The position numbers were made by a program, and so were the translations under genes. From Gemmatimonadaceae bacterium (GTDB lineage: Bacteria; Gemmatimonadota; Gemmatimonadetes; Gemmatimonadales; Gemmatimonadaceae): a stretch of 64,000 nt of DNA. Shown one piece after another: positions 1 through 64,000 of the stretch. Location of the stretch: contig DASXKV010000044.1 in NCBI GenBank assembly GCA_036496605.1, positions 1 to 64,000 of the forward strand. Reading direction: 5' to 3'. A model generated the notes under the pieces. That model was not told the DNA's origin. It worked only from the letters and a program-made list of their open reading frames with translations, and ran no database searches. How positions within the stretch are numbered: position 1 is the first letter of the stretch; every line of letters begins with the position of its first letter.

Positions 1-744
1 CAAGAGAATGCTGTACTCGATGCGCTGCTCCGCGCGCAACCGTTTCTCGACGAGAATGCCGCATCGCTCACGGGCGTCGATCTCACCGCCGCCCGCAAGC
101 GACTCGACGACGTCGTGGTGACGTTTACCGCGCACGCGTTCGATCAGGACGTGGGCAGTCGCGGCGCGAAAGGGGAGACCGCGAAGCAGCGCCAGCTTCG
201 TCTCGAGCTGCGCCGACAACAGATGGAGCCCGTCGCCGTCGTTGCACGACGGAATCTCCGAACGACTCCGGAGTTCGCCTCACTCCAGATGCCGAAGCCG
301 TCGGTCGTCGGCCAGGCCTTTCTCGCGAGCGCGCGCGGCATGGCAGACGCCGCGACGATTCACCAGGACACGCTGGTCACGCACGGACTGCCCGCGACGT
401 TCCTCGACGCGTTCAAAGCAGCCGTCACAGCGTTCGAGGGCTCGTTGAATGACCGGGAGAAGAATCGCAACCGACGTATTGGCGCGACCAAGGGCCTCGA
501 GGTCGAGGAGAAGCAAGGTCGAACCATCCTGAGCGTGCTCGATGCGCTCGTGCAACAAGCGTTGGCTGACAATGAATCGCTGTTGCATGCGTGGCAAGCC
601 GTGCGCCACATCCGCCGGAAGACCGGTCCTGCGGCCGCAGCGGCAGTATTGCCGTCGGCAGTAGCACCGACGCCGACAGGAGTACAAGCATCAGCTCCAA
701 CGCCACTTCCGGTGAGTGAAAGCACGCCGGCTGCGGCGGCCTAA
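1..744 (+). CDS. Hypothetical protein, 5'-truncated by window edge
   Basis: The frame is open from base 1 to the TAA at 742-744 with no stop, so the gene begins upstream and 247 residues are visible. The visible part is mostly helical and charged, with heptad-like Leu/Ala spacing, and ends in an Ala/Pro/Thr-rich tail of about 45 residues that looks disordered. There is no membrane segment and no catalytic motif I recognise. It ends just before a large palindrome that separates it from a convergent amidohydrolase gene. Function unknown. The internal ATG at 115 is not needed because the reading frame continues upstream of it. Confidence 0.7.
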   Translation, partial: QENAVLDALLRAQPFLDENAASLTGVDLTAARKRLDDVVVTFTAHAFDQDVGSRGAKGETAKQRQLRLELRRQQMEPVAVVARRNLRTTPEFASLQMPKPSVVGQAFLASARGMADAATIHQDTLVTHGLPATFLDAFKAAVTAFEGSLNDREKNRNRRIGATKGLEVEEKQGRTILSVLDALVQQALADNESLLHAWQAVRHIRRKTGPAAAAAVLPSAVAPTPTGVQASAPTPLPVSESTPAAAA

Positions 745-749
745 CCAGG

Positions 750-845
750 GTAGAGCGTAGAGGGTAGAGGGTTGTGGGCAGAGGGCAGAGAGTGGCCGGC
801 CACCCTCAACCCTCTGCTCTCTACCCTCTACCCTCTACCCTCTAC
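750..845. repeat. 96-bp imperfect palindrome filling a convergent intergenic gap
   Basis: Bases 750-797 and 798-845 are reverse complements at about 41 of 48 positions with no loop; the centre is GGCCGGCC. The arms consist of purine-rich tandem words (GTAGAGG) and their complements. The palindrome occupies almost the whole gap between the stop codons of the flanking convergent genes (744 and 846). It could serve as a bidirectional terminator, or be a member of a dispersed palindromic repeat family. There is no poly-T tract on either side. Confidence 0.75.
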
Positions 846-2180
846 TCAATTCGCCTTACTCGGCTCCTTCACCTCGACGCCACCCTCCTTGTAAACCACG
901 CCTCCCTTCATCACGAACTGCACCCGTCGAGTGGCAGAGATGTCGTGCGTCGGATCACCCTGAACCGCGATCAGATCCGCCCACAGCCCAGGCTTCACCG
1001 AGCCAGCCTTGTTCTCCCAGCGTAGCATCTTTGCATTCGTCGACGTCGCGGCACGGAGCGCCTGTACAGGTGTCATTCCGTAATTCACCATCAACTCGAG
1101 CTCGCGCGCATTGTCGCCGTGCGTGAACACGCCAACGTCGCTGCCGTTGCAGATCGGAACGCCGGCATCGAGCGCTTCCTTGAAGCTTGTCTTCTTTTCG
1201 CGAATACTCGGCGGATCCGGATCGACGCCGCGTCGCCACCCTCGGTAGGAGAGAATCGCGTCTCCAGCCGCGACCGTCGGACAGAGATAAATCCCTTTCT
1301 GCGCCATCATTTTAAAAATCTCGGGCGTGCCGTTATCGCCATGTTCTATAGAAGCGACGCCCGCCTCGATTGCGCGACGCATTCCCTCCGCCGTCGTCGA
1401 ATGCACCGTCACCGATCGGCCGGAGCTGCCCGCGACCTCGACCGCGAGCTTGAGCTCTTCCGCGGTGAACGTCGGCATCGTCTCGCCGTTAGGCCCCCAG
1501 CGATAATCCGCGTAGATCTTGATCCAGTCCGCGCCATGCTTGATCTGATCGCGAATGATGCGGGACAGGTCCTCGGCGCTCCCCGCTTCTTCGGCGCCTT
1601 GCGGAATCTCGTCGATGTGTTCGGGAGTGAAGCCCTTCGGTGCGTAGCTCCCCGTCGCAACGATCGCGCGCGTGACGACGACCATTCGCGGGCCGGGAAC
1701 GATGCCCTGGTTGATCGCTTGCTTGAGTCCGACGTCGGCGTAGCCGGCGCCTTCCGTTCCTAGATCGCGAACTGTCGTCCAACCGGCCATGAGCGTCGCG
1801 CGCGCGTGATTCACGGCTCGCGCGACACGCAGCGCGAGCGGTTCGTGCAGCACCTGATCGTCCCACGGCGTCTCGTTGTACGGATGGAGGAGCATGTGCG
1901 AATGCCCCTCGATGAGACCCGGGAGCAGCGTCGTGCCCGCGAGATCGATCGTCGTCGCGTCGCTCGGGACCGTCATTTGTGCACGAGGACCGACGGCCTC
2001 GATGCGATCGCCGCGCACGAGCACGGCCCACCCGTCGTGCGGTTGACTCTCGACGCCGTCCCACACGCGCGCGGGAACGAGCAATGTTGCCCGCGCGGGT
2101 GCGGCGGGCGTCGTTTGCGGACGCTGCGCGACGAGCAACGCAGGCGTCAAGCCAGCGAGCAGGAGCAATGATCGCATCAT
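846..2180 (-). CDS. Secreted amidohydrolase family protein (imidazolonepropionase-like)
   Basis: 444 aa with an N-terminal signal peptide (hydrophobic residues 4-18, cleavage probably after the AQ near 18-19). The metal-dependent amidohydrolase fold is clear: the HxH pair at about residues 93 and 95 (EGHSHM), a lysine in [10 protein letters not shown] that could be carboxylated, later histidines in TVHSTT and IEHGD, and a metal-type aspartate in NGSDVG. The C-terminal '[16 protein letters not shown]...G.WADLIAV' stretch is typical of COG1228 amidohydrolases, which hydrolyse dipeptides or cyclic amides. The substrate cannot be read from sequence. It is the last gene of a minus-strand run and starts 6 bp after the stop of the DJ-1/PfpI gene, so it is probably co-transcribed with it. 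Confidence 0.9.
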
Positions 2181-2186
2181 GAGTCG

Positions 2187-2759
2187 TTAGGTAGAGAGTC
2201 GCAACTCCGGCCTGCCGGCCGGGAAGGGCGCACGCGAGCGCTGCCCTTCGAGCACATCGAGCATCGAGACGCAGAACGCAGGCAGATCAGCCGGGACGCG
2301 AGCGCTGACGATGTTGCCATCGATGACCGACGCTCGATCGACCCACGTCGCGCCCGCATTGATCACGTCGTCGCGAATGCCGACCGTCGACGTCAACGTA
2401 CGCCCGCGGACGATGCCGGCCGAGATCAACACCCACGGCCCGTGACATATCGTCCCGACGAGCTTTCCGGCCGCATGGACCTCGCGCACCCGCGTGAGAA
2501 CCTCGAGATCGCGACGCAGCTTGTCGGGCGCCCAGCCGCCAGGCGCGATAATTCCCGCGAGCTGTGCCGCCGGAAAATCCCGCACGTGTCCGTCGACAGT
2601 CGCCGGGTAGCCGTGCTTGCCGCGGTATGCGGCGTCGCCCATTCCGGCGAGCTTTGTCTCGAAGCCCGCTTCCTCCAATCGAAGCTTCGGGTACCAGACC
2701 TCGAGATCCTCGTACTCGGGCCCGACGAGAATCAGGATCGTCTTCTTCTGTTCCACCAT
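2187..2759 (-). CDS. DJ-1/PfpI family protein (class I glutamine amidotransferase-like)
   Basis: 190 aa, the usual length for PfpI/DJ-1 proteins. The nucleophile elbow ICHGPW places the reactive cysteine at about residue 105, followed by the conserved aromatic. An acidic pair in PEYEDLE near residues 14-20 matches the glutamate that tunes that cysteine in this family. Members act as cysteine peptidases, glyoxalase/deglycase-like enzymes or stress chaperones; sequence alone does not decide. The gene lies between the amidohydrolase and the MBL/rhodanese gene, with 6 and 16 bp gaps, consistent with one transcript. Cytosolic: no signal peptide. Confidence 0.88.
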   Translation of the reverse strand: MVEQKKTILILVGPEYEDLEVWYPKLRLEEAGFETKLAGMGDAAYRGKHGYPATVDGHVRDFPAAQLAGIIAPGGWAPDKLRRDLEVLTRVREVHAAGKLVGTICHGPWVLISAGIVRGRTLTSTVGIRDDVINAGATWVDRASVIDGNIVSARVPADLPAFCVSMLDVLEGQRSRAPFPAGRPELRLST

Positions 2760-2775
2760 ACCGCCTCCGATTTCG

Positions 2776-4206
2776 CTAACGCGACGCCGTTGATCCGTCC
2801 GTCTCCACTGGCAGGCCGGCTTTCCGCCACTCGGTTAAGCCGCCAGTGAAGTTTATGATGTTCGTAAATCCACGCGCGCGCAGCAGGCTCGCGCCAATCG
2901 ACGATCGCGAACCGCCCTGACACGCGATGACGAGCAAGCGATCGCGCGGGAGCTCGTCGCTGACGTCGAGCAGCTCGCCGAGAAAGATGTGGCGCGCACC
3001 GGGAATTCGCCCGCCCTCCCACTCCGTCTCGGCGCGCACGTCAATCACCTCGACGTCATCGAGCTCGGCTAGAGCCTCCGCGTCCACCGCGCGGACGCGG
3101 TCGACGTCGCGGCCCGCGCGTCGCCAGGCTTCGACGACCTCCGCGTCCGCCCACCCGGCAACGCGATCGATGCCGATGAGCGAAAGCTCCCGGATGAGCT
3201 CCCGAGCGCGGGCTTCGCCGTCGGCAATCAAGACGACGTCGCACTCGGGAGAGAGAAGCGAGCCAGCCCACGTTGCGAAGCTATGCCCGGCCGGCATGTT
3301 GATCGTGCCCGGAATGAATCCCGCCGCGAAACTCACCGAGGAGCGCGAGTCGACCACCGTTGCACTCCGGGGCTCCATGATCGTCGCGAGCGCAGAGGCA
3401 TCGACGCGTGGCGGAACCGTGTTTCGCCGCGGCGGCGCCCCGTCGCGATTGAGCAGCTTCATGCGGCCAAAATAGCGCGGCGGCTCCGGCTGACCAGCCA
3501 GGACCTGGCGCACGAACTCGTCTTCGTCGGTGACCTGAAAGGCCCAGTTGAATAAACGCTCATACCCCAGCGTCGTCGACGGCATCGAGCCGAGCGCCTT
3601 GCCGCATGCCGAGCCAGCGCCGTGGCCCGGCCACAACTGCAAGTATTCGGGGAACTCGCGCATCTTGCGGAGCGAGTGAAAGAGTGCGCGGGCCGACTGG
3701 TCCATCGTGCCCGCGACGTGTGCCGCGCGCTCGAGCAGATCCGGACGGCCCACATCGCCCGCGAAAATGAAATCGCCGGTGAAGATGCCGACAGGCTTGT
3801 CGGCGACGGCGCCGTCGGTTACGAGCAGCACCAGATGCTCCGGCGTGTGGCCGGGCATGTGCCGCGCCTCCACCCGAATCTCGCCGAGAGTGAATGAATC
3901 ACCGTCGCGGAGCAATTCGGCGCTCTCAGTCGCGGCGAAGCGATACTGCCAGTCCGCCCCTCCTTCCCCTGACACCTGCAACCGGGCACGGGTCTCCTTG
4001 ACGAGATCGCGCGCACCGGAAAGAAAATCGGCGTGGATGTGCGTCTCGGTGACGTGCGTGATCCGCAGCTCCTCCGCGGCCGCCGCCGCAATGTACGGCT
4101 CGATGTCGCGCAGCGGGTCGATCACGAGCGCTTCACCGCTCCTTTCCGAGCCGACCAGATAGCTGGCCTGCGCGAGGCCTTCGTCATAGAAGCGCTTCAG
4201 GAGCAT
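2776..4206 (-). CDS. MBL-fold persulfide dioxygenase-like hydrolase with two rhodanese domains
   Basis: 476 aa when started at the ATG at 4206. The frame extends further upstream to 4440, but that Arg/Ser-rich part is the overlapped permease gene read out of frame. Residues 1-250 are an ETHE1-like metallo-beta-lactamase domain with THIHADFLSG (H56, H58, D60), PGHTPEH and the GD..FAGDVGRPDL metal segment. Two rhodanese domains follow. The first (about 265-360) has no active-site cysteine. The second keeps the loop CQGGSRSS with Cys at about 429. Such fusions oxidise glutathione or low-molecular-weight persulfide to sulfite and move sulfane sulfur. The neighbouring TauE-type permease, 7 bp upstream, would fit sulfite or organosulfonate export. 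Confidence 0.88.
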   Translation of the reverse strand: MLLKRFYDEGLAQASYLVGSERSGEALVIDPLRDIEPYIAAAAAEELRITHVTETHIHADFLSGARDLVKETRARLQVSGEGGADWQYRFAATESAELLRDGDSFTLGEIRVEARHMPGHTPEHLVLLVTDGAVADKPVGIFTGDFIFAGDVGRPDLLERAAHVAGTMDQSARALFHSLRKMREFPEYLQLWPGHGAGSACGKALGSMPSTTLGYERLFNWAFQVTDEDEFVRQVLAGQPEPPRYFGRMKLLNRDGAPPRRNTVPPRVDASALATIMEPRSATVVDSRSSVSFAAGFIPGTINMPAGHSFATWAGSLLSPECDVVLIADGEARARELIRELSLIGIDRVAGWADAEVVEAWRRAGRDVDRVRAVDAEALAELDDVEVIDVRAETEWEGGRIPGARHIFLGELLDVSDELPRDRLLVIACQGGSRSSIGASLLRARGFTNIINFTGGLTEWRKAGLPVETDGSTASR

Positions 4207-4213
4207 GATCGAA

Positions 4214-5011
4214 TCATCGGGTACCGGCGCTGGTTGGATGGAGGGCGGCCGAGGGGTGCGCAATGACGGCGCGGTTTTGATAGAGGACGAACCCCGCCAT
4301 GCCGAAGAGAAAGTACGCGAACGCGCGACGGAGCGCTTGCTGCGAGACGTATCGCAGCGCCCACGTGCCGATGAAAATCCCCGCGATGGCGATGAGCGTG
4401 AAAATCGCCACGACGTCCCAGGGCACCACCGCCTGTCCACGATATCCGAGCGCTCCCGCGGCCGTGCTGAGCGCGATCACGAACAGCGACGTCCCCACGG
4501 CGGTTTTCATCGGCAGTCGGGCGAGGAGAACCAGCGCAGGCACGAACAGGAATCCACCTCCGATTCCGAGTAATCCTGTGAGCATCCCGACGCCCAGCCC
4601 CACTCCAGCCGTCGCCACCGCGGTGATCGCGCCGCCTCGCTGGATTTCCGGTGTCCTCGAAGGCTCGCGACGCCGCATCATCAGAATCGCAGCGGCCAAC
4701 ATCATGATGCCGAGGAGGACGAGCTGCACGATTCCCGGAACGAGCTTCGCCACTTCGGCGCCCACACGGGCTCCCACCATCGCCAGAATGCCGAAGACGA
4801 GCGCCGCGCGAACGTCGAAGTTGCCAGCACGCCAATGCCGAATCGCCCCGACGAGACTCGTCGCGCCCACTACGACGAGGCTCATGGCAATGCTCTGCTT
4901 CGGTGTGTAGCCCATGACGTAGACGAAGATCGGCACCGTGAGGATGGACCCTCCGCCGCCGAGAATTCCAAGCGAGAGCCCGATGGCGAGTGCCAGGAGG
5001 TAGCCGATCAT
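4214..5011 (-). CDS. TauE/SafE family permease (probable sulfite/sulfonate exporter)
   Basis: 265 aa from the ATG at 5011 (MIGYLLALAIGL), the normal size for the family; the open frame to 5140 adds 43 hydrophilic residues and is unlikely to be used. About eight hydrophobic segments and the paired glycine-rich signatures GILGGGGSILTVPIF (near residue 14) and GLLGIGGGFLFVPALV (middle) identify the TSUP/TauE fold. Family members export sulfite, sulfoacetate or thiosulfate. The stop lies 7 bp upstream of the MBL/rhodanese start, so export coupled to persulfide oxidation is a reasonable inference. The gene is divergent from the S9 peptidase, with a 134-bp shared upstream region containing the perfect 12-bp palindrome CTCGCTAGCGAG at 5027-5038. 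Confidence 0.85.
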   Translation of the reverse strand: MIGYLLALAIGLSLGILGGGGSILTVPIFVYVMGYTPKQSIAMSLVVVGATSLVGAIRHWRAGNFDVRAALVFGILAMVGARVGAEVAKLVPGIVQLVLLGIMMLAAAILMMRRREPSRTPEIQRGGAITAVATAGVGLGVGMLTGLLGIGGGFLFVPALVLLARLPMKTAVGTSLFVIALSTAAGALGYRGQAVVPWDVVAIFTLIAIAGIFIGTWALRYVSQQALRRAFAYFLFGMAGFVLYQNRAVIAHPSAALHPTSAGTR

Positions 5012-5145
5012 CGCTGCCGAATCTACCTCGCTAGCGAGCGCCACCGTGAGGGCAGACGTTGCCCAACGAGGCTCCCTACCGTCGCGTAGTTTCTCTAATC
5101 CTGCCGCGGCTCCAATCGGCCGCTCTTCCTCAGCCACCACGTTTT

Positions 5146-8127
5146 ATGCGTTTTCATCGTTTTCTCACTGCAGTCTCGCTCAGCGGGACGCTCATCGCGG
5201 CGTTTTCGACGTCCGCGCTCGCGCAGTCGGCGAAGCGACCGCTCGCGCCCGATGACTGGGATCATTGGCGTTCGATCTCGTCTCCAGTCATCTCGAACGA
5301 CGGGCACTGGGTCGTCTATTCGCTTGTTCCGCAGGTGGGTGACGGTGAGCTCGTCGTCCGCGCGACGAGCGGCGCGACGGAGTATCGCGTCCCCCGCGGA
5401 TTCATTGGCCGGCCGCAGATGGTCGCCGGCTCTCGCGACACAACGAACGCGGCGCCGCCCGGTGTGATCACGTCGGACAGCAAGTTTGCGATCGCCCTCA
5501 CCTACGCGCCCATGAGCGAGTTCGACCGCGCGCGACGGGAGAAGCGACGCCCGGCGGACCAGCCCAAAGCCACGCTCGCGATCATCAGCCTCGTCAACGG
5601 TCAGGTGGCGAGCATTCCACGCGTGCGCTCGTTCCGCACTGCGCGTGAATCGGGAATGTGGGTCGCCTATCTGCTCGAGCCGACTGACAGTGCCGGGGCG
5701 AATCGCGCGGCACGCGACTCCGCGTCGCGAGGGCGCGCGCAGGGCACTGCGGCGACGCCTGGAGGACAGCCGCGGCCCGTCGGTGATTCGGCCGGTGGGC
5801 ATGGCCGACGTCCGGAATTCGGCTCGACGCTTGTGCTGCGCAACCTCGCGACCGGCGCGGAGCGGCGCATCAACGACGTCACGACGTACGCATTCGACGA
5901 CAGCGCGAAGTGGCTCGGCTACACCGTTTCGTCTCGCGACAACGCCAAGGATGGCGCCTACGTGATGTCGCCGGCGGACGCAAAGGAAGTCGCCCTGCTC
6001 AGTGGTCGCGGCGCGTACAAGCAATTCACCTTCGATCGCGCGGGCGTGCAGGCCGCTTTCGTCTCCGATCGGGACGACGTGGCCAAAGAACATCCGCGAT
6101 TCACACTCTACTACTCCAATCTCAAATTGCCGGCAGCGCAGGTAGCGGTCACATCGCCGGCGATCGGCGACGAACTGGGAATCTCCGATAACGGACGCGT
6201 CGGCTTCACGCGCAATGGGAGCGCGATTGTCTTCGGCGTCGCACCGGCGCCCATGGACTCGATTCCGGCCGATTCGCTCTACGACAAGGCGGTCTTTGAT
6301 CTCTGGTCGTGGAAGGACCCACGCCTCCAGCCGCAGCAGAAGATCGAGGCAAACCGCGATCGGCAGCGATCCTTCGAGACGATTTACCACATCGCCACGA
6401 AGAAATTCGTTAGGCTGGCCAACGACTCGACGCCGACCGTCAGCGTTTCCGACGACGGCCGTGTCGCGCTCGCGGCAAGCTCCGAGCGTTATGCAATCGA
6501 GCGCATGTGGGGAGACGAGGGCGACGACGTCTACTTCATCGACGCGACCACGGGCAGCCGCAAGCTGATTCGCGAGAAGATCAGTGGCAGCGCGCAACTC
6601 TCGCCCGACGCCAAGTACGTCCTGTTCTTCGACAACGGCCATTGGTACAGCTATGTCGTCGCGACTGGGAAGACGGTCGATCTCACGGCGCCGCTCAAGA
6701 ACGTGAGCTTTGCGCAGGAGACATGGGATACGCCGTCGACACCTGCGGCGTGGGGCGTTGCTGGATTCACGAAGGGCGACAAGTCGGTGATCCTGTACGA
6801 CCGCTACGATCTCTGGGAGCTGGACCCGAGCGGTGTGCAGCCGGCCCGCGTCGTTACGGATTCCGTCGGTCGCCGCGAGCACATCGTCTTCCGGCTCGCG
6901 GAAGGTGGGCGAGGCGGACGCGGTGGACGTGGCGGACGCGGTGGCGGTGACGCCGAGCGTGGCGTGATCGATCCCGCGGAGCCGCTCCTCCTGTCGGCGT
7001 TTAACGACTCCACGAAGGCAGGGGGCTTTTATCGTGAACACCTCGAGACGAAAAAGCTGCCCGAGCGCGTCGTCATGGAGGACGTCGCGTTCGGTACGCC
7101 GCTCAAGGCCGCCGACGCGGAGCAGTTCGTAGTGACGAAGAGCACGTTCGTCGACTTCCCGAATCTGTACGCGGGACAGAACCTGACGAGCCTGACGAAG
7201 ATCTCCGACGCGAACCCGCAGCAGAAGGACTTCAAGTGGGGGACGGTGGAGCTCGTGAGCTGGCGCAGCGCTGATGGCGTTCCGCTCCAGGGATTGCTGT
7301 ACAAGCCGGAGGACTTCGATCCGCGCAAGAAGTATCCAATGATCACGTACTACTACGAGCAGTTCTCGAACACGCTGCACAACTATGTGCCGCCCGGTGG
7401 CCGCAACGTGATCAACTACACGCACTATGTCTCGAACGGCTATCTGATTTTTGTCCCCGATATCCATTACGAGAACGGGTTCCCGGGTGCGAGTGCGGTC
7501 AAGTCGATCGTGCCCGGTGTGGAGATGCTGCTCGCGCGCGGCTACGTCGATCCGAAAGAGCTTGGCATTCAGGGGCACTCATGGGGCGGCTATCAGACGG
7601 CGTTCATGATCACGCAGACGCACCTGTTCAGCGCCGCGATGGCGGGCGCACCGGTCGCGAACATGACGAGTGCCTACGGCGGCATTCGCTGGGGCTCTGG
7701 CCTCGCGCGCGCATTCCAGTACGAACACACTCAAAGCCGCATCGGCTGCTCGATCTGGCAGTGCACCACCCGCTATCTCGAGAACTCGCCGCTCTTCTGG
7801 GCGGATCGCATCACGACGCCGCTGCTCATGATGCATAACGACGCAGACGACGCGGTACCGTGGTATCAGGGCATCGAGATGTTCGTCGCGCTGCGACGGT
7901 TGGGGAAAGAGGTCTATCTCATCGATTACAACAACGACGTCCACAACCCCACGAAGCGCGCCAACCAGAAGGACATCGCGATGCGGATGCAGCAGTTCTT
8001 CGACTACCATCTGCGCGGATATCCCGAGCCGGATTGGATGATCCATGGGATTCCGTATCAGATGAAAGGTCGGGATCAGTTGCGGACGGCGATTCAGGCG
8101 GGTACGGCGGTAGGTCAGCAGAAATAG
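5146..8127 (+). CDS. Secreted S9-family serine peptidase (prolyl oligopeptidase type)
   Basis: 993 aa from the ATG at 5146, which gives a clean signal peptide (MRFHRFLTAVSLSG...ALAQ); the open frame starts earlier at 5059 but that would bury the signal. An N-terminal beta-propeller region with repeated WD-like blades (about 30-680) precedes an alpha/beta-hydrolase domain. The catalytic triad is readable: Ser 812 in GHSWGG, Asp 902 in NDADDAVP and His 933 in NDVHNP. It probably degrades peptides in the periplasm. An odd low-complexity insert of GGR repeats sits near residues 590-602. No partner genes are adjacent; it stands alone between a divergent gene and a 341-bp non-coding region. Confidence 0.92.
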   Translation: MRFHRFLTAVSLSGTLIAAFSTSALAQSAKRPLAPDDWDHWRSISSPVISNDGHWVVYSLVPQVGDGELVVRATSGATEYRVPRGFIGRPQMVAGSRDTTNAAPPGVITSDSKFAIALTYAPMSEFDRARREKRRPADQPKATLAIISLVNGQVASIPRVRSFRTARESGMWVAYLLEPTDSAGANRAARDSASRGRAQGTAATPGGQPRPVGDSAGGHGRRPEFGSTLVLRNLATGAERRINDVTTYAFDDSAKWLGYTVSSRDNAKDGAYVMSPADAKEVALLSGRGAYKQFTFDRAGVQAAFVSDRDDVAKEHPRFTLYYSNLKLPAAQVAVTSPAIGDELGISDNGRVGFTRNGSAIVFGVAPAPMDSIPADSLYDKAVFDLWSWKDPRLQPQQKIEANRDRQRSFETIYHIATKKFVRLANDSTPTVSVSDDGRVALAASSERYAIERMWGDEGDDVYFIDATTGSRKLIREKISGSAQLSPDAKYVLFFDNGHWYSYVVATGKTVDLTAPLKNVSFAQETWDTPSTPAAWGVAGFTKGDKSVILYDRYDLWELDPSGVQPARVVTDSVGRREHIVFRLAEGGRGGRGGRGGRGGGDAERGVIDPAEPLLLSAFNDSTKAGGFYREHLETKKLPERVVMEDVAFGTPLKAADAEQFVVTKSTFVDFPNLYAGQNLTSLTKISDANPQQKDFKWGTVELVSWRSADGVPLQGLLYKPEDFDPRKKYPMITYYYEQFSNTLHNYVPPGGRNVINYTHYVSNGYLIFVPDIHYENGFPGASAVKSIVPGVEMLLARGYVDPKELGIQGHSWGGYQTAFMITQTHLFSAAMAGAPVANMTSAYGGIRWGSGLARAFQYEHTQSRIGCSIWQCTTRYLENSPLFWADRITTPLLMMHNDADDAVPWYQGIEMFVALRRLGKEVYLIDYNNDVHNPTKRANQKDIAMRMQQFFDYHLRGYPEPDWMIHGIPYQMKGRDQLRTAIQAGTAVGQQK

Positions 8128-8468
8128 AGGTCCGGTTGGCAAGTCTGAGTTCTTCGCGAAAGTGCGGGACGTAGTAGGTCGCTGATACCGCTGACACGGC
8201 GCTGCAACCGCTGACGGGCTCCGTGTGCAGAGACGCCTGCGTGCCCAGTGATGTTGTGAATTTGTGAATGCGTCGGGAGGTTTCGCTGATCGTCAGAAGC
8301 TTCCCGAGGCATTTAACAACAAGACCATTCACCATGGTGCATGGAGGCGTCGCTGCTGAGGAGCAAGGCAGTGGTCTCAGCGCCGTGTCAGCGGTATCAG
8401 CGGCCTCCTACGGCTAGAAAGCTGGCCGGCCAGCCAGAGATAGCTTTTATTTCGATTCCGCGTACATC
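8128..8468. other. 341-bp intergenic region with nested inverted repeats
   Basis: No convincing gene lies here. The stretch is dominated by a nested imperfect palindrome (8180-8402, annotated separately). No stem followed by a T-run is evident directly after the S9 peptidase stop. The AIM24-like gene that follows has no strong Shine-Dalgarno sequence. Confidence 0.6.
8180..8402. repeat. 223-bp palindromic element with 25-bp perfect terminal inverted repeats
   Basis: Bases 8180-8204 and 8378-8402 are perfect reverse complements over 25 bp (core GCTGATACCGCTGACACGG). Inside them the sequence continues to pair imperfectly: GACGCCT/AGGCGTC words, then GTTGTG...AATGC against GCATTTAACAAC, then a CGGGAGG/CTTCCCG stem. 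The overall form is a nested hairpin, like the elements at 41261-41517 and 53921-54098. No transposase is encoded. It may be a MITE-like or REP-like intergenic element; there is no obvious target duplication. Confidence 0.7.
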
Positions 8469-9287
8469 ATGATTGAGGGACTCCCACCAATCCCCAAGAT
8501 GAGCGACGAAATCGACTACAAGATCATCGGCGATGACCTGCAAGCCGTCATCGTGACGCTCGATCCGGGCGAAACCGTCATCGCCGAAGCGGGCGCGATG
8601 ATGTACATGCAGGAAGGCATCGTGATGAACACCACCCTCGATCCGAACCAGCAGGGCGGGGGACTGTTCGGAAAGCTCATGCAGGGCGCCAAGCGCGCAA
8701 TCTCCGGCGATTCCTTCTTCGTCACGACCTTCACGAACACTGGCCACAAGCGCCAGGACGCCGCGTTCTCGTCGCCATTTCCGGGCAAGATCCGGCCGAT
8801 CGATCTCAAGGAGTGGAAGGGGACGATCATCGCGCAGAAAGATTCTTTTCTCTGCGCCGCTCGCGGTGTGAACGTCACAATCGCGTTCACGAAGCGGATC
8901 GGCGCGGGCTTCTTTGGTGGCGAAGGTTTTATCCTCCAGCGCATCGAGGGCGACGGGCTCGCCTTTTTGCACGCCTCGGGGACACTGCACGAATTGAAGC
9001 TGAGCGGCGGCGAGTCGCTGCGCGTCGATACCGGGTGCATCGTCGCGATGGATCAATCGGTCGACTACGACATTCAGATGGTTCCCGGGGTCAAGACGGC
9101 ACTCTTCGGAGGCGAGGGCCTCTTCTTCGCGCTCCTCCGCGGACCGGGCCGCGTGATCCTGCAAACAATGCCGTTCTCGCGCCTCGCCGATCGGATCATC
9201 GCCGCCTCGCCTCGCGCCGGCGGCAGCCGTCGCGAAGAAGGAAGTGTCCTCGGCGCGTTAGGCGGTCTGCTCGAAGGCAATAGTTAG
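8469..9287 (+). CDS. AIM24 / TIGR00266 family protein
   Basis: 272 aa from ATG 8469. A second ATG at 8499 (MSDEIDYKI) gives 262 aa and matches the usual family start better; neither has a clear ribosome-binding site. The sequence shows the conserved opening DYKI.GDDLQ.V.V.LDPGETVIAEAGAMMYM and the glycine-rich GGG.FG..MQGAKRAISGDSFF segment of the family. Members form a beta-sandwich and are named after a mitochondrial cristae protein; the bacterial role is not established. No signal peptide. It lies 4 bp before an ABC exporter ATPase gene, so the two are probably co-expressed. Confidence 0.88.
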   Translation: MIEGLPPIPKMSDEIDYKIIGDDLQAVIVTLDPGETVIAEAGAMMYMQEGIVMNTTLDPNQQGGGLFGKLMQGAKRAISGDSFFVTTFTNTGHKRQDAAFSSPFPGKIRPIDLKEWKGTIIAQKDSFLCAARGVNVTIAFTKRIGAGFFGGEGFILQRIEGDGLAFLHASGTLHELKLSGGESLRVDTGCIVAMDQSVDYDIQMVPGVKTALFGGEGLFFALLRGPGRVILQTMPFSRLADRIIAASPRAGGSRREEGSVLGALGGLLEGNS

Positions 9288-9291
9288 GCAG

Positions 9292-10311
9292 ATGGCCACG
9301 GCTGCAATCGAGACCCGCGCTCTTCGGAAGGTATACCCGGCGCCGTCCGCGAAGCGGGCCAAGCGACAGGGGGCGCCGCCACAGGGCGCGAATTGGCCGG
9401 GCGGCCCAATGCCATCGACGGGCGTCGTCGCGCTCGATGCGCTCGACCTCGACATCAACGAGGGCGAATTCTTCGGACTGCTCGGGCCTAACGGCGCCGG
9501 CAAGACGACGACGATCGGCATCCTGACGACGCGCGTCCTGCCGACCGCAGGCTCCGCGCGCGTCTCCGGCGTCGACGTCGCGAACGATGCGGTACGCGTC
9601 CGCACGCACATCGGCGTCGTTCCGCAGCGGCCGAATCCCGACCGCAGTCTCAATGCGCTCGAGAATCTCGTCTATCACGCAGCGTACTTCGGAATTCCAC
9701 GTGCCGCTGCCGAAGCGAGCGCACGGCAGCTCCTCGAGCGTCTCGACATTGCCGACAAGGCGTCTGCAAAAGTCGATCAGCTCTCGGGCGGTCAGCAGCA
9801 ACGCCTGATGATCGCGCGGGCGCTCATTCACGAGCCCGACGTCCTCTTTCTCGACGAGCCGACCGTCGGTCTCGATCCGCAAGCGCGTCTCGATCTGTGG
9901 GCGATTCTTCGCGACCTGCACCAGCAGGGCCGCACGATCGTAATGACGACGCACTACATGGAGGAAGCGGATCGCCTCTGCGATCGGATCGGGATCGTCG
10001 ATCGCGGCAAATTGCTTGCGCTCGACACGCCCGCGCGTCTCAAGGAACGAGCGCCCGGCGGCACGCTCATCGAACTGCAGCTCGACGGTGATCCGGAGCG
10101 GCTTGTCGCCGCCGTCACATCGCTGCAAGGCGTGCTTCGCGCCGAAGCGCGCGACAGTGTGCTGCGCGTGTTCAGCGATCGCGGCGGCCGCATCATCTCG
10201 CCGCTCATTCAGATTGTCGAAGAAGGGGGTCTCCACGTGAAGAACATCGGCCTCACTGAGCCGAGCCTGGAGACATTGTTCGTGTCGCTCACTGGGAGAA
10301 AGCTCGATTGA
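9292..10311 (+). CDS. ABC transporter ATP-binding protein (ABC-2 / drug-exporter type)
   Basis: 339 aa. Walker A GPNGAGKT at about 65-72, signature LSGGQQQR, Walker B VLFLDEP and the H-loop TTHYMEEAD are all intact, so it should bind and hydrolyse ATP. An unusual Pro/Gly/Lys-rich insert (about residues 17-44) separates the first strand from the A-loop region. The C-terminal extension after about residue 240 resembles that of DrrA-type ATPases. It couples to the permease encoded next, whose TTG start overlaps this stop as TTGA. Substrate unknown; lipid or drug export is typical. Confidence 0.93.
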   Translation: MATAAIETRALRKVYPAPSAKRAKRQGAPPQGANWPGGPMPSTGVVALDALDLDINEGEFFGLLGPNGAGKTTTIGILTTRVLPTAGSARVSGVDVANDAVRVRTHIGVVPQRPNPDRSLNALENLVYHAAYFGIPRAAAEASARQLLERLDIADKASAKVDQLSGGQQQRLMIARALIHEPDVLFLDEPTVGLDPQARLDLWAILRDLHQQGRTIVMTTHYMEEADRLCDRIGIVDRGKLLALDTPARLKERAPGGTLIELQLDGDPERLVAAVTSLQGVLRAEARDSVLRVFSDRGGRIISPLIQIVEEGGLHVKNIGLTEPSLETLFVSLTGRKLD

Positions 10312-11150
10312 CGACCGTCACGCGTGATGTACCCACGGCTCTTCACTCGCCGAGCAAGACCTCCCGCCAACGAACCGTGTCGTCCTTCAAGGTCTTTCTC
10401 GCGTTGCTGAGACGAGACGTAACGGTTGCCCGCAAGGAGCTGCCGTTTTTTCTCGTGCGCACGGTGATGCAGCCCGTGCTCTTCATCATCGTGTTCGGCG
10501 CGCTGCTGCCGCGAATGGGATTCGTCGGCGCGGGCTACACGGCGACGCTCCTCCCCGGCATCCTCGCGATCAGCCTAACGATGGCGGCGATTCAGGCCGT
10601 TTCCCTGCCGATGATGCAGGACTTCGGCTGGACGAAGGAGATCGAGGACCGATTGCTCGCTCCCGTTCCGACGCGCGTCGTCGCCGCGGAGAAGATCGTC
10701 GCCGCCGTCATACAGGCGCTCATCGCCGCGATCGTCGTGCTCCCCATCGCGCGACTCATCATGGGGCCGATTCCCGGCTTCTCGCTCACACATGGCGGCG
10801 AGATCATTCTCATCGCGCTCCTCGGCGCCACCGCATTCTCGTCGCTTGGCATGTGGCTCGGCACCGCGATCTCGCCGCAGCAGATCGGGCTCATGTTCAG
10901 CGTCATCGTTGCGCCGATGATCTTTTTCGGCTGCGCGTACTATCCGTGGCGCGGACTCGACGCCGTGCCAGTGGTGAAATACCTCGTCCTGCTCAATCCT
11001 CTCGTCTACGTCGCCGAGGGACTGCGCGGCGTGATGACGCCCACCGTACCGCACATGAGCCTCGGCGTCGTCACGGTCGCGCTCATCCTGCTGGCGGCGG
11101 CGGGTTGGATGCTCGGCATGCGCAGCTTCTATCGCCGCGCGATCGGATGA
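10308..11150 (+). CDS. ABC-2 type transporter permease
   Basis: 280 aa with a TTG start overlapping the ATPase stop by 4 nt (TTGA). A soluble N-terminus of about 45 residues precedes six hydrophobic segments. The central segment contains the ABC-2 hallmark of a large amphipathic loop (MMQDFGWTKEIEDRLLAPVPTRVVAAEKI) before the next helix. It forms the membrane pore with the preceding ATPase. Its stop overlaps the pdxH start as ATGA, so translation of the exporter and pdxH is coupled although their functions look unrelated. Confidence 0.9.
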   Translation: MTTVTRDVPTALHSPSKTSRQRTVSSFKVFLALLRRDVTVARKELPFFLVRTVMQPVLFIIVFGALLPRMGFVGAGYTATLLPGILAISLTMAAIQAVSLPMMQDFGWTKEIEDRLLAPVPTRVVAAEKIVAAVIQALIAAIVVLPIARLIMGPIPGFSLTHGGEIILIALLGATAFSSLGMWLGTAISPQQIGLMFSVIVAPMIFFGCAYYPWRGLDAVPVVKYLVLLNPLVYVAEGLRGVMTPTVPHMSLGVVTVALILLAAAGWMLGMRSFYRRAIG

Positions 11151-11764
11151 CGCGGACGGAGGCGCGTCGCGCGCCGCTCGCCGAGCCGATCGACCGCTTT
11201 CTGAAATTGCTGGAGCAAGCGACGTCGCTTCCGCGCGAACTCTTGCCCGAGCCGACGGCGTTCGCCCTGGCGACGTGCGTCGACGATCGGCCGAGCGTGC
11301 GTATGCTGCTTCTCAAGAACGCCGACGAGAACGGATTCGTGTTCTACACGAATTACGAGAGCCGCAAGGGGCGTGAGCTCCTCGCGAATTCGAACGCCGC
11401 GATGTGCTTCCACTGGCAGCCGATGGAGATTCAGGTGCGCGTCGAGGGTCGCGTCGAACCAGTCGAGGGCGCCGAAGCGGACGCATATTTTGCCTCGCGC
11501 GCGCGTGGCAGTCAGATCGGTGCGTGGGCGTCGCAACAGAGTCGCGCGCTTGCCGACGAGCAATTTCTCGAGCGTCGCGTCGCGGAGTTCGAGCGAAAAT
11601 TCGAGGGTACTCCGGTGCCGCGTCCGCCGTACTGGTCTGGCTTTCGCTTGCTGCCGCAGCGTATCGAGTTCTGGAAGGGAATGCCCAGTCGTCTGCACCG
11701 GCGTGAGCTATACGAACGCCGTGTGGGCGCCGATGTCTGGACGGTCGAGATTCTCTTTCCCTAA
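11147..11764 (+). CDS. pdxH: Pyridoxamine 5'-phosphate oxidase
   Basis: 205 aa from the ATG at 11147, whose ATGA overlaps the permease stop; longer in-frame starts inside the permease gene are unlikely. The FMN enzyme oxidises pyridoxine or pyridoxamine 5'-phosphate to pyridoxal 5'-phosphate. Signatures: RMLLLKNADENGFVFYTNYESRKGREL (FMN binding), CFHWQPMEIQVRVEGRVE, and the C-terminal LLPQRIEFWKGMPSRLHRRELYER substrate/FMN block. Length is typical. It lies 48 bp upstream of speA, a PLP-dependent enzyme, so local cofactor supply is a plausible reason for the arrangement. Confidence 0.95.
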   Translation: MTRTEARRAPLAEPIDRFLKLLEQATSLPRELLPEPTAFALATCVDDRPSVRMLLLKNADENGFVFYTNYESRKGRELLANSNAAMCFHWQPMEIQVRVEGRVEPVEGAEADAYFASRARGSQIGAWASQQSRALADEQFLERRVAEFERKFEGTPVPRPPYWSGFRLLPQRIEFWKGMPSRLHRRELYERRVGADVWTVEILFP

Positions 11765-11812
11765 TCGGCACGCGACACTCGCTACCCGCACCTCGCCACT
11801 ATTATTCGGCCC

Positions 11813-13792
11813 ATGGCGACACACATCGTAGAAACCACGTCGGCACCGGAGCCCTCGTCGACGCCGCCACGCCCTGGCGAGTGGAGCATCGAGGCCGCGC
11901 GCGCTCTCTACAACATCGAGGGTTGGGGCGCCGGGTTCTTCGACATCAACGCGAGCGGCCACGTCGTCGTGCGCCCGAACAAGGAACGTCCCGAGCACGA
12001 GGTCGATCTCTACGATGTCGCAATGGACCTTGAAGAGCAGGGCATCGCCCTTCCCGTGCTCCTCCGCTTCTCGGACATTCTTCGCTCCCGCATCGAGGCA
12101 CTGACAACGCGATTCGACGAAGCGCGCGGCGAGTTTCAGTATACCGGCGGCTACACGACGGTGTATCCGATCAAAGTGAATCAGCAGCGCCACGTCATCG
12201 AAGAGATCCTCGAGTTCGGCAAGTCGCACGGCGTCGGACTCGAGTGCGGCAGCAAGCCCGAGCTGCAGGCGATTCTCGGTCTCTCGGAAACGACCGACCA
12301 CCTGATCGTCTGCAACGGCTACAAGGACGAGGAGTTCATGCGCCTCGCCCTGATGGGCCAGAAGCTCGGGCATCAGGTCTTCATCGTCCTCGAGCAGCTC
12401 AGCGAGATCGACGTCTTGTTGCAAGTCGCCGATGAAATGCAAGTGACTCCGACCGCTGGCGTGCGGATCAAGCTTGCCTCTCGAGGATTCGGCCGCTGGA
12501 AGGAGAGCGGTGGTGAGAAGTCCAAGTTCGGTCTGAACGCAGCGGATCTCGTCACCGCGATCGAGAAGCTGCGCAGCGCGGGCCGGCTCGACATTCTCAA
12601 GTTGATCCATTTTCATCTGGGATCGCAGATCACCGACATCAGGTTCATCAAGCTGGGTTTACAGGAGATTACTCGTTTCTACGTCGAGCTGCGCGAGATG
12701 GGTTTAGATATCACTCATCTCGACGTCGGCGGCGGCCTCGGCATCGACTACGACGGCACCAATTCCACGTCCGACGCGAGCGTCAACTACACGCTGGGCG
12801 AGTATGCGAACGATGTCGTCTACACGCTCGCCGAAGCCTGCCGCCAGCACGACTTCCCGATGCCCCACGTCATCAGCGAATCGGGGCGCGCGCTCACTGC
12901 ACATCACGCGCTCCTCTTGCTCAAGGTGATCGACGTCGAGTCGCACACGGAGCGGCCGATTCCGGAGCTCACCGAGGATGATCACCCTCTCCTCCATGAG
13001 ATGGTGGCCGACTACCGGGACGCGTCGCGAAAGAACGTCTCCAAGCGCCGTATTCGCGAGATCTATCACGATCTCACCTTCGACAAGGAGCGCTCACACG
13101 AGTTGTTCAACTCCGGCGTGCTCTCGCTTCGCGGCCGCGCGATGGCCGAGCAGATCTATTTCGCCACCATCAACGCCATATCGCGAGCCGTCGAAAAAAA
13201 TCGGGACGAGTACGACGACATCATAATGGATCTCGATGCAGCCCTTGTTGACCGGTACTTTTGCAATTTCTCCGTCTTCCAATCGTTGCCGGACAGTTGG
13301 GCGATCGATCAGCTCTTCCCGATCATCCCGATCCACCGCCTCACCGAGGAGCCGATCCGGCGCGGAACTCTGCAGGACGTCACGTGCGACTCTGACGGAA
13401 AGATCGATCGCTTCGTCGGAGACAAGGGCGGCAGACCGAGCCTCGAGCTGCACAAGTTCACCGACGGGGAACCGTATATCCTTGGCGTCTTTCTGACCGG
13501 CGCATATCAGGAGATCCTCGGCGACCTGCACAATCTCTTCGGTGACACGAACGCCGTGCACGTGCGTCTTGCCGCGAACGGAAATTACGAGGTTACTGAT
13601 CTCGTCCATGGCGATACCGTGACCGAAGTGCTGAATTACGTTCAATTCCGCGCCAACGATCTGCTGCAGACCTTCCGACGGAAGGTGAGTGCCGCGAAGC
13701 AGATCACTCGTCAGGAAGCGAACACCTTCATCGCCGATTACGTCGCCGGACTCGAGGGCTACACATACCTCGAGGGCGAAGCGGCGCAGTAG
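11813..13792 (+). CDS. speA: Biosynthetic arginine decarboxylase
   Basis: 659 aa, the expected size for SpeA. It decarboxylates arginine to agmatine, the first step of the agmatine route to putrescine. The N-terminal EWSIEAARALYNIEGWGAGFF block, the PLP lysine in YPIKVNQQRH (K121), the HFHLGSQ motif, the DVGGGLGIDYDG phosphate-binding loop and the C-terminal catalytic region are present. Cytosolic, PLP-dependent alanine-racemase fold. Its TAG stop shares one base with the GTG start of the following antiporter gene. No partner agmatine enzymes are visible in this window. Confidence 0.95.
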   Translation: MATHIVETTSAPEPSSTPPRPGEWSIEAARALYNIEGWGAGFFDINASGHVVVRPNKERPEHEVDLYDVAMDLEEQGIALPVLLRFSDILRSRIEALTTRFDEARGEFQYTGGYTTVYPIKVNQQRHVIEEILEFGKSHGVGLECGSKPELQAILGLSETTDHLIVCNGYKDEEFMRLALMGQKLGHQVFIVLEQLSEIDVLLQVADEMQVTPTAGVRIKLASRGFGRWKESGGEKSKFGLNAADLVTAIEKLRSAGRLDILKLIHFHLGSQITDIRFIKLGLQEITRFYVELREMGLDITHLDVGGGLGIDYDGTNSTSDASVNYTLGEYANDVVYTLAEACRQHDFPMPHVISESGRALTAHHALLLLKVIDVESHTERPIPELTEDDHPLLHEMVADYRDASRKNVSKRRIREIYHDLTFDKERSHELFNSGVLSLRGRAMAEQIYFATINAISRAVEKNRDEYDDIIMDLDAALVDRYFCNFSVFQSLPDSWAIDQLFPIIPIHRLTEEPIRRGTLQDVTCDSDGKIDRFVGDKGGRPSLELHKFTDGEPYILGVFLTGAYQEILGDLHNLFGDTNAVHVRLAANGNYEVTDLVHGDTVTEVLNYVQFRANDLLQTFRRKVSAAKQITRQEANTFIADYVAGLEGYTYLEGEAAQ

Positions 13793-15111
13793 TGATCGGC
13801 TTCGCGCCGCCGACGGCCAGCGCCATCGATCCAGTCGCGCCGCTCCTCGCGGCGCTGGTCGCGATCTTCATCGCGACGAAAGTGCTCGGCGAGCTCGCCC
13901 AGCGTCTCGGGCAACCCGCCGTACTCGGCGAGCTGCTCGCTGGCGTGTTACTTGGCAATTCTCTCCTCGGAATCGTCAATCCGGCGGACCCGGTCCTCGC
14001 GGCGCTCTCCGAGATCGGCGTCATCATACTGCTGTTCGAGACCGGGCTGCATACGGAATTGCGCTCGTTACTCAGTGTGGGCAGTGCCGCGACGACGGTC
14101 GGCCTCGCGGGCGTGGTGATTCCATTCGCGTTAGGCTACGGGAGCGCGCTCGCCTTCGGCCTCGGACACATCCCGGCACTCGTCGGCGGCGCCGCGCTCT
14201 GCGCGACCTCGGTGGGCATTTCGGCGCGCGTGCTCTCCGATCTCGGGAAGCTCGAGTCGCTCGAGGGACGCGTGGTCCTTGGCGCGGCGGTGCTCGACGA
14301 CATCGTGGGGCTCGTGATCCTCGCCGTCGTCGCCGATGTGGTGAGCGGTACGTCGATCGACGTGCTTCACGTGGCGCGGATCAGCGTGACGGCGATTCTT
14401 TTCTTTGCCGCGGCTGTGTTCATCGGGATGCGAGTCGCGCCGCCTGCCTTCGGCATCATCGATCGGATCAAATCGGCGGGCGCGCTCGGCGTATTCGGGT
14501 TGGCGTTCGCGTTTGCACTGGCATTGCTCGCCAAGCTCGCTGGATCCGCGCTGATCATCGGTGCGTTCGCGGCTGGACTCGTGCTTTTCGTGATTCCGCA
14601 GAAGCAGGAGATCCAGAAGTCGACGACGACCATCGGCCATTTCTTCGTGCCGATCTTCTTTGCCACCGTCGGTGCATCGGTCGACCTGCGCGCGCTCGCG
14701 AACCCGCGATCACTGGGCATCGGTCTCGTGCTCATCATCTGCGGCGTCGCCGGAAAGATCGCGGCGGCCTACGTGCCGCGCTGGTTCCGCGGGCGAAAGA
14801 TTCTCGTCGGCGCAGCCATGGTGCCGCGAGGGGAGGTCGGTCTCATCTTCGCGCAGATGGGATTGAGCACGGGCGCCATCGATGCTGGATTATTCGGGGC
14901 CATTATGCTCATGGTCCTAACGACGACTCTCATCACGCCGCCGATGCTGGGACGGATCGTACGCTCGACGACGACCGACATGTTTCGTGTCGCGGAGGGG
15001 GCGGAGGATCGTCCCGGCGATGGCGGCATCGACGATCTCGTTGCTGGCGCCTCGCAGACCGACGGACCCGATGGCGAGGGCCGCTCGACGAGAGCGATCC
15101 GTCGGCAATAG
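13792..15111 (+). CDS. Cation:proton antiporter (CPA2 family)
   Basis: 439 aa, GTG start overlapping the speA stop by one base. Twelve or so hydrophobic helices, the family opening ATKVLGELAQRLGQPAVLGELLAGVLLG, and GAAVLDDIVGL, the aspartate pair that binds the exchanged ion. A hydrophilic tail of about 45 residues follows the last helix; no TrkA-N domain is present. It would exchange Na+ or K+ for protons across the inner membrane. Being coupled to arginine decarboxylase, which consumes cytoplasmic protons, a shared role in pH homeostasis is possible but not shown. Confidence 0.9.
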   Translation: MIGFAPPTASAIDPVAPLLAALVAIFIATKVLGELAQRLGQPAVLGELLAGVLLGNSLLGIVNPADPVLAALSEIGVIILLFETGLHTELRSLLSVGSAATTVGLAGVVIPFALGYGSALAFGLGHIPALVGGAALCATSVGISARVLSDLGKLESLEGRVVLGAAVLDDIVGLVILAVVADVVSGTSIDVLHVARISVTAILFFAAAVFIGMRVAPPAFGIIDRIKSAGALGVFGLAFAFALALLAKLAGSALIIGAFAAGLVLFVIPQKQEIQKSTTTIGHFFVPIFFATVGASVDLRALANPRSLGIGLVLIICGVAGKIAAAYVPRWFRGRKILVGAAMVPRGEVGLIFAQMGLSTGAIDAGLFGAIMLMVLTTTLITPPMLGRIVRSTTTDMFRVAEGAEDRPGDGGIDDLVAGASQTDGPDGEGRSTRAIRRQ

Positions 15112-15243
15112 GAAACGGAGTGAAGCAGTCGCAGCTTCGTGCTTCCTCTCACGCGCGCATGGCCAGATCCAGGTCGTTAGACTCGAGCCGAGTGCGGCCG
15201 TAGTTAGGAGCTAAGAGGGCGCGTGGAAGACGGCACGTCGGGG

Positions 15244-15327
15244 GAGGCGCGTCGAGAGAGGCGCGTCGAAAACAGCGCGTCGAAAACAGCGCGTCGAAAA
15301 CACCGCGTCGAAAACACCGCGTCGAAA
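15244..15327. repeat. Six-copy 14-bp tandem array, left arm
   Basis: Six consecutive 14-bp units. The first two read GAGGCGCGTCGAGA/GAGGCGCGTCGAAA; the last four read ACAGCGCGTCGAAA or ACACCGCGTCGAAA. The shared core is GCGTCGA. The unit is the reverse complement of the unit in the right-hand array, so the two arrays could pair across a 69-bp spacer. That spacer itself has a small perfect hairpin (CGGGCGC/GCGCCCG). Confidence 0.9.
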
Positions 15328-15396
15328 CAAGCGTACGAAGAATGAAACGGGCGCTGCGCGCCCGATTTCCATATTTGCTGGCGTTCGGCGCCGTCT

Positions 15397-15592
15397 TCGA
15401 CGCGCCTCTCTCGACGCGCCTCTCTCGACGCGCCTCTCTCGACGCGCCCCTCTCGACGCGCCCCTCTCGACGCGCCCCTCTCGACGCGCCCCTCTCGACG
15501 CGCCCCTCTCGACGCGCCTCTCTCGACGCGCCTCTCTCGGCGTGCCCCTCTCGACGCGCCCCTCTCGACGCGCCTTCCTCGACGCGCCTTTC
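15397..15592. repeat. Fourteen-copy 14-bp tandem array, right arm
   Basis: Fourteen back-to-back 14-bp units of TCGACGCGCCYCTC. Units 4-8 and 12 are TCGACGCGCCCCTC. Units 1-3, 9 and 10 are TCGACGCGCCTCTC. Unit 11 carries two substitutions and the last two have diverged 3' ends. The array ends 4 bp before the sod stop codon. Near-identity of the units implies recent expansion or active homogenisation. The array is inverted relative to 15244-15327. There are no spacers, so this is not CRISPR. Confidence 0.95.
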
Positions 15593-15596
15593 TTCC

Positions 15597-16199
15597 CTAA
15601 CCCAGCCTCTTCGCGACACTATCCCAGTTCACCACATTCCACCACGCCGCGACGTAGTCCGGCCGCTTGTTCTGGTACTTCAAGTAGTACGCATGCTCCC
15701 AGACATCGAGTCCGAGGATCGCTTTCTTCCCGTCCATGAGCGCGTTGTCCTGGTTTGGCGAGCTTGTGATCGAGAGCTTGCCATTGCCTTCGTCGATCAA
15801 CCACGCCCATCCTGACCCGAAGCGACCTGCCGCAGCCGCGGCGAATTGCTCTTTGAATTTCGCGAACTCTCCGAACGAGCTCTTGATCGCATCGGCGATC
15901 CTTCCCTTCGGCTCGCCGCCCTTCTTCGGGCCCATGATCTCCCAGAACATCGAGTGGTTCCAGTGACCGCCGCCGTTGTTGCGCACTGCGGTGCGCACGG
16001 TCTCCGGCACGCTGTTGATGCCACGCATCAAATCCTCGAGTGATTTCCCCTCGAGCTGCGGCGCCTTCTCCAGCGCCGCATTGAGATTGTTCACATATGC
16101 CTGATGATGCTTGGTGTGATGGATCTCCATCGTCCGCGCATCGATGTGCGGCTCGAGGGCGTCGTACGCGTACGGCAGCGCGGGAAGCGTGAACGGCAT
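15597..16199 (-). CDS. sod: Superoxide dismutase (Fe/Mn family)
   Basis: 200 aa, typical length. Metal ligands are readable: His in EIHHTKHH (about residue 27), His in NHSMFW, and Asp and His in [29 protein letters not shown] and the N-terminal '[16 protein letters not shown]' are family hallmarks. It dismutates superoxide; no signal peptide, so cytosolic. Mn versus Fe preference is not certain from sequence. The start at 16199 is supported by AAGGAGAG a few bases upstream. It is separated from dedA by 18 bp on the same strand and may share its transcript. Confidence 0.95.
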
Positions 16200-16217
16200 T
16201 TCTGACTCTCCTTTCGT

Positions 16218-16874
16218 TCAGATATCCGAAACCGCTCGTGTCCCCGACGATCGCCTGCGACTGCGCAACCAGGCGATGATGCCTGGCAGAAACGAGAGGA
16301 AGATCACGGCGAGGATCACGAGCTCGATGTGGTCACTGATCCCCGGAATGTAGTGGCCCAAGAAATATCCGATGAACAACATCGACCAAATCCACGCCAG
16401 ACCGCCGACGACATTGTAGATCGTGTACCGGCGGTATTGCATTTGCCCCATACCAGCCACAACGGGCACGAAGGTGCGAACAATGGGCATGAATCGCGCG
16501 AGGACGATCGTTTTTCCACCGTGTCGCTCATAGAACGCATGCGCGCGCTCGAGGTGCTTCCGATTGAACAACAGCGAATTCTCGCGCGTGAAGAGCTTCG
16601 GCCCAGTCAGCTTCCCGATGTAATAGCCAAGGCTGTTCCCGCCGATCGAAGCGACCGACAGCACCATTCCGAGAACGTAGACGTTGAGGTCAAATTGCTG
16701 AGTCTGCGACGCCAGCAAGCCCGCCGTCACCAGCAGCGAATCGCCGGGAAGGAAGAAGCCGACGAGAAGGCCCGTCTCAGCGAAGATGATGATCGTCAAA
16801 CCGACGTAGCCTCCCCAAGCAACGAGTGCTCGGGGATCGCCCAGGCGGTGCAGAAAGTCGAGTATAGGCTGCAT
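16218..16874 (-). CDS. DedA family membrane protein
   Basis: 218 aa from the ATG at 16874 (MQPILDFLHRLG); the open frame to 16958 would add a non-hydrophobic leader. Shows the DedA/VTT features FAETGLLVGFFLPGDSLLVTAGLLAS near the N-terminus, the amphipathic R..ER.HGGKTIVLARFMPIVRTFVPVVAGMG block and several transmembrane helices. DedA proteins act in envelope lipid homeostasis, probably as proton-coupled lipid scramblases or undecaprenyl-phosphate flippases. It lies just upstream of sod and is divergent from the M15-like gene with only a few tens of bases between starts. Confidence 0.9.
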   Translation of the reverse strand: MQPILDFLHRLGDPRALVAWGGYVGLTIIIFAETGLLVGFFLPGDSLLVTAGLLASQTQQFDLNVYVLGMVLSVASIGGNSLGYYIGKLTGPKLFTRENSLLFNRKHLERAHAFYERHGGKTIVLARFMPIVRTFVPVVAGMGQMQYRRYTIYNVVGGLAWIWSMLFIGYFLGHYIPGISDHIELVILAVIFLSFLPGIIAWLRSRRRSSGTRAVSDI

Positions 16875-16909
16875 GCGGTGGTTTGCGGTGCGAGAACGGT
16901 GGGTGGGTG

Positions 16910-18181
16910 GTGAGCAAAGGAACTTCGACGACGCCGCGCGACGGGTCAACTCCGCCACGAACGGACACGCGGACGTCGCGTGCGTCGCCTCACGACGAGC
17001 GTGAGTGGTCCCAGGTTATCGAACGCGTCCTCCGGCTGCCGGTTCCTCCATCCGGATTCTGGTATCGCATCGGCATCACGGGGTCTGCGGAGCGTTGGCT
17101 CGAGATCGCCTTTGGCGTCGTGCTTTATGCACTCGCCGTCGGATGGGTCTGGTCCCTTTCGCATCTTCGGGCATTGGAGGCTGCGGACGGCGACACCACG
17201 GCTGCCAGCGCCGCGGCGCGCACCGCGGCCAACATTGCCAGCGCGTTGACGTCGGCCAATGCTCCCTCTACCGCTTACCTGACGGACGCGACGCTCAACG
17301 CACTCTTTGACCGCGCTCGAGGAGCGAGCGGCAAGCTCCGCGTCGCGATCGATACGTCGGCCGAGGGCGTGACGCCGGACTCGCTGCCCGCCGGTTCCGA
17401 GCTCCGGTACACCGCGAACGGCGACGTCTCTCAGGTTGATTCCGAGCCGCAGGGTGCCGGTGTCTGGAGCGTCGCGCTCGATATCGGGAATGCGATCCGC
17501 CCAATCACCGATTTCAGTGTCATCACCGAGCTTCCGTTCAGTGCGAAGAATGGGGGCCGCGTTGGTCTCTACTACCTCGGCACGTGGCCGGCAGAGCGCT
17601 CGCGCAGGAAGGTTGGTCCAGCAAAAGCGCCCACCAAGAGCTACTCGAATCCATCGGGCTTCATCGAGGTCACACCGCAGAACGAAGACACATATGTGTC
17701 GGAGCACTTCAGGCTGCGTGATTTTCTGACGCACGATCAACCGAACGTCTGGCCGAAGTATCTCGTGTTGCAACTCCGCATCGTCGACAAGCTCGAGCTC
17801 GTGTTGCAGGACCTTGCGGCGCACGGCGTCGACATCAGCGGTGTACGCGTCATGAGCGGATTTCGGACGCCTCAGTACAACGCGTCTGGTGGCAACCCGC
17901 AGGGACGAGCCGCGCTCAGCCGTCACATGTACGGCGACGCGTCGGACATCTACATCGACAGCAATCACGACGGCGTGATGGACGACCTCGACCATAACGG
18001 GCGCATCAATGTCAACGACGCGAAGGTAATCGAGGCCGCCGTGGATCGCGTCGATGCGGTACATCCGGAGCTCATAGGCGGGGCAGGGATCTATCCTGCC
18101 GGGCCCGGGCACGGACCTTTCATTCACATCGATACGCGCGGCTATCGGGCGCGCTGGATCGGAGGACCTGGAGGAGGCTGA
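16910..18181 (+). CDS. Membrane-anchored M15/DUF882-like peptidase
   Basis: GTG at 16910 follows a GGTGGG sequence and gives about 423 aa; a TTG at 16883 is possible. Residues 1-60 are hydrophilic and cytoplasmic, then one transmembrane helix (WLEIAFGVVLYALAVGWVWSL), then an extracytoplasmic region. The C-terminal third has the zinc-peptidase signature of D-Ala-D-Ala carboxypeptidase-like proteins: RVMSGFRTPQYN, SRHMYGDASDIYID (His and Asp) and GPFIHIDTRGY (His). A role in peptidoglycan remodelling is inferred. An insert reading DSNHDGVMDDLDHNGRINVND resembles a calcium-binding loop. Two membrane or accessory genes follow closely (3 bp gap). Confidence 0.8.
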   Translation: MSKGTSTTPRDGSTPPRTDTRTSRASPHDEREWSQVIERVLRLPVPPSGFWYRIGITGSAERWLEIAFGVVLYALAVGWVWSLSHLRALEAADGDTTAASAAARTAANIASALTSANAPSTAYLTDATLNALFDRARGASGKLRVAIDTSAEGVTPDSLPAGSELRYTANGDVSQVDSEPQGAGVWSVALDIGNAIRPITDFSVITELPFSAKNGGRVGLYYLGTWPAERSRRKVGPAKAPTKSYSNPSGFIEVTPQNEDTYVSEHFRLRDFLTHDQPNVWPKYLVLQLRIVDKLELVLQDLAAHGVDISGVRVMSGFRTPQYNASGGNPQGRAALSRHMYGDASDIYIDSNHDGVMDDLDHNGRINVNDAKVIEAAVDRVDAVHPELIGGAGIYPAGPGHGPFIHIDTRGYRARWIGGPGGG

Positions 18182-18184
18182 GCC

Positions 18185-18694
18185 GTGGTGGAACACCGCA
18201 GAACGACCGACCTGGACGTCGAAGACGAACCGACCGCCGGCGTTGGTACAGAGGGAAACGGAAAGGCAACCGAACATCGCGACGAGGGGCCGATCATCGC
18301 GGGGATTCGCGCGACCGACATCGAGCCGTACACCGGACTGCGCTATCTCTCGAAGCTCTTTCGCTTCATGGCGATCATCGTGCTGCTGATCGCGATCGCG
18401 GAGATCGCGACGGGGCTGTACGCTCAGGGCGCGTCGGCGATTCCGACGTTGCTCGGAGAGATCAGTCGGCTCATCGTGATTGCCGGCGTCCTTTGGGGCA
18501 CCGGTGATCTTGCGCATTTGCTCATCGACGTCGGTCACGACGTGCGCGCGGGGCGGGTGCTGCTCGCGCGGCAGACGTACCACATGACCAAAGAGCATTT
18601 GTTCGATCGGCCGATCTCGGTGGAGCGTCCCGTGGCGGTGGAGCGTGGGCGCAGCGAGAGCGCCTCGCCTCCGGGCGGTCCGCCGATCCCTTGA
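18185..18694 (+). CDS. Hypothetical two-helix membrane protein
   Basis: 169 aa, GTG start 3 bp after the M15-like stop. A charged N-terminus of about 55 residues is followed by two hydrophobic helices (FRFMAIIVLLIAIAEIATGLYA and LIVIAGVLWGTGDLAHLLIDVGHDV) and a polar C-terminal tail. No family recognised. The stop overlaps the TTG start of the DUF488 gene (TTGA), so it belongs to the same translational unit. Membrane association with the adjacent peptidase is possible but there is no direct evidence. Confidence 0.65.
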   Translation: MVEHRRTTDLDVEDEPTAGVGTEGNGKATEHRDEGPIIAGIRATDIEPYTGLRYLSKLFRFMAIIVLLIAIAEIATGLYAQGASAIPTLLGEISRLIVIAGVLWGTGDLAHLLIDVGHDVRAGRVLLARQTYHMTKEHLFDRPISVERPVAVERGRSESASPPGGPPIP

Positions 18695-19242
18695 CGATTT
18701 ACACGATCGGACATTCGACGCGCTCGTTCGCCGACTTTCTTGCTTTGGTGGAGCGTTCGCGCATCGAACGTCTGGTCGACGTCAGGGCATTTCCGGGCTC
18801 GCGGCGGCATCCGCAGTTCAATCGTGACGCGCTTGCGCAGTCACTGCCCGAGCACGGGATGGAGTATCTGCACCGGCCAGCGTTAGGCGGCCGACGCCGT
18901 CCGCGTCCCGACGCGCCGCCATCAGCATGGCGCAACGAGGGCTTCCGTGGCTACGCAGACTACATGCGCACACTCGAATTCCATCGCGCGCTCGACGAGC
19001 TGATCAAGTGCGCGGCCGAACGCCGAACGGTGATCATGTGCTCGGAAGCGGTGCCGTGGCGCTGTCATCGATCGCTCATCAGTGACGCGCTCTATGCGCG
19101 TGGGGTGACCGTTGAGCACATTCTCGACAGCGGAACCTCGCCGCACGCGCTGACGAGCTTCGCCCTCGTGCGCGATGGTGAGGTGAGCTACCCGCCCACG
19201 GAGACGGATGGCCGGCAAGTGCTCGCGCTGGGCGATTCCTGA
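18691..19242 (+). CDS. DUF488 domain-containing protein
   Basis: 183 aa, TTG start overlapping the preceding stop by 4 nt. Contains the diagnostic features of DUF488: YTIGHSTRSFADFL at the N-terminus, LVDVRAFPGSRRHPQFN, a GMEY.H.P.LGGRR segment, and the C-terminal MCSEAVPWRCHRSLIS motif with paired cysteines and a histidine. Some family members have been proposed to be nucleotide-associated or restriction-related, but function is not settled. Cytosolic. Co-translated with the upstream membrane protein. Confidence 0.88.
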   Translation: MTIYTIGHSTRSFADFLALVERSRIERLVDVRAFPGSRRHPQFNRDALAQSLPEHGMEYLHRPALGGRRRPRPDAPPSAWRNEGFRGYADYMRTLEFHRALDELIKCAAERRTVIMCSEAVPWRCHRSLISDALYARGVTVEHILDSGTSPHALTSFALVRDGEVSYPPTETDGRQVLALGDS

Positions 19243-19349
19243 CGTGCGCTCCCGCTGTCTGCTGGAGTTCGGTACGAGTGTTGCTCTCTCCGCCGCGTCG
19301 GAGGCAAGCAGCGTAGCTCGGGCCAATAACCACTTCGAGGATACCAGTC

Positions 19350-19502
19350 ATGCTTTGGACACTGGCAGTCATTCTGCTCATCCTGTGGGCGCTCGGATTT
19401 CTGGCGTTTCACGTCGGCGGAAGTCTCATCCATCTCCTGCTCGTGATTGCCCTCATCGTGATCGTGTACCGCCTCGTGACTGGACGACGGCCCGTCGCCT
19501 GA
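19350..19502 (+). CDS. Small lmo0937-family membrane protein, 50 aa
   Basis: Translation from ATG 19350 to TGA 19500-19502 gives 50 residues beginning MLWTLAVILLILWALGFLAF, with HVGGSLIHLLLVIALIVIVYRL and an RR-containing tail. This two-helix pattern with the GG..IH.LLVIA centre matches the lmo0937/DUF5670 family of tiny membrane proteins, often stress-associated. CGAGGA sits 8-13 bases before the ATG as a ribosome-binding site. A strong terminator hairpin follows at 19534. The gene is too short for most ORF filters. Confidence 0.85.
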   Translation: MLWTLAVILLILWALGFLAFHVGGSLIHLLLVIALIVIVYRLVTGRRPVA

Positions 19503-19533
19503 GCGCGTAGCCCGCTGGACTTGCGTCGACCGG

Positions 19534-19571
19534 GAGGCCGCGGTGATCTTCGCCGCGGCCTCTTGTCTTGT
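19534..19571 (+). terminator. Rho-independent terminator
   Basis: GAGGCCGCGG (19534-19543) pairs perfectly with CCGCGGCCTC (19553-19562) around a 9-base loop and is followed by TTGTCTT. It terminates the transcript of the small membrane protein. Because it reaches the TTG at 19568, the alpha-mannosidase gene more likely starts at GTG 19592. Confidence 0.8.
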
Positions 19572-19591
19572 GCGCCTCTGACCTCCGCCGC

Positions 19592-22222
19592 GTGTTCACT
19601 GCTCACGTCGTCGCTCATACACACTGGGACCGCGAGTGGTATCACCCATTCGTGCGTTTTCGTCAACGACTCGTTGCCCTGGTTGACGATTTGTTAGACG
19701 ACCCACCTGGGCCTGATGAGAGTTTTCTGCTCGACGGGCAGGCCATCGTGGTCGAGGACTATCTCGACGTGCGCCCGGAGCGCGCCGCGGAGCTGGCGGC
19801 CTTGCTGCAGCGCGGCCGCCTCGAGGCCGGACCCTGGTATGTCCTCGCCGACGAGCTGATTCCCTCCGGCGAAGCGCTCGTTCGCAATCTCCTCCTCGGC
19901 CGGCGAGTGCTGCGTCGTCTTCGGGCGTCCCCACCGGCAGTGCTCTATTGTCCCGACTCCTTCGGTCACCCCGCGGCGCTTCCGCTCATCGCGTGTGGGT
20001 TTGGACTGCCGCTCGTCATCCTGTGGCGGGGCTACGGCGGCCGCCGCTGGCCGTCGGGCGACGCGGCGCTCTGGTCGGCTCCGGACGGTCAGCGCGTCCT
20101 GCTCTATCATCTCCCGCCTAACGGCTACGAGTACGGTTCGAATCTGCCAGCGGACGCGCCCGCGGCACGCGATCGCTGGCAGCGCATGCGCGCCACATTC
20201 CAGCCGCGTGCCGTAACTGACGTCGTGCTCGTGCCTAACGGCGCCGATCACCACGCGCGGCAGCTGAAACAGCGCGAGGCGGTGCGTGCGCTCGCGGGCC
20301 AGGCGCAGGCGACGGGCGACACGCTGCACGCGAGCTCCCTGAACGCGTTCGCCGACGAGATCCTCGCTCGCGCACGAACACGCGACCTCCCCGTCGTCTC
20401 AGGCGAGCTCCGTGACTCCTACGGCTACACGTGGACGCTCCAGGGCACCTTCGCCTCGCGCGCCGCGCAGAAGCGGCACAACGCTCGCGCCGAGCGACTC
20501 CTCCTTCGTGACGCCGAGCCGTGGTCGGCGCTGGCCAGACGACGCGACGGCACGTCGCGTCTGCCCCTTCTCGTTGCGGCCTGGCGGACGCTTCTTCAGT
20601 CGCATCCGCACGACACCCTCTGCGGATGCTCGATCGACCCCGTTGCCTATGCCATGAATCGGCGGCTCGAAGACGCGATGGTGCAGGGCATCGGCATTCG
20701 CGATGACGCTATCGCTCAACTCGTCGGCCACGATCCCGTTACGGCGCGAACGAGGGAGGAGGTATGGACACCGCTCGTCGTCGTGCGGAACCGTGCCGCG
20801 CGACGCCGCGGCGGCGTTGCGATCGTCGAGATCAAGCAGTTCCTCGCCGACATTCCGGTCGGACCGGGCTCCGCGTCGGCCGCCGTGCGCCGCGCTGCTC
20901 GTGTTGAGCACCCGAAACTTGGCGTCTCGCAGCTCCAGCGCCTCGGCCGGCGCATCGGCTACGACCAGCTCGAGTCCCCGCAGCATTACCCCGACAAGGA
21001 TCTCGTCGCGGTCACCCGCGCTGCGGTGTGGGTCGAGGCCGTGCCCGGCTACGGCCTTTCCAGCTACCCGTTAGGCGGGCGCGCGACATCGCGTGGCGCG
21101 GGAACTCGGCCAGTCGTCGTAACCGATACGACAGTCGACAACGGCCTCGTCAGGCTCATGGTGTCGGCCGAAGGACGCGTATCGGTGCAGCACGCCGGGC
21201 GACGGATCGACGATCTGCTCATCATCGAAGACCGGATCGATCGCGGCGATCTCTACACGCCATCGATCCGCGGCACCGCGGCGCTCCCGGAATTCCTGGG
21301 TGTCACGACGACAATGCGAGGCCCGCTGATCGGTGAGTTGCGTCTGCGCTGGCGGCTTCGTGACATCGAAAGCTCTGCGCGCCGGCGGTCCGCAACGACG
21401 CTGGCCGTTCGCCTTTCGTTGACTGCCGAGGCCGCGTTGGTGCGATTGGCCGTCAGCGGAAACAACCATCGCCGAGATCACCGCCTCCGCGTAGGCCTCC
21501 GAACCGATATCTCGGCAGGCGATGTCTGGGCCGACGCTGCATTCGGACCACTGCCGCGTCTACCGCTCGAGGTGCCTGACGAGGATGCCCGCGACGAGAC
21601 CCCGCCAGCCACCGCGCCGCTCCATCGATACGTGTCCCTGTTCAATGCCAGACGCGGTGCCACGCTCTTCAGCGATGGTCTCGCCGAGTACGAGGCGGCG
21701 TCGCGTGGAGAGCTGTTCATCACGCTTCTGCGTGCCGTCGGCGCGCTGTCGCGAAAGAATCTGCCGGAGCGCCCGGGGCATGCGGGCTGGCCCGCACCAA
21801 CGCCAGGGGCCCAGTCGCTTGGCCCTTTCGCCGCGCGCTTCGCGCTCATGCTACATGGCTCGCGTACGCCGGAAACGATCGATGCGATCGAGCATGCGGC
21901 CGATGACGCTCTGCTGCCCCTCGAGGGACGCACGATCCGCTCGCCTCGAAACCTGCCGCTGGCATCGTTAGGTGTCGAGCTCCGGGGCGTCGGTCTCGCC
22001 TTTTCGACGCTCAAGGACTCCGAGGATGGCGAGTGGCTCGTGGCGCGCTGCGTGAACCTTCTCGACACCCCGGTCGACGGCGCATGGCGATTCGGCGTTC
22101 CGATCCGCGAGGCGTACACGGCACGCCTGGACGAAACCATCGGCGAGCCGTTGACGCTAACCGAGAACACCGTGCCGTTCAAAGCCGCGCCGCGCGCCGT
22201 CGTGACGATCCTCGTTCGTTAG
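19592..22222 (+). CDS. Alpha-mannosidase, glycoside hydrolase family 38
   Basis: 876 aa from the GTG at 19592 (a TTG at 19568 in the terminator is the alternative). GH38 retaining mannosidases remove alpha-mannose residues using zinc. The N-terminal VVAHTHWDREWY supplies the zinc His and Asp (residues 9, 11, 13 region). YCPDSFGHPAALP holds the likely nucleophile Asp at about 122, and SHPHDTLCGCSID is the further His-containing block. The C-terminal half is a beta-rich galactose-mutarotase-like domain. No signal peptide, so a cytosolic enzyme acting on imported oligosaccharide is likely. It is followed, convergently and 4 bp away, by ABC permease genes. Confidence 0.88.
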   Translation: MFTAHVVAHTHWDREWYHPFVRFRQRLVALVDDLLDDPPGPDESFLLDGQAIVVEDYLDVRPERAAELAALLQRGRLEAGPWYVLADELIPSGEALVRNLLLGRRVLRRLRASPPAVLYCPDSFGHPAALPLIACGFGLPLVILWRGYGGRRWPSGDAALWSAPDGQRVLLYHLPPNGYEYGSNLPADAPAARDRWQRMRATFQPRAVTDVVLVPNGADHHARQLKQREAVRALAGQAQATGDTLHASSLNAFADEILARARTRDLPVVSGELRDSYGYTWTLQGTFASRAAQKRHNARAERLLLRDAEPWSALARRRDGTSRLPLLVAAWRTLLQSHPHDTLCGCSIDPVAYAMNRRLEDAMVQGIGIRDDAIAQLVGHDPVTARTREEVWTPLVVVRNRAARRRGGVAIVEIKQFLADIPVGPGSASAAVRRAARVEHPKLGVSQLQRLGRRIGYDQLESPQHYPDKDLVAVTRAAVWVEAVPGYGLSSYPLGGRATSRGAGTRPVVVTDTTVDNGLVRLMVSAEGRVSVQHAGRRIDDLLIIEDRIDRGDLYTPSIRGTAALPEFLGVTTTMRGPLIGELRLRWRLRDIESSARRRSATTLAVRLSLTAEAALVRLAVSGNNHRRDHRLRVGLRTDISAGDVWADAAFGPLPRLPLEVPDEDARDETPPATAPLHRYVSLFNARRGATLFSDGLAEYEAASRGELFITLLRAVGALSRKNLPERPGHAGWPAPTPGAQSLGPFAARFALMLHGSRTPETIDAIEHAADDALLPLEGRTIRSPRNLPLASLGVELRGVGLAFSTLKDSEDGEWLVARCVNLLDTPVDGAWRFGVPIREAYTARLDETIGEPLTLTENTVPFKAAPRAVVTILVR

Positions 22223-22226
22223 GCGG

Positions 22227-23111
22227 CTACGCTCGATCGCGTAGCGTGACCCCGGCTTCGCCGGCGAGTCGATCACGCAAGCTGTCACCGAGCAGCGTAC
22301 AGGCGAGCACGGTAACGATCAGGGCGAGCCCGGGCGCGATTGCTACCCAAGGCGCCGCGACGATCAGGTCGCGCCCGCCCGCGATCATGTTCCCCCAGCT
22401 CGGCTGGGGCGGCTGGATGCCCAGTCCAAGGAACGACAAGCCACTCTCGAGCAGGATGGCATTCCCGACGCCGAGCGTCGTGGCGACAATCGCCGGACCT
22501 AGCGCGTTAGGCAGCGCGTGACGCAACAATACGCGCCGCGGCCGCGCGCCGAGCGCCGTCGCCGCGTCGACGTACGGTTGCGCGCGAACGCCCAGCACCT
22601 CCCCGCGCACGAGGCGCGCGACGCCCATCCATCCCGTTGCAATGAGCACGACCACGACCGTCGCGAGCCCCGGCTGCCAGAGCGCCGCGCAGACGAGTAG
22701 CAAAACGAGACGGGGAATCGCGAGCAGGGCGTCCGCAATCGCCATCGACACGCTGTCGGCAGCGCCGCCGCGCCACGCCGCGATCGCGCCGACCAACGTG
22801 CCCACGAGCGCCGCCAACACCGAGCCCACGACGCCCACCGATAGCGACAACCGCCCCGCAAGCATCATCCGCACGAACAGATCCCGGCCGAAGCGATCGG
22901 TGCCGAGCAGGTGAAAGTCGCCACGGGCGTCGCTGGCGAGCGGAGGCACGAGTCGGAGAGACAGTACGTCGCCGATTGACAGAGGATCGCGTCGCGCGGC
23001 CAATGGAACGAAGAGCGCGCCTAACGCGAACAGCACCAGCGTGCCGAGGCACACACGCTCGAGCGTCGTGAGCGCCGGAAAGCGCCAGCTGCGTCCTGGT
23101 TCAGACGGCAC
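22227..23111 (-). CDS. ABC transporter permease, DppC/OppC type
   Basis: 294 aa, GTG start overlapping the DppB-type gene by 11 nt. Has the DppC opening with one helix, then a periplasmic loop containing HLLGTDRFGRDLFVRMMLAGRLSLSVG, five further helices and the EAA coupling loop ATALGARPRRVLLRHALPNALGPAIV. With the adjacent DppB-type subunit it forms the inner-membrane channel for family-5 binding proteins (peptides, some oligosaccharides, nickel). No ATPase subunits lie nearby, so those must be encoded elsewhere or shared. Convergent with the mannosidase gene. Confidence 0.92.
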   Translation of the reverse strand: MPSEPGRSWRFPALTTLERVCLGTLVLFALGALFVPLAARRDPLSIGDVLSLRLVPPLASDARGDFHLLGTDRFGRDLFVRMMLAGRLSLSVGVVGSVLAALVGTLVGAIAAWRGGAADSVSMAIADALLAIPRLVLLLVCAALWQPGLATVVVVLIATGWMGVARLVRGEVLGVRAQPYVDAATALGARPRRVLLRHALPNALGPAIVATTLGVGNAILLESGLSFLGLGIQPPQPSWGNMIAGGRDLIVAAPWVAIAPGLALIVTVLACTLLGDSLRDRLAGEAGVTLRDRA

Positions 23112-24105
23112 GTCGTGGATCGAGCAGAGGGAGCGCGACGTCGGCGGCGAGATTCGCGAAAATCACGAGCGCCGCATACCACACCGTCGCGCCGAGCACC
23201 ACGGGATAATCACGCGCCGCGATCGCTGTGACCATGAGGCGGCCCATTCCCGGCCACGCAAAAACACTCTCGACGAAGATCGAGCCGGCGACCACGCCGG
23301 GTAGCGACAGCGCGAAGAGCACGACCATCGCAGGGAGAATGTTGAAGAGCACGTGCCGGAGATACACTCGCCGTGGTGAGACCCCCTTCGCGCGTGCGGT
23401 ACGTACCCAATCCTGCGCGAGAATGTCGGCGACGCTCGTGCGTGCGTACCGCGCAATGCCCGCGGCACCGATCGCGGCGAGAATCGTTAGGGGAAGAACG
23501 GCGTGGCGGCCGATGTCCAGCAGCCGCGCACCGCCGTGCAACTCCAGGCCCGGAGACTGCATCCCGAACGCGGGGAGGCGCATCGCGGGCGGGAAGCCCC
23601 AGGTCGCCGCGCCATATGTGAACACGGCCACGAGCGCGAGCGCCAACCAATAGCTCGGCGCCGCGTAGACCACGGTTGCCGTTACTGTGAGGACATGATC
23701 AACCGGACGACCACGCCGCGCCGCCTGCAGGATCCCGAGCGGGACGCCGACAATGAACGTGATGAAGAGGGCACTTCCGCCGAGGAAGAGCGAAATCGGC
23801 ATCGCCTCGCGCAACTCGCGGCCAACGGGCCGGCGCGACGAAAAGCTCTCGCCGAGATTCCCGTGCAGCACGCCACTCATCCACCGTGCATATTGAACGA
23901 CGATTGGACGATCGAGGCCGAGCTCAGAGCGCAATCGCGCGGCGTCCTGCGCCGTGGCGGTTGGCGGGACGAGTAGCAGCGCGGGATCGCCAGGTGCGAC
24001 GCGAACCAGCACGAAGGTGATGGTGACGACGAGCCAGAGCAAAACGATCGCGCCGCCGAGCCGGCGGAGGAGTGGAGCGGTGCGCGCAATCCAATCGGGA
24101 ATCAC
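23101..24105 (-). CDS. ABC transporter permease, DppB/OppB type
   Basis: 334 aa, GTG start at 24105. The N-terminal helix followed by VRVAPGDPALLL, the GPxx-like ELGLDRPIVVQYARWMSGVLHGNLGESFSSRRPV segment, and the EAA loop RTARAKGVSPRRVYLRHVLFNILP are classic for DppB. Partner of the DppC-type subunit encoded downstream. Its start codon lies only 3 bases from the start of the divergent binding-protein gene (9 bases if that gene starts at ATG 24115). Any promoter for this pair must therefore lie inside the opposite gene. Confidence 0.92.
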   Translation of the reverse strand: MIPDWIARTAPLLRRLGGAIVLLWLVVTITFVLVRVAPGDPALLLVPPTATAQDAARLRSELGLDRPIVVQYARWMSGVLHGNLGESFSSRRPVGRELREAMPISLFLGGSALFITFIVGVPLGILQAARRGRPVDHVLTVTATVVYAAPSYWLALALVAVFTYGAATWGFPPAMRLPAFGMQSPGLELHGGARLLDIGRHAVLPLTILAAIGAAGIARYARTSVADILAQDWVRTARAKGVSPRRVYLRHVLFNILPAMVVLFALSLPGVVAGSIFVESVFAWPGMGRLMVTAIAARDYPVVLGATVWYAALVIFANLAADVALPLLDPRRAV

Positions 24106-24108
24106 GCG

Positions 24109-25716
24109 TTGAAGATGTCGGAAGCGGCGCGCCGGTCAATTGCGCGAAGCGGCGCGATCGTCGTTCTCTTGGTCACAGGATGCGTTGCGGAGCGGCCGGC
24201 AAATACGGTCGTCTACGCGTCAGGCGCCGACCTCGAGAGCGGCAATCCACTCGTCACCGTGCATCCGCTGTCGCGGCAGGTGCAGCGATACATGCTCTTC
24301 GTGACGCTGGCGCGCTACGACAGCGCGTTGGCGCCGATCCCGTACGGCGCGCGCAGCTGGGAATGGTCGAAGGATCGTCGTGCGTTGACGCTACAACTCG
24401 TCAACGGCCTGCGCTGGCAGGATGGCGTCGTCACGACTTCACGTGACGTGGTCTTCACCGTCGACGCCGCTCGCGATCCGGCCACGGGCTACCCGCGGGC
24501 GGCGGACCTCGCCGCGATCGATTCCGCCGTGGCGCGGGACGATTCCACCGTCACGCTGCACTTCGCGCGCGAGCAGTTCGGCTTCCCGCTCGTGCTCTGT
24601 GAGCTGCCGATCCTTCCCGCGCATCTGCTCGCCCAGGTACCACGTCGTGAAATGCGTCGCGCGCCGTTCAATCTCGCGCCGGTGGGAAACGGTCCCTTCC
24701 GCTTTATCGATCGGCGCGCGGGCGATCATTGGACGTTCGCCCGCAACGCGGATTTTCCCGCCTCGCTCGGCGGTCCGCCGCACGTTGGCGGTGTCGTCAT
24801 CGTCGTCGTCGACGAACCCACGACGAAGTTTGCCGGTTTGGCGAGCGGCGAGCTCGACGTCGCCGGCATCTCGCCCTCGGTGGCACCGCTCGTTAGGCGC
24901 GACCGATCACTTCGCGTTCTCGATTATCCTGTGCTCTTCAGCGTCGGTCTGGTCTTCAACGCCCATCGTCCGCCCTTCGACGACCTCCGCGTCCGACGCG
25001 CCATCGATTTGTCTCTCGACCGCGACCGCATCGTGCGCGCCGCACTCGCCGGCTACGGAACGCCGGCCTCCGGGCCGGTTCCACCGGACAACCCGCTCGC
25101 ACGCCTCGCGGTAGCACAGATCGATATCAAGATGGCCGACTCCCTGCTCGATGCCGCTGGGTGGACGCGTCGCTCGGGCACATGGCGAACGCGCGGTGGA
25201 CGTCCCTTCGTCGTCGATCTTCTCACGGTCGGTAGTGGAGACAATGCCCTCGAGCAGCTCGTGCAAGCCGACCTCGCGGGACGAGGGATTCGCGTCAACA
25301 TCCGCCAGGTGGAGCTCGGGCGATTCCTCGCCGAGGCGCGCGCGCCGGAGAAGCAGTTCGACATGCTCGTTGCTGGTATTCCGGGCGATCTCTCGCTCTC
25401 ATATGTCGGCGCGATGTTCGATTCTCGTCAGGCAGGCGGCGCTCTGGACTATGCGGGCTATCATACCCGCATGCTCGACTCGCTCTTTGCTGCCGTCCGC
25501 GACGCCAGATCGCCAACCGATGCGCGCGCTGCCTGGCTCTCGATCCAGATACAGCTCGCGCGCGACGTGCCCGTCGCGTGGATCTATCACTCGCGCGGCA
25601 TTCAGGGCATCTCGGCGCGGCTTCACGATGTGCGGATGGATCTTCGCGGCGAACTGGCGACCATCGCGAGCTGGAGCATCGGAACGCCCGCTCGAGCTCT
25701 CGCCATCAAGCGATGA
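24109..25716 (+). CDS. ABC transporter substrate-binding lipoprotein, family 5
   Basis: 535 aa from TTG 24109; ATG 24115 is two codons later and equally plausible. The lipoprotein signal ends in LLVTGC, so Cys at about residue 25 is lipidated. The mature part has the SBP_bac_5 pattern: RYDSALAPIPYGARSWEWSKDRRALTLQLVNGLRWQDGVVTTSRDVVFTVDAA, PVGNGPFRFIDRR and FNAHRPPFDDLRVRRAIDLSLDRD. It delivers substrate to the divergently encoded permeases. Because the gene stop overlaps the heparinase-type gene (ATGA), the likely cargo is a glycan fragment rather than a peptide; this is inference. Confidence 0.88.
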   Translation: MKMSEAARRSIARSGAIVVLLVTGCVAERPANTVVYASGADLESGNPLVTVHPLSRQVQRYMLFVTLARYDSALAPIPYGARSWEWSKDRRALTLQLVNGLRWQDGVVTTSRDVVFTVDAARDPATGYPRAADLAAIDSAVARDDSTVTLHFAREQFGFPLVLCELPILPAHLLAQVPRREMRRAPFNLAPVGNGPFRFIDRRAGDHWTFARNADFPASLGGPPHVGGVVIVVVDEPTTKFAGLASGELDVAGISPSVAPLVRRDRSLRVLDYPVLFSVGLVFNAHRPPFDDLRVRRAIDLSLDRDRIVRAALAGYGTPASGPVPPDNPLARLAVAQIDIKMADSLLDAAGWTRRSGTWRTRGGRPFVVDLLTVGSGDNALEQLVQADLAGRGIRVNIRQVELGRFLAEARAPEKQFDMLVAGIPGDLSLSYVGAMFDSRQAGGALDYAGYHTRMLDSLFAAVRDARSPTDARAAWLSIQIQLARDVPVAWIYHSRGIQGISARLHDVRMDLRGELATIASWSIGTPARALAIKR

Positions 25717-28472
25717 CGCTTCTCGTACGCGATGACGCGCTCCGCGCCCGTTCCAGTGTCGCGAGTGCGGAGCTCGCGCCATTGGCAGACGGCTTGTCCG
25801 GGGAGCTCGCGCCCGTCCTCGCGCGAGACCTGTACATCCCTCGCGAGAAGGCGCTGCTCTCACGCGAAGGAGGACGCTGTCCGCGCGATGGTACCACCCT
25901 CGCCTTCGATCCGTTCTCGCCGCATCGTCATCGGTGTCCCCGTTGCGGCGAGATGTACACCGGCGTGCTTCACGATCGGTTCTGGGTTTTCTGGTATCAG
26001 CTCTGGCTCGCCGAGCGTGCCGTGCACGGCGCCGTCCTCGCCAACCTGCGCTGTGAAGAATCAGCTGGTGCGTTCGCCGCGCGTGTCCTCGATCGCTACG
26101 TCGATCAGTATTTGCTCTATCCCAACCGCGACAACGTCCTCGGTCCCACTCGGCCTTTCTTCAGCACGTACCTCGAATCGATTTGGCTGTTGAATCTCTG
26201 CATCGCTACCGACCTTCTCGAGCGGTGGCGTCCAGAGCACGTCTCCCTCGGCGCGCGCGTCCGCGAGCGGATCGTCGAGCCGAGCTCTGCGCTCATCGGC
26301 TCGTACGACGAAGGTGCCTCGAATCGACAAGTATGGAACGATGCCGCGCTCCTCGCGGCGAGTCGGTTGCTCGATCGCTCGGAGCTTGGCGAACGCGCGC
26401 TCTTCGGCCGGAGTGGAATCACCTACCATCTCGCCAATGGGCTGCTTGCCGACGGCACGTGGTACGAAGGGGAGAATTATCACCTCTTTGCACACCGGGG
26501 ACTCTGGTATGGCGTCACGATCGCCGAGACAAACGACGTCGAGCTGCCGGGGGATCTCGTCGGCCGATTTCAAGAGGGCTTTGCGACGCCGTTACTGAGC
26601 GCGCTTCCCGACATGACGCTTCCGTCCAGGCGCGACTCGCAATACGCGATTTCGCTCCGACAACCTCGTTTCGCGGAACTGTGCGAGCTCGGCCTTGCTC
26701 GTGCGGCGGGCGACGGCGACTCGCGGCTGCGCGGCGCGCTCCGCCGGCTGTACATGGATGACGTACCGCGCCGTGAAACGGGTCGCGCGCAGTCGACGGC
26801 TGATGTCGAGCGCAACCTGCCCGGTACCCATCTCACTCGAGCCGATCTCGGTTGGCGTTCACTATTGTTCGCCCGGCCGACGCTGCCACCGCTTGATTCG
26901 TCTTCGTTAGGCAGCGTCCTCCTCGACGCACAGGGCCTGGCGGTCTTTCGACGTGCGAACGAGCGCGCGTACGTGGCGCTCGACTTCGGTGCATCGGGAG
27001 GAGGGCACGGACATCCCGATCGCCTCAACATGCTTCTGTCTGACGGGCCAACGCGATGGCTCGACGACATGGGGACGGGCTCGTACGTCGACCCGTCCCT
27101 GCATTGGTACCGCAGCACCCTCGCGCACAACGCGCCGCTATTCAACGGCTACCAGCAGCAACGTGTGGACGGCGAGCTCCTCGCGTTCGAAGAACAAGGC
27201 GATGCCGGCTGGGTCTGTGCGCGCGCGATCGACTTGTTCCCCGGCGTCGTGGCGATGCGCACGTTGATCGTGGCAGAGCACTACGTTCTCGACGAGTTGG
27301 CGTGGGAAGGTGACAAGCGCGGGGTGATGGATCTCCCGATTCATATCGATGCCGCGGCGGTCGCGATTCGTCGCTCCGCGCTCAACCCGCTTGCACGACT
27401 CTACGAGAATGTCGCGCAACTCGACGATACCCTCGGCGCTCTTGGCGAACAGCGCGGACGCGCGCTCGCTGCCCACACCACCATACGGATCACTGCTCGC
27501 GACGGCTTGCGCCGTCTCGAGGGATTTCTGATGGCGTCACGCCCCTCGATTCTGTACCGCGCCACGGCGCCTGGACCGCCAGGCAAGGGACGGACACCGT
27601 TTCTTCTGATTCGTATCCCGACCATCGGCGAGACCGCTTGGGTGCGTACGGTGTGGAGCTGGTCCGACGCCGTCGAGACGATTCGGCTCGACCCTCGCGG
27701 CGCATTTACGACAGTCGAGCTTCGCGACGGCTCGCACGACCGCTTAAGCCACACGATGGCGGGTTATCGCATCGATCGAATCGCCGAAGGTGCCACTCGC
27801 ACCATTCAACTCGGCGGCCTCGCCAAGGCGGAGCCGGTCAATGGGCAGAGTGAATCCCATTCTGCGCCGCCGATTCTCGCCGAGCTAACTCTTGGGCAAC
27901 CGATGGTGTTCGACCTCGCCGGTGACGACTACCGCCGATCGGAAGAAAGCTGGGACGAATCGGGCCGTCCGAGAGCGCAGGTCCGTCTCGTGTGTGAGCC
28001 TAACGAGTTGATGCTCGACGTTGCCGTGTACAAGACTGGAGAGCTGACCTTCGTTCCTGAGAATGCCGTCAATCCGTACGACAATGAACACCCCGACATC
28101 AACGGCGATGGCATGCAGCTGTATCTAGTAGACCAACGTGGCGCCGGCGGATGGATGTTCGTTCCCGAGCTCGACGCCGCGAAGAAGGGAAGGGTACGCG
28201 CACGAGTTATCGACGGGTCGGATTTACCACGGGTGCAGGCGAGCTGGCATCCCATCGAAGGCGGGTACGCGATTAGCATCCGGTTGCCCTTCCAGTCGGC
28301 GCAGAACCCGCTCTCGGAGATCGCAGTCGGCCTCGTCGTAAACGAGAAACCCGCTGGACGTGAGCGACGCCGCGGCCAGCTGGTCCTCGGCGGCGCGCGT
28401 GGCGAGTTTGTCTACCTCCGCGGTGACCGCGAGGAACACGATCGTCTTCCGCGTTTCCGAATCGTGAAATGA
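25713..28472 (+). CDS. Heparinase II/III family protein with C-terminal CBM9-like domain
   Basis: 919 aa from the ATG at 25713, whose ATGA overlaps the binding-protein stop. A short segment (about 52-80) has CPRDG and CPRCGEMYTG, a partly degenerate zinc-ribbon-like motif with three cysteines and HRH. An alpha-helical toroid region follows, including WYEGENYHLFAHRGLWYG. The heparinase II/III beta domain contains ASGGGHGHPDRLNMLL (catalytic-type His near 432) and SYVDPSLHWYRSTLAHN. The last 190 residues, with NPYDNEHPDINGDGMQLYLVD, look like a CBM9/DOMON carbohydrate-binding fold. No signal peptide, so imported uronic-acid-containing oligosaccharides are a likely substrate. Specificity is not readable. 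Confidence 0.85.
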   Translation: MTLLVRDDALRARSSVASAELAPLADGLSGELAPVLARDLYIPREKALLSREGGRCPRDGTTLAFDPFSPHRHRCPRCGEMYTGVLHDRFWVFWYQLWLAERAVHGAVLANLRCEESAGAFAARVLDRYVDQYLLYPNRDNVLGPTRPFFSTYLESIWLLNLCIATDLLERWRPEHVSLGARVRERIVEPSSALIGSYDEGASNRQVWNDAALLAASRLLDRSELGERALFGRSGITYHLANGLLADGTWYEGENYHLFAHRGLWYGVTIAETNDVELPGDLVGRFQEGFATPLLSALPDMTLPSRRDSQYAISLRQPRFAELCELGLARAAGDGDSRLRGALRRLYMDDVPRRETGRAQSTADVERNLPGTHLTRADLGWRSLLFARPTLPPLDSSSLGSVLLDAQGLAVFRRANERAYVALDFGASGGGHGHPDRLNMLLSDGPTRWLDDMGTGSYVDPSLHWYRSTLAHNAPLFNGYQQQRVDGELLAFEEQGDAGWVCARAIDLFPGVVAMRTLIVAEHYVLDELAWEGDKRGVMDLPIHIDAAAVAIRRSALNPLARLYENVAQLDDTLGALGEQRGRALAAHTTIRITARDGLRRLEGFLMASRPSILYRATAPGPPGKGRTPFLLIRIPTIGETAWVRTVWSWSDAVETIRLDPRGAFTTVELRDGSHDRLSHTMAGYRIDRIAEGATRTIQLGGLAKAEPVNGQSESHSAPPILAELTLGQPMVFDLAGDDYRRSEESWDESGRPRAQVRLVCEPNELMLDVAVYKTGELTFVPENAVNPYDNEHPDINGDGMQLYLVDQRGAGGWMFVPELDAAKKGRVRARVIDGSDLPRVQASWHPIEGGYAISIRLPFQSAQNPLSEIAVGLVVNEKPAGRERRRGQLVLGGARGEFVYLRGDREEHDRLPRFRIVK

Positions 28473-28529
28473 GAAATCTTTAACAAATTCCAGCCCCTCG
28501 TCCTTAGTCCCTTAGCCCTCTCGCCTGTC

Positions 28530-29267
28530 GTGCTTCTCGACGCCGTGGTCGTCGTTCTCTACGAGCCACAAAATCCGATCAACATCGCCGCCACCATTCG
28601 CGCGATGAAGAACATGGGCGTCTCCCGGCTCCGGCTCGTCCGGCCCGTGGAGTACGATCCGTATCGACTCGAAGGCATCGCCCACGCCACAAACGATCTC
28701 ATCGAACGCATCGAGCGCTTCGATTCATTCGACGAAGCGGTCGCCGATTGTGTGCGCATCGTGGGCTTCACGGCGCGGCGACGCTCCGCGAAATGGCGTT
28801 TCATCGATCCGCGCGCGTCCGCCGAGGAGCTGCTCGAATCCGCCGCTGAGGGACCGGTGGCGATGGTCTTTGGTCGTGAGGATAGCGGACTCCCGAACGA
28901 CATTCTCGATCGCATGCACGCGGCGGTGGTCATACCAACCACAGAGCATGCTTCGTTGAATTTGGCGCAAGCGGCGCTCCTCGGTCTCTACGAATTGCAT
29001 CTCGCCGCCGGGGACGCCACGCGCTGGATTGCTCCGGCGAAGAAGCTCGCGCCGCCGCCGACCGCCGAACAGTTCGAGCGCGCCTATGCTGACATCGAGC
29101 GCGGCCTCGCCGCAATCGAATTCTTCAAAACGCGCAACGTCGAGCTGATTATGCGTTCGGTGCGTTCGTTGTTGTATCGCGCCAAGCCGGATGCCCGCGA
29201 GCTTTCGCTCGTGCGCGCGATGAGCATCGAGATCGTGCGCTTTCTCGAGCGCACGGGCCGGACTTGA
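28530..29267 (+). CDS. TrmH/TrmJ-family RNA 2'-O-methyltransferase
   Basis: 245 aa, GTG start at 28530. The SPOUT (knotted) methyltransferase signatures are present: [33 protein letters not shown] at the N-terminus, [15 protein letters not shown] in the middle, and [24 protein letters not shown] at the knot. The group and length resemble TrmJ, which 2'-O-methylates residue 32 of tRNA, but rRNA targets cannot be excluded. It uses S-adenosylmethionine. It is followed 31 bp later by the aminotransferase gene; whether they share a promoter is unclear. Confidence 0.88.
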
Positions 29268-29298
29268 CTCCGCACTCGGTCGCGGCCTTTTTCCGCTC

Positions 29299-30669
29299 AT
29301 GCCATTCCGTCGCTTCTTTGATCGCAGCCAGAAGCGTGAGTCACCTGTCGCCGACGAGACGTCCGTCGAAGAGACTGAGATCTCCGACGAGGACAGCGAG
29401 CCCGTGAACGAAGAAGCGGAGTTCGACGAGAGCGGGGAAGAAGTCGAAGGCGAACCCGAGGGCGCGAGCGACATCAATTGGCTGGAGCGCGCCGTTGCGG
29501 TGCTGCCCACCGGCGCATCCACTGGCAGTAAACGGCTCGAGGCGCTTTACGGCGACGCGTCCGCTGTCGGTCCAACGCACTACGTCCACGCAAGCGGCTG
29601 TCGACTCGTCGATTCATCGGGACAGACGTACATCGATTGCACGATGGCGCTCGGCGCCGTCGCACTCGGCTACGCCGACATGCGCGTTCAGGAAGCGGCG
29701 ATGATGGCTGTTGGCACCGGCAACGTTGCCGGACTGTCCAGCATTCGAGAAGTGGAGATCGCCGAACGCCTGCAGGCGATAATTCCCTGTGCCGAGATGG
29801 TGCAGTTTCTCAAGAGTGGCGCGGAAGGTGTGTCGGCGGCTATTCGCATTGCTCGTACGTACACGGGCCGTGACGTCGTTGTCGGTAGCGGCTACTTCGG
29901 TTGGCACGACTGGTCGAGTGACGCTGCTGGTGTGCCGGCGGCGGTACGCGAGCAGTTTCGCTCGGTACCATTCGACGACATCGCTGCGCTCGAGCGCGCG
30001 GCGCGCGACGCCGGCACTCGGCTCGCCGCCATCGTCATCGAGCCCGTCATCGAGCGCCTGCCTTCGGACGCCTGGATCGCCGCCGCGCGCGAGCTCAGCA
30101 AGTCGTTAGGCGCGGTGCTCGTCTTCGATGAGATGAAGACTGGTTTTCGTCTTCGAACAGGCGGGTATCAGGCTCTGTCGGGAGTCACGCCAGATCTCGC
30201 CGTCTTCGGGAAGGCGCTCGCGAACGGATTTCCACTCGCGGCGGTCGTCGGTCATCGCGATGTCATGGAGGCGGCACGCCGCACCTGGATCTCTTCGACG
30301 CTTGCTGGCGAGAGCGTCGCGCTTGCCGCGGCCGGCGCCGTGCTCGACTGGCATGAGGGTGTCGAGGTGTGCGAGACGCTTGCGTCAACCGGTCATGCGA
30401 TGCGCGAGGCCGTGAGCGCTGCCGTCATCGCCTCGGGGATTGCCGGCGTTTCGGTCGAGGGGCTCGATCCGATGTGGTTGCTGCATTTCGCGGATCGGCA
30501 CCGTGAGACGAGGTTTCTCGAGATCGCTGCCACTCATGGCGTTCTCTTCAAGCGCGGTGCGTACAATTTTGCCGCCATGGCGCACGACGAGGAGACGATT
30601 ACAGAAATCGAATCGGCGGCGAGCGCCGCGTTCGTCGAATTGCTCGAAGAAGAGCAGGGCGAGGCGTGA
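29299..30669 (+). CDS. Class III aminotransferase, glutamate-1-semialdehyde mutase-like
   Basis: 456 aa. Residues 60-456 are a PLP-dependent class III fold: ALGAVALGYAD substrate loop, KSGAEGVSAAIRIARTYTGRD, VLVFDEMKTGFRL with Asp at about 277, and the PLP lysine at about 305 in FGKALANGFPLAAVVG. The first 55 residues are strongly acidic (many Glu and Asp), unusual for the family and probably disordered. True GSAM makes 5-aminolevulinate. Lack of heme-synthesis neighbours and the context suggest a different substrate. The TGA stop overlaps the GTG start of an amidohydrolase, and a second amidohydrolase-like gene is coupled after that. Confidence 0.88.
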   Translation: MPFRRFFDRSQKRESPVADETSVEETEISDEDSEPVNEEAEFDESGEEVEGEPEGASDINWLERAVAVLPTGASTGSKRLEALYGDASAVGPTHYVHASGCRLVDSSGQTYIDCTMALGAVALGYADMRVQEAAMMAVGTGNVAGLSSIREVEIAERLQAIIPCAEMVQFLKSGAEGVSAAIRIARTYTGRDVVVGSGYFGWHDWSSDAAGVPAAVREQFRSVPFDDIAALERAARDAGTRLAAIVIEPVIERLPSDAWIAAARELSKSLGAVLVFDEMKTGFRLRTGGYQALSGVTPDLAVFGKALANGFPLAAVVGHRDVMEAARRTWISSTLAGESVALAAAGAVLDWHEGVEVCETLASTGHAMREAVSAAVIASGIAGVSVEGLDPMWLLHFADRHRETRFLEIAATHGVLFKRGAYNFAAMAHDEETITEIESAASAAFVELLEEEQGEA

Positions 30670-31547
30670 GCGCTCCGTTGGCGGGCACGGCGCCGCTCAT
30701 CGATGCACACGCGCACTTCTATCACGCTGGAGCTGGTCGCAGCGATTGGTCCGACGTCAACGCCGCGCGCCTTCGCGCGGGTGACCGCATCGGAATTACC
30801 TATCACGTTGCGTCGGTGCTCGGCAGCTACGGCTTTTCGTCGCCGACCTATTTTCCTTCGCCGGCGGATGTGAGCGTCGGCAACGACGTCATGCTCGAGA
30901 TTGCGTCTCGTGAGGCGAATCGCGTGCGAATGTACGTCACCGTCAATCCGAACGACACGGATCACGCCGTACGCGAGATCGAGCGTTGCGTCGCGCGTGG
31001 CGCAATCGGCATCAAGCTGCTCGCGAGTCGTCGCGCCGACGACCCCTTGCTCGATCCCATCGCCGAGATTGCCGCTGAGCGCGGCTTGCCCGTGTTGCAT
31101 CACATCTGGCAGCATCGCCGGCGCGAGTGGCCGTCGCAGGAGATCTCCGACGGTGCCGACCTCGCGCGCCTCGCGCTGCGGCACCCGCGCGCCAATTTTA
31201 TCCTCGCGCACATCGGTGGCGGCGGCGACTACGCGCACACATTTCCGGCAATCGTCGAAGTGCCTAACGTCTTTCCCGATCTGTCGGGGAGCGGCGTCGA
31301 CCGCGGGATGCTCGATGATGCCCTGACCGTGCTCGGCGCATCGCGGCTCTTGTGGGGATGCGACCTAACGATGGAGACCGGACTCGCGAAGCTGCGCGCC
31401 CTCGAAGCCATCGGCCTCGGCGACGACGCGCTCGCCGACATTCGGTGGCGGAACGCAGTACGCCTCTTTCCCAGGGGCTCATTTCCACGCGCTGAAACCG
31501 CCATGCCATCGCGCAACGCGCAACGCTCGACACTCAGCGCGAGATGA
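30666..31547 (+). CDS. Amidohydrolase-related protein with intact metal site
   Basis: 293 aa, GTG start in a GTGA overlap with the aminotransferase. It belongs to the amidohydrolase-2 group of TIM-barrel hydrolases or decarboxylases. Metal ligands are all visible: IDAHAHFYH near the N-terminus, VLHHIWQH in the middle, FILAHIGGGG, and the aspartate in LLWGCDLTMETG. It probably hydrolyses or decarboxylates a small organic acid or lactone. The stop overlaps the next gene (ATGA), which encodes a shorter relative lacking these ligands. The two proteins may form a heteromer. Confidence 0.85.
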   Translation: MSAPLAGTAPLIDAHAHFYHAGAGRSDWSDVNAARLRAGDRIGITYHVASVLGSYGFSSPTYFPSPADVSVGNDVMLEIASREANRVRMYVTVNPNDTDHAVREIERCVARGAIGIKLLASRRADDPLLDPIAEIAAERGLPVLHHIWQHRRREWPSQEISDGADLARLALRHPRANFILAHIGGGGDYAHTFPAIVEVPNVFPDLSGSGVDRGMLDDALTVLGASRLLWGCDLTMETGLAKLRALEAIGLGDDALADIRWRNAVRLFPRGSFPRAETAMPSRNAQRSTLSAR

Positions 31548-32302
31548 TCGACGTCAACACGTTCGTCGGCAGCTATCCGTTTCGCCACCTCCCACACCCT
31601 GATCCGGCAGCGCTCCTTCGCGTGGTCGAGCGCGAGAAGATCGAGGCGGCGTGGGTCGGCCATCTTCCGTCGGCGTTCTACCGCGATCCCACGCCGGGAA
31701 ATCGCGAGCTGCTTTCGCTCCTTGCGCCCAACAAGCGCGTACTGCAACCCGTGCCGACGGTGCGTCCGGATTGGCCGCGATGGGAGAACGAGCTGCGCAT
31801 TGCGCACGATGCTGGCGCACCCGCAGTGCGCGCGTATCCGCCGCAGTGGGGACTCGGACCGAACGATGCCTCGATGCGCGAGCTTGCAATCGCGACGGGT
31901 GAGCTCGGCATGTCGCTGGTACTCACGGTTCGCTTCGAAGATCTCCGTCAGCGCAACGCTCTCGACGTCGCCGGGGATCTCAGCGCCGCGGCGATACGTG
32001 CGCTCGCACGCGCGGGCGAACGCGTACGACTCGTGATCACGGCGGCGGGACGCGACATGATTGAGGAAGTGCATTGGGGCCTCACGCCGCACGAGCAGGA
32101 GCGCGTGCTGTGGGACATCTCGTGGATCTGGGGCCCGCCCGAGGATCAACTGGCGAAGCTGTTCCGTTCTGTTGGCTCACGCCGCTTTGTCTTCGGCACG
32201 CAGTGGCCGCTTCGCCTCGTGCAGAATCCGCGCGCGAATCTCGATCTGTTGCCCGACGATGTACGTGACATGCAGCTCGGACGCGTCGAGCGCGGAGCCT
32301 GA
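31544..32302 (+). CDS. Amidohydrolase-fold protein lacking metal ligands
   Basis: 252 aa, ATG overlapping the previous stop. Alignable by eye with amidohydrolase-2 proteins: MIDVNTFVGSYPFRHLP replaces IDxHxHxG, APAVRAYPPQWGL follows the usual V.GVK..P pattern, LVLTVRFED sits where a histidine strand is expected, and FGTQWPL replaces the GTDWP metal aspartate motif. The HxH pair and the terminal Asp are thus lost, so catalysis of the normal type is unlikely. It may be a regulatory or structural partner of the intact enzyme encoded immediately upstream. Confidence 0.75.
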   Translation: MIDVNTFVGSYPFRHLPHPDPAALLRVVEREKIEAAWVGHLPSAFYRDPTPGNRELLSLLAPNKRVLQPVPTVRPDWPRWENELRIAHDAGAPAVRAYPPQWGLGPNDASMRELAIATGELGMSLVLTVRFEDLRQRNALDVAGDLSAAAIRALARAGERVRLVITAAGRDMIEEVHWGLTPHEQERVLWDISWIWGPPEDQLAKLFRSVGSRRFVFGTQWPLRLVQNPRANLDLLPDDVRDMQLGRVERGA

Positions 32303-32411
32303 GCGTGGACCGCAACCGATTCCCATTCGCTCTGTGCGTCACGTGCTGCGCTCCACGCACGACACTTGCGCACGCATCCGTGCCCGTTCAGATTTCCCGG
32401 CCAGTCAAGCC

Positions 32412-32429
32412 TTGTGAATTTGTTCACAA
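32412..32429. promoter_or_regulatory. CRP/FNR-type operator upstream of act operon
   Basis: TTGTGAA-TTTG-TTCACAA is a perfect inverted repeat; it contains TGTGA-N6-TCACA (32413-32428), the consensus spacing for CRP/FNR-superfamily regulators. It lies 46 bp before the actA start. A TTAGACA...TAGATAC stretch between it and actA could hold the promoter, but spacing is not ideal. Control of the respiratory operon by a global regulator of this family is inferred. Confidence 0.6.
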
Positions 32430-32474
32430 ATTACGACCGCTGGCTTTAGACAACTTGCTAGATACTCCATCGCG

Positions 32475-33227
32475 ATGACGAAGCGAAGGAAGTGGACCGC
32501 GATTCCCGGGCTCATCGCCCTCGCCACCGCTGCAGTTGTTCTCTCCGCGTACAGCGGTGCCTCTTCATCGCAAGGCAGTCAGCCGCAACAGCCGATCAAC
32601 TTCCCGCACACCGTGCACGTGCAGAAGCTCGGCATGAATTGCCTCTACTGCCACTACACGGCGAACAAATCTCCTGATCCCGGACTGCCCGCCGTCAGCA
32701 CGTGCATGGGCTGTCACCTGATCATCGGCGCGCAGCGACCCGCGATCGCCGGCGTTCACCCGGCGTACAAGAGCACCGAGATCGAGAAGCTCGTGAACTA
32801 CTACAAGGGTGGTGCAGGCGTACCGATCCCGTGGAAGCGCATCCACAAGGTGCCCGAGTACGTGCACTTCCCGCACATGCGTCACGTCAACGCCGGCGTC
32901 ACCTGCCAGACCTGTCATGGCCAGATCCAGGGCATGACGCGAGTCTTTCAGTACTCCTCCCTCAACATGGGATGGTGCGTGAGCTGTCACGTGAACGGCT
33001 ACTCGCCAGAGGAAGGCCGCGTTGCGGCCGGGTACGCGCCGGCCGACAGTAACGTCGTGACGCCTGCCGGTGCGCCGCAGCAGCCCGCAACAGCGACGAC
33101 TGCGCCATCAGCAAATGCTCAACAACCGGCGTCCCCGTTCCAAGCCGTCGGTGTGGGACGCCAACCGGCGACGAACGCCGCCGGCCGCAAGATCGCCCGA
33201 TACGATTGCGCGAACTGCCACTACTGA
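32475..33227 (+). CDS. actA: Alternative Complex III pentaheme cytochrome c subunit ActA
   Basis: 250 aa. An N-terminal hydrophobic segment (residues 8-28) anchors or exports it to the periplasmic side. Five CxxCH heme motifs are present: CLYCH (56-60), CMGCH (77-81), CQTCH (144-148), CVSCH (168-172) and CANCH (245-249), the last one residue before the C-terminus after an Ala/Pro/Thr-rich linker. ActA carries electrons from the quinol-oxidising complex. Its TGA overlaps the actB ATG (TGATG). It is the first gene of a complete actABCDEF operon. Confidence 0.95.
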   Translation: MTKRRKWTAIPGLIALATAAVVLSAYSGASSSQGSQPQQPINFPHTVHVQKLGMNCLYCHYTANKSPDPGLPAVSTCMGCHLIIGAQRPAIAGVHPAYKSTEIEKLVNYYKGGAGVPIPWKRIHKVPEYVHFPHMRHVNAGVTCQTCHGQIQGMTRVFQYSSLNMGWCVSCHVNGYSPEEGRVAAGYAPADSNVVTPAGAPQQPATATTAPSANAQQPASPFQAVGVGRQPATNAAGRKIARYDCANCHY

Positions 33228-36200
33228 TGCCGGACGCCGACAACTCCAAAACCGCCGGCGTTCGCCGCCGCGAGTTTCTCAAGGTCCTCGGGGCGAGCGG
33301 GGCCGTCGCCGCTGCCGTCGGCTGCGCCCCAGAAGACGTTGGAAAGCTCATTCCCTATGTCGTCTCGCCTGACGACACCGTTCCGGGCGTCTCGACATAC
33401 TACGCCACGACCTGCCGTGAGTGCTCGGCGGCGTGTGGCGTCATCGCCGAGACGCGTGACGGACGCGCGATCAAGCTCGAGGGGAATCCGGAGCATCCGC
33501 TGAATCGCGGTGGATTGTGCGCACGTGGCCAGGCGGCGCTGCAGGGCCTGTACAATCCGGACCGTTTCCGCGGTCCGATGATCAAGCAGGGGAATACGTG
33601 GAAGCCCGCGCAATGGGAGGATGCCCTCAATCTCGTTTCGCAACACCTAACGAGTGCACGAGGCGCAGCGGCCAATGCCGTCTTCATCAATCAGCACGAG
33701 ACGGGGAGCTTCCCGGCATTTCTCGATCAGTGGTTGGCCGCGTACGGCATGCGGCCGCATCTCAGCATCGACCTCGAGGCTGATCACGCGGCGATAGACG
33801 CGAATCATCGCGCATACAACATCGCCTGGCCGCGACTGAATTTCGCCGACGCGAAGTTCATCCTCTCCATCGGCGCCGACTTTCTCGAGGGCTGGGGTGC
33901 TTCCGTGCCGCAGCAACTCGACTTCGCCGACGCACGCGCGAAGCTCGAGAACGCGCCGCGCTTCGTCTACGTTGGACCCCGCCGCTCGCTCACCGGTCTC
34001 AATGCCGATCAGTGGATTCCGTGCGCACCGGGCGCCGAGCTCGCGATCGTGAACTTCCTCGCCGACCGCGGCGCAGCACCGCCGCAGGATCAGACCGGCG
34101 TCGCTCCCGCGGTTCTCGAACAGCTTCGCACGGAGCTGACGTCGGCCAAGCCGAGCATCGTGCTCTCCGGGGTCACTACCGACAATGCGGGCGACGTCGC
34201 GGCAACCGTCGCCGCGCTCAATCAATCGCTCGGCAATGTCGGGACGACGATTCGCGCGGCCGATCCCATCGTCGCCTTCGATGGGATGGCGACACCCGCC
34301 GAATTGCTCGATGCGGTCGAGCGCATGCGTGCCGGCCAGGTGCCAATCGTCTTCGTTCGTGGCGTGAACCCGGCGCACGGACTTCCAAAGTCGCTCAATT
34401 TCGCGGATGCCTTCGGCAAGGTGCCGTTCAGGGTCAGCTTCTCGAGCTACCCAGACGAAACCACCGAGCTGTGCGACGTCGTGCTCCCGGATTTCCATTC
34501 GCTCGAGTCCTGGGGCGACGCGCAGCCGGTGCGCGCCACGATCGGCCTCCAGCAGCCGACGATGGATCCGGTCTTCGCGAACACCCGGGCGACCGGTGAC
34601 GTGCTCATTGCACTCGCGAAGAAGGATCAGGCGGCGGCGCCTCGCCTAACGATGAAGGACTATCGGTCCTGGTTGTTCGGACGACTTCCCGGCGGCGAGC
34701 AGGCCGTGACGGCCGCACTCACTCGCGGCGTCATGGCTGGCAACCTTGCTCCGCGGCCAGCGGCAGCGACCACCGTGACTCCGCGGCGCGTGCCGACGCT
34801 CTCCACGACCACGGGGGATTATTTCCTCGTCGTGTATCCGTCGCCGGCGCTCGGCCACGGTCGCGGCACGAACAAACCATGGCTCGTCGAGCTTCCTGAC
34901 CCCGTCACGAAGATCACCTGGGGTTCGTGGGTCGAGCTCCATCCGGAGACGGCGGCGCGGCTCGGAATCGACCGCGGCGACATCGTCGAGATCCGCGCTG
35001 GCAGTGGGACCGTGCGGGCGCCGGCCGTGCCATACCTCGGCGTTCGGCCGGATGTCGTCGCGATTGCCACCGGCTACGGTCATCGCGCCGCGACGTCGCT
35101 CCCGATGTACGACAACAAACATCGAAGCGAGAATCCGCTGCAATGGGGCTACGGTCGTTATGCGCGTGACCTTGGCGTCAATGCGCTCGATCTGTTGCCG
35201 GCGGGTACCAACGGTGCCGGCGGCCTGACTCTCACGGCGACGAAAGTCACGATCTCGCGCGTCGGTGATCAGGTGAAACTCGCGAGCACCGAAGGTTCGG
35301 CGCGACAACACGGCCGTGGCATCGCGCAGGCGGTCAACGCCGAGGACCTTGCGCGCGGGATTCGCGAGCCCGGGGAGAAAGAGGAAGCGATCGAGGGCGA
35401 CGCGAGCCACGCATTCCTTCCGGGACTGCGCTCACCGGTCGCCGCCGACGCGCAAGGCATTCTCGGTGCGCCGACGGATCCGAATCAGGGAAAGAACAAG
35501 GGCTTGTACGATCCCACGCACCCGACGCACATGGCGTCGCGTCGTTGGGCGATGACGGTCGATCTCGCGCGGTGCACCGGTTGCTCGGCGTGCGTGACGG
35601 CGTGCTACGCCGAAAACAACATCCCGACGGTCGGTGCGCCCTGGCAGAACGCGACGCTCTTCGCGAGCCCGACTCCTGGATTCAACATTACGCGTGGGCG
35701 CGAGATGGCCTGGATTCGCCTCGAGCGCTACTTCGAGGGCAATCCCGACGGGCGATTTGGCGAGGAGTTCGAGACGCGCTTCGTGCCGATGATGTGTCAG
35801 CATTGTGGTAACGCGCCGTGCGAGCCCGTCTGCCCGGTCTACGCGACGTATCACTCGCCGGACGGGCTGAACGTCCAGGTCTACAATCGCTGCGTCGGCA
35901 CGCGCTATTGCTCGAACAACTGTCCGTACAAGGTTCGATACTTCAACTGGTTTGGTTACGGCGAGCCCGATCGCAAGCAGTTCGCGTTCCCCGAGCCGCT
36001 CAACTGGCAGTTGAATCCGGATGTCACGGTCCGCGGCAAGGGCGTGATGGAGAAGTGCTCGTTCTGCGTGCAGCGCATTCGCGAGGCCGAGAACCGCGCC
36101 GCGCTCGAGCATCGCGAGCTCGTGCCTGACGAGTTCACGACCGCCTGCGCGGCCGCGTGTCCGTCGCGCGCGATCACCTTCGGTGACGCCGCCGATCCGC

Positions 36201-36346
36201 AATGGACGGTGGCACAGCTCGCGCAGGATCGCCGCGCGTACCACGTGTTCGAGGAGCTCAACACCTTCACGGCTGTGGTCTACTTGAAGAAAGTCACTCA
36301 TATCGCGGGGCCGACGGCGCAACCGTCGCCGCCCGCGACGCGCTGA
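33227..36346 (+). CDS. actB: Alternative Complex III iron-sulfur subunit ActB
   Basis: 1039 aa from the ATG at 33227. A twin-arginine-like leader (RRREFLKVLGASG) suggests Tat export. The first about 740 residues form a molybdopterin-oxidoreductase-like domain; an N-terminal C-x2-C-x3-C...C set (CRECSAACG...LCARGQ) is retained. The last about 270 residues are a ferredoxin-like domain with CTGCSACVTACYAENN, CQHCGNAPCEPVCPV, CVGTRYCSNNCPYKVRYF and CSFCVQRI motifs, enough for four clusters. This B1-B2 fusion is the usual ActB form. It passes electrons from quinol toward the hemes. No molybdenum cofactor is expected in ActB. Confidence 0.95.
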   Translation: MPDADNSKTAGVRRREFLKVLGASGAVAAAVGCAPEDVGKLIPYVVSPDDTVPGVSTYYATTCRECSAACGVIAETRDGRAIKLEGNPEHPLNRGGLCARGQAALQGLYNPDRFRGPMIKQGNTWKPAQWEDALNLVSQHLTSARGAAANAVFINQHETGSFPAFLDQWLAAYGMRPHLSIDLEADHAAIDANHRAYNIAWPRLNFADAKFILSIGADFLEGWGASVPQQLDFADARAKLENAPRFVYVGPRRSLTGLNADQWIPCAPGAELAIVNFLADRGAAPPQDQTGVAPAVLEQLRTELTSAKPSIVLSGVTTDNAGDVAATVAALNQSLGNVGTTIRAADPIVAFDGMATPAELLDAVERMRAGQVPIVFVRGVNPAHGLPKSLNFADAFGKVPFRVSFSSYPDETTELCDVVLPDFHSLESWGDAQPVRATIGLQQPTMDPVFANTRATGDVLIALAKKDQAAAPRLTMKDYRSWLFGRLPGGEQAVTAALTRGVMAGNLAPRPAAATTVTPRRVPTLSTTTGDYFLVVYPSPALGHGRGTNKPWLVELPDPVTKITWGSWVELHPETAARLGIDRGDIVEIRAGSGTVRAPAVPYLGVRPDVVAIATGYGHRAATSLPMYDNKHRSENPLQWGYGRYARDLGVNALDLLPAGTNGAGGLTLTATKVTISRVGDQVKLASTEGSARQHGRGIAQAVNAEDLARGIREPGEKEEAIEGDASHAFLPGLRSPVAADAQGILGAPTDPNQGKNKGLYDPTHPTHMASRRWAMTVDLARCTGCSACVTACYAENNIPTVGAPWQNATLFASPTPGFNITRGREMAWIRLERYFEGNPDGRFGEEFETRFVPMMCQHCGNAPCEPVCPVYATYHSPDGLNVQVYNRCVGTRYCSNNCPYKVRYFNWFGYGEPDRKQFAFPEPLNWQLNPDVTVRGKGVMEKCSFCVQRIREAENRAALEHRELVPDEFTTACAAACPSRAITFGDAADPQWTVAQLAQDRRAYHVFEELNTFTAVVYLKKVTHIAGPTAQPSPPATR

Positions 36347-36357
36347 GGAGAATCACA

Positions 36358-37845
36358 ATGGCGGCAACCTCAGCGCCGGTCCCCGCGTACCCCGACGATC
36401 CGAGTCGCCGAGGCCACCGGCCCAACATCGCGAGCGCGGACGTACGACTCCCCGCGGTCAAGAGCTATGAGCAGGTCGATCGCGAGATCGCCGCAACGCT
36501 GCATCCGTCGTTAGGCTGGTTCGCGCTCCTGTGCGTTGCGATTCTGTGCATGCTCATCGGCGCCTCGACCTGGATGTACCAGATCTACGAGGGCCTCGGC
36601 GCCGCGGGCTACCAGCCCCCCGTGATGTGGGGCGTGTACATCGTCACCTTCGTCTTCTGGGTCGGTATCGGGCACGCCGGAACGCTGATCTCCGCGATTC
36701 TGTATCTGTTCCGCGCCGGATTCCGGACGAGCATCTATCGCGCGTCGGAAGCTATGACCGTGTTCGCCGTCATGACGGCTGGTCTGTTCCCGATTCTGCA
36801 CCTCGGCCGCCCGTGGAAGTTCTTCTATCTCATTCCGTATCCGAACTGGCGGCTCATCTGGCCGAATCCAAAGAGTCCGCTCGTGTGGGACGTCTTCGCG
36901 ATCCTCACGTACCTCACGATCTCGAGCACGTTTCTGTACATCGGGCTCATTCCAGACATCGCCGCGCTCCGCGACAAGGAAAGCAATCCGGTTCGGCGAC
37001 AGATCTACGCGAACCTTGCACTCGGGTGGCGCAACTCGGATCGTGAGTGGCGGCATTTCGCTCGGGCGTATCTCTTCCTCGCCGCCCTCTCGACGCCGCT
37101 CGTGCTGTCGGTGCACTCCGTCGTGTCCTTCGACTTCGCGATGGCGCTCGCGCCCGGATGGCACGCGACGATCTTTCCGCCCTACTTCGTCGCCGGCGCC
37201 ATCTTCTCGGGATTGGGCATGGTCTTCACGATCATCATCCCGATCCGGAAGTACTTCAAGCTGCAACATTACGTCACGCTCAACGATCTCGACGCCGCGG
37301 CGAAGATGTGTCTCTTCACGTCGATGGTCGTTGGCCTCGCGTATCTGACCGAGTTCCAGGTCGCGTGGATGAGCGGCAACACGTACGAACAGGACTACTT
37401 CTGGAACCGCGTGTTCGGTCAGTGGTCGTGGGCAGCGTGGATCATGCTGATCTGCAACTGCGTGCTGCCCCTGTCGCTCTTCTCGCAGAAGCTGCGACGG
37501 AACACGACATGGCTCTGGATGCTCTCGTTGACGATCAACCTCGGCATGTGGTTCGAGCGTTTTGTCATCGTGGTTCCGTCGCTCTCCCACGAATTCGAAC
37601 CTTGGCAATGGGGCACGTACGCGCCGAGCTGGGTCGACTACTGCATTCTGCTCGGCAGCTTCGGCTGGTTCTTCATGTGGTTCCTGCTCTTCATCAAGCA
37701 GCTTCCCGTGATGGCGATCTCGGAGTTGAAGGAAGTGGTTCCGCCGAGAATGAAGCAGATGTTCGGCACGCATTCGCATCACCCCGACTTCGCCGCGCTG
37801 CCCAATCCGGTGCATAACGAGCCACCCGAGGGAGACGCATTCTGA
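36358..37845 (+). CDS. actC: Alternative Complex III NrfD-like membrane subunit ActC
   Basis: 495 aa from ATG 36358, preceded by the strong ribosome-binding site GAGGAG. About ten transmembrane helices of the NrfD/PsrC family, with the typical stretches WGVYIVTFVFWVGIGHAGTLISAILYLFRAGFRTSIYRASEAMTVFA and LGRPWKFFYLIPYPN. In the complex this subunit binds and oxidises menaquinol or another quinol and may conduct protons. The stop overlaps the actD start (TGATG). Its partner paralogue, actF, is the last gene of the operon. Confidence 0.95.
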   Translation: MAATSAPVPAYPDDPSRRGHRPNIASADVRLPAVKSYEQVDREIAATLHPSLGWFALLCVAILCMLIGASTWMYQIYEGLGAAGYQPPVMWGVYIVTFVFWVGIGHAGTLISAILYLFRAGFRTSIYRASEAMTVFAVMTAGLFPILHLGRPWKFFYLIPYPNWRLIWPNPKSPLVWDVFAILTYLTISSTFLYIGLIPDIAALRDKESNPVRRQIYANLALGWRNSDREWRHFARAYLFLAALSTPLVLSVHSVVSFDFAMALAPGWHATIFPPYFVAGAIFSGLGMVFTIIIPIRKYFKLQHYVTLNDLDAAAKMCLFTSMVVGLAYLTEFQVAWMSGNTYEQDYFWNRVFGQWSWAAWIMLICNCVLPLSLFSQKLRRNTTWLWMLSLTINLGMWFERFVIVVPSLSHEFEPWQWGTYAPSWVDYCILLGSFGWFFMWFLLFIKQLPVMAISELKEVVPPRMKQMFGTHSHHPDFAALPNPVHNEPPEGDAF

Positions 37846-38345
37846 TGCGAGGCGTACTGGGTGCCTTTCACGAGCTGGACTCGGCGGTGCACGCAATCGA
37901 GGACTTGGGCAAGCACCGATTCAAGGAGATCACTGTTTACACGCCAACGCCGCGCCACGAATTCGAGCACGTGCTCGACAAGGGGCCGAGCGCGGTCCGG
38001 GTGTTCACGCTGATCTTCGGTCTCGCGGGTGTGACGTTCGGCTATTGGATCGCGGTATGGATCTCCGATTACTGGCCAATCGTTGTCGGGGGGAAGGCAA
38101 TTGCCACGTGGGTCCCGTTCACCATTTTCGGTTTCGAGGTGATGGTCCTCATCGGCGGTCTGGCCACAGTCTACGCGATGTTCGGCTTGTCGGGGATGCC
38201 GCGCCTGACGACTACCGTCGGTTACGATCCGCGCTTCAGCGGCGGCGACTTCGGCGTCTGGGTCGAGACCAGCGCCGATCGCGCTGACGAGGCCATGGAC
38301 GTGCTCCGTCGCCATGGTGCGCGGGAGGTGCGGAGTGAGCGATAA
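37845..38345 (+). CDS. actD: Alternative Complex III subunit ActD (DUF3341)
   Basis: 166 aa, ATG sharing a base with the actC stop. It opens with GVLGAFHELDSAVHAIEDLGKHRFKEITVYTPTPRHEFEHVL, the soluble DUF3341 domain. Two transmembrane helices follow, then a short C-terminal soluble segment with PRLTTTVGYDPRF. ActD is a structural subunit without cofactors. The actE gene begins 11 bases before this stop, and GGGAGG inside actD provides its ribosome-binding site. Confidence 0.93.
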   Translation: MRGVLGAFHELDSAVHAIEDLGKHRFKEITVYTPTPRHEFEHVLDKGPSAVRVFTLIFGLAGVTFGYWIAVWISDYWPIVVGGKAIATWVPFTIFGFEVMVLIGGLATVYAMFGLSGMPRLTTTVGYDPRFSGGDFGVWVETSADRADEAMDVLRRHGAREVRSER

Positions 38346-39171
38346 CGCGGTGATGGGTTCCTGGTTGTTGGTGTTTGCTCGTTTCATTTCACCAATCATC
38401 AAACACCGGGCACCAACGACCGTTCTCGCGGCGGTCCTGCTGGGGGCCAGTGGTTGTTCCTGGTTCACCGACTTCAAGCAGCAGCCGAAGATCGATCCGT
38501 GGGAAAGCCTCGCCGACACGATACCGCCGCGCGGGAATCCGCAGACCTCCGTTCCAATGTACGGAACCGCGGCTCCGGGCTACGAGTATGGGCGAGCCCA
38601 GTTGCCTAACGTCATCGATTCGATGTCGTCGATCCCGAATCCGGTGGCGCCCGACGCGCGCTCGCTCCGCAACGGCCGCATCAACTTCCAGATCAACTGC
38701 GCCGTCTGCCACGGACCGCTCGCCCACGGCGACGGCCCGGCCACGAAGTACGGGATGGCGGGCATCAACCTCACCCTCGACGTCACGAGGAATCGGACCG
38801 ACGGCTACATCTTCGGCATGATTCGCAACGGGCGCGGTCTGATGCCGACGTACAACCGCATCGAAGAGCCGGATCGGTGGGACATCGTGAATTATGTACG
38901 CTCGCTGCAAGGAAGGTTCGGCGCGGTGCCGGACACGACGCATGGTTTCCCTGGCGAGAATGGGACAACAGTGCCAGGACCTTCGATCTCGGCGCCGACG
39001 CGCCCCGCGCCGTACTACCACATGATATATCCGCAGGCGGGGACACAGCCTGGCGCGCCGGCGACCGCGGCTCCAGCGCCTAACGTCGCTCCAGGCGCTG
39101 CTACTCCGGCGACGCCGCGCGACACGATGCGTGCCGGGAGAGCTGCCGATTCAACGAGACGACGACCGTGA
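38335..39171 (+). CDS. actE: Alternative Complex III monoheme cytochrome c subunit ActE
   Basis: 278 aa from GTG 38335, preceded by GGGAGG at 38323-38328. The signal ends in GASGC, so it is a lipoprotein with Cys 41. One heme motif CAVCH (122-126) is followed by the distal methionine region GLMPTYN. The C-terminal 65 residues are Ala/Pro/Thr-rich and disordered. It hands electrons from ActA to the terminal oxidase or a carrier. The region coding for the unusually long leader (38347-38420) is GT-rich then CA-rich, resembling the intergenic repeat at 40501-40621. Its stop overlaps actF (GTGA). Confidence 0.92.
   Translation: MSDNAVMGSWLLVFARFISPIIKHRAPTTVLAAVLLGASGCSWFTDFKQQPKIDPWESLADTIPPRGNPQTSVPMYGTAAPGYEYGRAQLPNVIDSMSSIPNPVAPDARSLRNGRINFQINCAVCHGPLAHGDGPATKYGMAGINLTLDVTRNRTDGYIFGMIRNGRGLMPTYNRIEEPDRWDIVNYVRSLQGRFGAVPDTTHGFPGENGTTVPGPSISAPTRPAPYYHMIYPQAGTQPGAPATAAPAPNVAPGAATPATPRDTMRAGRAADSTRRRP
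38347..38420. repeat. GT-rich/CA-rich repeat-like sequence inside actE leader
   Basis: GGTTCCTGGTTGTTGGTGTTT on one side and CACCAATCATCAAACACCGG plus CACCAACGACC on the other are roughly complementary. The words match the style of the element between actF and trxC (GATTGGTGCTTGGTGG / ACCAGCTACCGACAACC). If it is a member of that family it has been captured in frame as part of the signal-peptide coding region. Similarity is by eye only. Confidence 0.4.
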
Positions 39172-40499
39172 CCCTGCATCCGCCTCGTGTTCCAACGCGT
39201 GAGGAAGTTCTCCTCGCGACGGGCAAGCCGATTCCGGCCGCGCTCAAGACGACCTTTCTCGTGGTCGCGATCATCGGCGCAATCGTCTTCATCGCCGGTG
39301 CGATCGTCAATCCCGACCGCGCGTGGAGCGCATTCCACGCCAATTGGCTCTTCTTCGCCGGACTCTCCCAGGCCGGAATCGTTTTCGTCGCCGTCCAGCG
39401 CATAACGACGGCCCGTTGGTCGCGGGCGGTAATTCGATTCATGGAGGGCTACGTCGCCTTCCTGCCGGTCGCGTTCGTCTTTCTGCTCCTCACGCTGTTC
39501 GTCGGCAAGAATCACGTCTTTCCATGGACGCACGAGGCGTATCCCGTTCCGGAGAAGGCGACGTACTTCAATCCGGCGTTCCTCTCCATTCGTGACATCG
39601 TCATCTTCGGTCTGATGACGGTGCTCGGCTGGTGGTACGTCTACATGTCGCTTCGACTCGATGTCGGTCGCGTGCCCGAGTGGGGCGCGCCCTGGGCGCG
39701 CGGCTGGCGCGCGCGCATGCGCGACGGCTACGGCGAAGAGCGTCGCGAGATCCACTCGACGCACTCGCTGCAGGGAAAGCTCGCCGTGTGGATGGTACTG
39801 CTCTTCGCATTTGGCTGGTCGGTGCTCTCGTGGGATCTCTCGATGGGACTCTCACTCCACTTCCAGAGCACGCTCTACAGCTGGTGGTTCTTCATGGGCG
39901 CCTGGCTGTGCGCGCTCTCACTCTTCGCCGTGCTCGTGCTCTGGTGGAATAACTTCCTCAACACGGCCGACGGATTGATCGAGGAGCGGCATTTTCACGA
40001 TATCGGTAAGCTGATCTTCGCGTTCACGGCGTTCTGGGGATACCTGACCTTTGGTCAGTATCTCGTCATCTGGTACGGCAACGTGGGCGAAGAGACGTTC
40101 TTCATGCATCTCCGTCTCGTTCCGCCGTGGGTGTGGATCACGGTGACATCGGTCATTCTGGTCTTCGTTTTTCCGTTCTTCGGTTTCCTGTCGCGCGCCG
40201 CGAAGGTGTTCAGGCCGACCTTCCTGCTCTTCGCGTTATGCAGTCTCGTTGGCATGTGGATGATGCGGTACATCGAGGTATACCCCTCGAAGTACGGCAC
40301 GACGCCGACGCATGCGCCCTTCGGATTCTGGGAAATCGGCGTGCTGCTGTTGTATGTCGGTCTCTGGGGTACCGTCTACTGCGCATTCATGGATGCATTC
40401 CCCCGCATGCGCGTGACGCTCATGACGTCGCCGTATCGCGACGAAGTGCAGGTCCCCGTGAATCCGGAGACGATGGAGCCGCTCCCCGCGCACGAGTGA
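39168..40499 (+). CDS. actF: Alternative Complex III NrfD-like membrane subunit ActF
   Basis: 443 aa, GTG start overlapping the actE stop. About ten transmembrane helices of the shorter NrfD-like type: AFHANWLFFAGLSQAGIVFVAVQRITTARWSR, WMVLLFAFGWSVLSWDLSMGLSLHFQSTLYSWWFFMGAW and AFTAFWGYLTFGQYLVIWYGN. It pairs with ActC in the membrane core and helps proton translocation. It is the last gene of the operon; the heme-copper oxidase genes that often follow act operons are absent here, and the region ends in a repeat-filled convergent gap. Confidence 0.94.
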   Translation: MTLHPPRVPTREEVLLATGKPIPAALKTTFLVVAIIGAIVFIAGAIVNPDRAWSAFHANWLFFAGLSQAGIVFVAVQRITTARWSRAVIRFMEGYVAFLPVAFVFLLLTLFVGKNHVFPWTHEAYPVPEKATYFNPAFLSIRDIVIFGLMTVLGWWYVYMSLRLDVGRVPEWGAPWARGWRARMRDGYGEERREIHSTHSLQGKLAVWMVLLFAFGWSVLSWDLSMGLSLHFQSTLYSWWFFMGAWLCALSLFAVLVLWWNNFLNTADGLIEERHFHDIGKLIFAFTAFWGYLTFGQYLVIWYGNVGEETFFMHLRLVPPWVWITVTSVILVFVFPFFGFLSRAAKVFRPTFLLFALCSLVGMWMMRYIEVYPSKYGTTPTHAPFGFWEIGVLLLYVGLWGTVYCAFMDAFPRMRVTLMTSPYRDEVQVPVNPETMEPLPAHE

Positions 40500-40500
40500 T

Positions 40501-40621
40501 CGTGGGTGGTGGTGCTTGGGGCGTGATTGGTGCTTGGTGGTTGGTGATTGGTATTTCGTAATCAGCTGCCAACGACGAGCAACCAGCTACCGACAACCAG
40601 CTACCGACAACCGGCCACCGA
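40501..40621. repeat. GT-rich/CA-rich palindromic intergenic repeat
   Basis: Fills the gap between the convergent actF and trxC stops. The left part is built of GGTG/TTGGTG words. The right part has the direct repeat ACCAGCTACCGACA twice in tandem (40582-40595 and 40596-40609), then ACCGGCCACCGATCAC. The halves are loosely complementary, so the RNA could fold and act as a bidirectional terminator. No T-run is present. Confidence 0.6.
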
Positions 40622-41080
40622 TCACAGCGCTCCGTCGATCATCTTCGCGAGCATCGGCTTCGGGACGGCACCTGTGTGCCGTGCGACCTCGCGTCCGTCC
40701 TTGAAGACGATCGTCGTCGGAATGCCGCGAATATTGAAGCCCGCCGCAGTCTGCTGAGCACGGTCCGTGTCGAGCTTCGCGACGAGAGCACGCCCCTGGT
40801 AGCTCGCGGCCAAGTCGTCGACGTAAGGCGCCATGATCTTGCACGGGCCGCACCAGTCGGCATAGAAGTCGACGAGCACGGGAACCTCGGCGCCCTCGAG
40901 GGTGCGGGCAAAGGTCTCGTCGTTCAGCGGAAAGGGTCGATCGAGGAGCATCGGCCTGCCGCATTTGCCGCACTTGGGCCGGTCCGCCGCACGGGTGGCG
41001 TCGATGCGATTCCACGTCTCACAGAACTGGCAGCGCAGCGTCAGGTGCTTGGTGGGCGTGGCGGTCTCCGTGTCCGGCAT
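40622..41080 (-). CDS. trxC: Thioredoxin 2 with N-terminal zinc ribbon
   Basis: 152 aa. Residues 17-40 carry CQFC and CGKC, a four-cysteine zinc ribbon typical of TrxC. The thioredoxin fold follows, with the active site WCGPC (Cys 77 and 80), the cis-Pro in RGIPTTIVF and a normal C-terminus. It reduces protein disulfides and resists oxidative inactivation in other species. The ATG at 41080 has the strong ribosome-binding site GGAGGA at 41085-41090. The gene is divergent from tRNA-Ala. Confidence 0.93.
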   Translation of the reverse strand: MPDTETATPTKHLTLRCQFCETWNRIDATRAADRPKCGKCGRPMLLDRPFPLNDETFARTLEGAEVPVLVDFYADWCGPCKIMAPYVDDLAASYQGRALVAKLDTDRAQQTAAGFNIRGIPTTIVFKDGREVARHTGAVPKPMLAKMIDGAL

Positions 41081-41132
41081 GCGTTCCTCCGATGACGGTT
41101 ACTATATTTGTGCAACGTAATCGAACGGAATT

Positions 41133-41205
41133 GGGGCGTTAGCTCAGCTGGGAGAGCGCCTGGTTTGCAACCAGGAGGTCACCGGTTCGATCCCGGTACG
41201 CTCCA
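41133..41205 (+). tRNA. tRNA-Ala (anticodon TGC)
   Basis: 73-nt cloverleaf: acceptor GGGGCGT pairs with ACGCTCC, D-arm AGCTCAGCTGGGAGAGC, anticodon arm CCTGG-TTTGCAA-CCAGG with anticodon TGC, T-arm ACCGGTTCGATCCCGGT, discriminator A at 41205. The 3' CCA is not encoded. A lone TATATT at 41103-41108 might be part of the promoter. No other tRNA or rRNA gene lies beside it. A large palindromic element starts 55 bp downstream. Confidence 0.96.
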
Positions 41206-41260
41206 CTCGCAACAGAAAGGCCTCGTGTGTCATCTCCCGCGGTGAGCCGAGATCCAGAAG

Positions 41261-41517
41261 CGAGACGTGAGTAATGAGATCCGGCCTTTTTCGATGTGGC
41301 CTGCACCCATCTCACCCGATACGGCGAGCCCAGCTCCGAGCCGCGAGAAGGCAGCAACGAGCTGCGAGATTGAGCTGAGCCGCGAGCCATCTCACATCTG
41401 AAGCTCGATCTCGAAACTCGTCGCTGACCTCTCGTTGCTCGGAGCTGGGCTCGCCGTCGTGAGTGCGATGCCCGCAACGCCTCACGGAATAGGCCGGATC
41501 TCACCACTCACTTCTCG
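41261..41517. repeat. 257-bp nested palindromic element downstream of tRNA-Ala
   Basis: Terminal arms 41261-41287 and 41491-41517 are complementary at 24 of 27 positions. An inner perfect 18-bp pair lies at 41323-41340 and 41438-41455 (GGCGAGCCCAGCTCCGAG and its complement). Between them, AGCAACGAGCTGCGAGATTG pairs imperfectly with a segment near 41408-41431. The whole element can fold into one long hairpin. No transposase or integrase is encoded. The region from 41206 to 41743 has no convincing gene. Confidence 0.8.
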
Positions 41518-41743
41518 AGCCTCAAGCTCACGCGCTTTCCCGAAATTCTGTGATGAACCGAAGTGGCACTCCGGCGGCGGCTCGGGCTGTAATGGATGAA
41601 CGGGGTGACATACAAATCGAGAATGACGTTTGGCACCCTCTCCGTGCCAGCGCTTAGGCGCCTCGCCACGGTGGTCGGGCTTTGTGCTCGAGATCACACC
41701 TATTTGTTGCGCTGTGATCGTTAGGCTGGGCACCGAGTTGGCA
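41518..41743. other. Non-coding stretch, no gene seen
   Basis: Short open frames exist on both strands, but none has a ribosome-binding site or recognisable protein pattern. One CGTTAGGC word lies at about 41719-41726. Degenerate remains of a gene cannot be excluded. Confidence 0.4.
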
Positions 41744-42010
41744 CTAGCTCGCCCTCTGATCGCGCGGCGTTTGCGCGCGAGATGGCAGCGCGGTCAGCTC
41801 CGCCCAGGCTGCTCTCGCCTGTTGGTCGGCTTGCTTGAACTCCTCACAGAGCTGAGCGCCTTCCATTGTTGCCCGCTCTGCCGGCGTCAACGCGCACGGG
41901 TACGGGCGGCTTTCTCCCCACGCTAGCATCGCGCGATCGGCGAAATCCTCCATTCCCACAAAGCTGAGACGCTCTATCAGGGTTCGTTGTAGCGGTGTGA
42001 GACCGAGCAT
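41744..42010 (-). CDS. Small hypothetical protein, 88 aa
   Basis: 88 residues, MLGLTPLQRTLIERL..., with a helical, balanced composition (WGESRPYPCALTPAERATMEGAQLCEEF) unlike a frame shadow. No domain, signal peptide or membrane segment recognised. There is no clear ribosome-binding site upstream of the ATG at 42010. It stands isolated among repeats and small genes, so it could be a lineage-specific gene or a chance frame. Confidence 0.4.
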   Translation of the reverse strand: MLGLTPLQRTLIERLSFVGMEDFADRAMLAWGESRPYPCALTPAERATMEGAQLCEEFKQADQQARAAWAELTALPSRAQTPRDQRAS

Positions 42011-42225
42011 CGGGAATCAGTCCGTTGGTAAACGCTAATCTCCATTCATGGCCTGAACGGCCGACGCCTCACCTTCATTTCTCCATCCTATTCGAAAATC
42101 GCCGTGGATCAATGTGCTTCGCACGGGCTGCCGGGGTCGATTGTCTCCGGTCGAGCCCATCAGGGCGACCTTCGGCGGCACAGTACGTGCGCCCGAAGGA
42201 CCAACTTCGCTCAGAGGAAATCATC

Positions 42226-42729
42226 ATGACGCGAACGATCGTTCTCATCGCACTTCTCGCGCTTGCTGCCTGCGAGCAACCGGTGACTCCATTTCAGCCG
42301 CAGCGGCCAGCGGTCCCCGTCCTCTCGAACAACGACGACCAACTGATTCGACAGAACGTTAAGCTCGAGATCACCGGAACGATCGATTCTCCGTGTACCG
42401 GCGAAACGATCGCGTTCGACGGATCGAGCCATATCGTTTCGACCCTCGAGCAAGACGCCGACGGCGCGACACTGAACTACCACTTCAACACCCAGGGTGT
42501 GAGTGGCGTCGGTCTCGTGTCCGGGACGAAGTATCAGATTATCCAGGTCATGAACGAGGATGAGTCGGCCGTGTTCATTCCGTCAAATGGCTCGGGTGAC
42601 GTGACTGTGCACGAACGCATCATCAGCAACGGAAGTCAGGACAACGTCCTCGCGGACATCGTTTACACCTTCACGTTCCCACCCTTCAACGCCACCTATC
42701 AGATCAGAAACGTCCGTTGCGAAGGCTGA
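42226..42729 (+). CDS. Hypothetical lipoprotein, 167 aa
   Basis: The ATG at 42226 is chosen because AGAGGA lies 9-14 bases upstream and because it yields a clean lipoprotein signal, MTRTIVLIALLALAAC, with lipidated Cys 16. The frame is open back to 42025 but without signal-like sequence. The mature region is beta-rich and contains two cysteines (SPCTGE and VRCEG near the end) that may form a disulfide. No family recognised. Faces a second lipoprotein gene, with only 7 bp between stops. Confidence 0.75.
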   Translation: MTRTIVLIALLALAACEQPVTPFQPQRPAVPVLSNNDDQLIRQNVKLEITGTIDSPCTGETIAFDGSSHIVSTLEQDADGATLNYHFNTQGVSGVGLVSGTKYQIIQVMNEDESAVFIPSNGSGDVTVHERIISNGSQDNVLADIVYTFTFPPFNATYQIRNVRCEG

Positions 42730-42736
42730 CTCACAG

Positions 42737-43159
42737 CTAGCGCTGGAAGACCATAGTCACGGCGCTGCCGACGCCTATGTCGCCGCTGAGCGTCAAAGTT
42801 CCGCTGGCGACACTGCCGATGAGCTGCGAACCATCCTGTGCGACGGTGAGCGTGATAGAACCGCCGCTGTTCGTGTAACTGCCGCTCGCAGGAGCGCTGC
42901 CCGTGAATACCTCGCTAGTAGTGAGGTCCGTGACGCGCGCCGACAGCAGACCAGTCCACGTGTTGTTTGCACCGAGGCTGATGTTCCCGCCCGTGAGCTC
43001 GTCCTTCTCCGAAGCATCCTGGAAGACCACCGCCGGCACTGCGCTGCCGTTCACCGTGCGCAGCGTGTAGTTGCCGGTAATATCGGCTTTGGGACCGGTG
43101 GAGTCGCCACCGCAGGCGGCGAGCATGACGAGAAGAGCCGTGCCGATGAGCCTGCGCAT
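42737..43159 (-). CDS. Hypothetical lipoprotein, 140 aa
   Basis: Signal MRRLIGTALLVMLAAC with lipidated Cys 16, followed by GGDSTGPKADITGNYTLRTVNG. This opening resembles numerous small lipoproteins I associate with Gemmatimonadota. The mature part is Gly/Ser/Thr-rich and looks like a small beta-barrel or lipocalin-like fold (GNYTL...GSYTNSGGSITL...GTLTLSGDI...MVF). Probable outer-membrane or periplasmic protein of unknown role. Convergent with the lipoprotein gene on the plus strand. Confidence 0.78.
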   Translation of the reverse strand: MRRLIGTALLVMLAACGGDSTGPKADITGNYTLRTVNGSAVPAVVFQDASEKDELTGGNISLGANNTWTGLLSARVTDLTTSEVFTGSAPASGSYTNSGGSITLTVAQDGSQLIGSVASGTLTLSGDIGVGSAVTMVFQR

Positions 43160-43316
43160 AAGGTGCCTCCGGGGCGAGTGGACGGGTGGGTAAGATGGCC
43201 CAGGAGAGAGCCTAACGCCAGTCGCTGTGCCGATGCCATAACGATCCGTTCATTGGCAAATCCCGCATCGGCCTCGTAAGGTTCCGGAAAACACGAACGT
43301 GGACGGCCTCGGGGGC

Positions 43317-43655
43317 TTATTTCGGGGAGTTGGCGCGCGGCGTCTGATGCGGCAGCCCGAGTAGTTCGTTTGCCGAGAGCGCGCGCCAGTCCGCCGGGTA
43401 TTTCCATACGCGACGCAGCTCGTTGGCAGAGACGACGAGCAGACACGTTGCGCCGACGGTACCGAGGAACTCCCCGTTTACCTCGTGCACCCACCAGGTA
43501 ACGCCGGCCTCGTCGCGAAAGATCTTCGCATCGCGTGAAGACGGTGGAGCGCTTTCGTTGGGTGATGGCGCGCGCGAGGCCCCCGAAGGCCGGATGGTGC
43601 CTTCGCTCTTCTCGCGGTCATCAAACGGAAAGTGCTCCAGCTCGGAATGAGACAT
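43317..43655 (-). CDS. Hypothetical protein, 112 aa
   Basis: 112 aa from the ATG at 43655. The N-terminal 45 residues are polar, rich in Ser/Pro/Glu and probably disordered. The C-terminal part is compact: VTWWVHEVNGEFLGTVGATCLLVVSANELRRVWKYPADWRALSANELLGL. The WWVHEV and RRVW.YP.DW..LS..EL patterns look like a real small domain, perhaps lineage-specific. No membrane segment. No known family or partner. Confidence 0.6.
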   Translation of the reverse strand: MSHSELEHFPFDDREKSEGTIRPSGASRAPSPNESAPPSSRDAKIFRDEAGVTWWVHEVNGEFLGTVGATCLLVVSANELRRVWKYPADWRALSANELLGLPHQTPRANSPK

Positions 43656-43929
43656 CGGCCAGCAACCCGCGTCGGCTGTTGGAAGATTCGGTGCCGGCGG
43701 TAGCGAACGCGGGGACGCTAAGTCCTCGTGAGGCTTCCGTCAGCTAGGTGGGCGACTTGAAGATATCGCGTGTCATCATTCGGCTGCGTGCGCTGCCGCA
43801 CACTCGCTGCAGGCAATAACTACCACCGCTCGTCACCCTGTCTCTCGTTAGGTGGAGCGATGACCGATACGCATGTCGCACTCGCCGAAATACTCGAGCC
43901 AGGCTCGTAAACGTCCGACGCTGCGTTCG

Positions 43930-44238
43930 TTAGTCGTGCTCGAGAGGCCGCGGGGGAGAGATCGGTTGGTCGCGCCCCGTCGGCGATCGGCGTGGCCAAC
44001 CCTGGCGAGTGTCTGTGTCGTGCCGCAATTGCTCGGCGACGACGCGCACTTCCTCGAGTGCCTCACGAAGCGCCTTGGTCATCTCCGCCAGAGCTAGCTC
44101 GCGATGTGCGGGACTCGGGTCGCCTGCGAGATAATACAGGTTCGCGGCGCGAAGCTGCGCGTGGCGAAGCCAGTCTTCGATCATATCAGGCGTTACTCGC
44201 GGGAGGCTCTCCTCGCTGCCAAGATTCTCCTCTCTCAC
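43930..44238 (-). CDS. Small helical hypothetical protein, 102 aa
   Basis: 102 aa with a GTG start at 44238. The first 70 residues form an amphipathic helical protein (DWLRHAQLRAANLYYLAGDPSPAHRELALAEMTKALREALEEVRVVAEQL) that could be a coiled coil or helical hairpin. The last 25 residues are Arg/Pro-rich. No motif identified. The composition is more protein-like than the opposite frame. Confidence is limited by lack of context. Confidence 0.5.
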   Translation of the reverse strand: MREENLGSEESLPRVTPDMIEDWLRHAQLRAANLYYLAGDPSPAHRELALAEMTKALREALEEVRVVAEQLRHDTDTRQGWPRRSPTGRDQPISPPRPLEHD

Positions 44239-44418
44239 GCTCGCTGCATCTAGGGGTGGTAATGGCGATCGCGCGCATGAAGTTCACAGAGCGAGGTAGC
44301 ACGTGTCGTGCTCGCGGCCTTGATCGGCGCCTGTTCTCGACCATTCTCTAACCGCGCGGTGACAGCGTTAGCTTTGTGATCTCGTTCTCGTCGTCACGAC
44401 TTACCCGAGAGCTCTTCC

Positions 44419-44904
44419 ATGGCCGCGATCTCCACATCGACGCACCCGGCGTCGCCAACCGTGGGCACACCTGCGCCCGACTTCACGCTTCCATCGACCT
44501 CCGGTGAGCGCGTGACACTCTCGCAACTTCGCGGCAAGCCCGTACTGATTGCGTTCTTTCCGCTCGCTTTCTCACCGACCTGCACGGCGGAGCTCTGTGA
44601 AATGCGTGACGACTGGAGCGAGTTCGAAAAGCGCGGCTTGGCCGTCCTGCCGATCAGCGTCGACTCGACTTACGCGCTCAAGGAGTACAAACAGAAGTAC
44701 AGCATGAAGGTTGACCTGCTAAGCGACTTCAAACGTGAGGTTACGATCCGCTACGGCGTGCTCAACGAGGATCGGTTCTTTTCCAACCGCGCCTACTTCC
44801 TCGTCGATCGCGATGGTCTCGTCCGATGGGCACACGTCGAGGAGAATCCGAGCCATAAACGTACGAATCAGGAGATTCTTGCCGCGGTTGAACGCTTGAT
44901 TTAG
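44419..44904 (+). CDS. Peroxiredoxin (AhpC/TSA, BCP-like)
   Basis: 161 aa. A thioredoxin-like peroxidase with the peroxidatic cysteine at 55 in FFPLAFSPTCTAELC; Cys 60, five residues later, could be the resolving cysteine as in BCP/AhpE-like enzymes. PAPDFTLPSTSGERVTLSQLRGKPVLIAF and the late FLVDRDGLVRW block fit the family. It reduces hydrogen peroxide and organic peroxides using thioredoxin, and trxC lies about 3.3 kb away. Cytosolic. Confidence 0.92.
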   Translation: MAAISTSTHPASPTVGTPAPDFTLPSTSGERVTLSQLRGKPVLIAFFPLAFSPTCTAELCEMRDDWSEFEKRGLAVLPISVDSTYALKEYKQKYSMKVDLLSDFKREVTIRYGVLNEDRFFSNRAYFLVDRDGLVRWAHVEENPSHKRTNQEILAAVERLI

Positions 44905-45135
44905 GAATTAGTTACCTCTGGGGGCGTTCGGTCATCTTGACCAAGAAGGCCATGGCTCTGCCCGCCTCGAATCCCCCCGATTCTGCCCCCCTCTCCTCGG
45001 CCTCGTCCGCAACCTGCGCGGCGCATTTCAGCCCCGACGTCGACAACGCCAGGGCTTGCTACGATTGCCGAGATCGCGACGACCCTCGCGACCGGTGAAT
45101 CGATTGCTGCCGTAGCGCCCACCGTCCTTGGATCG

Positions 45136-46602
45136 GTGAACGCGCTGTTGAACGGTCAAGAGGTCGCCGTGTGGCTTGGCTCCCAGGACGAACGCAGCAA
45201 CAACCAGAAGGTGCGGTTGCGCCGCGCGTGGGGAGTCGGAAGCGAGGGGGTCGAGACCGAGAATGTCGCCGCATTCCTCGCCGATGGCGCCGATTGGAGT
45301 CGTGGCTTCGCCGCGGTTCGCTTGCTGACCGGACATCGCGTGTTAGGCGCTCTAGTCCTCAGACGACACGAGCCCCTGACCTCCGATGAACGCGTTCTCT
45401 TTTACATCGTCGCCGACATGCTCGCTACGCCGCTACGCGCGGCCGAGTACGCCCGCCGCCTGGAAAGCGAAGTCGTGGAGCGGACGATGGAGATCGAGGA
45501 GCAGCGGCGATTCACTGCCAAGATCATCGATTCGCTTCCCGTCGGCCTGTACGTGATCGATCGCGAATATCGAATCCAGGCCTGGAACCGGAAGCGCGAA
45601 ACGGGCATGCAGGGAGTCTCGCGGGAGGAAGCGATCGGGCGCACGATCTTCGAGATCCTCCATCGCCAGCCGGCGGACGTACTTCGTGGTGAGTTCGAGG
45701 ACGTCCTCAGAACCGGTCGCATGCAGCAGTTTCAGATCGAGTCGAGTGCTTCCGGTGAGAAGCGCACGTATCGGATCACCAAGATTCCCATGCGCCTCGA
45801 CGACACCGAGGTATCGCACGTCATCACGATCGGCGAAGACATCACGGAGTGGCGCGAGGCACAGGAAGGATTCGCGCAAGCGGAAAAGCTCGCCGCCATC
45901 GGGACACTCGCCGCGGGAGTCATGCACGAGATCAACAATCCACTCGCGACAATCGGCGCGTGCGCCGAGGCGCTGGCGGTGCACGTAACCGAAGAGGGAA
46001 TGACTTCGGCGCGCCTCGCGACATCGCTTCCGGAGTCACTGCAACTCATCGAACACGAGGTGCAGCGGTGCAAAGGGATCGTCGAAGGTGTGCTCGACTT
46101 CAGTCGGCCGAAGAAATCGGTCCGTACCCTGTTCGACATCAATAGCGTGCTCGAAAAAACACTCTTTCTGCTCAAGCATCACTCGCGTTTCAAGAAGCTC
46201 ACCGTCAAGCTCGAGATGCAAACGTCGCTGCCCTTCGTGTCAGCGAGCGAAGAGCAGCTCGTCCAGGTTGTCATGGCGCTCCTCATCAACGCCATGGATG
46301 CGATGCACGAGCGCGGCACGATCGTTTTGCGCACGCGCGCCGATGCCAAGCGCAATACAGTGCTCGCCGAAGTCATCGATCAAGGTGACGGAATTCGTAG
46401 CGCTGAGCTGTCGAAAATTTTCGAACCGTTTTACACGACCAAGCCGCCGGGCCGTGGCACTGGGCTCGGCCTCTCCATCTGTTACTCGCTGGTTGCCGAA
46501 AACTCCGGACGCATCGAGGTCGAAAGCGTCATCGGAAAGGGAAGTGTGTTTCGCATCGTGCTTCCCGCGGCAACTGCTCAACCTCTTCGCGCCGCCGTAT
46601 GA
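45136..46602 (+). CDS. Sensor histidine kinase (GAF-PAS-HisKA-HATPase), 5' end uncertain
   Basis: 488 aa from GTG 45136. A GAF-like N-terminal domain (1-100), a coiled linker, a PAS domain (about 125-240), the phospho-acceptor His 264 in GVMHEINNPLATIG and an ATPase domain with NAMDAM, DQGDGIRS and GTGLGLSICYSL are clear. It phosphorylates the sigma-54 regulator encoded next (ATGA overlap). No transmembrane helix, so a cytosolic sensor. The same frame stays open upstream to 44941 and reads like GAF sequence (TIAEIATTLATGESIAAVAP), but it holds no ATG, GTG or TTG. An ATG at 44952 in another frame hints at a frameshift. Confidence 0.85.
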   Translation: MNALLNGQEVAVWLGSQDERSNNQKVRLRRAWGVGSEGVETENVAAFLADGADWSRGFAAVRLLTGHRVLGALVLRRHEPLTSDERVLFYIVADMLATPLRAAEYARRLESEVVERTMEIEEQRRFTAKIIDSLPVGLYVIDREYRIQAWNRKRETGMQGVSREEAIGRTIFEILHRQPADVLRGEFEDVLRTGRMQQFQIESSASGEKRTYRITKIPMRLDDTEVSHVITIGEDITEWREAQEGFAQAEKLAAIGTLAAGVMHEINNPLATIGACAEALAVHVTEEGMTSARLATSLPESLQLIEHEVQRCKGIVEGVLDFSRPKKSVRTLFDINSVLEKTLFLLKHHSRFKKLTVKLEMQTSLPFVSASEEQLVQVVMALLINAMDAMHERGTIVLRTRADAKRNTVLAEVIDQGDGIRSAELSKIFEPFYTTKPPGRGTGLGLSICYSLVAENSGRIEVESVIGKGSVFRIVLPAATAQPLRAAV

Positions 46603-48020
46603 CACTCGCGACTCCGACCAGACCCATTGCTTCTCAAACGCCCGTACCGAAGCCGGCAATTCCGGAGCAAGGGCGTATTCGTGTCCTCGTCGCCGAAGAC
46701 GAGGAGCATCTCGGCCAGATCCTAACGAGCTTTCTCGCTGGACGAGGCCATCAAGTGACCGCAGTCTTGGATGGTCGTGCGGCGCTCGAAGCGCTGCGCG
46801 CCGAGGCGTTCGACGTGGCGCTGCTCGACATCGTCATGCCGGAGCTGGATGGTCTCGAGGTGTTGCGTCAGGTCCGTGAAGAGCCGGACGCGCCGGAGAT
46901 GATCATCATCACCGGCAACGGCACGATCGAGACTGCCATTACCGCGATGAAGCTTGGCGCCTACGACTACATGTCCAAGCCGTATCGAATGGCCGAGATC
47001 GACGTTCTCGTCCGGCGCGCCTGGGAAAAACGACAGTTGGCGAAAGAGAACCAGTATCTGCACGCAAAGCTGTCACGCGTCGACGCGGCGCCGGAGATCA
47101 TCACGCAGTATGCGCCGATGCGCGCCGTGCTCTCGATGGTCGAGCGCGCCGCGCCGAGCGACACGCCCGTGCTGATCGTTGGTGAGTCGGGCACAGGGAA
47201 GGAGCTCGTCGCACGAGCGCTACATCGTCTCTCGCGCCGCGCCGGCCCGTTGGTCGACCTCAACTGCGCCACTCTCGCCGAGAACATGGTCGAGACGGAG
47301 CTCTTCGGTCACGAGCGCGGTGCCTTCAGCGGAGCGACAACGCGCAAGTCGGGGCTACTCGAGGTGGCGGCGAACGGCACGCTCTTCTTCGACGAGATCA
47401 GTGCGCTCACGAGCAAGATGCAGGCGAAGCTTCTGCGTGCACTCGAGCAGGGAAGCTTCTTCCGCGTCGGCGGCACGCAGAAAGTCGAGGTGAACGTGCG
47501 TCTCGTCACCGCAACGAACCGGGACCTCGAATCGGCCGTGCGCGACGGACAGTTCCGTGACGATTTGCTCTATCGCGTCAACACGATCACGATTGCGTTG
47601 CCGCCACTCCGTCAGCGTGCAGTCGACATTCCGCTGCTGGCCGAATACTTCCTCTCTCGCTTCGGCGCGGTGGATGCGTCGGCGCTCGCACCGGAGGCAC
47701 TCGCGCTGCTGCAGGAATACCAATGGCCAGGGAACATTCGCGAGTTGCGCAACGTGATCGAGCGCGCGGTGCTGCTCGCGCGCGGCCGTGTGATACGCGC
47801 GCAGGACCTGCCCTTGAATCTCGCCGCGGCGCCGGGATCGCCCGCATCGATGGTGGGCGGCCAGCTCACGCTCGAGGAGTTGGAGCGCCGTCACATCGAG
47901 TCCGTCCTTCTGCAGACGAAGTGGCATCAGGGGAAGGCGGCCGAGGTGCTCGGCATCTCATCGAAGACGCTGTACCGCAAAATTCGCGAGTACCAGTTCC
48001 GACGGCCGAAGCGCCACTAG
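46599..48020 (+). CDS. Sigma-54-dependent response regulator, NtrC family
   Basis: 473 aa. Receiver domain (about 28-145) with phospho-acceptor Asp 77; AAA+ domain with Walker A GESGTGKE (196-203), GAFSGA at 241-246 and Walker B TLFFDEI; C-terminal Fis-type helix-turn-helix (KAAEVLGISSKTLYRKIREY). It activates RNA polymerase carrying sigma-54 at enhancer sites. The sigma-54 contact loop has Ser in place of the usual Thr (GAFSGA for GAFTGA), a conservative change. It is translationally coupled to the preceding kinase, its probable partner, and is followed by a terminator. Confidence 0.94.
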   Translation: MTLATPTRPIASQTPVPKPAIPEQGRIRVLVAEDEEHLGQILTSFLAGRGHQVTAVLDGRAALEALRAEAFDVALLDIVMPELDGLEVLRQVREEPDAPEMIIITGNGTIETAITAMKLGAYDYMSKPYRMAEIDVLVRRAWEKRQLAKENQYLHAKLSRVDAAPEIITQYAPMRAVLSMVERAAPSDTPVLIVGESGTGKELVARALHRLSRRAGPLVDLNCATLAENMVETELFGHERGAFSGATTRKSGLLEVAANGTLFFDEISALTSKMQAKLLRALEQGSFFRVGGTQKVEVNVRLVTATNRDLESAVRDGQFRDDLLYRVNTITIALPPLRQRAVDIPLLAEYFLSRFGAVDASALAPEALALLQEYQWPGNIRELRNVIERAVLLARGRVIRAQDLPLNLAAAPGSPASMVGGQLTLEELERRHIESVLLQTKWHQGKAAEVLGISSKTLYRKIREYQFRRPKRH

Positions 48021-48064
48021 CGCGTTGAGCGTCGAGTGTTGAGCGTGTAGCGTGTTGTGGAATC

Positions 48065-48100
48065 GCGCGGTAAGCTTCGCTTACCGCGCCTTCCTTTTCC
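48065..48100 (+). terminator. Rho-independent terminator
   Basis: An 11-bp perfect stem, GCGCGGTAAGC (48065-48075) with GCTTACCGCGC (48079-48089), around the loop TTC, is followed by CTTCCTTTTCC. It separates the NtrC-type system from the OmpR-type system that starts at 48126. Confidence 0.85.
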
Positions 48101-48125
48101 CGAGTCACGAGCCCACGCGCCTCGC

Positions 48126-48797
48126 ATGCGGATTCTCGTCATCGAAGACGACCCAACGGTCGGACAGTACGTGAAGCGTGGGCTCGAGGAGCAACGGTAT
48201 GCGGTGGATCTCGTTGCCGATGGCGACGAGGGAGAGCGACGAGCCAGCTCGGAGGCGTACGATCTCGTCATCCTCGACATGCGCCTGCCGAAAAAGCCTG
48301 GGCTCGAGGTGCTCAACAGTTTGCGCGCGAAGGGATTCGAGAAGCCCGTGTTGGTGCTGACGGCGCAGGACGCCGTCGACGCAAAGGTGGCGACGCTGCG
48401 CGCGGGTGCGGACGATTACGTCACGAAGCCGTTTGCGTTCGAGGAGCTCCTCGCGCGCGTGGAGGCGCTCTCGCGCCGTCCGCAGGCGATCGCGCCTCAC
48501 AAGTTGAGCGTCGGGGATCTCGAGCTCGACCAGAGTACGCGCGAGGTGCGCCGGAACGGTGAGCTGATCGAGTTGACGCCGAAGGAATACACGGTGCTCG
48601 AGTACCTGATGCGTCACAGCAGCCGTGTCATGAGCCGGACGCTGATCACCGAGTATGCGTGGGGATATCATTTCGATCCGGGCACGAACATCGTCGACGT
48701 CGTGATCAACCATCTTCGCAAGAAGATCGACGCGAAACACGGACACAAGATGATCACGACCGTTCGCGGTGTCGGCTACATGATCAAGGACAGTTGA
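48126..48797 (+). CDS. Response regulator, OmpR/PhoB family
   Basis: 223 aa from the ATG at 48126 (MRILVIEDD); the open frame to 48057 runs through a terminator and is not used. Receiver domain with phospho-acceptor Asp 51 (VILDMRLP), the conserved Lys in YVTKPFAFEELLAR and a C-terminal winged helix (LTPKEYTVLEYLMRHSSRVMSRTLITEYAWGYHFDPGTNIVDVVINHLRKKID). It binds DNA as a dimer when phosphorylated by the kinase encoded 13 bp downstream. Targets are unknown; the neighbouring TonB genes are candidates by position only. Confidence 0.94.
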   Translation: MRILVIEDDPTVGQYVKRGLEEQRYAVDLVADGDEGERRASSEAYDLVILDMRLPKKPGLEVLNSLRAKGFEKPVLVLTAQDAVDAKVATLRAGADDYVTKPFAFEELLARVEALSRRPQAIAPHKLSVGDLELDQSTREVRRNGELIELTPKEYTVLEYLMRHSSRVMSRTLITEYAWGYHFDPGTNIVDVVINHLRKKIDAKHGHKMITTVRGVGYMIKDS

Positions 48798-48810
48798 TGG
48801 TGCTTGGGCG

Positions 48811-50361
48811 ATGGCATCGACACGAACGCGCCTAACGGTCAGCTACCTCGTCGTGCTCACGGCGACGCTCATCGCGTTCGCCGTGGCGTTGTACGTGGCG
48901 CGTGGCGCGGAGGCGGATCAGGACCTGCTCGAGCAGGCGGCAGCGCTCGCCGATGACGTGCTCGCGACGATTCGGAACGCGCAGCTCGGCGGACAGCGCC
49001 TCGCGCCACAAGAGATGGGCGAGCAGCTCGACCGCCATCCGGGTTACTTCGTCGTGCTCGATAGTGTGGGCCGTCTGCTGTACTCCTCGAATGCTGTTCG
49101 CCTGCTCGCGGCGGAGGATCAGCAGGACCTCTACACCCTGGCATTTCAGCTGCGCCCCGGTGGCTCGGCGGCGCGCCTGGCGCTCACGGCCGACTCGCTC
49201 ATCAAAGGGCGGCTGATGCTCGTTGCCCGGCGCGATCCGAGCGTCGGCGGGAACATTTCGCGAGTCGTCGGTGGGCTGCCGACCGACCTGGCGAATGTCG
49301 CGCCGCATCTGCTGCTCGGGACGCTGCTCGCGCTCGCGCCGGTGATCCTCATCATTTCGTTAGGCGTGGCGTACTTCGTCGCCGGACATGCATTCCGGCC
49401 CGTGGATGAGCTGATCAACGAAGTCGAGGCGATTACCGACGGTCGGAGTCTGCATCGCCGACTTCCAGTGGCGACGAGCGGCGACGAGCTCGCGCGCCTC
49501 TCGGCGACACTGAACGCCATGATCGCGCGGCTCGAGAGCTCGTTCACCGCGTTGCGGCGATTCACCGCGGATGCGAGCCACGAGCTCAAGACACCGCTCA
49601 CCGTGCTGCGCGCGGACGTGGAGCGCGCGATGCATCCGGTCACTTCGCCGGCCGACCGCATGGTCGCGCTCGAGGAGGCGCTCCAGGAAACGGCGCGGAT
49701 GGCCGACCTCGTTGAGAGTTTGCTCACGCTTGCGCGCGCCGACGAGGGGCGCTACGATCTGCATCGGGAGCCCGTGCGGCTCGAGCCGCTCGTCCGCGAC
49801 GTGTTCGAGACCGCGGCGATTCTCGGCGAGGAGGCGGGCCTGACGATCGAACTGCTCGCCTGCGAGGACGCGACGGTGCTCGGCGACCCCGATCGACTCC
49901 GCCAGCTCTTTCTCAATCTCGTGACGAACGCGATCAAGTACACGCCGCGCGGCGGTCACGTCGAGTTTTCGCTGACGCGTCGTCCACACGACGAGGTCGC
50001 GCTCAACGTGCGCGACACCGGCATCGGGATCTCGGCGTCCGACCTACCGCATGTGTTCGAGCGATTCTGGCGTGCCGATCGCGTTCGCTCGCGGCGTGTG
50101 GCGAGCGACGATAGTTCATGGGCCCTCGACCGTGGCGGATTTGGGCTCGGTCTCTCGATTGCGCAGTGGATCGTGCAGGCACATGGTGGCACGCTCACGG
50201 TGCAGTCGCGATTGGGACGCGGCAGTATGTTCTCCGTCGTTCTTCCGACGGCGCCGATGCCCGTTGACGACGCCATTCAGCGCGCGGAGCCGGCAACATC
50301 AACCGCCTCACGTGCTTCCGGCGGGAAAGGTGATTCTAACAGCGACTTCACCGATTCTTAA
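48811..50361 (+). CDS. Membrane sensor histidine kinase
   Basis: 516 aa. Two transmembrane helices (10-30 and about 168-190) flank a periplasmic sensor domain, followed by a HAMP linker, the HisKA box FTADASHELKTPLTVLR (His 257), the N box NLVTNAIKYTPRGG and the G box GFGLGLSIAQWIVQAHGG. It is the partner of the OmpR-type regulator encoded just upstream. An acidic-to-basic Ser/Ala-rich tail of about 30 residues follows the ATPase domain. The signal sensed is not apparent. Confidence 0.93.
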   Translation: MASTRTRLTVSYLVVLTATLIAFAVALYVARGAEADQDLLEQAAALADDVLATIRNAQLGGQRLAPQEMGEQLDRHPGYFVVLDSVGRLLYSSNAVRLLAAEDQQDLYTLAFQLRPGGSAARLALTADSLIKGRLMLVARRDPSVGGNISRVVGGLPTDLANVAPHLLLGTLLALAPVILIISLGVAYFVAGHAFRPVDELINEVEAITDGRSLHRRLPVATSGDELARLSATLNAMIARLESSFTALRRFTADASHELKTPLTVLRADVERAMHPVTSPADRMVALEEALQETARMADLVESLLTLARADEGRYDLHREPVRLEPLVRDVFETAAILGEEAGLTIELLACEDATVLGDPDRLRQLFLNLVTNAIKYTPRGGHVEFSLTRRPHDEVALNVRDTGIGISASDLPHVFERFWRADRVRSRRVASDDSSWALDRGGFGLGLSIAQWIVQAHGGTLTVQSRLGRGSMFSVVLPTAPMPVDDAIQRAEPATSTASRASGGKGDSNSDFTDS

Positions 50362-50453
50362 TGAAGCGGTCATTCCGCTGTTAATACGCGAAAATAGCTT
50401 TGACGACGAATAGTTCGCCCGGTCACACGCACCCGAACTAGGTCGCAAAGGAC

Positions 50454-51170
50454 ATGTTCGATAACCTCATCGAATCGAAGGCAAAGAAGCAGAAGCGGGC
50501 CGGCGGCGTGATTTTCAGCGCTGTCCTGCACGTAGTCCTCATCACTGCCGCGGTCTACGGAACGCTGCAGGCGAAGGACGCAATTGAAAAACCGAAAGCG
50601 GAGAAGGTCGAGTTCGTCGAGATGAAGAAGAAGGACGAGCCGCCACCGCCGAAGGAGGAGCCGAAGCCGCCGCCGCCGGACGTCGTTATGAAGGCGCCGC
50701 CGCCGAAGGGCTTCCAGGTGCTCACCGCACCAATCAAGATCCCCGATGTCTTGCCCGACATCGACCTCTCGAAGCATGTCACCAATGAAGATGACTTCTC
50801 GGGTAAGGGCGTCGCGGGTGGTATCGCCAAGGGCGTCGTCGGCGGAACGCCGCAGCCCGTGAGCGATCAGCCGTACTTCGAGTTCCAGGTCGAGAAGCAG
50901 GTCGCTGCGTTGCCGGACAATCCGCGGCCGCGCTATCCCGACATGCTCCGGTCGGCCAACGTCGAGGGCGAGGTGCTCGCTCAGTTCGTCGTCGACACCA
51001 CCGGTCGCGCGGAGATGAACACCTTCAAGGTGCTCAAGACCAGCCACGATCTCTTCACGAATTCCGTGAGGTCCGCGCTCGCCAACATGCGCTTTTATCC
51101 GGCGGAAGTCGGCGGCCGGAAAGTGAAACAGCTCGTCCAAATGCCTTTCGTCTTCGGTCTCAACAAGTAA
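50454..51170 (+). CDS. tonB: Energy transducer TonB
   Basis: 238 aa. One N-terminal transmembrane helix (GGVIFSAVLHVVLITAAVYG), a Glu/Lys/Pro-rich periplasmic spacer (KKDEPPPPKEEPKPPPPDVV) and a C-terminal TonB domain from about 150 (PRPRYPDMLRSANVEGEVLAQFVVDTTGR...PVFVFGL-type ending). It spans the periplasm and passes proton-motive energy to outer-membrane receptors. First of four genes with exbB, exbD and a second exbD. The downstream start codons are close, so one operon is likely. Confidence 0.92.
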   Translation: MFDNLIESKAKKQKRAGGVIFSAVLHVVLITAAVYGTLQAKDAIEKPKAEKVEFVEMKKKDEPPPPKEEPKPPPPDVVMKAPPPKGFQVLTAPIKIPDVLPDIDLSKHVTNEDDFSGKGVAGGIAKGVVGGTPQPVSDQPYFEFQVEKQVAALPDNPRPRYPDMLRSANVEGEVLAQFVVDTTGRAEMNTFKVLKTSHDLFTNSVRSALANMRFYPAEVGGRKVKQLVQMPFVFGLNK

Positions 51171-51190
51171 ATCACCTTTCGGAGCGCACC

Positions 51191-51928
51191 ATGGATCTCT
51201 CGCTTATCGATCTCTGGCACCAAATGGGGCTGTTCGCCAAGTTCATCTGCTTTGTCATGGCAGTCATGTCGATCTACTCGCTGACAGTCATGGTCTCCAA
51301 GTGGTGGGGCCTGCGAAAGGCTCAGAAGGAAACGATCAAGTTCGCGCCGGAGTTCTCGCAGTTCCTCGAGGAGGACAACCTCACCGAAGCGATTCGCCTC
51401 GCTGAGAGTTACAAGCGGTCGCATGTCGCGCTCGTGCTCGGCGGCGCGCTGCAGGAAGTGAAGCCTCTCATTCAGGACGGGTCGGTCACCGTCGCGGACA
51501 TCAACTCGGCGGAGCGCGCGGTCGAGCGCAACATGCTGCTCGAGATCACGAATCTGAAGCGCGGCCTGGCCGTTCTCGCGACGGTCGGTGCGACGGCGCC
51601 GTTCGTCGGTCTTCTCGGCACGACGATGGGTATCGTGAACGCGTTCACCGGAATGGCCGCGACTGGATCGGGCGGTCTCGCCGCGATCGGTGGTGGCATC
51701 GCCGAAGCCCTTATCACGACGGCGTTCGGTTTACTCGTCGCGATCCCGGCCGTGTGGGCGTATAACTATTTCACGACCAAGATCGACAATCTCACCGCCG
51801 AGATGACGTACGTCTCCAAAGAGATGATCGACTATTTGATCAAGGGCGTCTCGGGCGAGTTCGGCCGCAGTCGCTTCACGCGTGAGTTCAACGCCTCCGG
51901 CGGAGCCGGTGGCCCGATCGCCCAGTAA
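51191..51928 (+). CDS. exbB: ExbB/TolQ/MotA-family proton channel
   Basis: 245 aa. Three transmembrane helices with the conserved GLLGTTMGIVNAF and ALITTAFGLLVAIPAVWAYNYF blocks, typical of ExbB/TolQ. It forms the stator pentamer around ExbD and drives TonB. The start at 51191 follows a GGAG sequence. Preceded 20 bp upstream by tonB and followed 26 bp downstream by exbD. Confidence 0.94.
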   Translation: MDLSLIDLWHQMGLFAKFICFVMAVMSIYSLTVMVSKWWGLRKAQKETIKFAPEFSQFLEEDNLTEAIRLAESYKRSHVALVLGGALQEVKPLIQDGSVTVADINSAERAVERNMLLEITNLKRGLAVLATVGATAPFVGLLGTTMGIVNAFTGMAATGSGGLAAIGGGIAEALITTAFGLLVAIPAVWAYNYFTTKIDNLTAEMTYVSKEMIDYLIKGVSGEFGRSRFTREFNASGGAGGPIAQ

Positions 51929-51954
51929 GCGACATTCCCTCAGGAGGAATTCCG

Positions 51955-52452
51955 ATGGCAATGTCGTCTAGTAGTGGCAGCGGGAGTGTCGCCTCGTCAC
52001 CTAACGTGACGCCGATGATCGACGTGATGCTCGTGCTCCTGATCATCTTCATGGTCGTCACTCCGGCGCTACTCGCCGGATTCAATGCCGATCCACCGAA
52101 GGCGGTCAACCTGAAGGACCATCCAGAAGATGCCAACCTCGATCAGGTGTTGGGCATCGACCGCGATGGGAACTATTACCTGAACAAGAAGCGCATTCGC
52201 ACCGAGGACGTGGGTCCGATGCTGAAGCGGATCTATGATGCCCGCACGGAGGACAAGATTCTTTACCTCAAGGCGGACAAGCAGCTCGATTATTCCAAGG
52301 TGCTCGATGCGCTGGACCTCGCCGCCAAGAACGGAGTGCGCGTTACGGGCATGATCTCGGAGCAGAAGCCGGGAACGATCTCGACAGTCGTCGGCGACAC
52401 GAAGGCGACGGCGCCAGTCGGCAAAGCACCGCCGGCGGGAGGGAAACCGTAA
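51955..52452 (+). CDS. exbD: ExbD/TolR family protein 1
   Basis: 165 aa, start supported by AGGAGG at 51942-51947. The N-terminal SPNVTPMIDVMLVLLIIFMVVTPAL has the essential membrane aspartate. The periplasmic domain (DQVLGIDRDGNYYLNKKRI...KILYLKADKQLDYSKVLDALDLAAKNGVRVTGM) is complete, with an Ala/Pro-rich tail. It is part of the proton-conducting stator. Its stop shares a base with the ATG of a second ExbD, so two different ExbD subunits are made from one message. Confidence 0.93.
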   Translation: MAMSSSSGSGSVASSPNVTPMIDVMLVLLIIFMVVTPALLAGFNADPPKAVNLKDHPEDANLDQVLGIDRDGNYYLNKKRIRTEDVGPMLKRIYDARTEDKILYLKADKQLDYSKVLDALDLAAKNGVRVTGMISEQKPGTISTVVGDTKATAPVGKAPPAGGKP

Positions 52453-52895
52453 TGGCTATGTCGTCAGGCGGTAGTGGCGGAGGCCTCAGCAACGACATCA
52501 ACGTCACGCCAATGATCGACGTTCTGCTCGTGCTGCTGATCATCTTCATGGCGGCGCTGCCGTCGATGCGGAAAGCGATCGACATTCAGCTTCCGGATCC
52601 CACGCCGAGCGTGCAGCCGAACAACTCGAAGTCCGACCAGATCGTACTCGAAGTCAAACCTGGTGGTCAGTTCTCGATCAACACCCGGGATGTAGTGGGC
52701 ACGGACAATCTGAAGCGCCAGCTCAAGGAGATTTACGATCCCCGTCCCGAAAAGATCATCTTCGTGAAGGGTGATCCCAAGGTGAAGTATGCCGACGTCA
52801 TCGAGGCGATGGACATCGCACGCGGTGCCGGGGTGAAGGTCATCGGAGTTCCGCCGAAGGACATTCCAGGCGATACGAAGCCAGCAGGGAAGTAG
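52452..52895 (+). CDS. exbD: ExbD/TolR family protein 2
   Basis: 147 aa, overlapping the first exbD by one base (TAATG). The membrane segment NDINVTPMIDVLLVLLIIFMAALP keeps the proton-binding aspartate. The periplasmic domain contains LEVKPGGQFSINTRDV and IIFVKGDPKVKYADVIEAMDIARGAGVKVIGV. It differs enough from its neighbour to suggest a heteromeric ExbD pair, as found in several phyla. A terminator hairpin follows at 52922. Confidence 0.93.
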   Translation: MAMSSGGSGGGLSNDINVTPMIDVLLVLLIIFMAALPSMRKAIDIQLPDPTPSVQPNNSKSDQIVLEVKPGGQFSINTRDVVGTDNLKRQLKEIYDPRPEKIIFVKGDPKVKYADVIEAMDIARGAGVKVIGVPPKDIPGDTKPAGK

Positions 52896-52921
52896 CCTCG
52901 AAGGACAAGTAGCAAAAAACG

Positions 52922-52965
52922 ATACGGCGGGCGAACCTTTAAGGAGCGCCCGTCGTATAATTTTT
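52922..52965 (+). terminator. Rho-independent terminator after exbD2
   Basis: ATACGGCGGGCG (52922-52933) pairs with CGCCCGTCGTAT (52947-52958) with one wobble pair, loop of 13 bases, followed by AATTTTT. It ends the tonB-exbB-exbD-exbD transcript. Confidence 0.75.
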
Positions 52966-53004
52966 GGGGTATTGAAGGGCACAGCCTCTGCCCATCCGCA
53001 TCGT

Positions 53005-53877
53005 ATGAGCGCATCGCCACGTCCATCTGACATGCAGCCGACGACCTCACCGAGCTCGTCGTTCACGCGGCGCCGAGAGCTTCCGGCGCTGGCGTTGCCG
53101 CGCGCGCGCGAGGATCGACGGGCGGGGGCTCTTCTGTCGCTGCTGTTGCACGTCGCGATCGTTATGCTACTGATCACTCCGTTCGCGGTACATCACGAGA
53201 TCGTCGAGCGCGATCAGGGGGCCGGTGGTCCGGGCCCTGCGGGTGGCGGTGGTGGCGGGCACGGCGGCACGGGTGGCGTCGCGGACCAGAGTGAGCGACT
53301 GCGATTCATACAGGTCGCACCGCAGCCGGCGAATCTGGCGCCGCAGACGCCGCCCGAGCCCGTCGTGCCGCCGCCGCCGCCGGTGCCACCGCCAGAGCCA
53401 GTGAAGGTCGAACTGACACCTACGCCCCCCGTCGAAGCAAAGCTCGACGTCCCAGCGCCGGCGAAGCTTCCGGATGTTGCCGCTACGACAGGCGTGGGGG
53501 GCGGCAGTGGCCATGACGGAACGAATGGGAGTGGCCCTGGTAGTGGCGGCGGCGTAGGAAGCGGCATCGGCACTGGTCGAGGGGCCGGTATTGGCCCCGG
53601 CACCGGCGGCGGCAGCCAGGTCAATTATCCGCCTCAGCCTATCGAATTCTTCCTTCCTCCGCTGCCGGCGCCGGATAAGGTGCGCGGCTTTCACCTCGTC
53701 GCGGAGTTCGACGTCGACGAGACGGGGCGTGTCCGCTCCTTCGACTTCACGCCGACGAAGGACGGCGGCTACAACAAGAAGATCGAGGAAGTGCTGCGTT
53801 CTGTGCGCTTCCGCCCCGGCACTCGACCCGACGGCACTCCGGTTCGAATGAAGGCGCAGCTCGGCTACGAGTTCTGA
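53005..53877 (+). CDS. TonB family protein 2 (Gly/Pro-rich spacer)
   Basis: About 290 aa from ATG 53005; TTG 52972 and ATG 53032 are alternatives and none has a clear ribosome-binding site. A basic N-terminus precedes one transmembrane helix (LLSLLLHVAIVMLLITPFAV). The long spacer switches from Gly-rich (GAGGPGPAGGGGGGHGG) to Pro-rich (VVPPPPPVPPPEPVKVELTPTPPV) to Gly/Ser-rich. The last about 75 residues are a TonB C-terminal domain (GFHLVAEFDVDETGRVRSFDF...VRFRPGTRPDGTPV). It probably serves a different receptor set than tonB upstream. It lies after a terminator and so has its own promoter. Confidence 0.85.
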   Translation: MSASPRPSDMQPTTSPSSSFTRRRELPALALPRAREDRRAGALLSLLLHVAIVMLLITPFAVHHEIVERDQGAGGPGPAGGGGGGHGGTGGVADQSERLRFIQVAPQPANLAPQTPPEPVVPPPPPVPPPEPVKVELTPTPPVEAKLDVPAPAKLPDVAATTGVGGGSGHDGTNGSGPGSGGGVGSGIGTGRGAGIGPGTGGGSQVNYPPQPIEFFLPPLPAPDKVRGFHLVAEFDVDETGRVRSFDFTPTKDGGYNKKIEEVLRSVRFRPGTRPDGTPVRMKAQLGYEF

Positions 53878-53920
53878 GTCGCGCGCTTCGCTCGCGACCT
53901 CAGAACTCATCGCCGATCGC

Positions 53921-54098
53921 GCTCGCTCGCTGGCGCTCGCGACAAGTCTTATTTGGAGTCGCGCGCGCAGCTGCGCGCGCTCCCGACTTTCGCGCACGTC
54001 TGACGTGTCGATGGACTGGGTAGGCGTACGGAGTGGGGAGTGAGCGCGCAGCGCGAACGACTTCAAATAAGACTTCGAGCGAGCGTCAGCGAGCGAGG
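53921..54098. repeat. 178-bp palindromic intergenic element
   Basis: Arms 53921-53961 and 54058-54098 are reverse complements at 35 of 41 positions (core AAATAAGACTT). Inside is the perfect 20-bp palindrome GCGCGCGCAGCTGCGCGCGC at 53961-53980. Part of the 356-bp non-coding gap 53878-54233; the rest of the gap holds the hairpin at 54101-54137 and nothing else I recognise. Confidence 0.75.
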
Positions 54099-54100
54099 TT

Positions 54101-54137
54101 GCTACTAGCACGCGAGCTTTGCTCGCGTGCCAGTAGC
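54101..54137. terminator. Strong hairpin after palindromic element
   Basis: GCTACTAGCACGCGAGC (54101-54117) and GCTCGCGTGCCAGTAGC (54121-54137) form a 17-bp stem with one mismatch and loop TTT. No immediate T-run, but ATTTTTC follows about 20 bp later. It may block read-through into the permease gene. Confidence 0.55.
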
Positions 54138-54233
54138 GCCGCGCCACGAATTGCACGATTTTTCACCGGCTTCCGGCAAACCATCCCGTCGGCAGCTTGA
54201 TGATCGCGATTTCGTGCAATCACCAGGAGCCGA

Positions 54234-55781
54234 ATGACGAGCGTGGCCGCCCCCAAGACCGGCGCGGGGTCGTCGAGTCCGACGCAGCAAGCCAATCCGG
54301 AATTCATCAAGGCGATGACCCTGACCGACGCGACGATGCTCGTCGCGGGCTCGATGATCGGTTCGGGAATTTTCATCGTCTCCGCGAGCATGTCGCGGAC
54401 GCTCGGCTCTCCCTTCTGGTTGCTGCTCGCGTGGATCGTGACCGGTGTCGTCACGCTGCTCGGAGCGCTCTCGTATGGCGAGCTGGCGGCGATGTTTCCT
54501 CGAGCGGGCGGCCAGTACGTGTTTCTTCGCGAGTCCATGGGTCCACTGATGGGATTTCTCTACGGATGGACCCTTTTTCTCGTCATTCAGACTGGAACGA
54601 TCGCCGCCGTCGCGGTGGCATTCGGGCGGTTTCTCGGCGTGCTCTGGCCCACGATCTCGCCGAATCGTTATGCATGGTTCCCCCAGGCGGATGTCTGTTC
54701 GAGGTGGCTCGGGTGCACCGACTCCGCGAACGCCATTCAGCTCGGCCTAACGCCACAACGGTTGGTTGCACTCGTGAGCATCGCGGTGCTGACGTGGATC
54801 AACCTGCGTGGCGTCCGCGAGGGGAAGATCGTGCAGACGACGCTCACGATCGTGAAGACCGGCGCGCTCGCCATGCTCATTCTCATCGGCATCACTGTCG
54901 GTAGGAACGCGACGGCGCTCGCCGCGAATTTTTCGAACGGTCACTTCTTCGGCACCGTGGACGTCTCGGGCGCATTTGTCATCGCGTTCGGTGCCGCACT
55001 CGTCGGCTCGTTGTTCTCGAGCGACGCGTGGAACAACGTGACCTTCGCTGCCGCCGAGGTGCAGAACCCGAAGCGAAACTTGCCGCTGGCCCTCGTGTTG
55101 GGCACCGGGCTCGTGACGCTGCTCTATGTTCTCGCGAATGTCGGATATCTCAACGTCCTCCCGATGGCCGGCGATCCACAGGGCGCGACGGCGATCGCAC
55201 GCGGCATCGCGAGCGCGACGCAGGATCGCGTGGCCACGGCGGCGCTCGAGGTCGTGTTTGGCGCCGCGGGGGCGACGATCATGGCCATCGCGATTCTGAT
55301 CTCGACCTTCGGTTGCAACAACGGGCTCATTCTCGCCGGAGCGCGTGTGTACTACGCGATGGCGCGCGACGGGCTGTTCTTCCGTCGGGTGGGGACCCTG
55401 AACGCGCGACGGGTGCCAGCTGCCGGCCTGATCGTGCAGTCGATCTGGACGGCCCTGCTCTGCCTAACGGGGAGCTATGGTCAACTGCTCAATTATGTGA
55501 TTTTCGCGGCGCTCGTGTTCTATGCGCTGACGACGATCGGTCTGTTCATTCTGCGGGCGAAGCGTCCCGATATGGAGCGACCTTATCGGGCCTTTGGCTA
55601 TCCCGTGCTCCCCGCCGTGTACATCGCGTTGACGACGCTCGTCATGCTGCTCATCGTTCTCTCGCCGTCGACGCGGCAGGACGCCTTCTTGGGTCTGGTG
55701 CTCGTACTCATCGGTATTCCAGTATTCTTCCTCTGGCGCCGGATCGAACCATCGTCTCCCGGTGCCGCCTCACGAGTGTGA
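54234..55781 (+). CDS. APC superfamily amino acid permease
   Basis: 515 aa with about 12 transmembrane helices. The ATG at 54234 has CAGGAG 6-11 bases upstream. The consensus MTLTDATMLVAGSMIGSGIFIVSASMSRTLGSP (helix 1 glycine motif), a conserved YGELAAMFPRAGGQYVFLRESMGPLMGFLYGW and RGVREGKIVQTT identify an APC (LAT-like) transporter. Substrate unknown. A cysteine- and tryptophan-containing loop (FPQADVCSRWLGCTDSA) in the middle is slightly unusual. The next gene begins 68 bp later. Confidence 0.9.
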   Translation: MTSVAAPKTGAGSSSPTQQANPEFIKAMTLTDATMLVAGSMIGSGIFIVSASMSRTLGSPFWLLLAWIVTGVVTLLGALSYGELAAMFPRAGGQYVFLRESMGPLMGFLYGWTLFLVIQTGTIAAVAVAFGRFLGVLWPTISPNRYAWFPQADVCSRWLGCTDSANAIQLGLTPQRLVALVSIAVLTWINLRGVREGKIVQTTLTIVKTGALAMLILIGITVGRNATALAANFSNGHFFGTVDVSGAFVIAFGAALVGSLFSSDAWNNVTFAAAEVQNPKRNLPLALVLGTGLVTLLYVLANVGYLNVLPMAGDPQGATAIARGIASATQDRVATAALEVVFGAAGATIMAIAILISTFGCNNGLILAGARVYYAMARDGLFFRRVGTLNARRVPAAGLIVQSIWTALLCLTGSYGQLLNYVIFAALVFYALTTIGLFILRAKRPDMERPYRAFGYPVLPAVYIALTTLVMLLIVLSPSTRQDAFLGLVLVLIGIPVFFLWRRIEPSSPGAASRV

Positions 55782-55849
55782 GGCTCGGGCTCGCGCCCTT
55801 CGATCTCCCCTCGATCATACGACCGTTCAGCTCTTCAGGAGAAAGCGTA

Positions 55850-58390
55850 ATGATGCCTTCGTTGGTGACCACGCTGCGTAGACGACTTCCGCTAGCGCTC
55901 ACGTTCGTGCTCGGAGCGCTGGCGACGCCGCTCGCCACGCCGCTCTTCGCCCAGGCGCCGGCCTCGCCGCCGTCTAGCGGGGGAGAAGCGAACCTCATCA
56001 TTCCCGATCTGACGCAAGTGAGCTTTCTCGGCATCAACGGCCACAAGCTGCTGCTGTCGGGACTCGTCGTCTGCGCACTCGGCCTCTTGTTCGGTCTAAC
56101 GATTTACAATCGCCTCAAGAACATGGCCGTGCACAAGTCGATGCTGGACATCTCCGAGCTGATTTACGAAACGTGCAAGACGTATCTGCAGAATCAGGGA
56201 AAATTCATCCTCCTGCTGTGGGTGTTCATCGGTTTGATTGCGGCCGTGTACTTCGGTATGCTTGCGCCGACGACCGACGCGTCAGGCGCTGAAGTACATG
56301 GATATCCGCCGCTCAAGGTGGCGGTCATCCTGCTGTTCAGTCTCATCGGCATCGCTGGTAGTTACGGCGTTGCTTGGTTCGGCATCCGCGTGAATACGTT
56401 CGCAAACTCGCGGACGGCATTCGCGAGTCTCCGCGGTAAGCCGTATCCGTGCTATCAGATTCCACTCTCGGCGGGAATGAGCATTGGCATGTTGCTCATC
56501 TCGGTCGAGCTCGTGCTGATGCTTTTTATTCTGCTCTTTATTCCGCGGGATTATGCGGGTCCGTGTTTCATTGGATTCGCAATCGGTGAGTCGCTCGGCG
56601 CAGCCGCCCTCCGAGTCGCGGGCGGTATTTTCACGAAGATCGCGGACATCGGTTCGGACCTGATGAAGATCGTCTTCCGCATCAAGGAGGACGACGCACG
56701 CAACCCCGGCGTGATCGCGGATTGCACGGGCGACAACGCGGGCGATTCGGTGGGTCCGAGCGCCGACGGTTTCGAGACGTACGGCGTCACGGGCGTCGCG
56801 CTCATCACCTTCATCCTGCTCGCGGTGTCCAGCGCGACGGTGCAGGTGCAGCTCCTGGTGTGGATCTTCGTGATGCGCATCGTGATGATCATCGCGTCCG
56901 GTATTTCATATCTTCTGAACGAAGCGATCGCCAAAGCGCGCTATGCGACCGCTGACCGGATGAACTTCGAATCGCCGCTCACGGTCCTCGTGTGGCTCAC
57001 GTCGATCGTATCGGTCATTCTCACCTACATCGCCTCGTACGTGTTCATCAAGGACCTCGGCGACGGCAGCTTGTGGTGGAAGCTTTCGACAGTCATTACC
57101 TGCGGCACGCTCGCCGGTGCGATCATTCCCGAATTCGTAAAGGTCTTTACGTCCGTTGACTCGCGACACACACGCGAAGTGGTGACCTCTTCGCGCGAGG
57201 GCGGGGCATCGTTGAATATTCTTTCCGGGCTCGTGGCGGGAAACTTCAGTGCGTTCTGGCTCGGCATCGTCATGGTCGCGCTGATGGGGATCGCGTTCGG
57301 CGTGAGCACGCTCGGCGTCGGTTCGCTGATGATTGCCCCGGCGGTGTTCGCATTCGGCCTCGTCGCGTTCGGCTTCCTCGGTATGGGTCCGGTGACGATT
57401 GCCGTCGACTCGTACGGGCCGGTGACGGACAATGCCCAGTCGGTGTACGAGCTGTCGCTCATCGAAGAAGTGCCTAACATAAAGGCTGAGCTCCAGCGTG
57501 ATTACGGCTTCACCGTCGACTTCGAGCGCGCGAAGCACTTCCTCGAGGAGAACGACGGAGCGGGGAACACGTTCAAGGCGACAGCGAAGCCGGTGCTCAT
57601 CGGAACGGCGGTCGTTGGTGCGACGACGATGATCTTCTCGATCATCGTGGCACTCACGCAGGGCCTGCGTCCCGAGCTCATCGCCAACCTGTCGCTCTTG
57701 CATCCGCCGTTCCTGCTCGGACTCATCACGGGCGGCGCGGTGATTTACTGGTTCACCGGTGCATCGATGCAGGCGGTGACGACGGGCGCGTATCGCGCCG
57801 TCGAGTTCATCAAGGCCAACATTCGACTGGAAGGCGTAACAAGAGCCTCCGTCGAAGACTCGAAGAAAGTGGTGGCGATCTGTACGAAATACGCGCAGCT
57901 CGGAATGTTCAACATCTTCTTGACGGTGTTCTTCTTCACGCTCGCGTTCGCGTTCGTCGAGCCATACTTCTTCATCGGTTACCTCGTCTCCATCGCGCTA
58001 TTCGGGTTGTTCCAGGCGGTGTTCATGGCGAATGCTGGTGGTGCGTGGGACAACGCGAAGAAAATTGTCGAGGTCGAGCTGAAGGGGAAGGGCACGGAGC
58101 TGCATGCAGCTACGGTCGTGGGTGATACGGTTGGCGATCCGTTCAAGGACACCTCCTCGGTCGCGATGAACCCGATCATCAAGTTCACCACGCTGTTCGG
58201 TCTTCTCACGGTCGAGCTGGCGGTGTCGGTGGCGAATTCGCGCGGCACGCAGTTCACCTTCGTCCTCGCGGGAATTTTCTTCCTTCTCGCGTTGGTGTTC
58301 GTGTATCGCTCGTTCTACAGCATGCGCATCGAATCCGAGAGGCCGGCGGACCTGCCGACGGGCGCGCCCGAGCGGGTGCCTGCGCGCTGA
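55850..58390 (+). CDS. hppA: Membrane pyrophosphatase (ion-translocating), divergent subfamily
   Basis: 846 aa from ATG 55850 with AGGAGA upstream; the much longer open frame from 55028 is a shadow of the permease. A signal peptide-like N-terminus (LALTFVLGALATPLATPLFAQ) precedes about 16 membrane helices. It couples pyrophosphate hydrolysis to H+ or Na+ pumping. Recognisable blocks: KIADIGSDLMKIVFRIKEDDARNPGVIAD, DNAGDSVGPSADGFETYG, GNTFKATAKPVLIG and GGAWDNAKKIVEVELKGKGTELHAATVVGDTVGDPFKDTSS. Several depart from the common family consensus: the [11 protein letters not shown] element is altered, and GNTTAA/GNTTKA is GNTFKA with Lys at the position linked to K+ independence. Confidence 0.9.
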   Translation: MMPSLVTTLRRRLPLALTFVLGALATPLATPLFAQAPASPPSSGGEANLIIPDLTQVSFLGINGHKLLLSGLVVCALGLLFGLTIYNRLKNMAVHKSMLDISELIYETCKTYLQNQGKFILLLWVFIGLIAAVYFGMLAPTTDASGAEVHGYPPLKVAVILLFSLIGIAGSYGVAWFGIRVNTFANSRTAFASLRGKPYPCYQIPLSAGMSIGMLLISVELVLMLFILLFIPRDYAGPCFIGFAIGESLGAAALRVAGGIFTKIADIGSDLMKIVFRIKEDDARNPGVIADCTGDNAGDSVGPSADGFETYGVTGVALITFILLAVSSATVQVQLLVWIFVMRIVMIIASGISYLLNEAIAKARYATADRMNFESPLTVLVWLTSIVSVILTYIASYVFIKDLGDGSLWWKLSTVITCGTLAGAIIPEFVKVFTSVDSRHTREVVTSSREGGASLNILSGLVAGNFSAFWLGIVMVALMGIAFGVSTLGVGSLMIAPAVFAFGLVAFGFLGMGPVTIAVDSYGPVTDNAQSVYELSLIEEVPNIKAELQRDYGFTVDFERAKHFLEENDGAGNTFKATAKPVLIGTAVVGATTMIFSIIVALTQGLRPELIANLSLLHPPFLLGLITGGAVIYWFTGASMQAVTTGAYRAVEFIKANIRLEGVTRASVEDSKKVVAICTKYAQLGMFNIFLTVFFFTLAFAFVEPYFFIGYLVSIALFGLFQAVFMANAGGAWDNAKKIVEVELKGKGTELHAATVVGDTVGDPFKDTSSVAMNPIIKFTTLFGLLTVELAVSVANSRGTQFTFVLAGIFFLLALVFVYRSFYSMRIESERPADLPTGAPERVPAR

Positions 58391-58398
58391 AGCCAGTT

Positions 58399-58497
58399 TG
58401 TCATCCTGAGCGCAGCGAAGGATCTGGGTCCTTGCGTCGAAGCAAGTCACAGGGCAAGGACGCTAGATCCTTCGTCGCTTCGCTCCTCAGCATGACA
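58399..58497. repeat. TCATCCTGAG-type inverted-repeat element
   Basis: TGTCATCCTGAGCGCAGCGAAGGATCT (58399-58425) and AGATCCTTCGTCGCTTCGCTCCTCAGCATGACA (58465-58497) are imperfect reverse complements around a short loop. Similar 'TCATCCTGAGCGAAGCGAAGGATCT' repeats are widespread between genes in diverse bacterial genomes. Between hppA and the next permease; may act as transcript-end hairpin. Confidence 0.85.
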
Positions 58498-58517
58498 CAA
58501 CTCTAGAACTATCCTTC

Positions 58518-60053
58518 ATGCCTTCACTCTTCTCGCGAAAGCCTATTTCGGAGCTGCTGGTCGAAGGTGAGCACCCCAACGCGCTGAAGCGTGCGTTGGG
58601 CGCCGGCGATCTGATCATGCTGGCGATCGGCGCGGTGATCGGCGCGGGGATCTTTGGCGCGATTGGTACCGCGGCCGCGGGGCAAACCGACGCGGCGGGC
58701 CACATCATTCGTACGGGCGCCGGACCGGCGCTTGTTCTTTCTTTCTTGCTCCTCGGCTTCGCCTGCGCGCTCGCTGGCCTCTGTTACGCCGAGCTGGCGT
58801 CGATGATCCCACAGGCGGGTAGCGCGTACGCGTACGCGTATGCGACGTTAGGCGAGATCGTCGCCTGGATCATCGGCTGGGATCTGATCCTCGAGTATGC
58901 CGTCGGCAACGTCGCCGTCGCGATCTCGTGGGGAGATTACTTCAAGACGCTCACGGGAGGGCTCTTCGGGGCACCGCTCTGGCTCACGACGGGCTATCGC
59001 ACGGCACTGCTCAGCTCCGATCCTGCGATTCACGGTCTGCTACAGACCGCGCCGCATCTCGCTGGTGTTGCGATCCTCATCAATGTGCCGGCGGCCATCA
59101 TCGTCTTGCTGGTCACCTGGCTGCTGATGATGGGTGTCCGCGAGAGCGCGCGGGCGAACAACATCATGGTCGCGGTGAAGCTCGTCGTCCTTGCGCTCTT
59201 CGTCGTTGTCGGGTTCATGCACATCGATCCGAAGAACTATCATCCCTTCGCGCCTAACGGCTGGACGGGGATTCATCAGGGCGCGGCGATCGTCTTCTTT
59301 GCCTACATCGGCTTCGACGCCATATCGACGGCGGCTGAGGAAACGAAGAATCCTCAGCGAAACATGCCGCTTGGGATTCTTGGCGGGCTGGCGATCTGTA
59401 CGATTATCTACATCATCATCGGCGCCGTGCTCACGGGTATGGCGCCATCTAGCCAGCTGGGCGTCGCCGATCCGCTCGCGCGCGCGCTGCAGATCGCCGG
59501 GCTCGATCGCCTGAGCCGCCTGCTCTCGCTCGGTGCCGTCGTCTCGATGACCGCCGTCTTGCTTGTCTTTCAGTACGGCCAGCCGCGCATTTTTTTCGCC
59601 ATGGCACGGGACGGACTGCTCCCGAAGTGGGCCGCGAAAGTCAGTGGCAAGCATCGCGTTCCACACATAACGACCCTCCTTACCGGATTGTTCGTTGCCG
59701 CGTGGTCGCTCATTGGCGATGCCGGCGAGACATATGATCTGACGAACATCGGAACGTTGTTCGCGTTCGTGCTCGTCTGCATCGGTGTGCTTGTGCTTCG
59801 CCATACGGACCCGGATCGTGAACGACCATTCCGGGTACCGATGGTCTGGCCGGTGACGATCGTCGGCGCCGCGTTGTGTGTGTATGTGATGCGGGGCCTG
59901 CCTCCTCAGGCATGGGAGCGATTCGGGTGGTGGCTGGCGATCGGGCTCGTGCTGTACTTTAGCTTTGGTTTCCGCAACTCAACCCTGCGGCGCAGCATGC
60001 GCCCTGAGCTCCCCGACCTCTCCTCGACGCGACCACGCGAGCGAGTGCCATGA
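58518..60053 (+). CDS. APC superfamily amino acid permease (CAT-like)
   Basis: 511 aa with 12-14 hydrophobic helices. The opening FSRKPISELLVEGEHPNALKRALGAGDLIMLAIGAVIGAGIFGAIGTAAAG, the helix 3 region AELASMIPQAGSAYAYAYATLGEIVAWIIGWDLILEYAVG and FFAYIGFDAISTAAEETKNPQRNMP match cationic amino acid transporter-like proteins (YfnA/CAT group). Probably an amino-acid/proton symporter. Its TGA overlaps the start of the next transporter gene (ATGA), so the two are co-translated. Confidence 0.93.
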   Translation: MPSLFSRKPISELLVEGEHPNALKRALGAGDLIMLAIGAVIGAGIFGAIGTAAAGQTDAAGHIIRTGAGPALVLSFLLLGFACALAGLCYAELASMIPQAGSAYAYAYATLGEIVAWIIGWDLILEYAVGNVAVAISWGDYFKTLTGGLFGAPLWLTTGYRTALLSSDPAIHGLLQTAPHLAGVAILINVPAAIIVLLVTWLLMMGVRESARANNIMVAVKLVVLALFVVVGFMHIDPKNYHPFAPNGWTGIHQGAAIVFFAYIGFDAISTAAEETKNPQRNMPLGILGGLAICTIIYIIIGAVLTGMAPSSQLGVADPLARALQIAGLDRLSRLLSLGAVVSMTAVLLVFQYGQPRIFFAMARDGLLPKWAAKVSGKHRVPHITTLLTGLFVAAWSLIGDAGETYDLTNIGTLFAFVLVCIGVLVLRHTDPDRERPFRVPMVWPVTIVGAALCVYVMRGLPPQAWERFGWWLAIGLVLYFSFGFRNSTLRRSMRPELPDLSSTRPRERVP

Positions 60054-61423
60054 CTTATAGCGCAGCACCTGCCGACACGGCGAACGGCTCGGCCGCTCCG
60101 CGACGCGGACTCCGACGCGTATCGCTGACGCAGTGGATCCTGGTCTCGATGGTCGTCGGGATCCTTCTGGGTTGGCTCTTTCCCGAGAGCGCACGCGACG
60201 CGCATCACGGCTGGGCGGCGACGGATCTGAACGTCCTGTCGACGGTGTTCCTGCGCATGATCAAGTCGTTGATCGTGCCGCTGCTGTTCGGAACGCTCGT
60301 CGTCGGCATCGCCGGGCATGGCGACGACATGAGACGCGTCGGCAAGCTTGCTCTGCGCTCGATCATCTATTTCGAGGTCGTGACGACGCTCGCCCTGGCG
60401 GTTGGGCTGATCGTCGTGAATGTCCTGAAGCCGGGTCGCGGCGTGGACCTCGGTGCGGCATCGGCGGCCGAAGGTACACAACTCGCCGCGACGCACACGA
60501 CGTTGAGCGGTGTGCTCGAGCATACCGTGCCGCAGAGCTTCTTCGACGCGGCGACGCGCAACGAAGTGCTGCAGATCGTCTTTTTCTCGATCCTCTTCGC
60601 CGTGGCGCTGTCGCAGGTGAAGCAGGAGCGTGCGAAGACGTTCATGTTGAGCGCGTGCGAAAGTCTCTCCGAGGTGATGTTCAAGTTCACGGGCATCGTG
60701 ATGAAGTTCGCGCCGATCGGCATCGGCGCCGCAATTGCCGTGACGATCTCGAAGAGCGGCCTCGGTGTATTGCGGAATCTCGGGATTCTGGTGCTCGCGC
60801 TCTACGGCGCGCTGATCGCCTTCGTCGTCTTCGTGCTCGTGCCGGTAATGATTATTGCGCGGGTCCCGGTGCGCCGATTCCTGCGCGCGGTGCGTGAGCC
60901 GTGGCTCATCGCGTTCACGACGGCGTCGTCGGAGGCGGCGCTGCCACTGGCGATGGAGAAGATGGAGGCGTTAGGCGTCCCCCGCCGTATCGTCGCCTTC
61001 GTGTTGCCGACGGGCTATTCGTTCAATCTCGATGGCAGTACGCTCTATCTCGCGCTCGCGTCGGTCTTCGCGGCGCAGGCAGCCGGGATCGACATGCCAA
61101 TCTCGACGCAGCTCGTGATGATGCTGACGCTGATGCTCTCGAGTAAGGGAGTCGCCGCAGTACCGCGTGCGGCGTTGGTCATCCTCTCCGGGGCGCTCAC
61201 GCAATTCAATCTGCCGCTTCAGGCGGTCGCGGTGATTCTCGGTGTCGATGCGCTGATGGACATGGCGCGCACATCGATCAATCTGTTCGGCAACTGCCTT
61301 GCGACGGTCGTGATGGCACGGTGGGATGGTGAATTCGATCGTCCTGCTGCATCGACGCCGGTCGCGGACGCGCTTGCGGGGCGGCGGCTCGAGGCGCCCG
61401 CGGTCGAGACACCGGTTGCCTAA
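60050..61423 (+). CDS. Dicarboxylate/amino acid:cation symporter (DAACS family)
   Basis: 457 aa, ATGA overlap with the permease. Has the DAACS hallmarks: helix motif SEAALPLAMEKMEALGVPRRIVAFVLPTGYSFNLDGSTLYLALASVFAAQAAG, the serine-rich reentrant hairpin TTASSEAAL, and LSSKGVAAVPRAALVILSGAL plus DALMDMARTSINLFGNCLATVVMARW. It would import glutamate, aspartate or C4-dicarboxylates with Na+ or H+. Convergent with the kinase gene, 26 bp between stops. Confidence 0.94.
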   Translation: MTYSAAPADTANGSAAPRRGLRRVSLTQWILVSMVVGILLGWLFPESARDAHHGWAATDLNVLSTVFLRMIKSLIVPLLFGTLVVGIAGHGDDMRRVGKLALRSIIYFEVVTTLALAVGLIVVNVLKPGRGVDLGAASAAEGTQLAATHTTLSGVLEHTVPQSFFDAATRNEVLQIVFFSILFAVALSQVKQERAKTFMLSACESLSEVMFKFTGIVMKFAPIGIGAAIAVTISKSGLGVLRNLGILVLALYGALIAFVVFVLVPVMIIARVPVRRFLRAVREPWLIAFTTASSEAALPLAMEKMEALGVPRRIVAFVLPTGYSFNLDGSTLYLALASVFAAQAAGIDMPISTQLVMMLTLMLSSKGVAAVPRAALVILSGALTQFNLPLQAVAVILGVDALMDMARTSINLFGNCLATVVMARWDGEFDRPAASTPVADALAGRRLEAPAVETPVA

Positions 61424-61449
61424 CGGTCGTCCTTGCCTCGGGATGACAA

Positions 61450-62382
61450 CTACGTCATGCTCTCGCCGACAAATCGCAGCGCGCCGCGCACTGCACCGCG
61501 CACTGGGATCACTTCTTCAGTGCTCAGCTGAGCGCCTGGCACCGCCGTCTTGAGCCGATGCTCGAGACGGCGGCGCAGCGTCGACCCGCGCTGGAGCATG
61601 CCGCCGGTGAGGGCGACGGGCAGCGCCGCACGCTCATCGACGAACAGCTGACGTGCCAGAGCGCGGATGTGCAGGGCGAGCTCCTCCACGGCGAGACTCA
61701 CAATCGAATTCGCGCGCAGGTCCCCCGCATCGGCGACGCTCATCACTACGGGCGCGAGAGAGGCGAGGCCCTGCGGCGTTGCGGACGCCGCCCAATTGAT
61801 GAGCTCCGCCAGCTCGTTCACCTGCGCCGCGGTGAGAATGGCACCCGTGAGCGACGTCTCCGGCTCGCGGCCATCGCTCGCCGCCGCGACGACGGAGAGC
61901 GCCTTTCGGCCGATCCACGCGCCACTCCCTTCATCTCCGAACACCGGACCCCAGCCGCCGCAGCGAGCGGTCGCGCCGGTCGGGCTGCGGCCAAACGCGA
62001 TCGACCCCGTCCCGCTGATCAGCAGCACGCCAGGTCCATCGCCAAATGCGTCGTCGAGCGCAACGCTGAAGTCCGAGTGAATGACAATTTCGTCCGCCAG
62101 CTCGCGGCTCACGAGCGCTTGCCATAGCTCCTGCCGCTCGGCGTCGCGTCCGACCCCGGCGACACCCACACAGAGTACGCGCGGCATGACGTGCGTCATC
62201 TCGCACGAGGCGAGCGCGTCTCGCACAACGTCGGCGATGACCGCCGCGGACTCGTCCACCCGGCCCGGCCTAACGGCACTCGCTGGACCGACGACGTCGG
62301 CGATCTTGCCGCCATGCTCGTCGGCGACCATCGCGCGTGTCTTGGAGCCGCCGCCATCGATGCCAATGACGACGAGCGTCAC
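61450..62382 (-). CDS. BadF/BadG/BcrA-type ATPase (N-acetylglucosamine kinase-like)
   Basis: 310 aa from the GTG at 62382; the upstream extension to 62655 is the symporter gene in another frame. ASKHA fold: VIGIDGGGSKTRAMV phosphate-1 loop, HSDFSVALDDAFGDGPGVLLISGTGSIAFGR (phosphate-2) and WGPVFGDEGSGAWIGRKAL. The family includes GlcNAc kinases and activators of 2-hydroxyacyl dehydratases; the sequence and the adjacent solute symporter favour a sugar kinase. GTGA overlap with the upstream symporter implies coupled translation. Confidence 0.88.
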   Translation of the reverse strand: MTLVVIGIDGGGSKTRAMVADEHGGKIADVVGPASAVRPGRVDESAAVIADVVRDALASCEMTHVMPRVLCVGVAGVGRDAERQELWQALVSRELADEIVIHSDFSVALDDAFGDGPGVLLISGTGSIAFGRSPTGATARCGGWGPVFGDEGSGAWIGRKALSVVAAASDGREPETSLTGAILTAAQVNELAELINWAASATPQGLASLAPVVMSVADAGDLRANSIVSLAVEELALHIRALARQLFVDERAALPVALTGGMLQRGSTLRRRLEHRLKTAVPGAQLSTEEVIPVRGAVRGALRFVGESMT

Positions 62383-63938
62383 GATGCCTGCCCCCGCATC
62401 GGAGTCGAGCGCACGTCGGACGCGGCGGCCGGCGCGGCGCCGGCGTGTGTGAATGAAGAAAGCATGCCAACCACGATGGTGATCATCGTTCCAATGAGAA
62501 CATACCAGGGCCACGCAATGCTGCCTAACGGCTGAAGAACGCCGGCCAGGGCCGGTACCGCGGCGGCGATTTGCTTGGCGAAGACCACGAAGGCCATCGC
62601 GAGAATGCCGAGCGACATGCCGAGAATTGCATCGGACTGCCGCGCGCGACGCCACAAGATACCGAGAAAAAAGCCTCCGAGGAGACCACCGTAGGTGAAC
62701 GAAGCGATCGAAAGCGCGACGACGACAACGGGAGTCTGTTGGTTCTGAGGGAAGAGCAGGGCTCCGCCGGTGAGAACCACGCCCCAGAGGAGCGCAAAGA
62801 TCTTTCCGACCCGCAGCGTGCGCGGATCGTCAGCGCGGCCTCCCGTGAGCGGGAGATAGATATCGTGCGTCGCAGCGGCCGCGAGCGAATTGATCGCGCC
62901 GGAGTGTGTGCTCATCGTGGCGGCGAGAATCGCAGCGAGCACGAGTCCGAGCAGGCCGTGCGGCATGTACTGCAGAATGAACGTCGGAAATACGTCGTCG
63001 GGCTTCGCGAAGCCATGGTTGGGGCCGTACAGCGCCCACAGCCCCACGCCGATCAGGAGAAAGAGCGTGAATTGCAACGTCACGGCGACGCCACTGCCGA
63101 CGATTGCCACCTGGGCATCCTTGAGCGTGCGCGCCGACAGCAGGCGCTGGACGATCAGCTGGTCGGCGCCGTGCGACGCCATCGACAGGAATGCGCCGCC
63201 GATCAATCCGGCGAATACCGTGTGCGGTCGATCGAAGCCTGTATAAAAGTCTATAAACTTCAATTTGCCCGCCGGTCCAGCCGTTGCCACGATCTGCGAC
63301 CAGCCGCCATTCACGAGCTTCCCCAATAGGACGAGCGCCGCGATGCCGCCAATGATGTACACGCTCGCCTGGAGAATTTCGGTCCAGACGACGGCGCGCA
63401 TCCCGCCGCGATAGGTGTAAATGATCGTCAGCGTCCCAAGGACGAGCACTGCCGTCGGCATGACCCACTGCCTTGGTACCACACCGTTGAGGATGAGCGC
63501 GATCGGAATCGCCGTCGCGAAGACGCGCACGGAGTCGGCGAGCCCACGCGTCAGCATGAACACGACCGATGTGAAGCGTCGTGTGGCGAGACCGAAGCGT
63601 TGTTCGAGGAGCGCGTAGGCCGTCACGAGCTCGCCCTGGTAGTAGCGCGGCAGCAGAACCGTCGCGACGACGATACGACCCAGGAGATACCCAACCGAGA
63701 CCTGAAGGAATCCGAGATTGCCGATGTAGGCGAGCCCGGGGATACTGATGAACGTGAGCGCGCTCGTCTCACTGGCAACGACGGAAAACATGACCGCCCA
63801 CCAGGGAATCGTGCGGCCGGCGACGAAGTAGTCCTTCGCGTCGCGCTGCTTCCGGCCAACCCAGATACCGAGCAGGGTCGTGCCAACGAGATAGAGCAGG
63901 ATGACGACCGCGTCGAGTGCGGAGAGTCCGCGGGTCAT
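62379..63938 (-). CDS. Sodium:solute symporter (SSS family)
   Basis: 519 aa with about 13 transmembrane helices. The opening LDAVVILLYLVGTTLLGIWVGRKQRDAKDYFVAGRTIPWWAVMFSVVASETSALTFISIPGLAYIGNLGFLQV is diagnostic for SSS transporters. The GGMRAVVWTEILQ block and the conserved helix with STHSGAINSLAAAATHDIY follow. Paired with a probable amino-sugar kinase encoded downstream, it likely imports a sugar, amino sugar or related solute with sodium. Start ATG at 63938. Confidence 0.92.
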   Translation of the reverse strand: MTRGLSALDAVVILLYLVGTTLLGIWVGRKQRDAKDYFVAGRTIPWWAVMFSVVASETSALTFISIPGLAYIGNLGFLQVSVGYLLGRIVVATVLLPRYYQGELVTAYALLEQRFGLATRRFTSVVFMLTRGLADSVRVFATAIPIALILNGVVPRQWVMPTAVLVLGTLTIIYTYRGGMRAVVWTEILQASVYIIGGIAALVLLGKLVNGGWSQIVATAGPAGKLKFIDFYTGFDRPHTVFAGLIGGAFLSMASHGADQLIVQRLLSARTLKDAQVAIVGSGVAVTLQFTLFLLIGVGLWALYGPNHGFAKPDDVFPTFILQYMPHGLLGLVLAAILAATMSTHSGAINSLAAAATHDIYLPLTGGRADDPRTLRVGKIFALLWGVVLTGGALLFPQNQQTPVVVVALSIASFTYGGLLGGFFLGILWRRARQSDAILGMSLGILAMAFVVFAKQIAAAVPALAGVLQPLGSIAWPWYVLIGTMITIVVGMLSSFTHAGAAPAAASDVRSTPMRGQAS

Positions 63939-64000
63939 GCGGCGGGCGTTAGGCGATGACGAGAGACGTTAGGCAATCGCCACCGCTATTCGACCACGTA
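63939..64000 (-). other. Upstream of symporter; possible tail of an upstream gene
   Basis: 62 bases to the window edge. One minus-strand frame reads ...RGRIAVAIA and stops about 30 bases inside, so the end of another gene may lie here, but too little is visible to identify it. Two CGTTAGGC words lie at 63947-63954 and 63967-63974, exactly 20 bp apart in the same orientation. Confidence 0.35.

Follow-up and report, generated by a model that had tools for sequence, protein, structure and literature searches.

A conserved gene trio of Gemmatimonadota and its fused haloarchaeal counterpart suggest an undescribed two-part enzyme for sugar breakdown

The gene trio described here, together with a fused counterpart in haloarchaea, suggests an undescribed two-part enzyme for sugar breakdown. 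It lies in a 64,000-nucleotide stretch of the genome of a Gemmatimonadaceae bacterium (the window) and consists of a class III aminotransferase (AT), a metal-bearing amidohydrolase (AH1) and a metal-less paralogue of the latter (AH2) (Table 1). The reading that we consider probable, if some way from certain, is that AH1 and AH2 make up a heteromeric amidohydrolase that works with a sugar-type aminotransferase in the catabolism of glycans or amino sugars. The initial annotation of the window had already proposed a heteromer in which one paralogue bears metal and the other does not, and natural fusions of the two proteins and the near-universal adjacency of their genes argue that such a complex would form. 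That annotation also knew of no described pathway with this combination, and we found none; our literature search for a pseudoenzyme amidohydrolase heterodimer, or for this gene combination in Gemmatimonadota, returned nothing.

Table 1. Features of the trio locus, by position in the window, and of the reverse-order tandems, by locus
Feature	Position	Strand	Basis or remark
GH38 alpha-mannosidase/mannosylglycerate hydrolase-like	19568..22222	+	Associated gene
Two ABC permeases, Opp type	22227..24105	-	Gene calls; Pfam BPD_transp_1 on family f2 homologue L136
Family 5 (Opp-type) solute-binding protein	24109..25716	+	Associated gene
Heparinase II/III-like protein with CBM9 domain	25713..28472	+	Pfam on L038 homologue; co-occurs with trio
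SpoU/TrmJ-like RNA methylase	28530..29267	+	Pfam on L038 homologue
AT, class III (GSA-like) PLP aminotransferase, 456 aa	29299..30669	+	Pfam; catalytic Lys305
Acidic N-terminal leader of AT, ~55 aa, Asp/Glu-rich, start MPFRRFFDR	29299..29463	+	
AH1, PF04909 amidohydrolase, metal site intact	30666..31547	+	GTG start overlaps AT stop
AH2, metal-less PF04909-type paralogue	31544..32302	+	ATG start overlaps AH1 stop
Reverse-order tandems, N-half without HxH, C-half with HxH	L151:3927-5582; L152:5043-6716; L154:4279-5940; L155:304-2022; L160:5450-7075		

The three reading frames, their coordinates and the two 4-base stop-start overlaps that couple them (GTGA between AT and AH1, ATGA between AH1 and AH2) are exactly as first annotated. 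Rather than being missing from relatives, which the initial annotation thought would speak against its proposal, the trio is conserved through one bacterial order, and strong AH2 matches are restricted to that order phylum-wide. Among 99 relatives, AH1 and AH2 were both found in 73 and both absent from 23, AH2 never occurred alone, and the match to AH1 was itself partial in the 3 genomes with AH1 only. Gene by gene, AH2 was found in 73, AH1 in 76 and the trio-type AT in 74, most of the exceptions being partial matches in draft genomes, and the phylogenetic profiles of the three genes gave Fisher values of 1e-19 to 1e-20 with the kinship of the genomes ignored. Gene order was counted in the best 80 contig loci, all from Gemmatimonadota (one record is titled only "bacterium"), where AH1 and AH2 were adjacent in 77 of the 77 loci holding both, overlapping in 64, and AT adjoined the pair in 67 of 74.

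The order of the genes is looser in a few relatives. AT lies 0.3 to 8.7 kb away from AH1-AH2 in part of family f2, AH2 is found 33 kb from AH1 in one genome (G054), and in another (G096) the trio is gone as a block, with only an AT stub left behind the heparinase-like gene. A further genome (G021) has lost AT, and the persistence of AH1-AH2 there means that AT is no strict requirement. In the same genome, a peptidase-like open reading frame (L150:10442-12442) ends in an in-frame apparent AT remnant and overlaps AH1 by 4 bases. Three f2 genomes (L032:6772-12065, L031 and L033) have an insertion of apparent PQQ biosynthesis genes that separates AT from AH1.

AH1 matches Amidohydro_2 (PF04909) at 6.5e-25 in Pfam (88.9 bits against a cut-off of 26.4), and the complete set of amidohydrolase metal ligands first read in it is invariant: apart from one gap at H15/H17, none of the 101 aligned relatives lacks H15, H17, H146, H182 or D233. 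The protein has the fold and the HxH...H...H...D site of ACMSD, gamma-resorcylate decarboxylase, LigW and LigJ (PF04909, COG2159-like), with a top sequence E value of 3e-8 and fold Z scores of 22 to 23; identity to this group is 17 to 24%. Equating AH1 residues with ACMSD ligands by sequence motifs and strand positions, we find that the site most likely follows the mononuclear ACMSD pattern. Its last ligand stands in D233-L-T-M/L/I (D233-x-T-M/L/I in all 101 sequences) and not in the D-x-x-H of AibH2-type dinuclear oxygenases. To our knowledge, no metal-less partner accompanies any member of the ACMSD/LigW/LigJ group.

AH2 is recognizable as a relative of AH1 by both fold and profile. It had no match in NCBIfam or in Pfam at an E value of 0.1, PF04909 included, and a sequence search of the PDB gave nothing significant. 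The structural model predicted for it (pLDDT 90) folds as a PF04909-type barrel, with ACMSD and the dihydroxybenzoate decarboxylases as its nearest neighbors (VIA Z of about 20 against ACMSD and 2,6-dihydroxybenzoate decarboxylase); AibH1H2 and SfbO were also among the fold matches. The first Foldseek match of the model was 4i6k, annotated as a pyrone-dicarboxylate hydrolase (E value of 6e-9), a likeness against which its absence from the 50 VIA matches listed does not count. The AH2 and AH1 profiles align along 220 columns (hhalign E value of 1e-5, probability 83%), and the two proteins have common descent and the same PF04909-type barrel.

The metal site of AH2 has been dismantled across the order while other residues have been kept. 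Among 105 sequences, the first HxH position is N, S, A or T, with H in only 4, the second is F, W, L or Y, and the site of the last Asp is W, Q, M or F. The AH2 of the window itself reads NTF at HxH and has neither His nor Asp at the remaining ligand sites. The initial annotation had described the loss of HxH, the middle His and the terminal Asp; HxH and Asp are indeed lost, while the middle His (position 167) is replaced by A or G in most members of family f1 and H in 23 of the 105 sequences, mainly in family f2, and its loss is therefore partly lineage-specific. Calling the paralogue dead, as the same annotation did, was too strong, because the barrel mouth of AH2 bears an invariant set of residues of its own and the protein is under strong purifying selection. 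E132, D133, R135, D141, R152, E184, D191, W196-G-P-P, P222 and R224 are invariant in the 105 sequences and lie mostly at the mouth, and positions conserved to at least 98% account for 19 of 79 on the C-face of the barrel (24%), compared with 10 of 110 in the helices and 2 of 41 on the N-face (5 to 9%). The dN/dS ratio is about 0.06 to 0.13 where estimated, similar to that of AT, which rules out a decaying pseudogene. The order-wide ligand loss, together with the invariant residues that AH2 has of its own, indicates that the metal site was lost before the order radiated and that another essential set of residues was acquired or kept.

The strongest evidence comes from beyond the window. Plasmid protein searches with AH2 and with AH1 matched the same five genes, each on a haloarchaeal plasmid and each encoding a single protein of 558 to 565 residues in which an AH1 domain is followed by an AH2 domain; the distribution of this fusion is given as seen in the plasmid collection. 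The halves score 104 to 124 bits with AH1 and 98 to 116 bits with AH2, and cross-scores do not exceed ~15 bits, which makes the split between AH1 and AH2 older than the separation of the fused and unfused versions. The first half keeps H15, H17, K117, H146, H182 and D233 (three aligned). In the second half, DANAYxG replaces HxH in all five proteins, and VRxxP (three aligned) and LEDxRQxH (exact in three of five) are retained, with strong likeness to AH2 only across the first ~140 AH2 residues. The haloarchaeal protein, annotated as an "amidohydrolase family protein" of ~560 aa (e.g., WP_276256064.1), thus shares with the trio the residues kept and lost and a plasmid-borne aminotransferase of the same subfamily, but it differs in being fused and in its link to sulfatases and PIG-L deacetylases. 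The class III aminotransferases of the five plasmids, encoded among sugar genes ~1 to 28 kb from the fused gene, are by bit score the top relatives of AT in the plasmid collection. They fall within the trio-AT subfamily in the AT tree, apart from HemL, and group nearer to other Gemmatimonadota paralogues (95/94), so that strict orthology with the trio ATs is not established; AT may have been recruited twice. Related PF04909 tandems of ~550 residues in the reverse order, with the metal-less half first, are found in Halomontanus and in a further class of the phylum and look like a second, independent pairing of an active and a metal-less barrel.

The match of AT to Aminotran_3 (PF00202; 1.8e-40 in Pfam) bears out its first reading as a class III aminotransferase, the acidic leader of about 55 residues is likewise as first described, and the PLP lysine, D277 and E278 are kept in 80 to 81 of 81 aligned sequences (K305 in 80). 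GSA aminomutases are its top matches in NCBIfam and the PDB, all far under the cut-offs. We reject an identification as HemL, since AT scores 191 bits against the TIGR00713 model, with a curated cut-off of 527, and the true hemL is a separate gene elsewhere in the source genome that scores 583 bits. The fold, the PLP lysine and motifs are common to AT, GSA aminomutase and the C-6' sugar aminotransferases, but AT falls below the family cut-offs. The insertion that GSA aminomutases carry after the YxGxxD motif, in the gating-loop region, is absent (a ~14-residue gap against 5i92, 6w80 and 3l44), whereas AT resembles the C-6' sugar aminotransferases in this YFGWHDW region and aligns with 7lld without a gap after YFGWHD. 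Paralogues of AT sit in clusters resembling those of nonulosonate synthesis, as named from sequence alone. The best reading of these likenesses is that AT is a sugar-type class III aminotransferase and not a GSA aminomutase. Of 77 distinct ATs, 19 have the acidic leader in its strict form, each starting M[APV][FL]..F. The leader is confined to family f1, being absent from families f2 and f3; it is therefore a lineage ornament outside the core mechanism and not essential to function.

An unusual amino acid or semialdehyde had been suggested as the substrate, but a sugar or amino sugar is likelier, because the neighbors include the heparinase-like gene, GH38, the SBP5-type ABC transporter and a GHMP kinase, with sulfatases and PIG-L deacetylases in haloarchaea, and because relatives of AT are found in nonulosonate-type clusters and among the C-6' sugar aminotransferases. 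The heparinase-like gene and the GHMP kinase co-occur with AH1 across the 99 relatives, and in family f2 the GHMP kinase, a PGI-like isomerase and GH38 share one block. RidA, Gfo/Idh/MocA and DegT enzymes and beta-helix proteins are further neighbors in haloarchaea, joined in Halomontanus by heparinase II/III. In many relatives the RNA methylase gene separates the heparinase-like gene from AT; it has no obvious link to the pathway and is probably a housekeeping passenger.

Other genes near the trio are of a different kind. Directly downstream (positions 32475-40499 of the window) lies an apparent operon for alternative complex III (ActA-F), which is common to several f1 genomes and is an unexpected companion for a sugar pathway. 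Family f2 genomes have a DHDPS-like aldolase, a DHOD-like protein (375 to 390 aa, no Pfam match), an amine oxidase and an OSBS-like enolase beside AH2 (L039:191-4514 and L038:636-2925). We reject the idea that these four belong to the core pathway; the two that were scanned, the DHDPS-like and DHOD-like genes, turn up together in only 20 of the 99 genomes, an identical set for both.

In the mechanism that we propose, the Opp-type ABC transporter would import aminated or acidic sugars, and breakdown would take place inside the cell. AT would replace an amino group of the sugar with a carbonyl, and the product would then be hydrolyzed, hydrated or decarboxylated by AH1 and AH2 acting as one heteromeric amidohydrolase. 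AH1 would carry out the chemistry at an ACMSD-like mononuclear metal site (H15, H17, H146 and D233, with H182), and AH2 would be its obligate partner, an ancient metal-free paralogue. The most likely role of the Arg/Asp/Glu constellation of AH2 is to bind a loop of AH1 or an anionic group on the substrate, by which it would shape or gate the AH1 site.

The role given here to AH2 is where other explanations come closest. As a special case of the heteromer, AH2 could be a purely structural or folding scaffold of AH1 that binds no ligand, which we regard as a possible but doubtful alternative: every metal ligand is lost, and AibH1 of AibH1H2, thought to be structural, is a precedent, but the invariant residues cluster at the barrel mouth and not on the helical outside, even if part of the mouth face could be an interface. 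It is less likely still that AH2 is an independent metal-free enzyme, such as an isomerase or lyase, that takes the next step after AH1, with the fusion being a bifunctional enzyme. The invariant polar pocket at the mouth (E132, D133, R135, R137, D141, D191 and R224) would suit this, and at least one characterized PF04909 enzyme works without a cofactor (PMC10811679), but homologous barrels that are nearly always side by side fit a pairing of subunits equally well or better, and the reversed tandems likewise join a metal-bearing and a metal-less half.

Explanations that change the chemistry fare worse. If AT were a GSA aminomutase or an amino acid transaminase, the trio could be a side branch of tetrapyrrole or amino acid metabolism with no link to sugars; its best database matches point that way, but their low scores, the missing insertion and the separate hemL speak against it, as do the carbohydrate genes that adjoin in both Gemmatimonadota and haloarchaea, and we find this quite improbable. 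We give almost no credence to a dinuclear oxygenase like AibH2 or SfbO. Both AibH1H2 and SfbO resemble AH2 in fold, and AibH1H2 is the only PF04909 heteromer that we found, but AibH2 has D337-x-x-H340 where AH1 has D233-L-T-M/L/I, and inspection of the neighborhoods by eye showed no Rieske or ferredoxin gene beside the trio. This reading is rejected for want of the D-x-x-H for a second metal in AH1.

In conclusion, we favor the heteromeric amidohydrolase with a sugar-type aminotransferase, and the trio probably marks an undescribed catabolic branch by which Gemmatimonadota break down amino sugars or glycans. More speculatively, and with less confidence than in the heteromer itself, the pair may represent a distinct split-active-site class of enzyme in which an aminated sugar acid is bound jointly by a metal-bearing barrel and a metal-free one for an undescribed step after transamination, in Gemmatimonadota and haloarchaea, with the reverse tandems as a second branch. 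Few functions are known for the very large PF04909 family. A wholly metal-free barrel in a pair, conserved order-wide and fused in archaea, is a test case for a barrel turned into a regulatory or substrate-binding subunit.

The closest precedent is AibH1H2, the 2-aminoisobutyrate hydroxylase of Rhodococcus wratislaviensis, in which a catalytic and an auxiliary PF04909 subunit form an alpha2alpha'2 complex (PMC7782822, PMC10401708) and both subunits bind metal (PMC7782822, PMC10401708, PMC12141560). As in the trio, the two PF04909 paralogues are adjacent, there in an amine catabolic operon. The two systems differ in that AibH1 has a metal site and AibH2 has a dinuclear site and a Rieske partner, whereas AH2 is without ligands, AH1 has a site of the mononuclear type and the partner gene encodes an aminotransferase.
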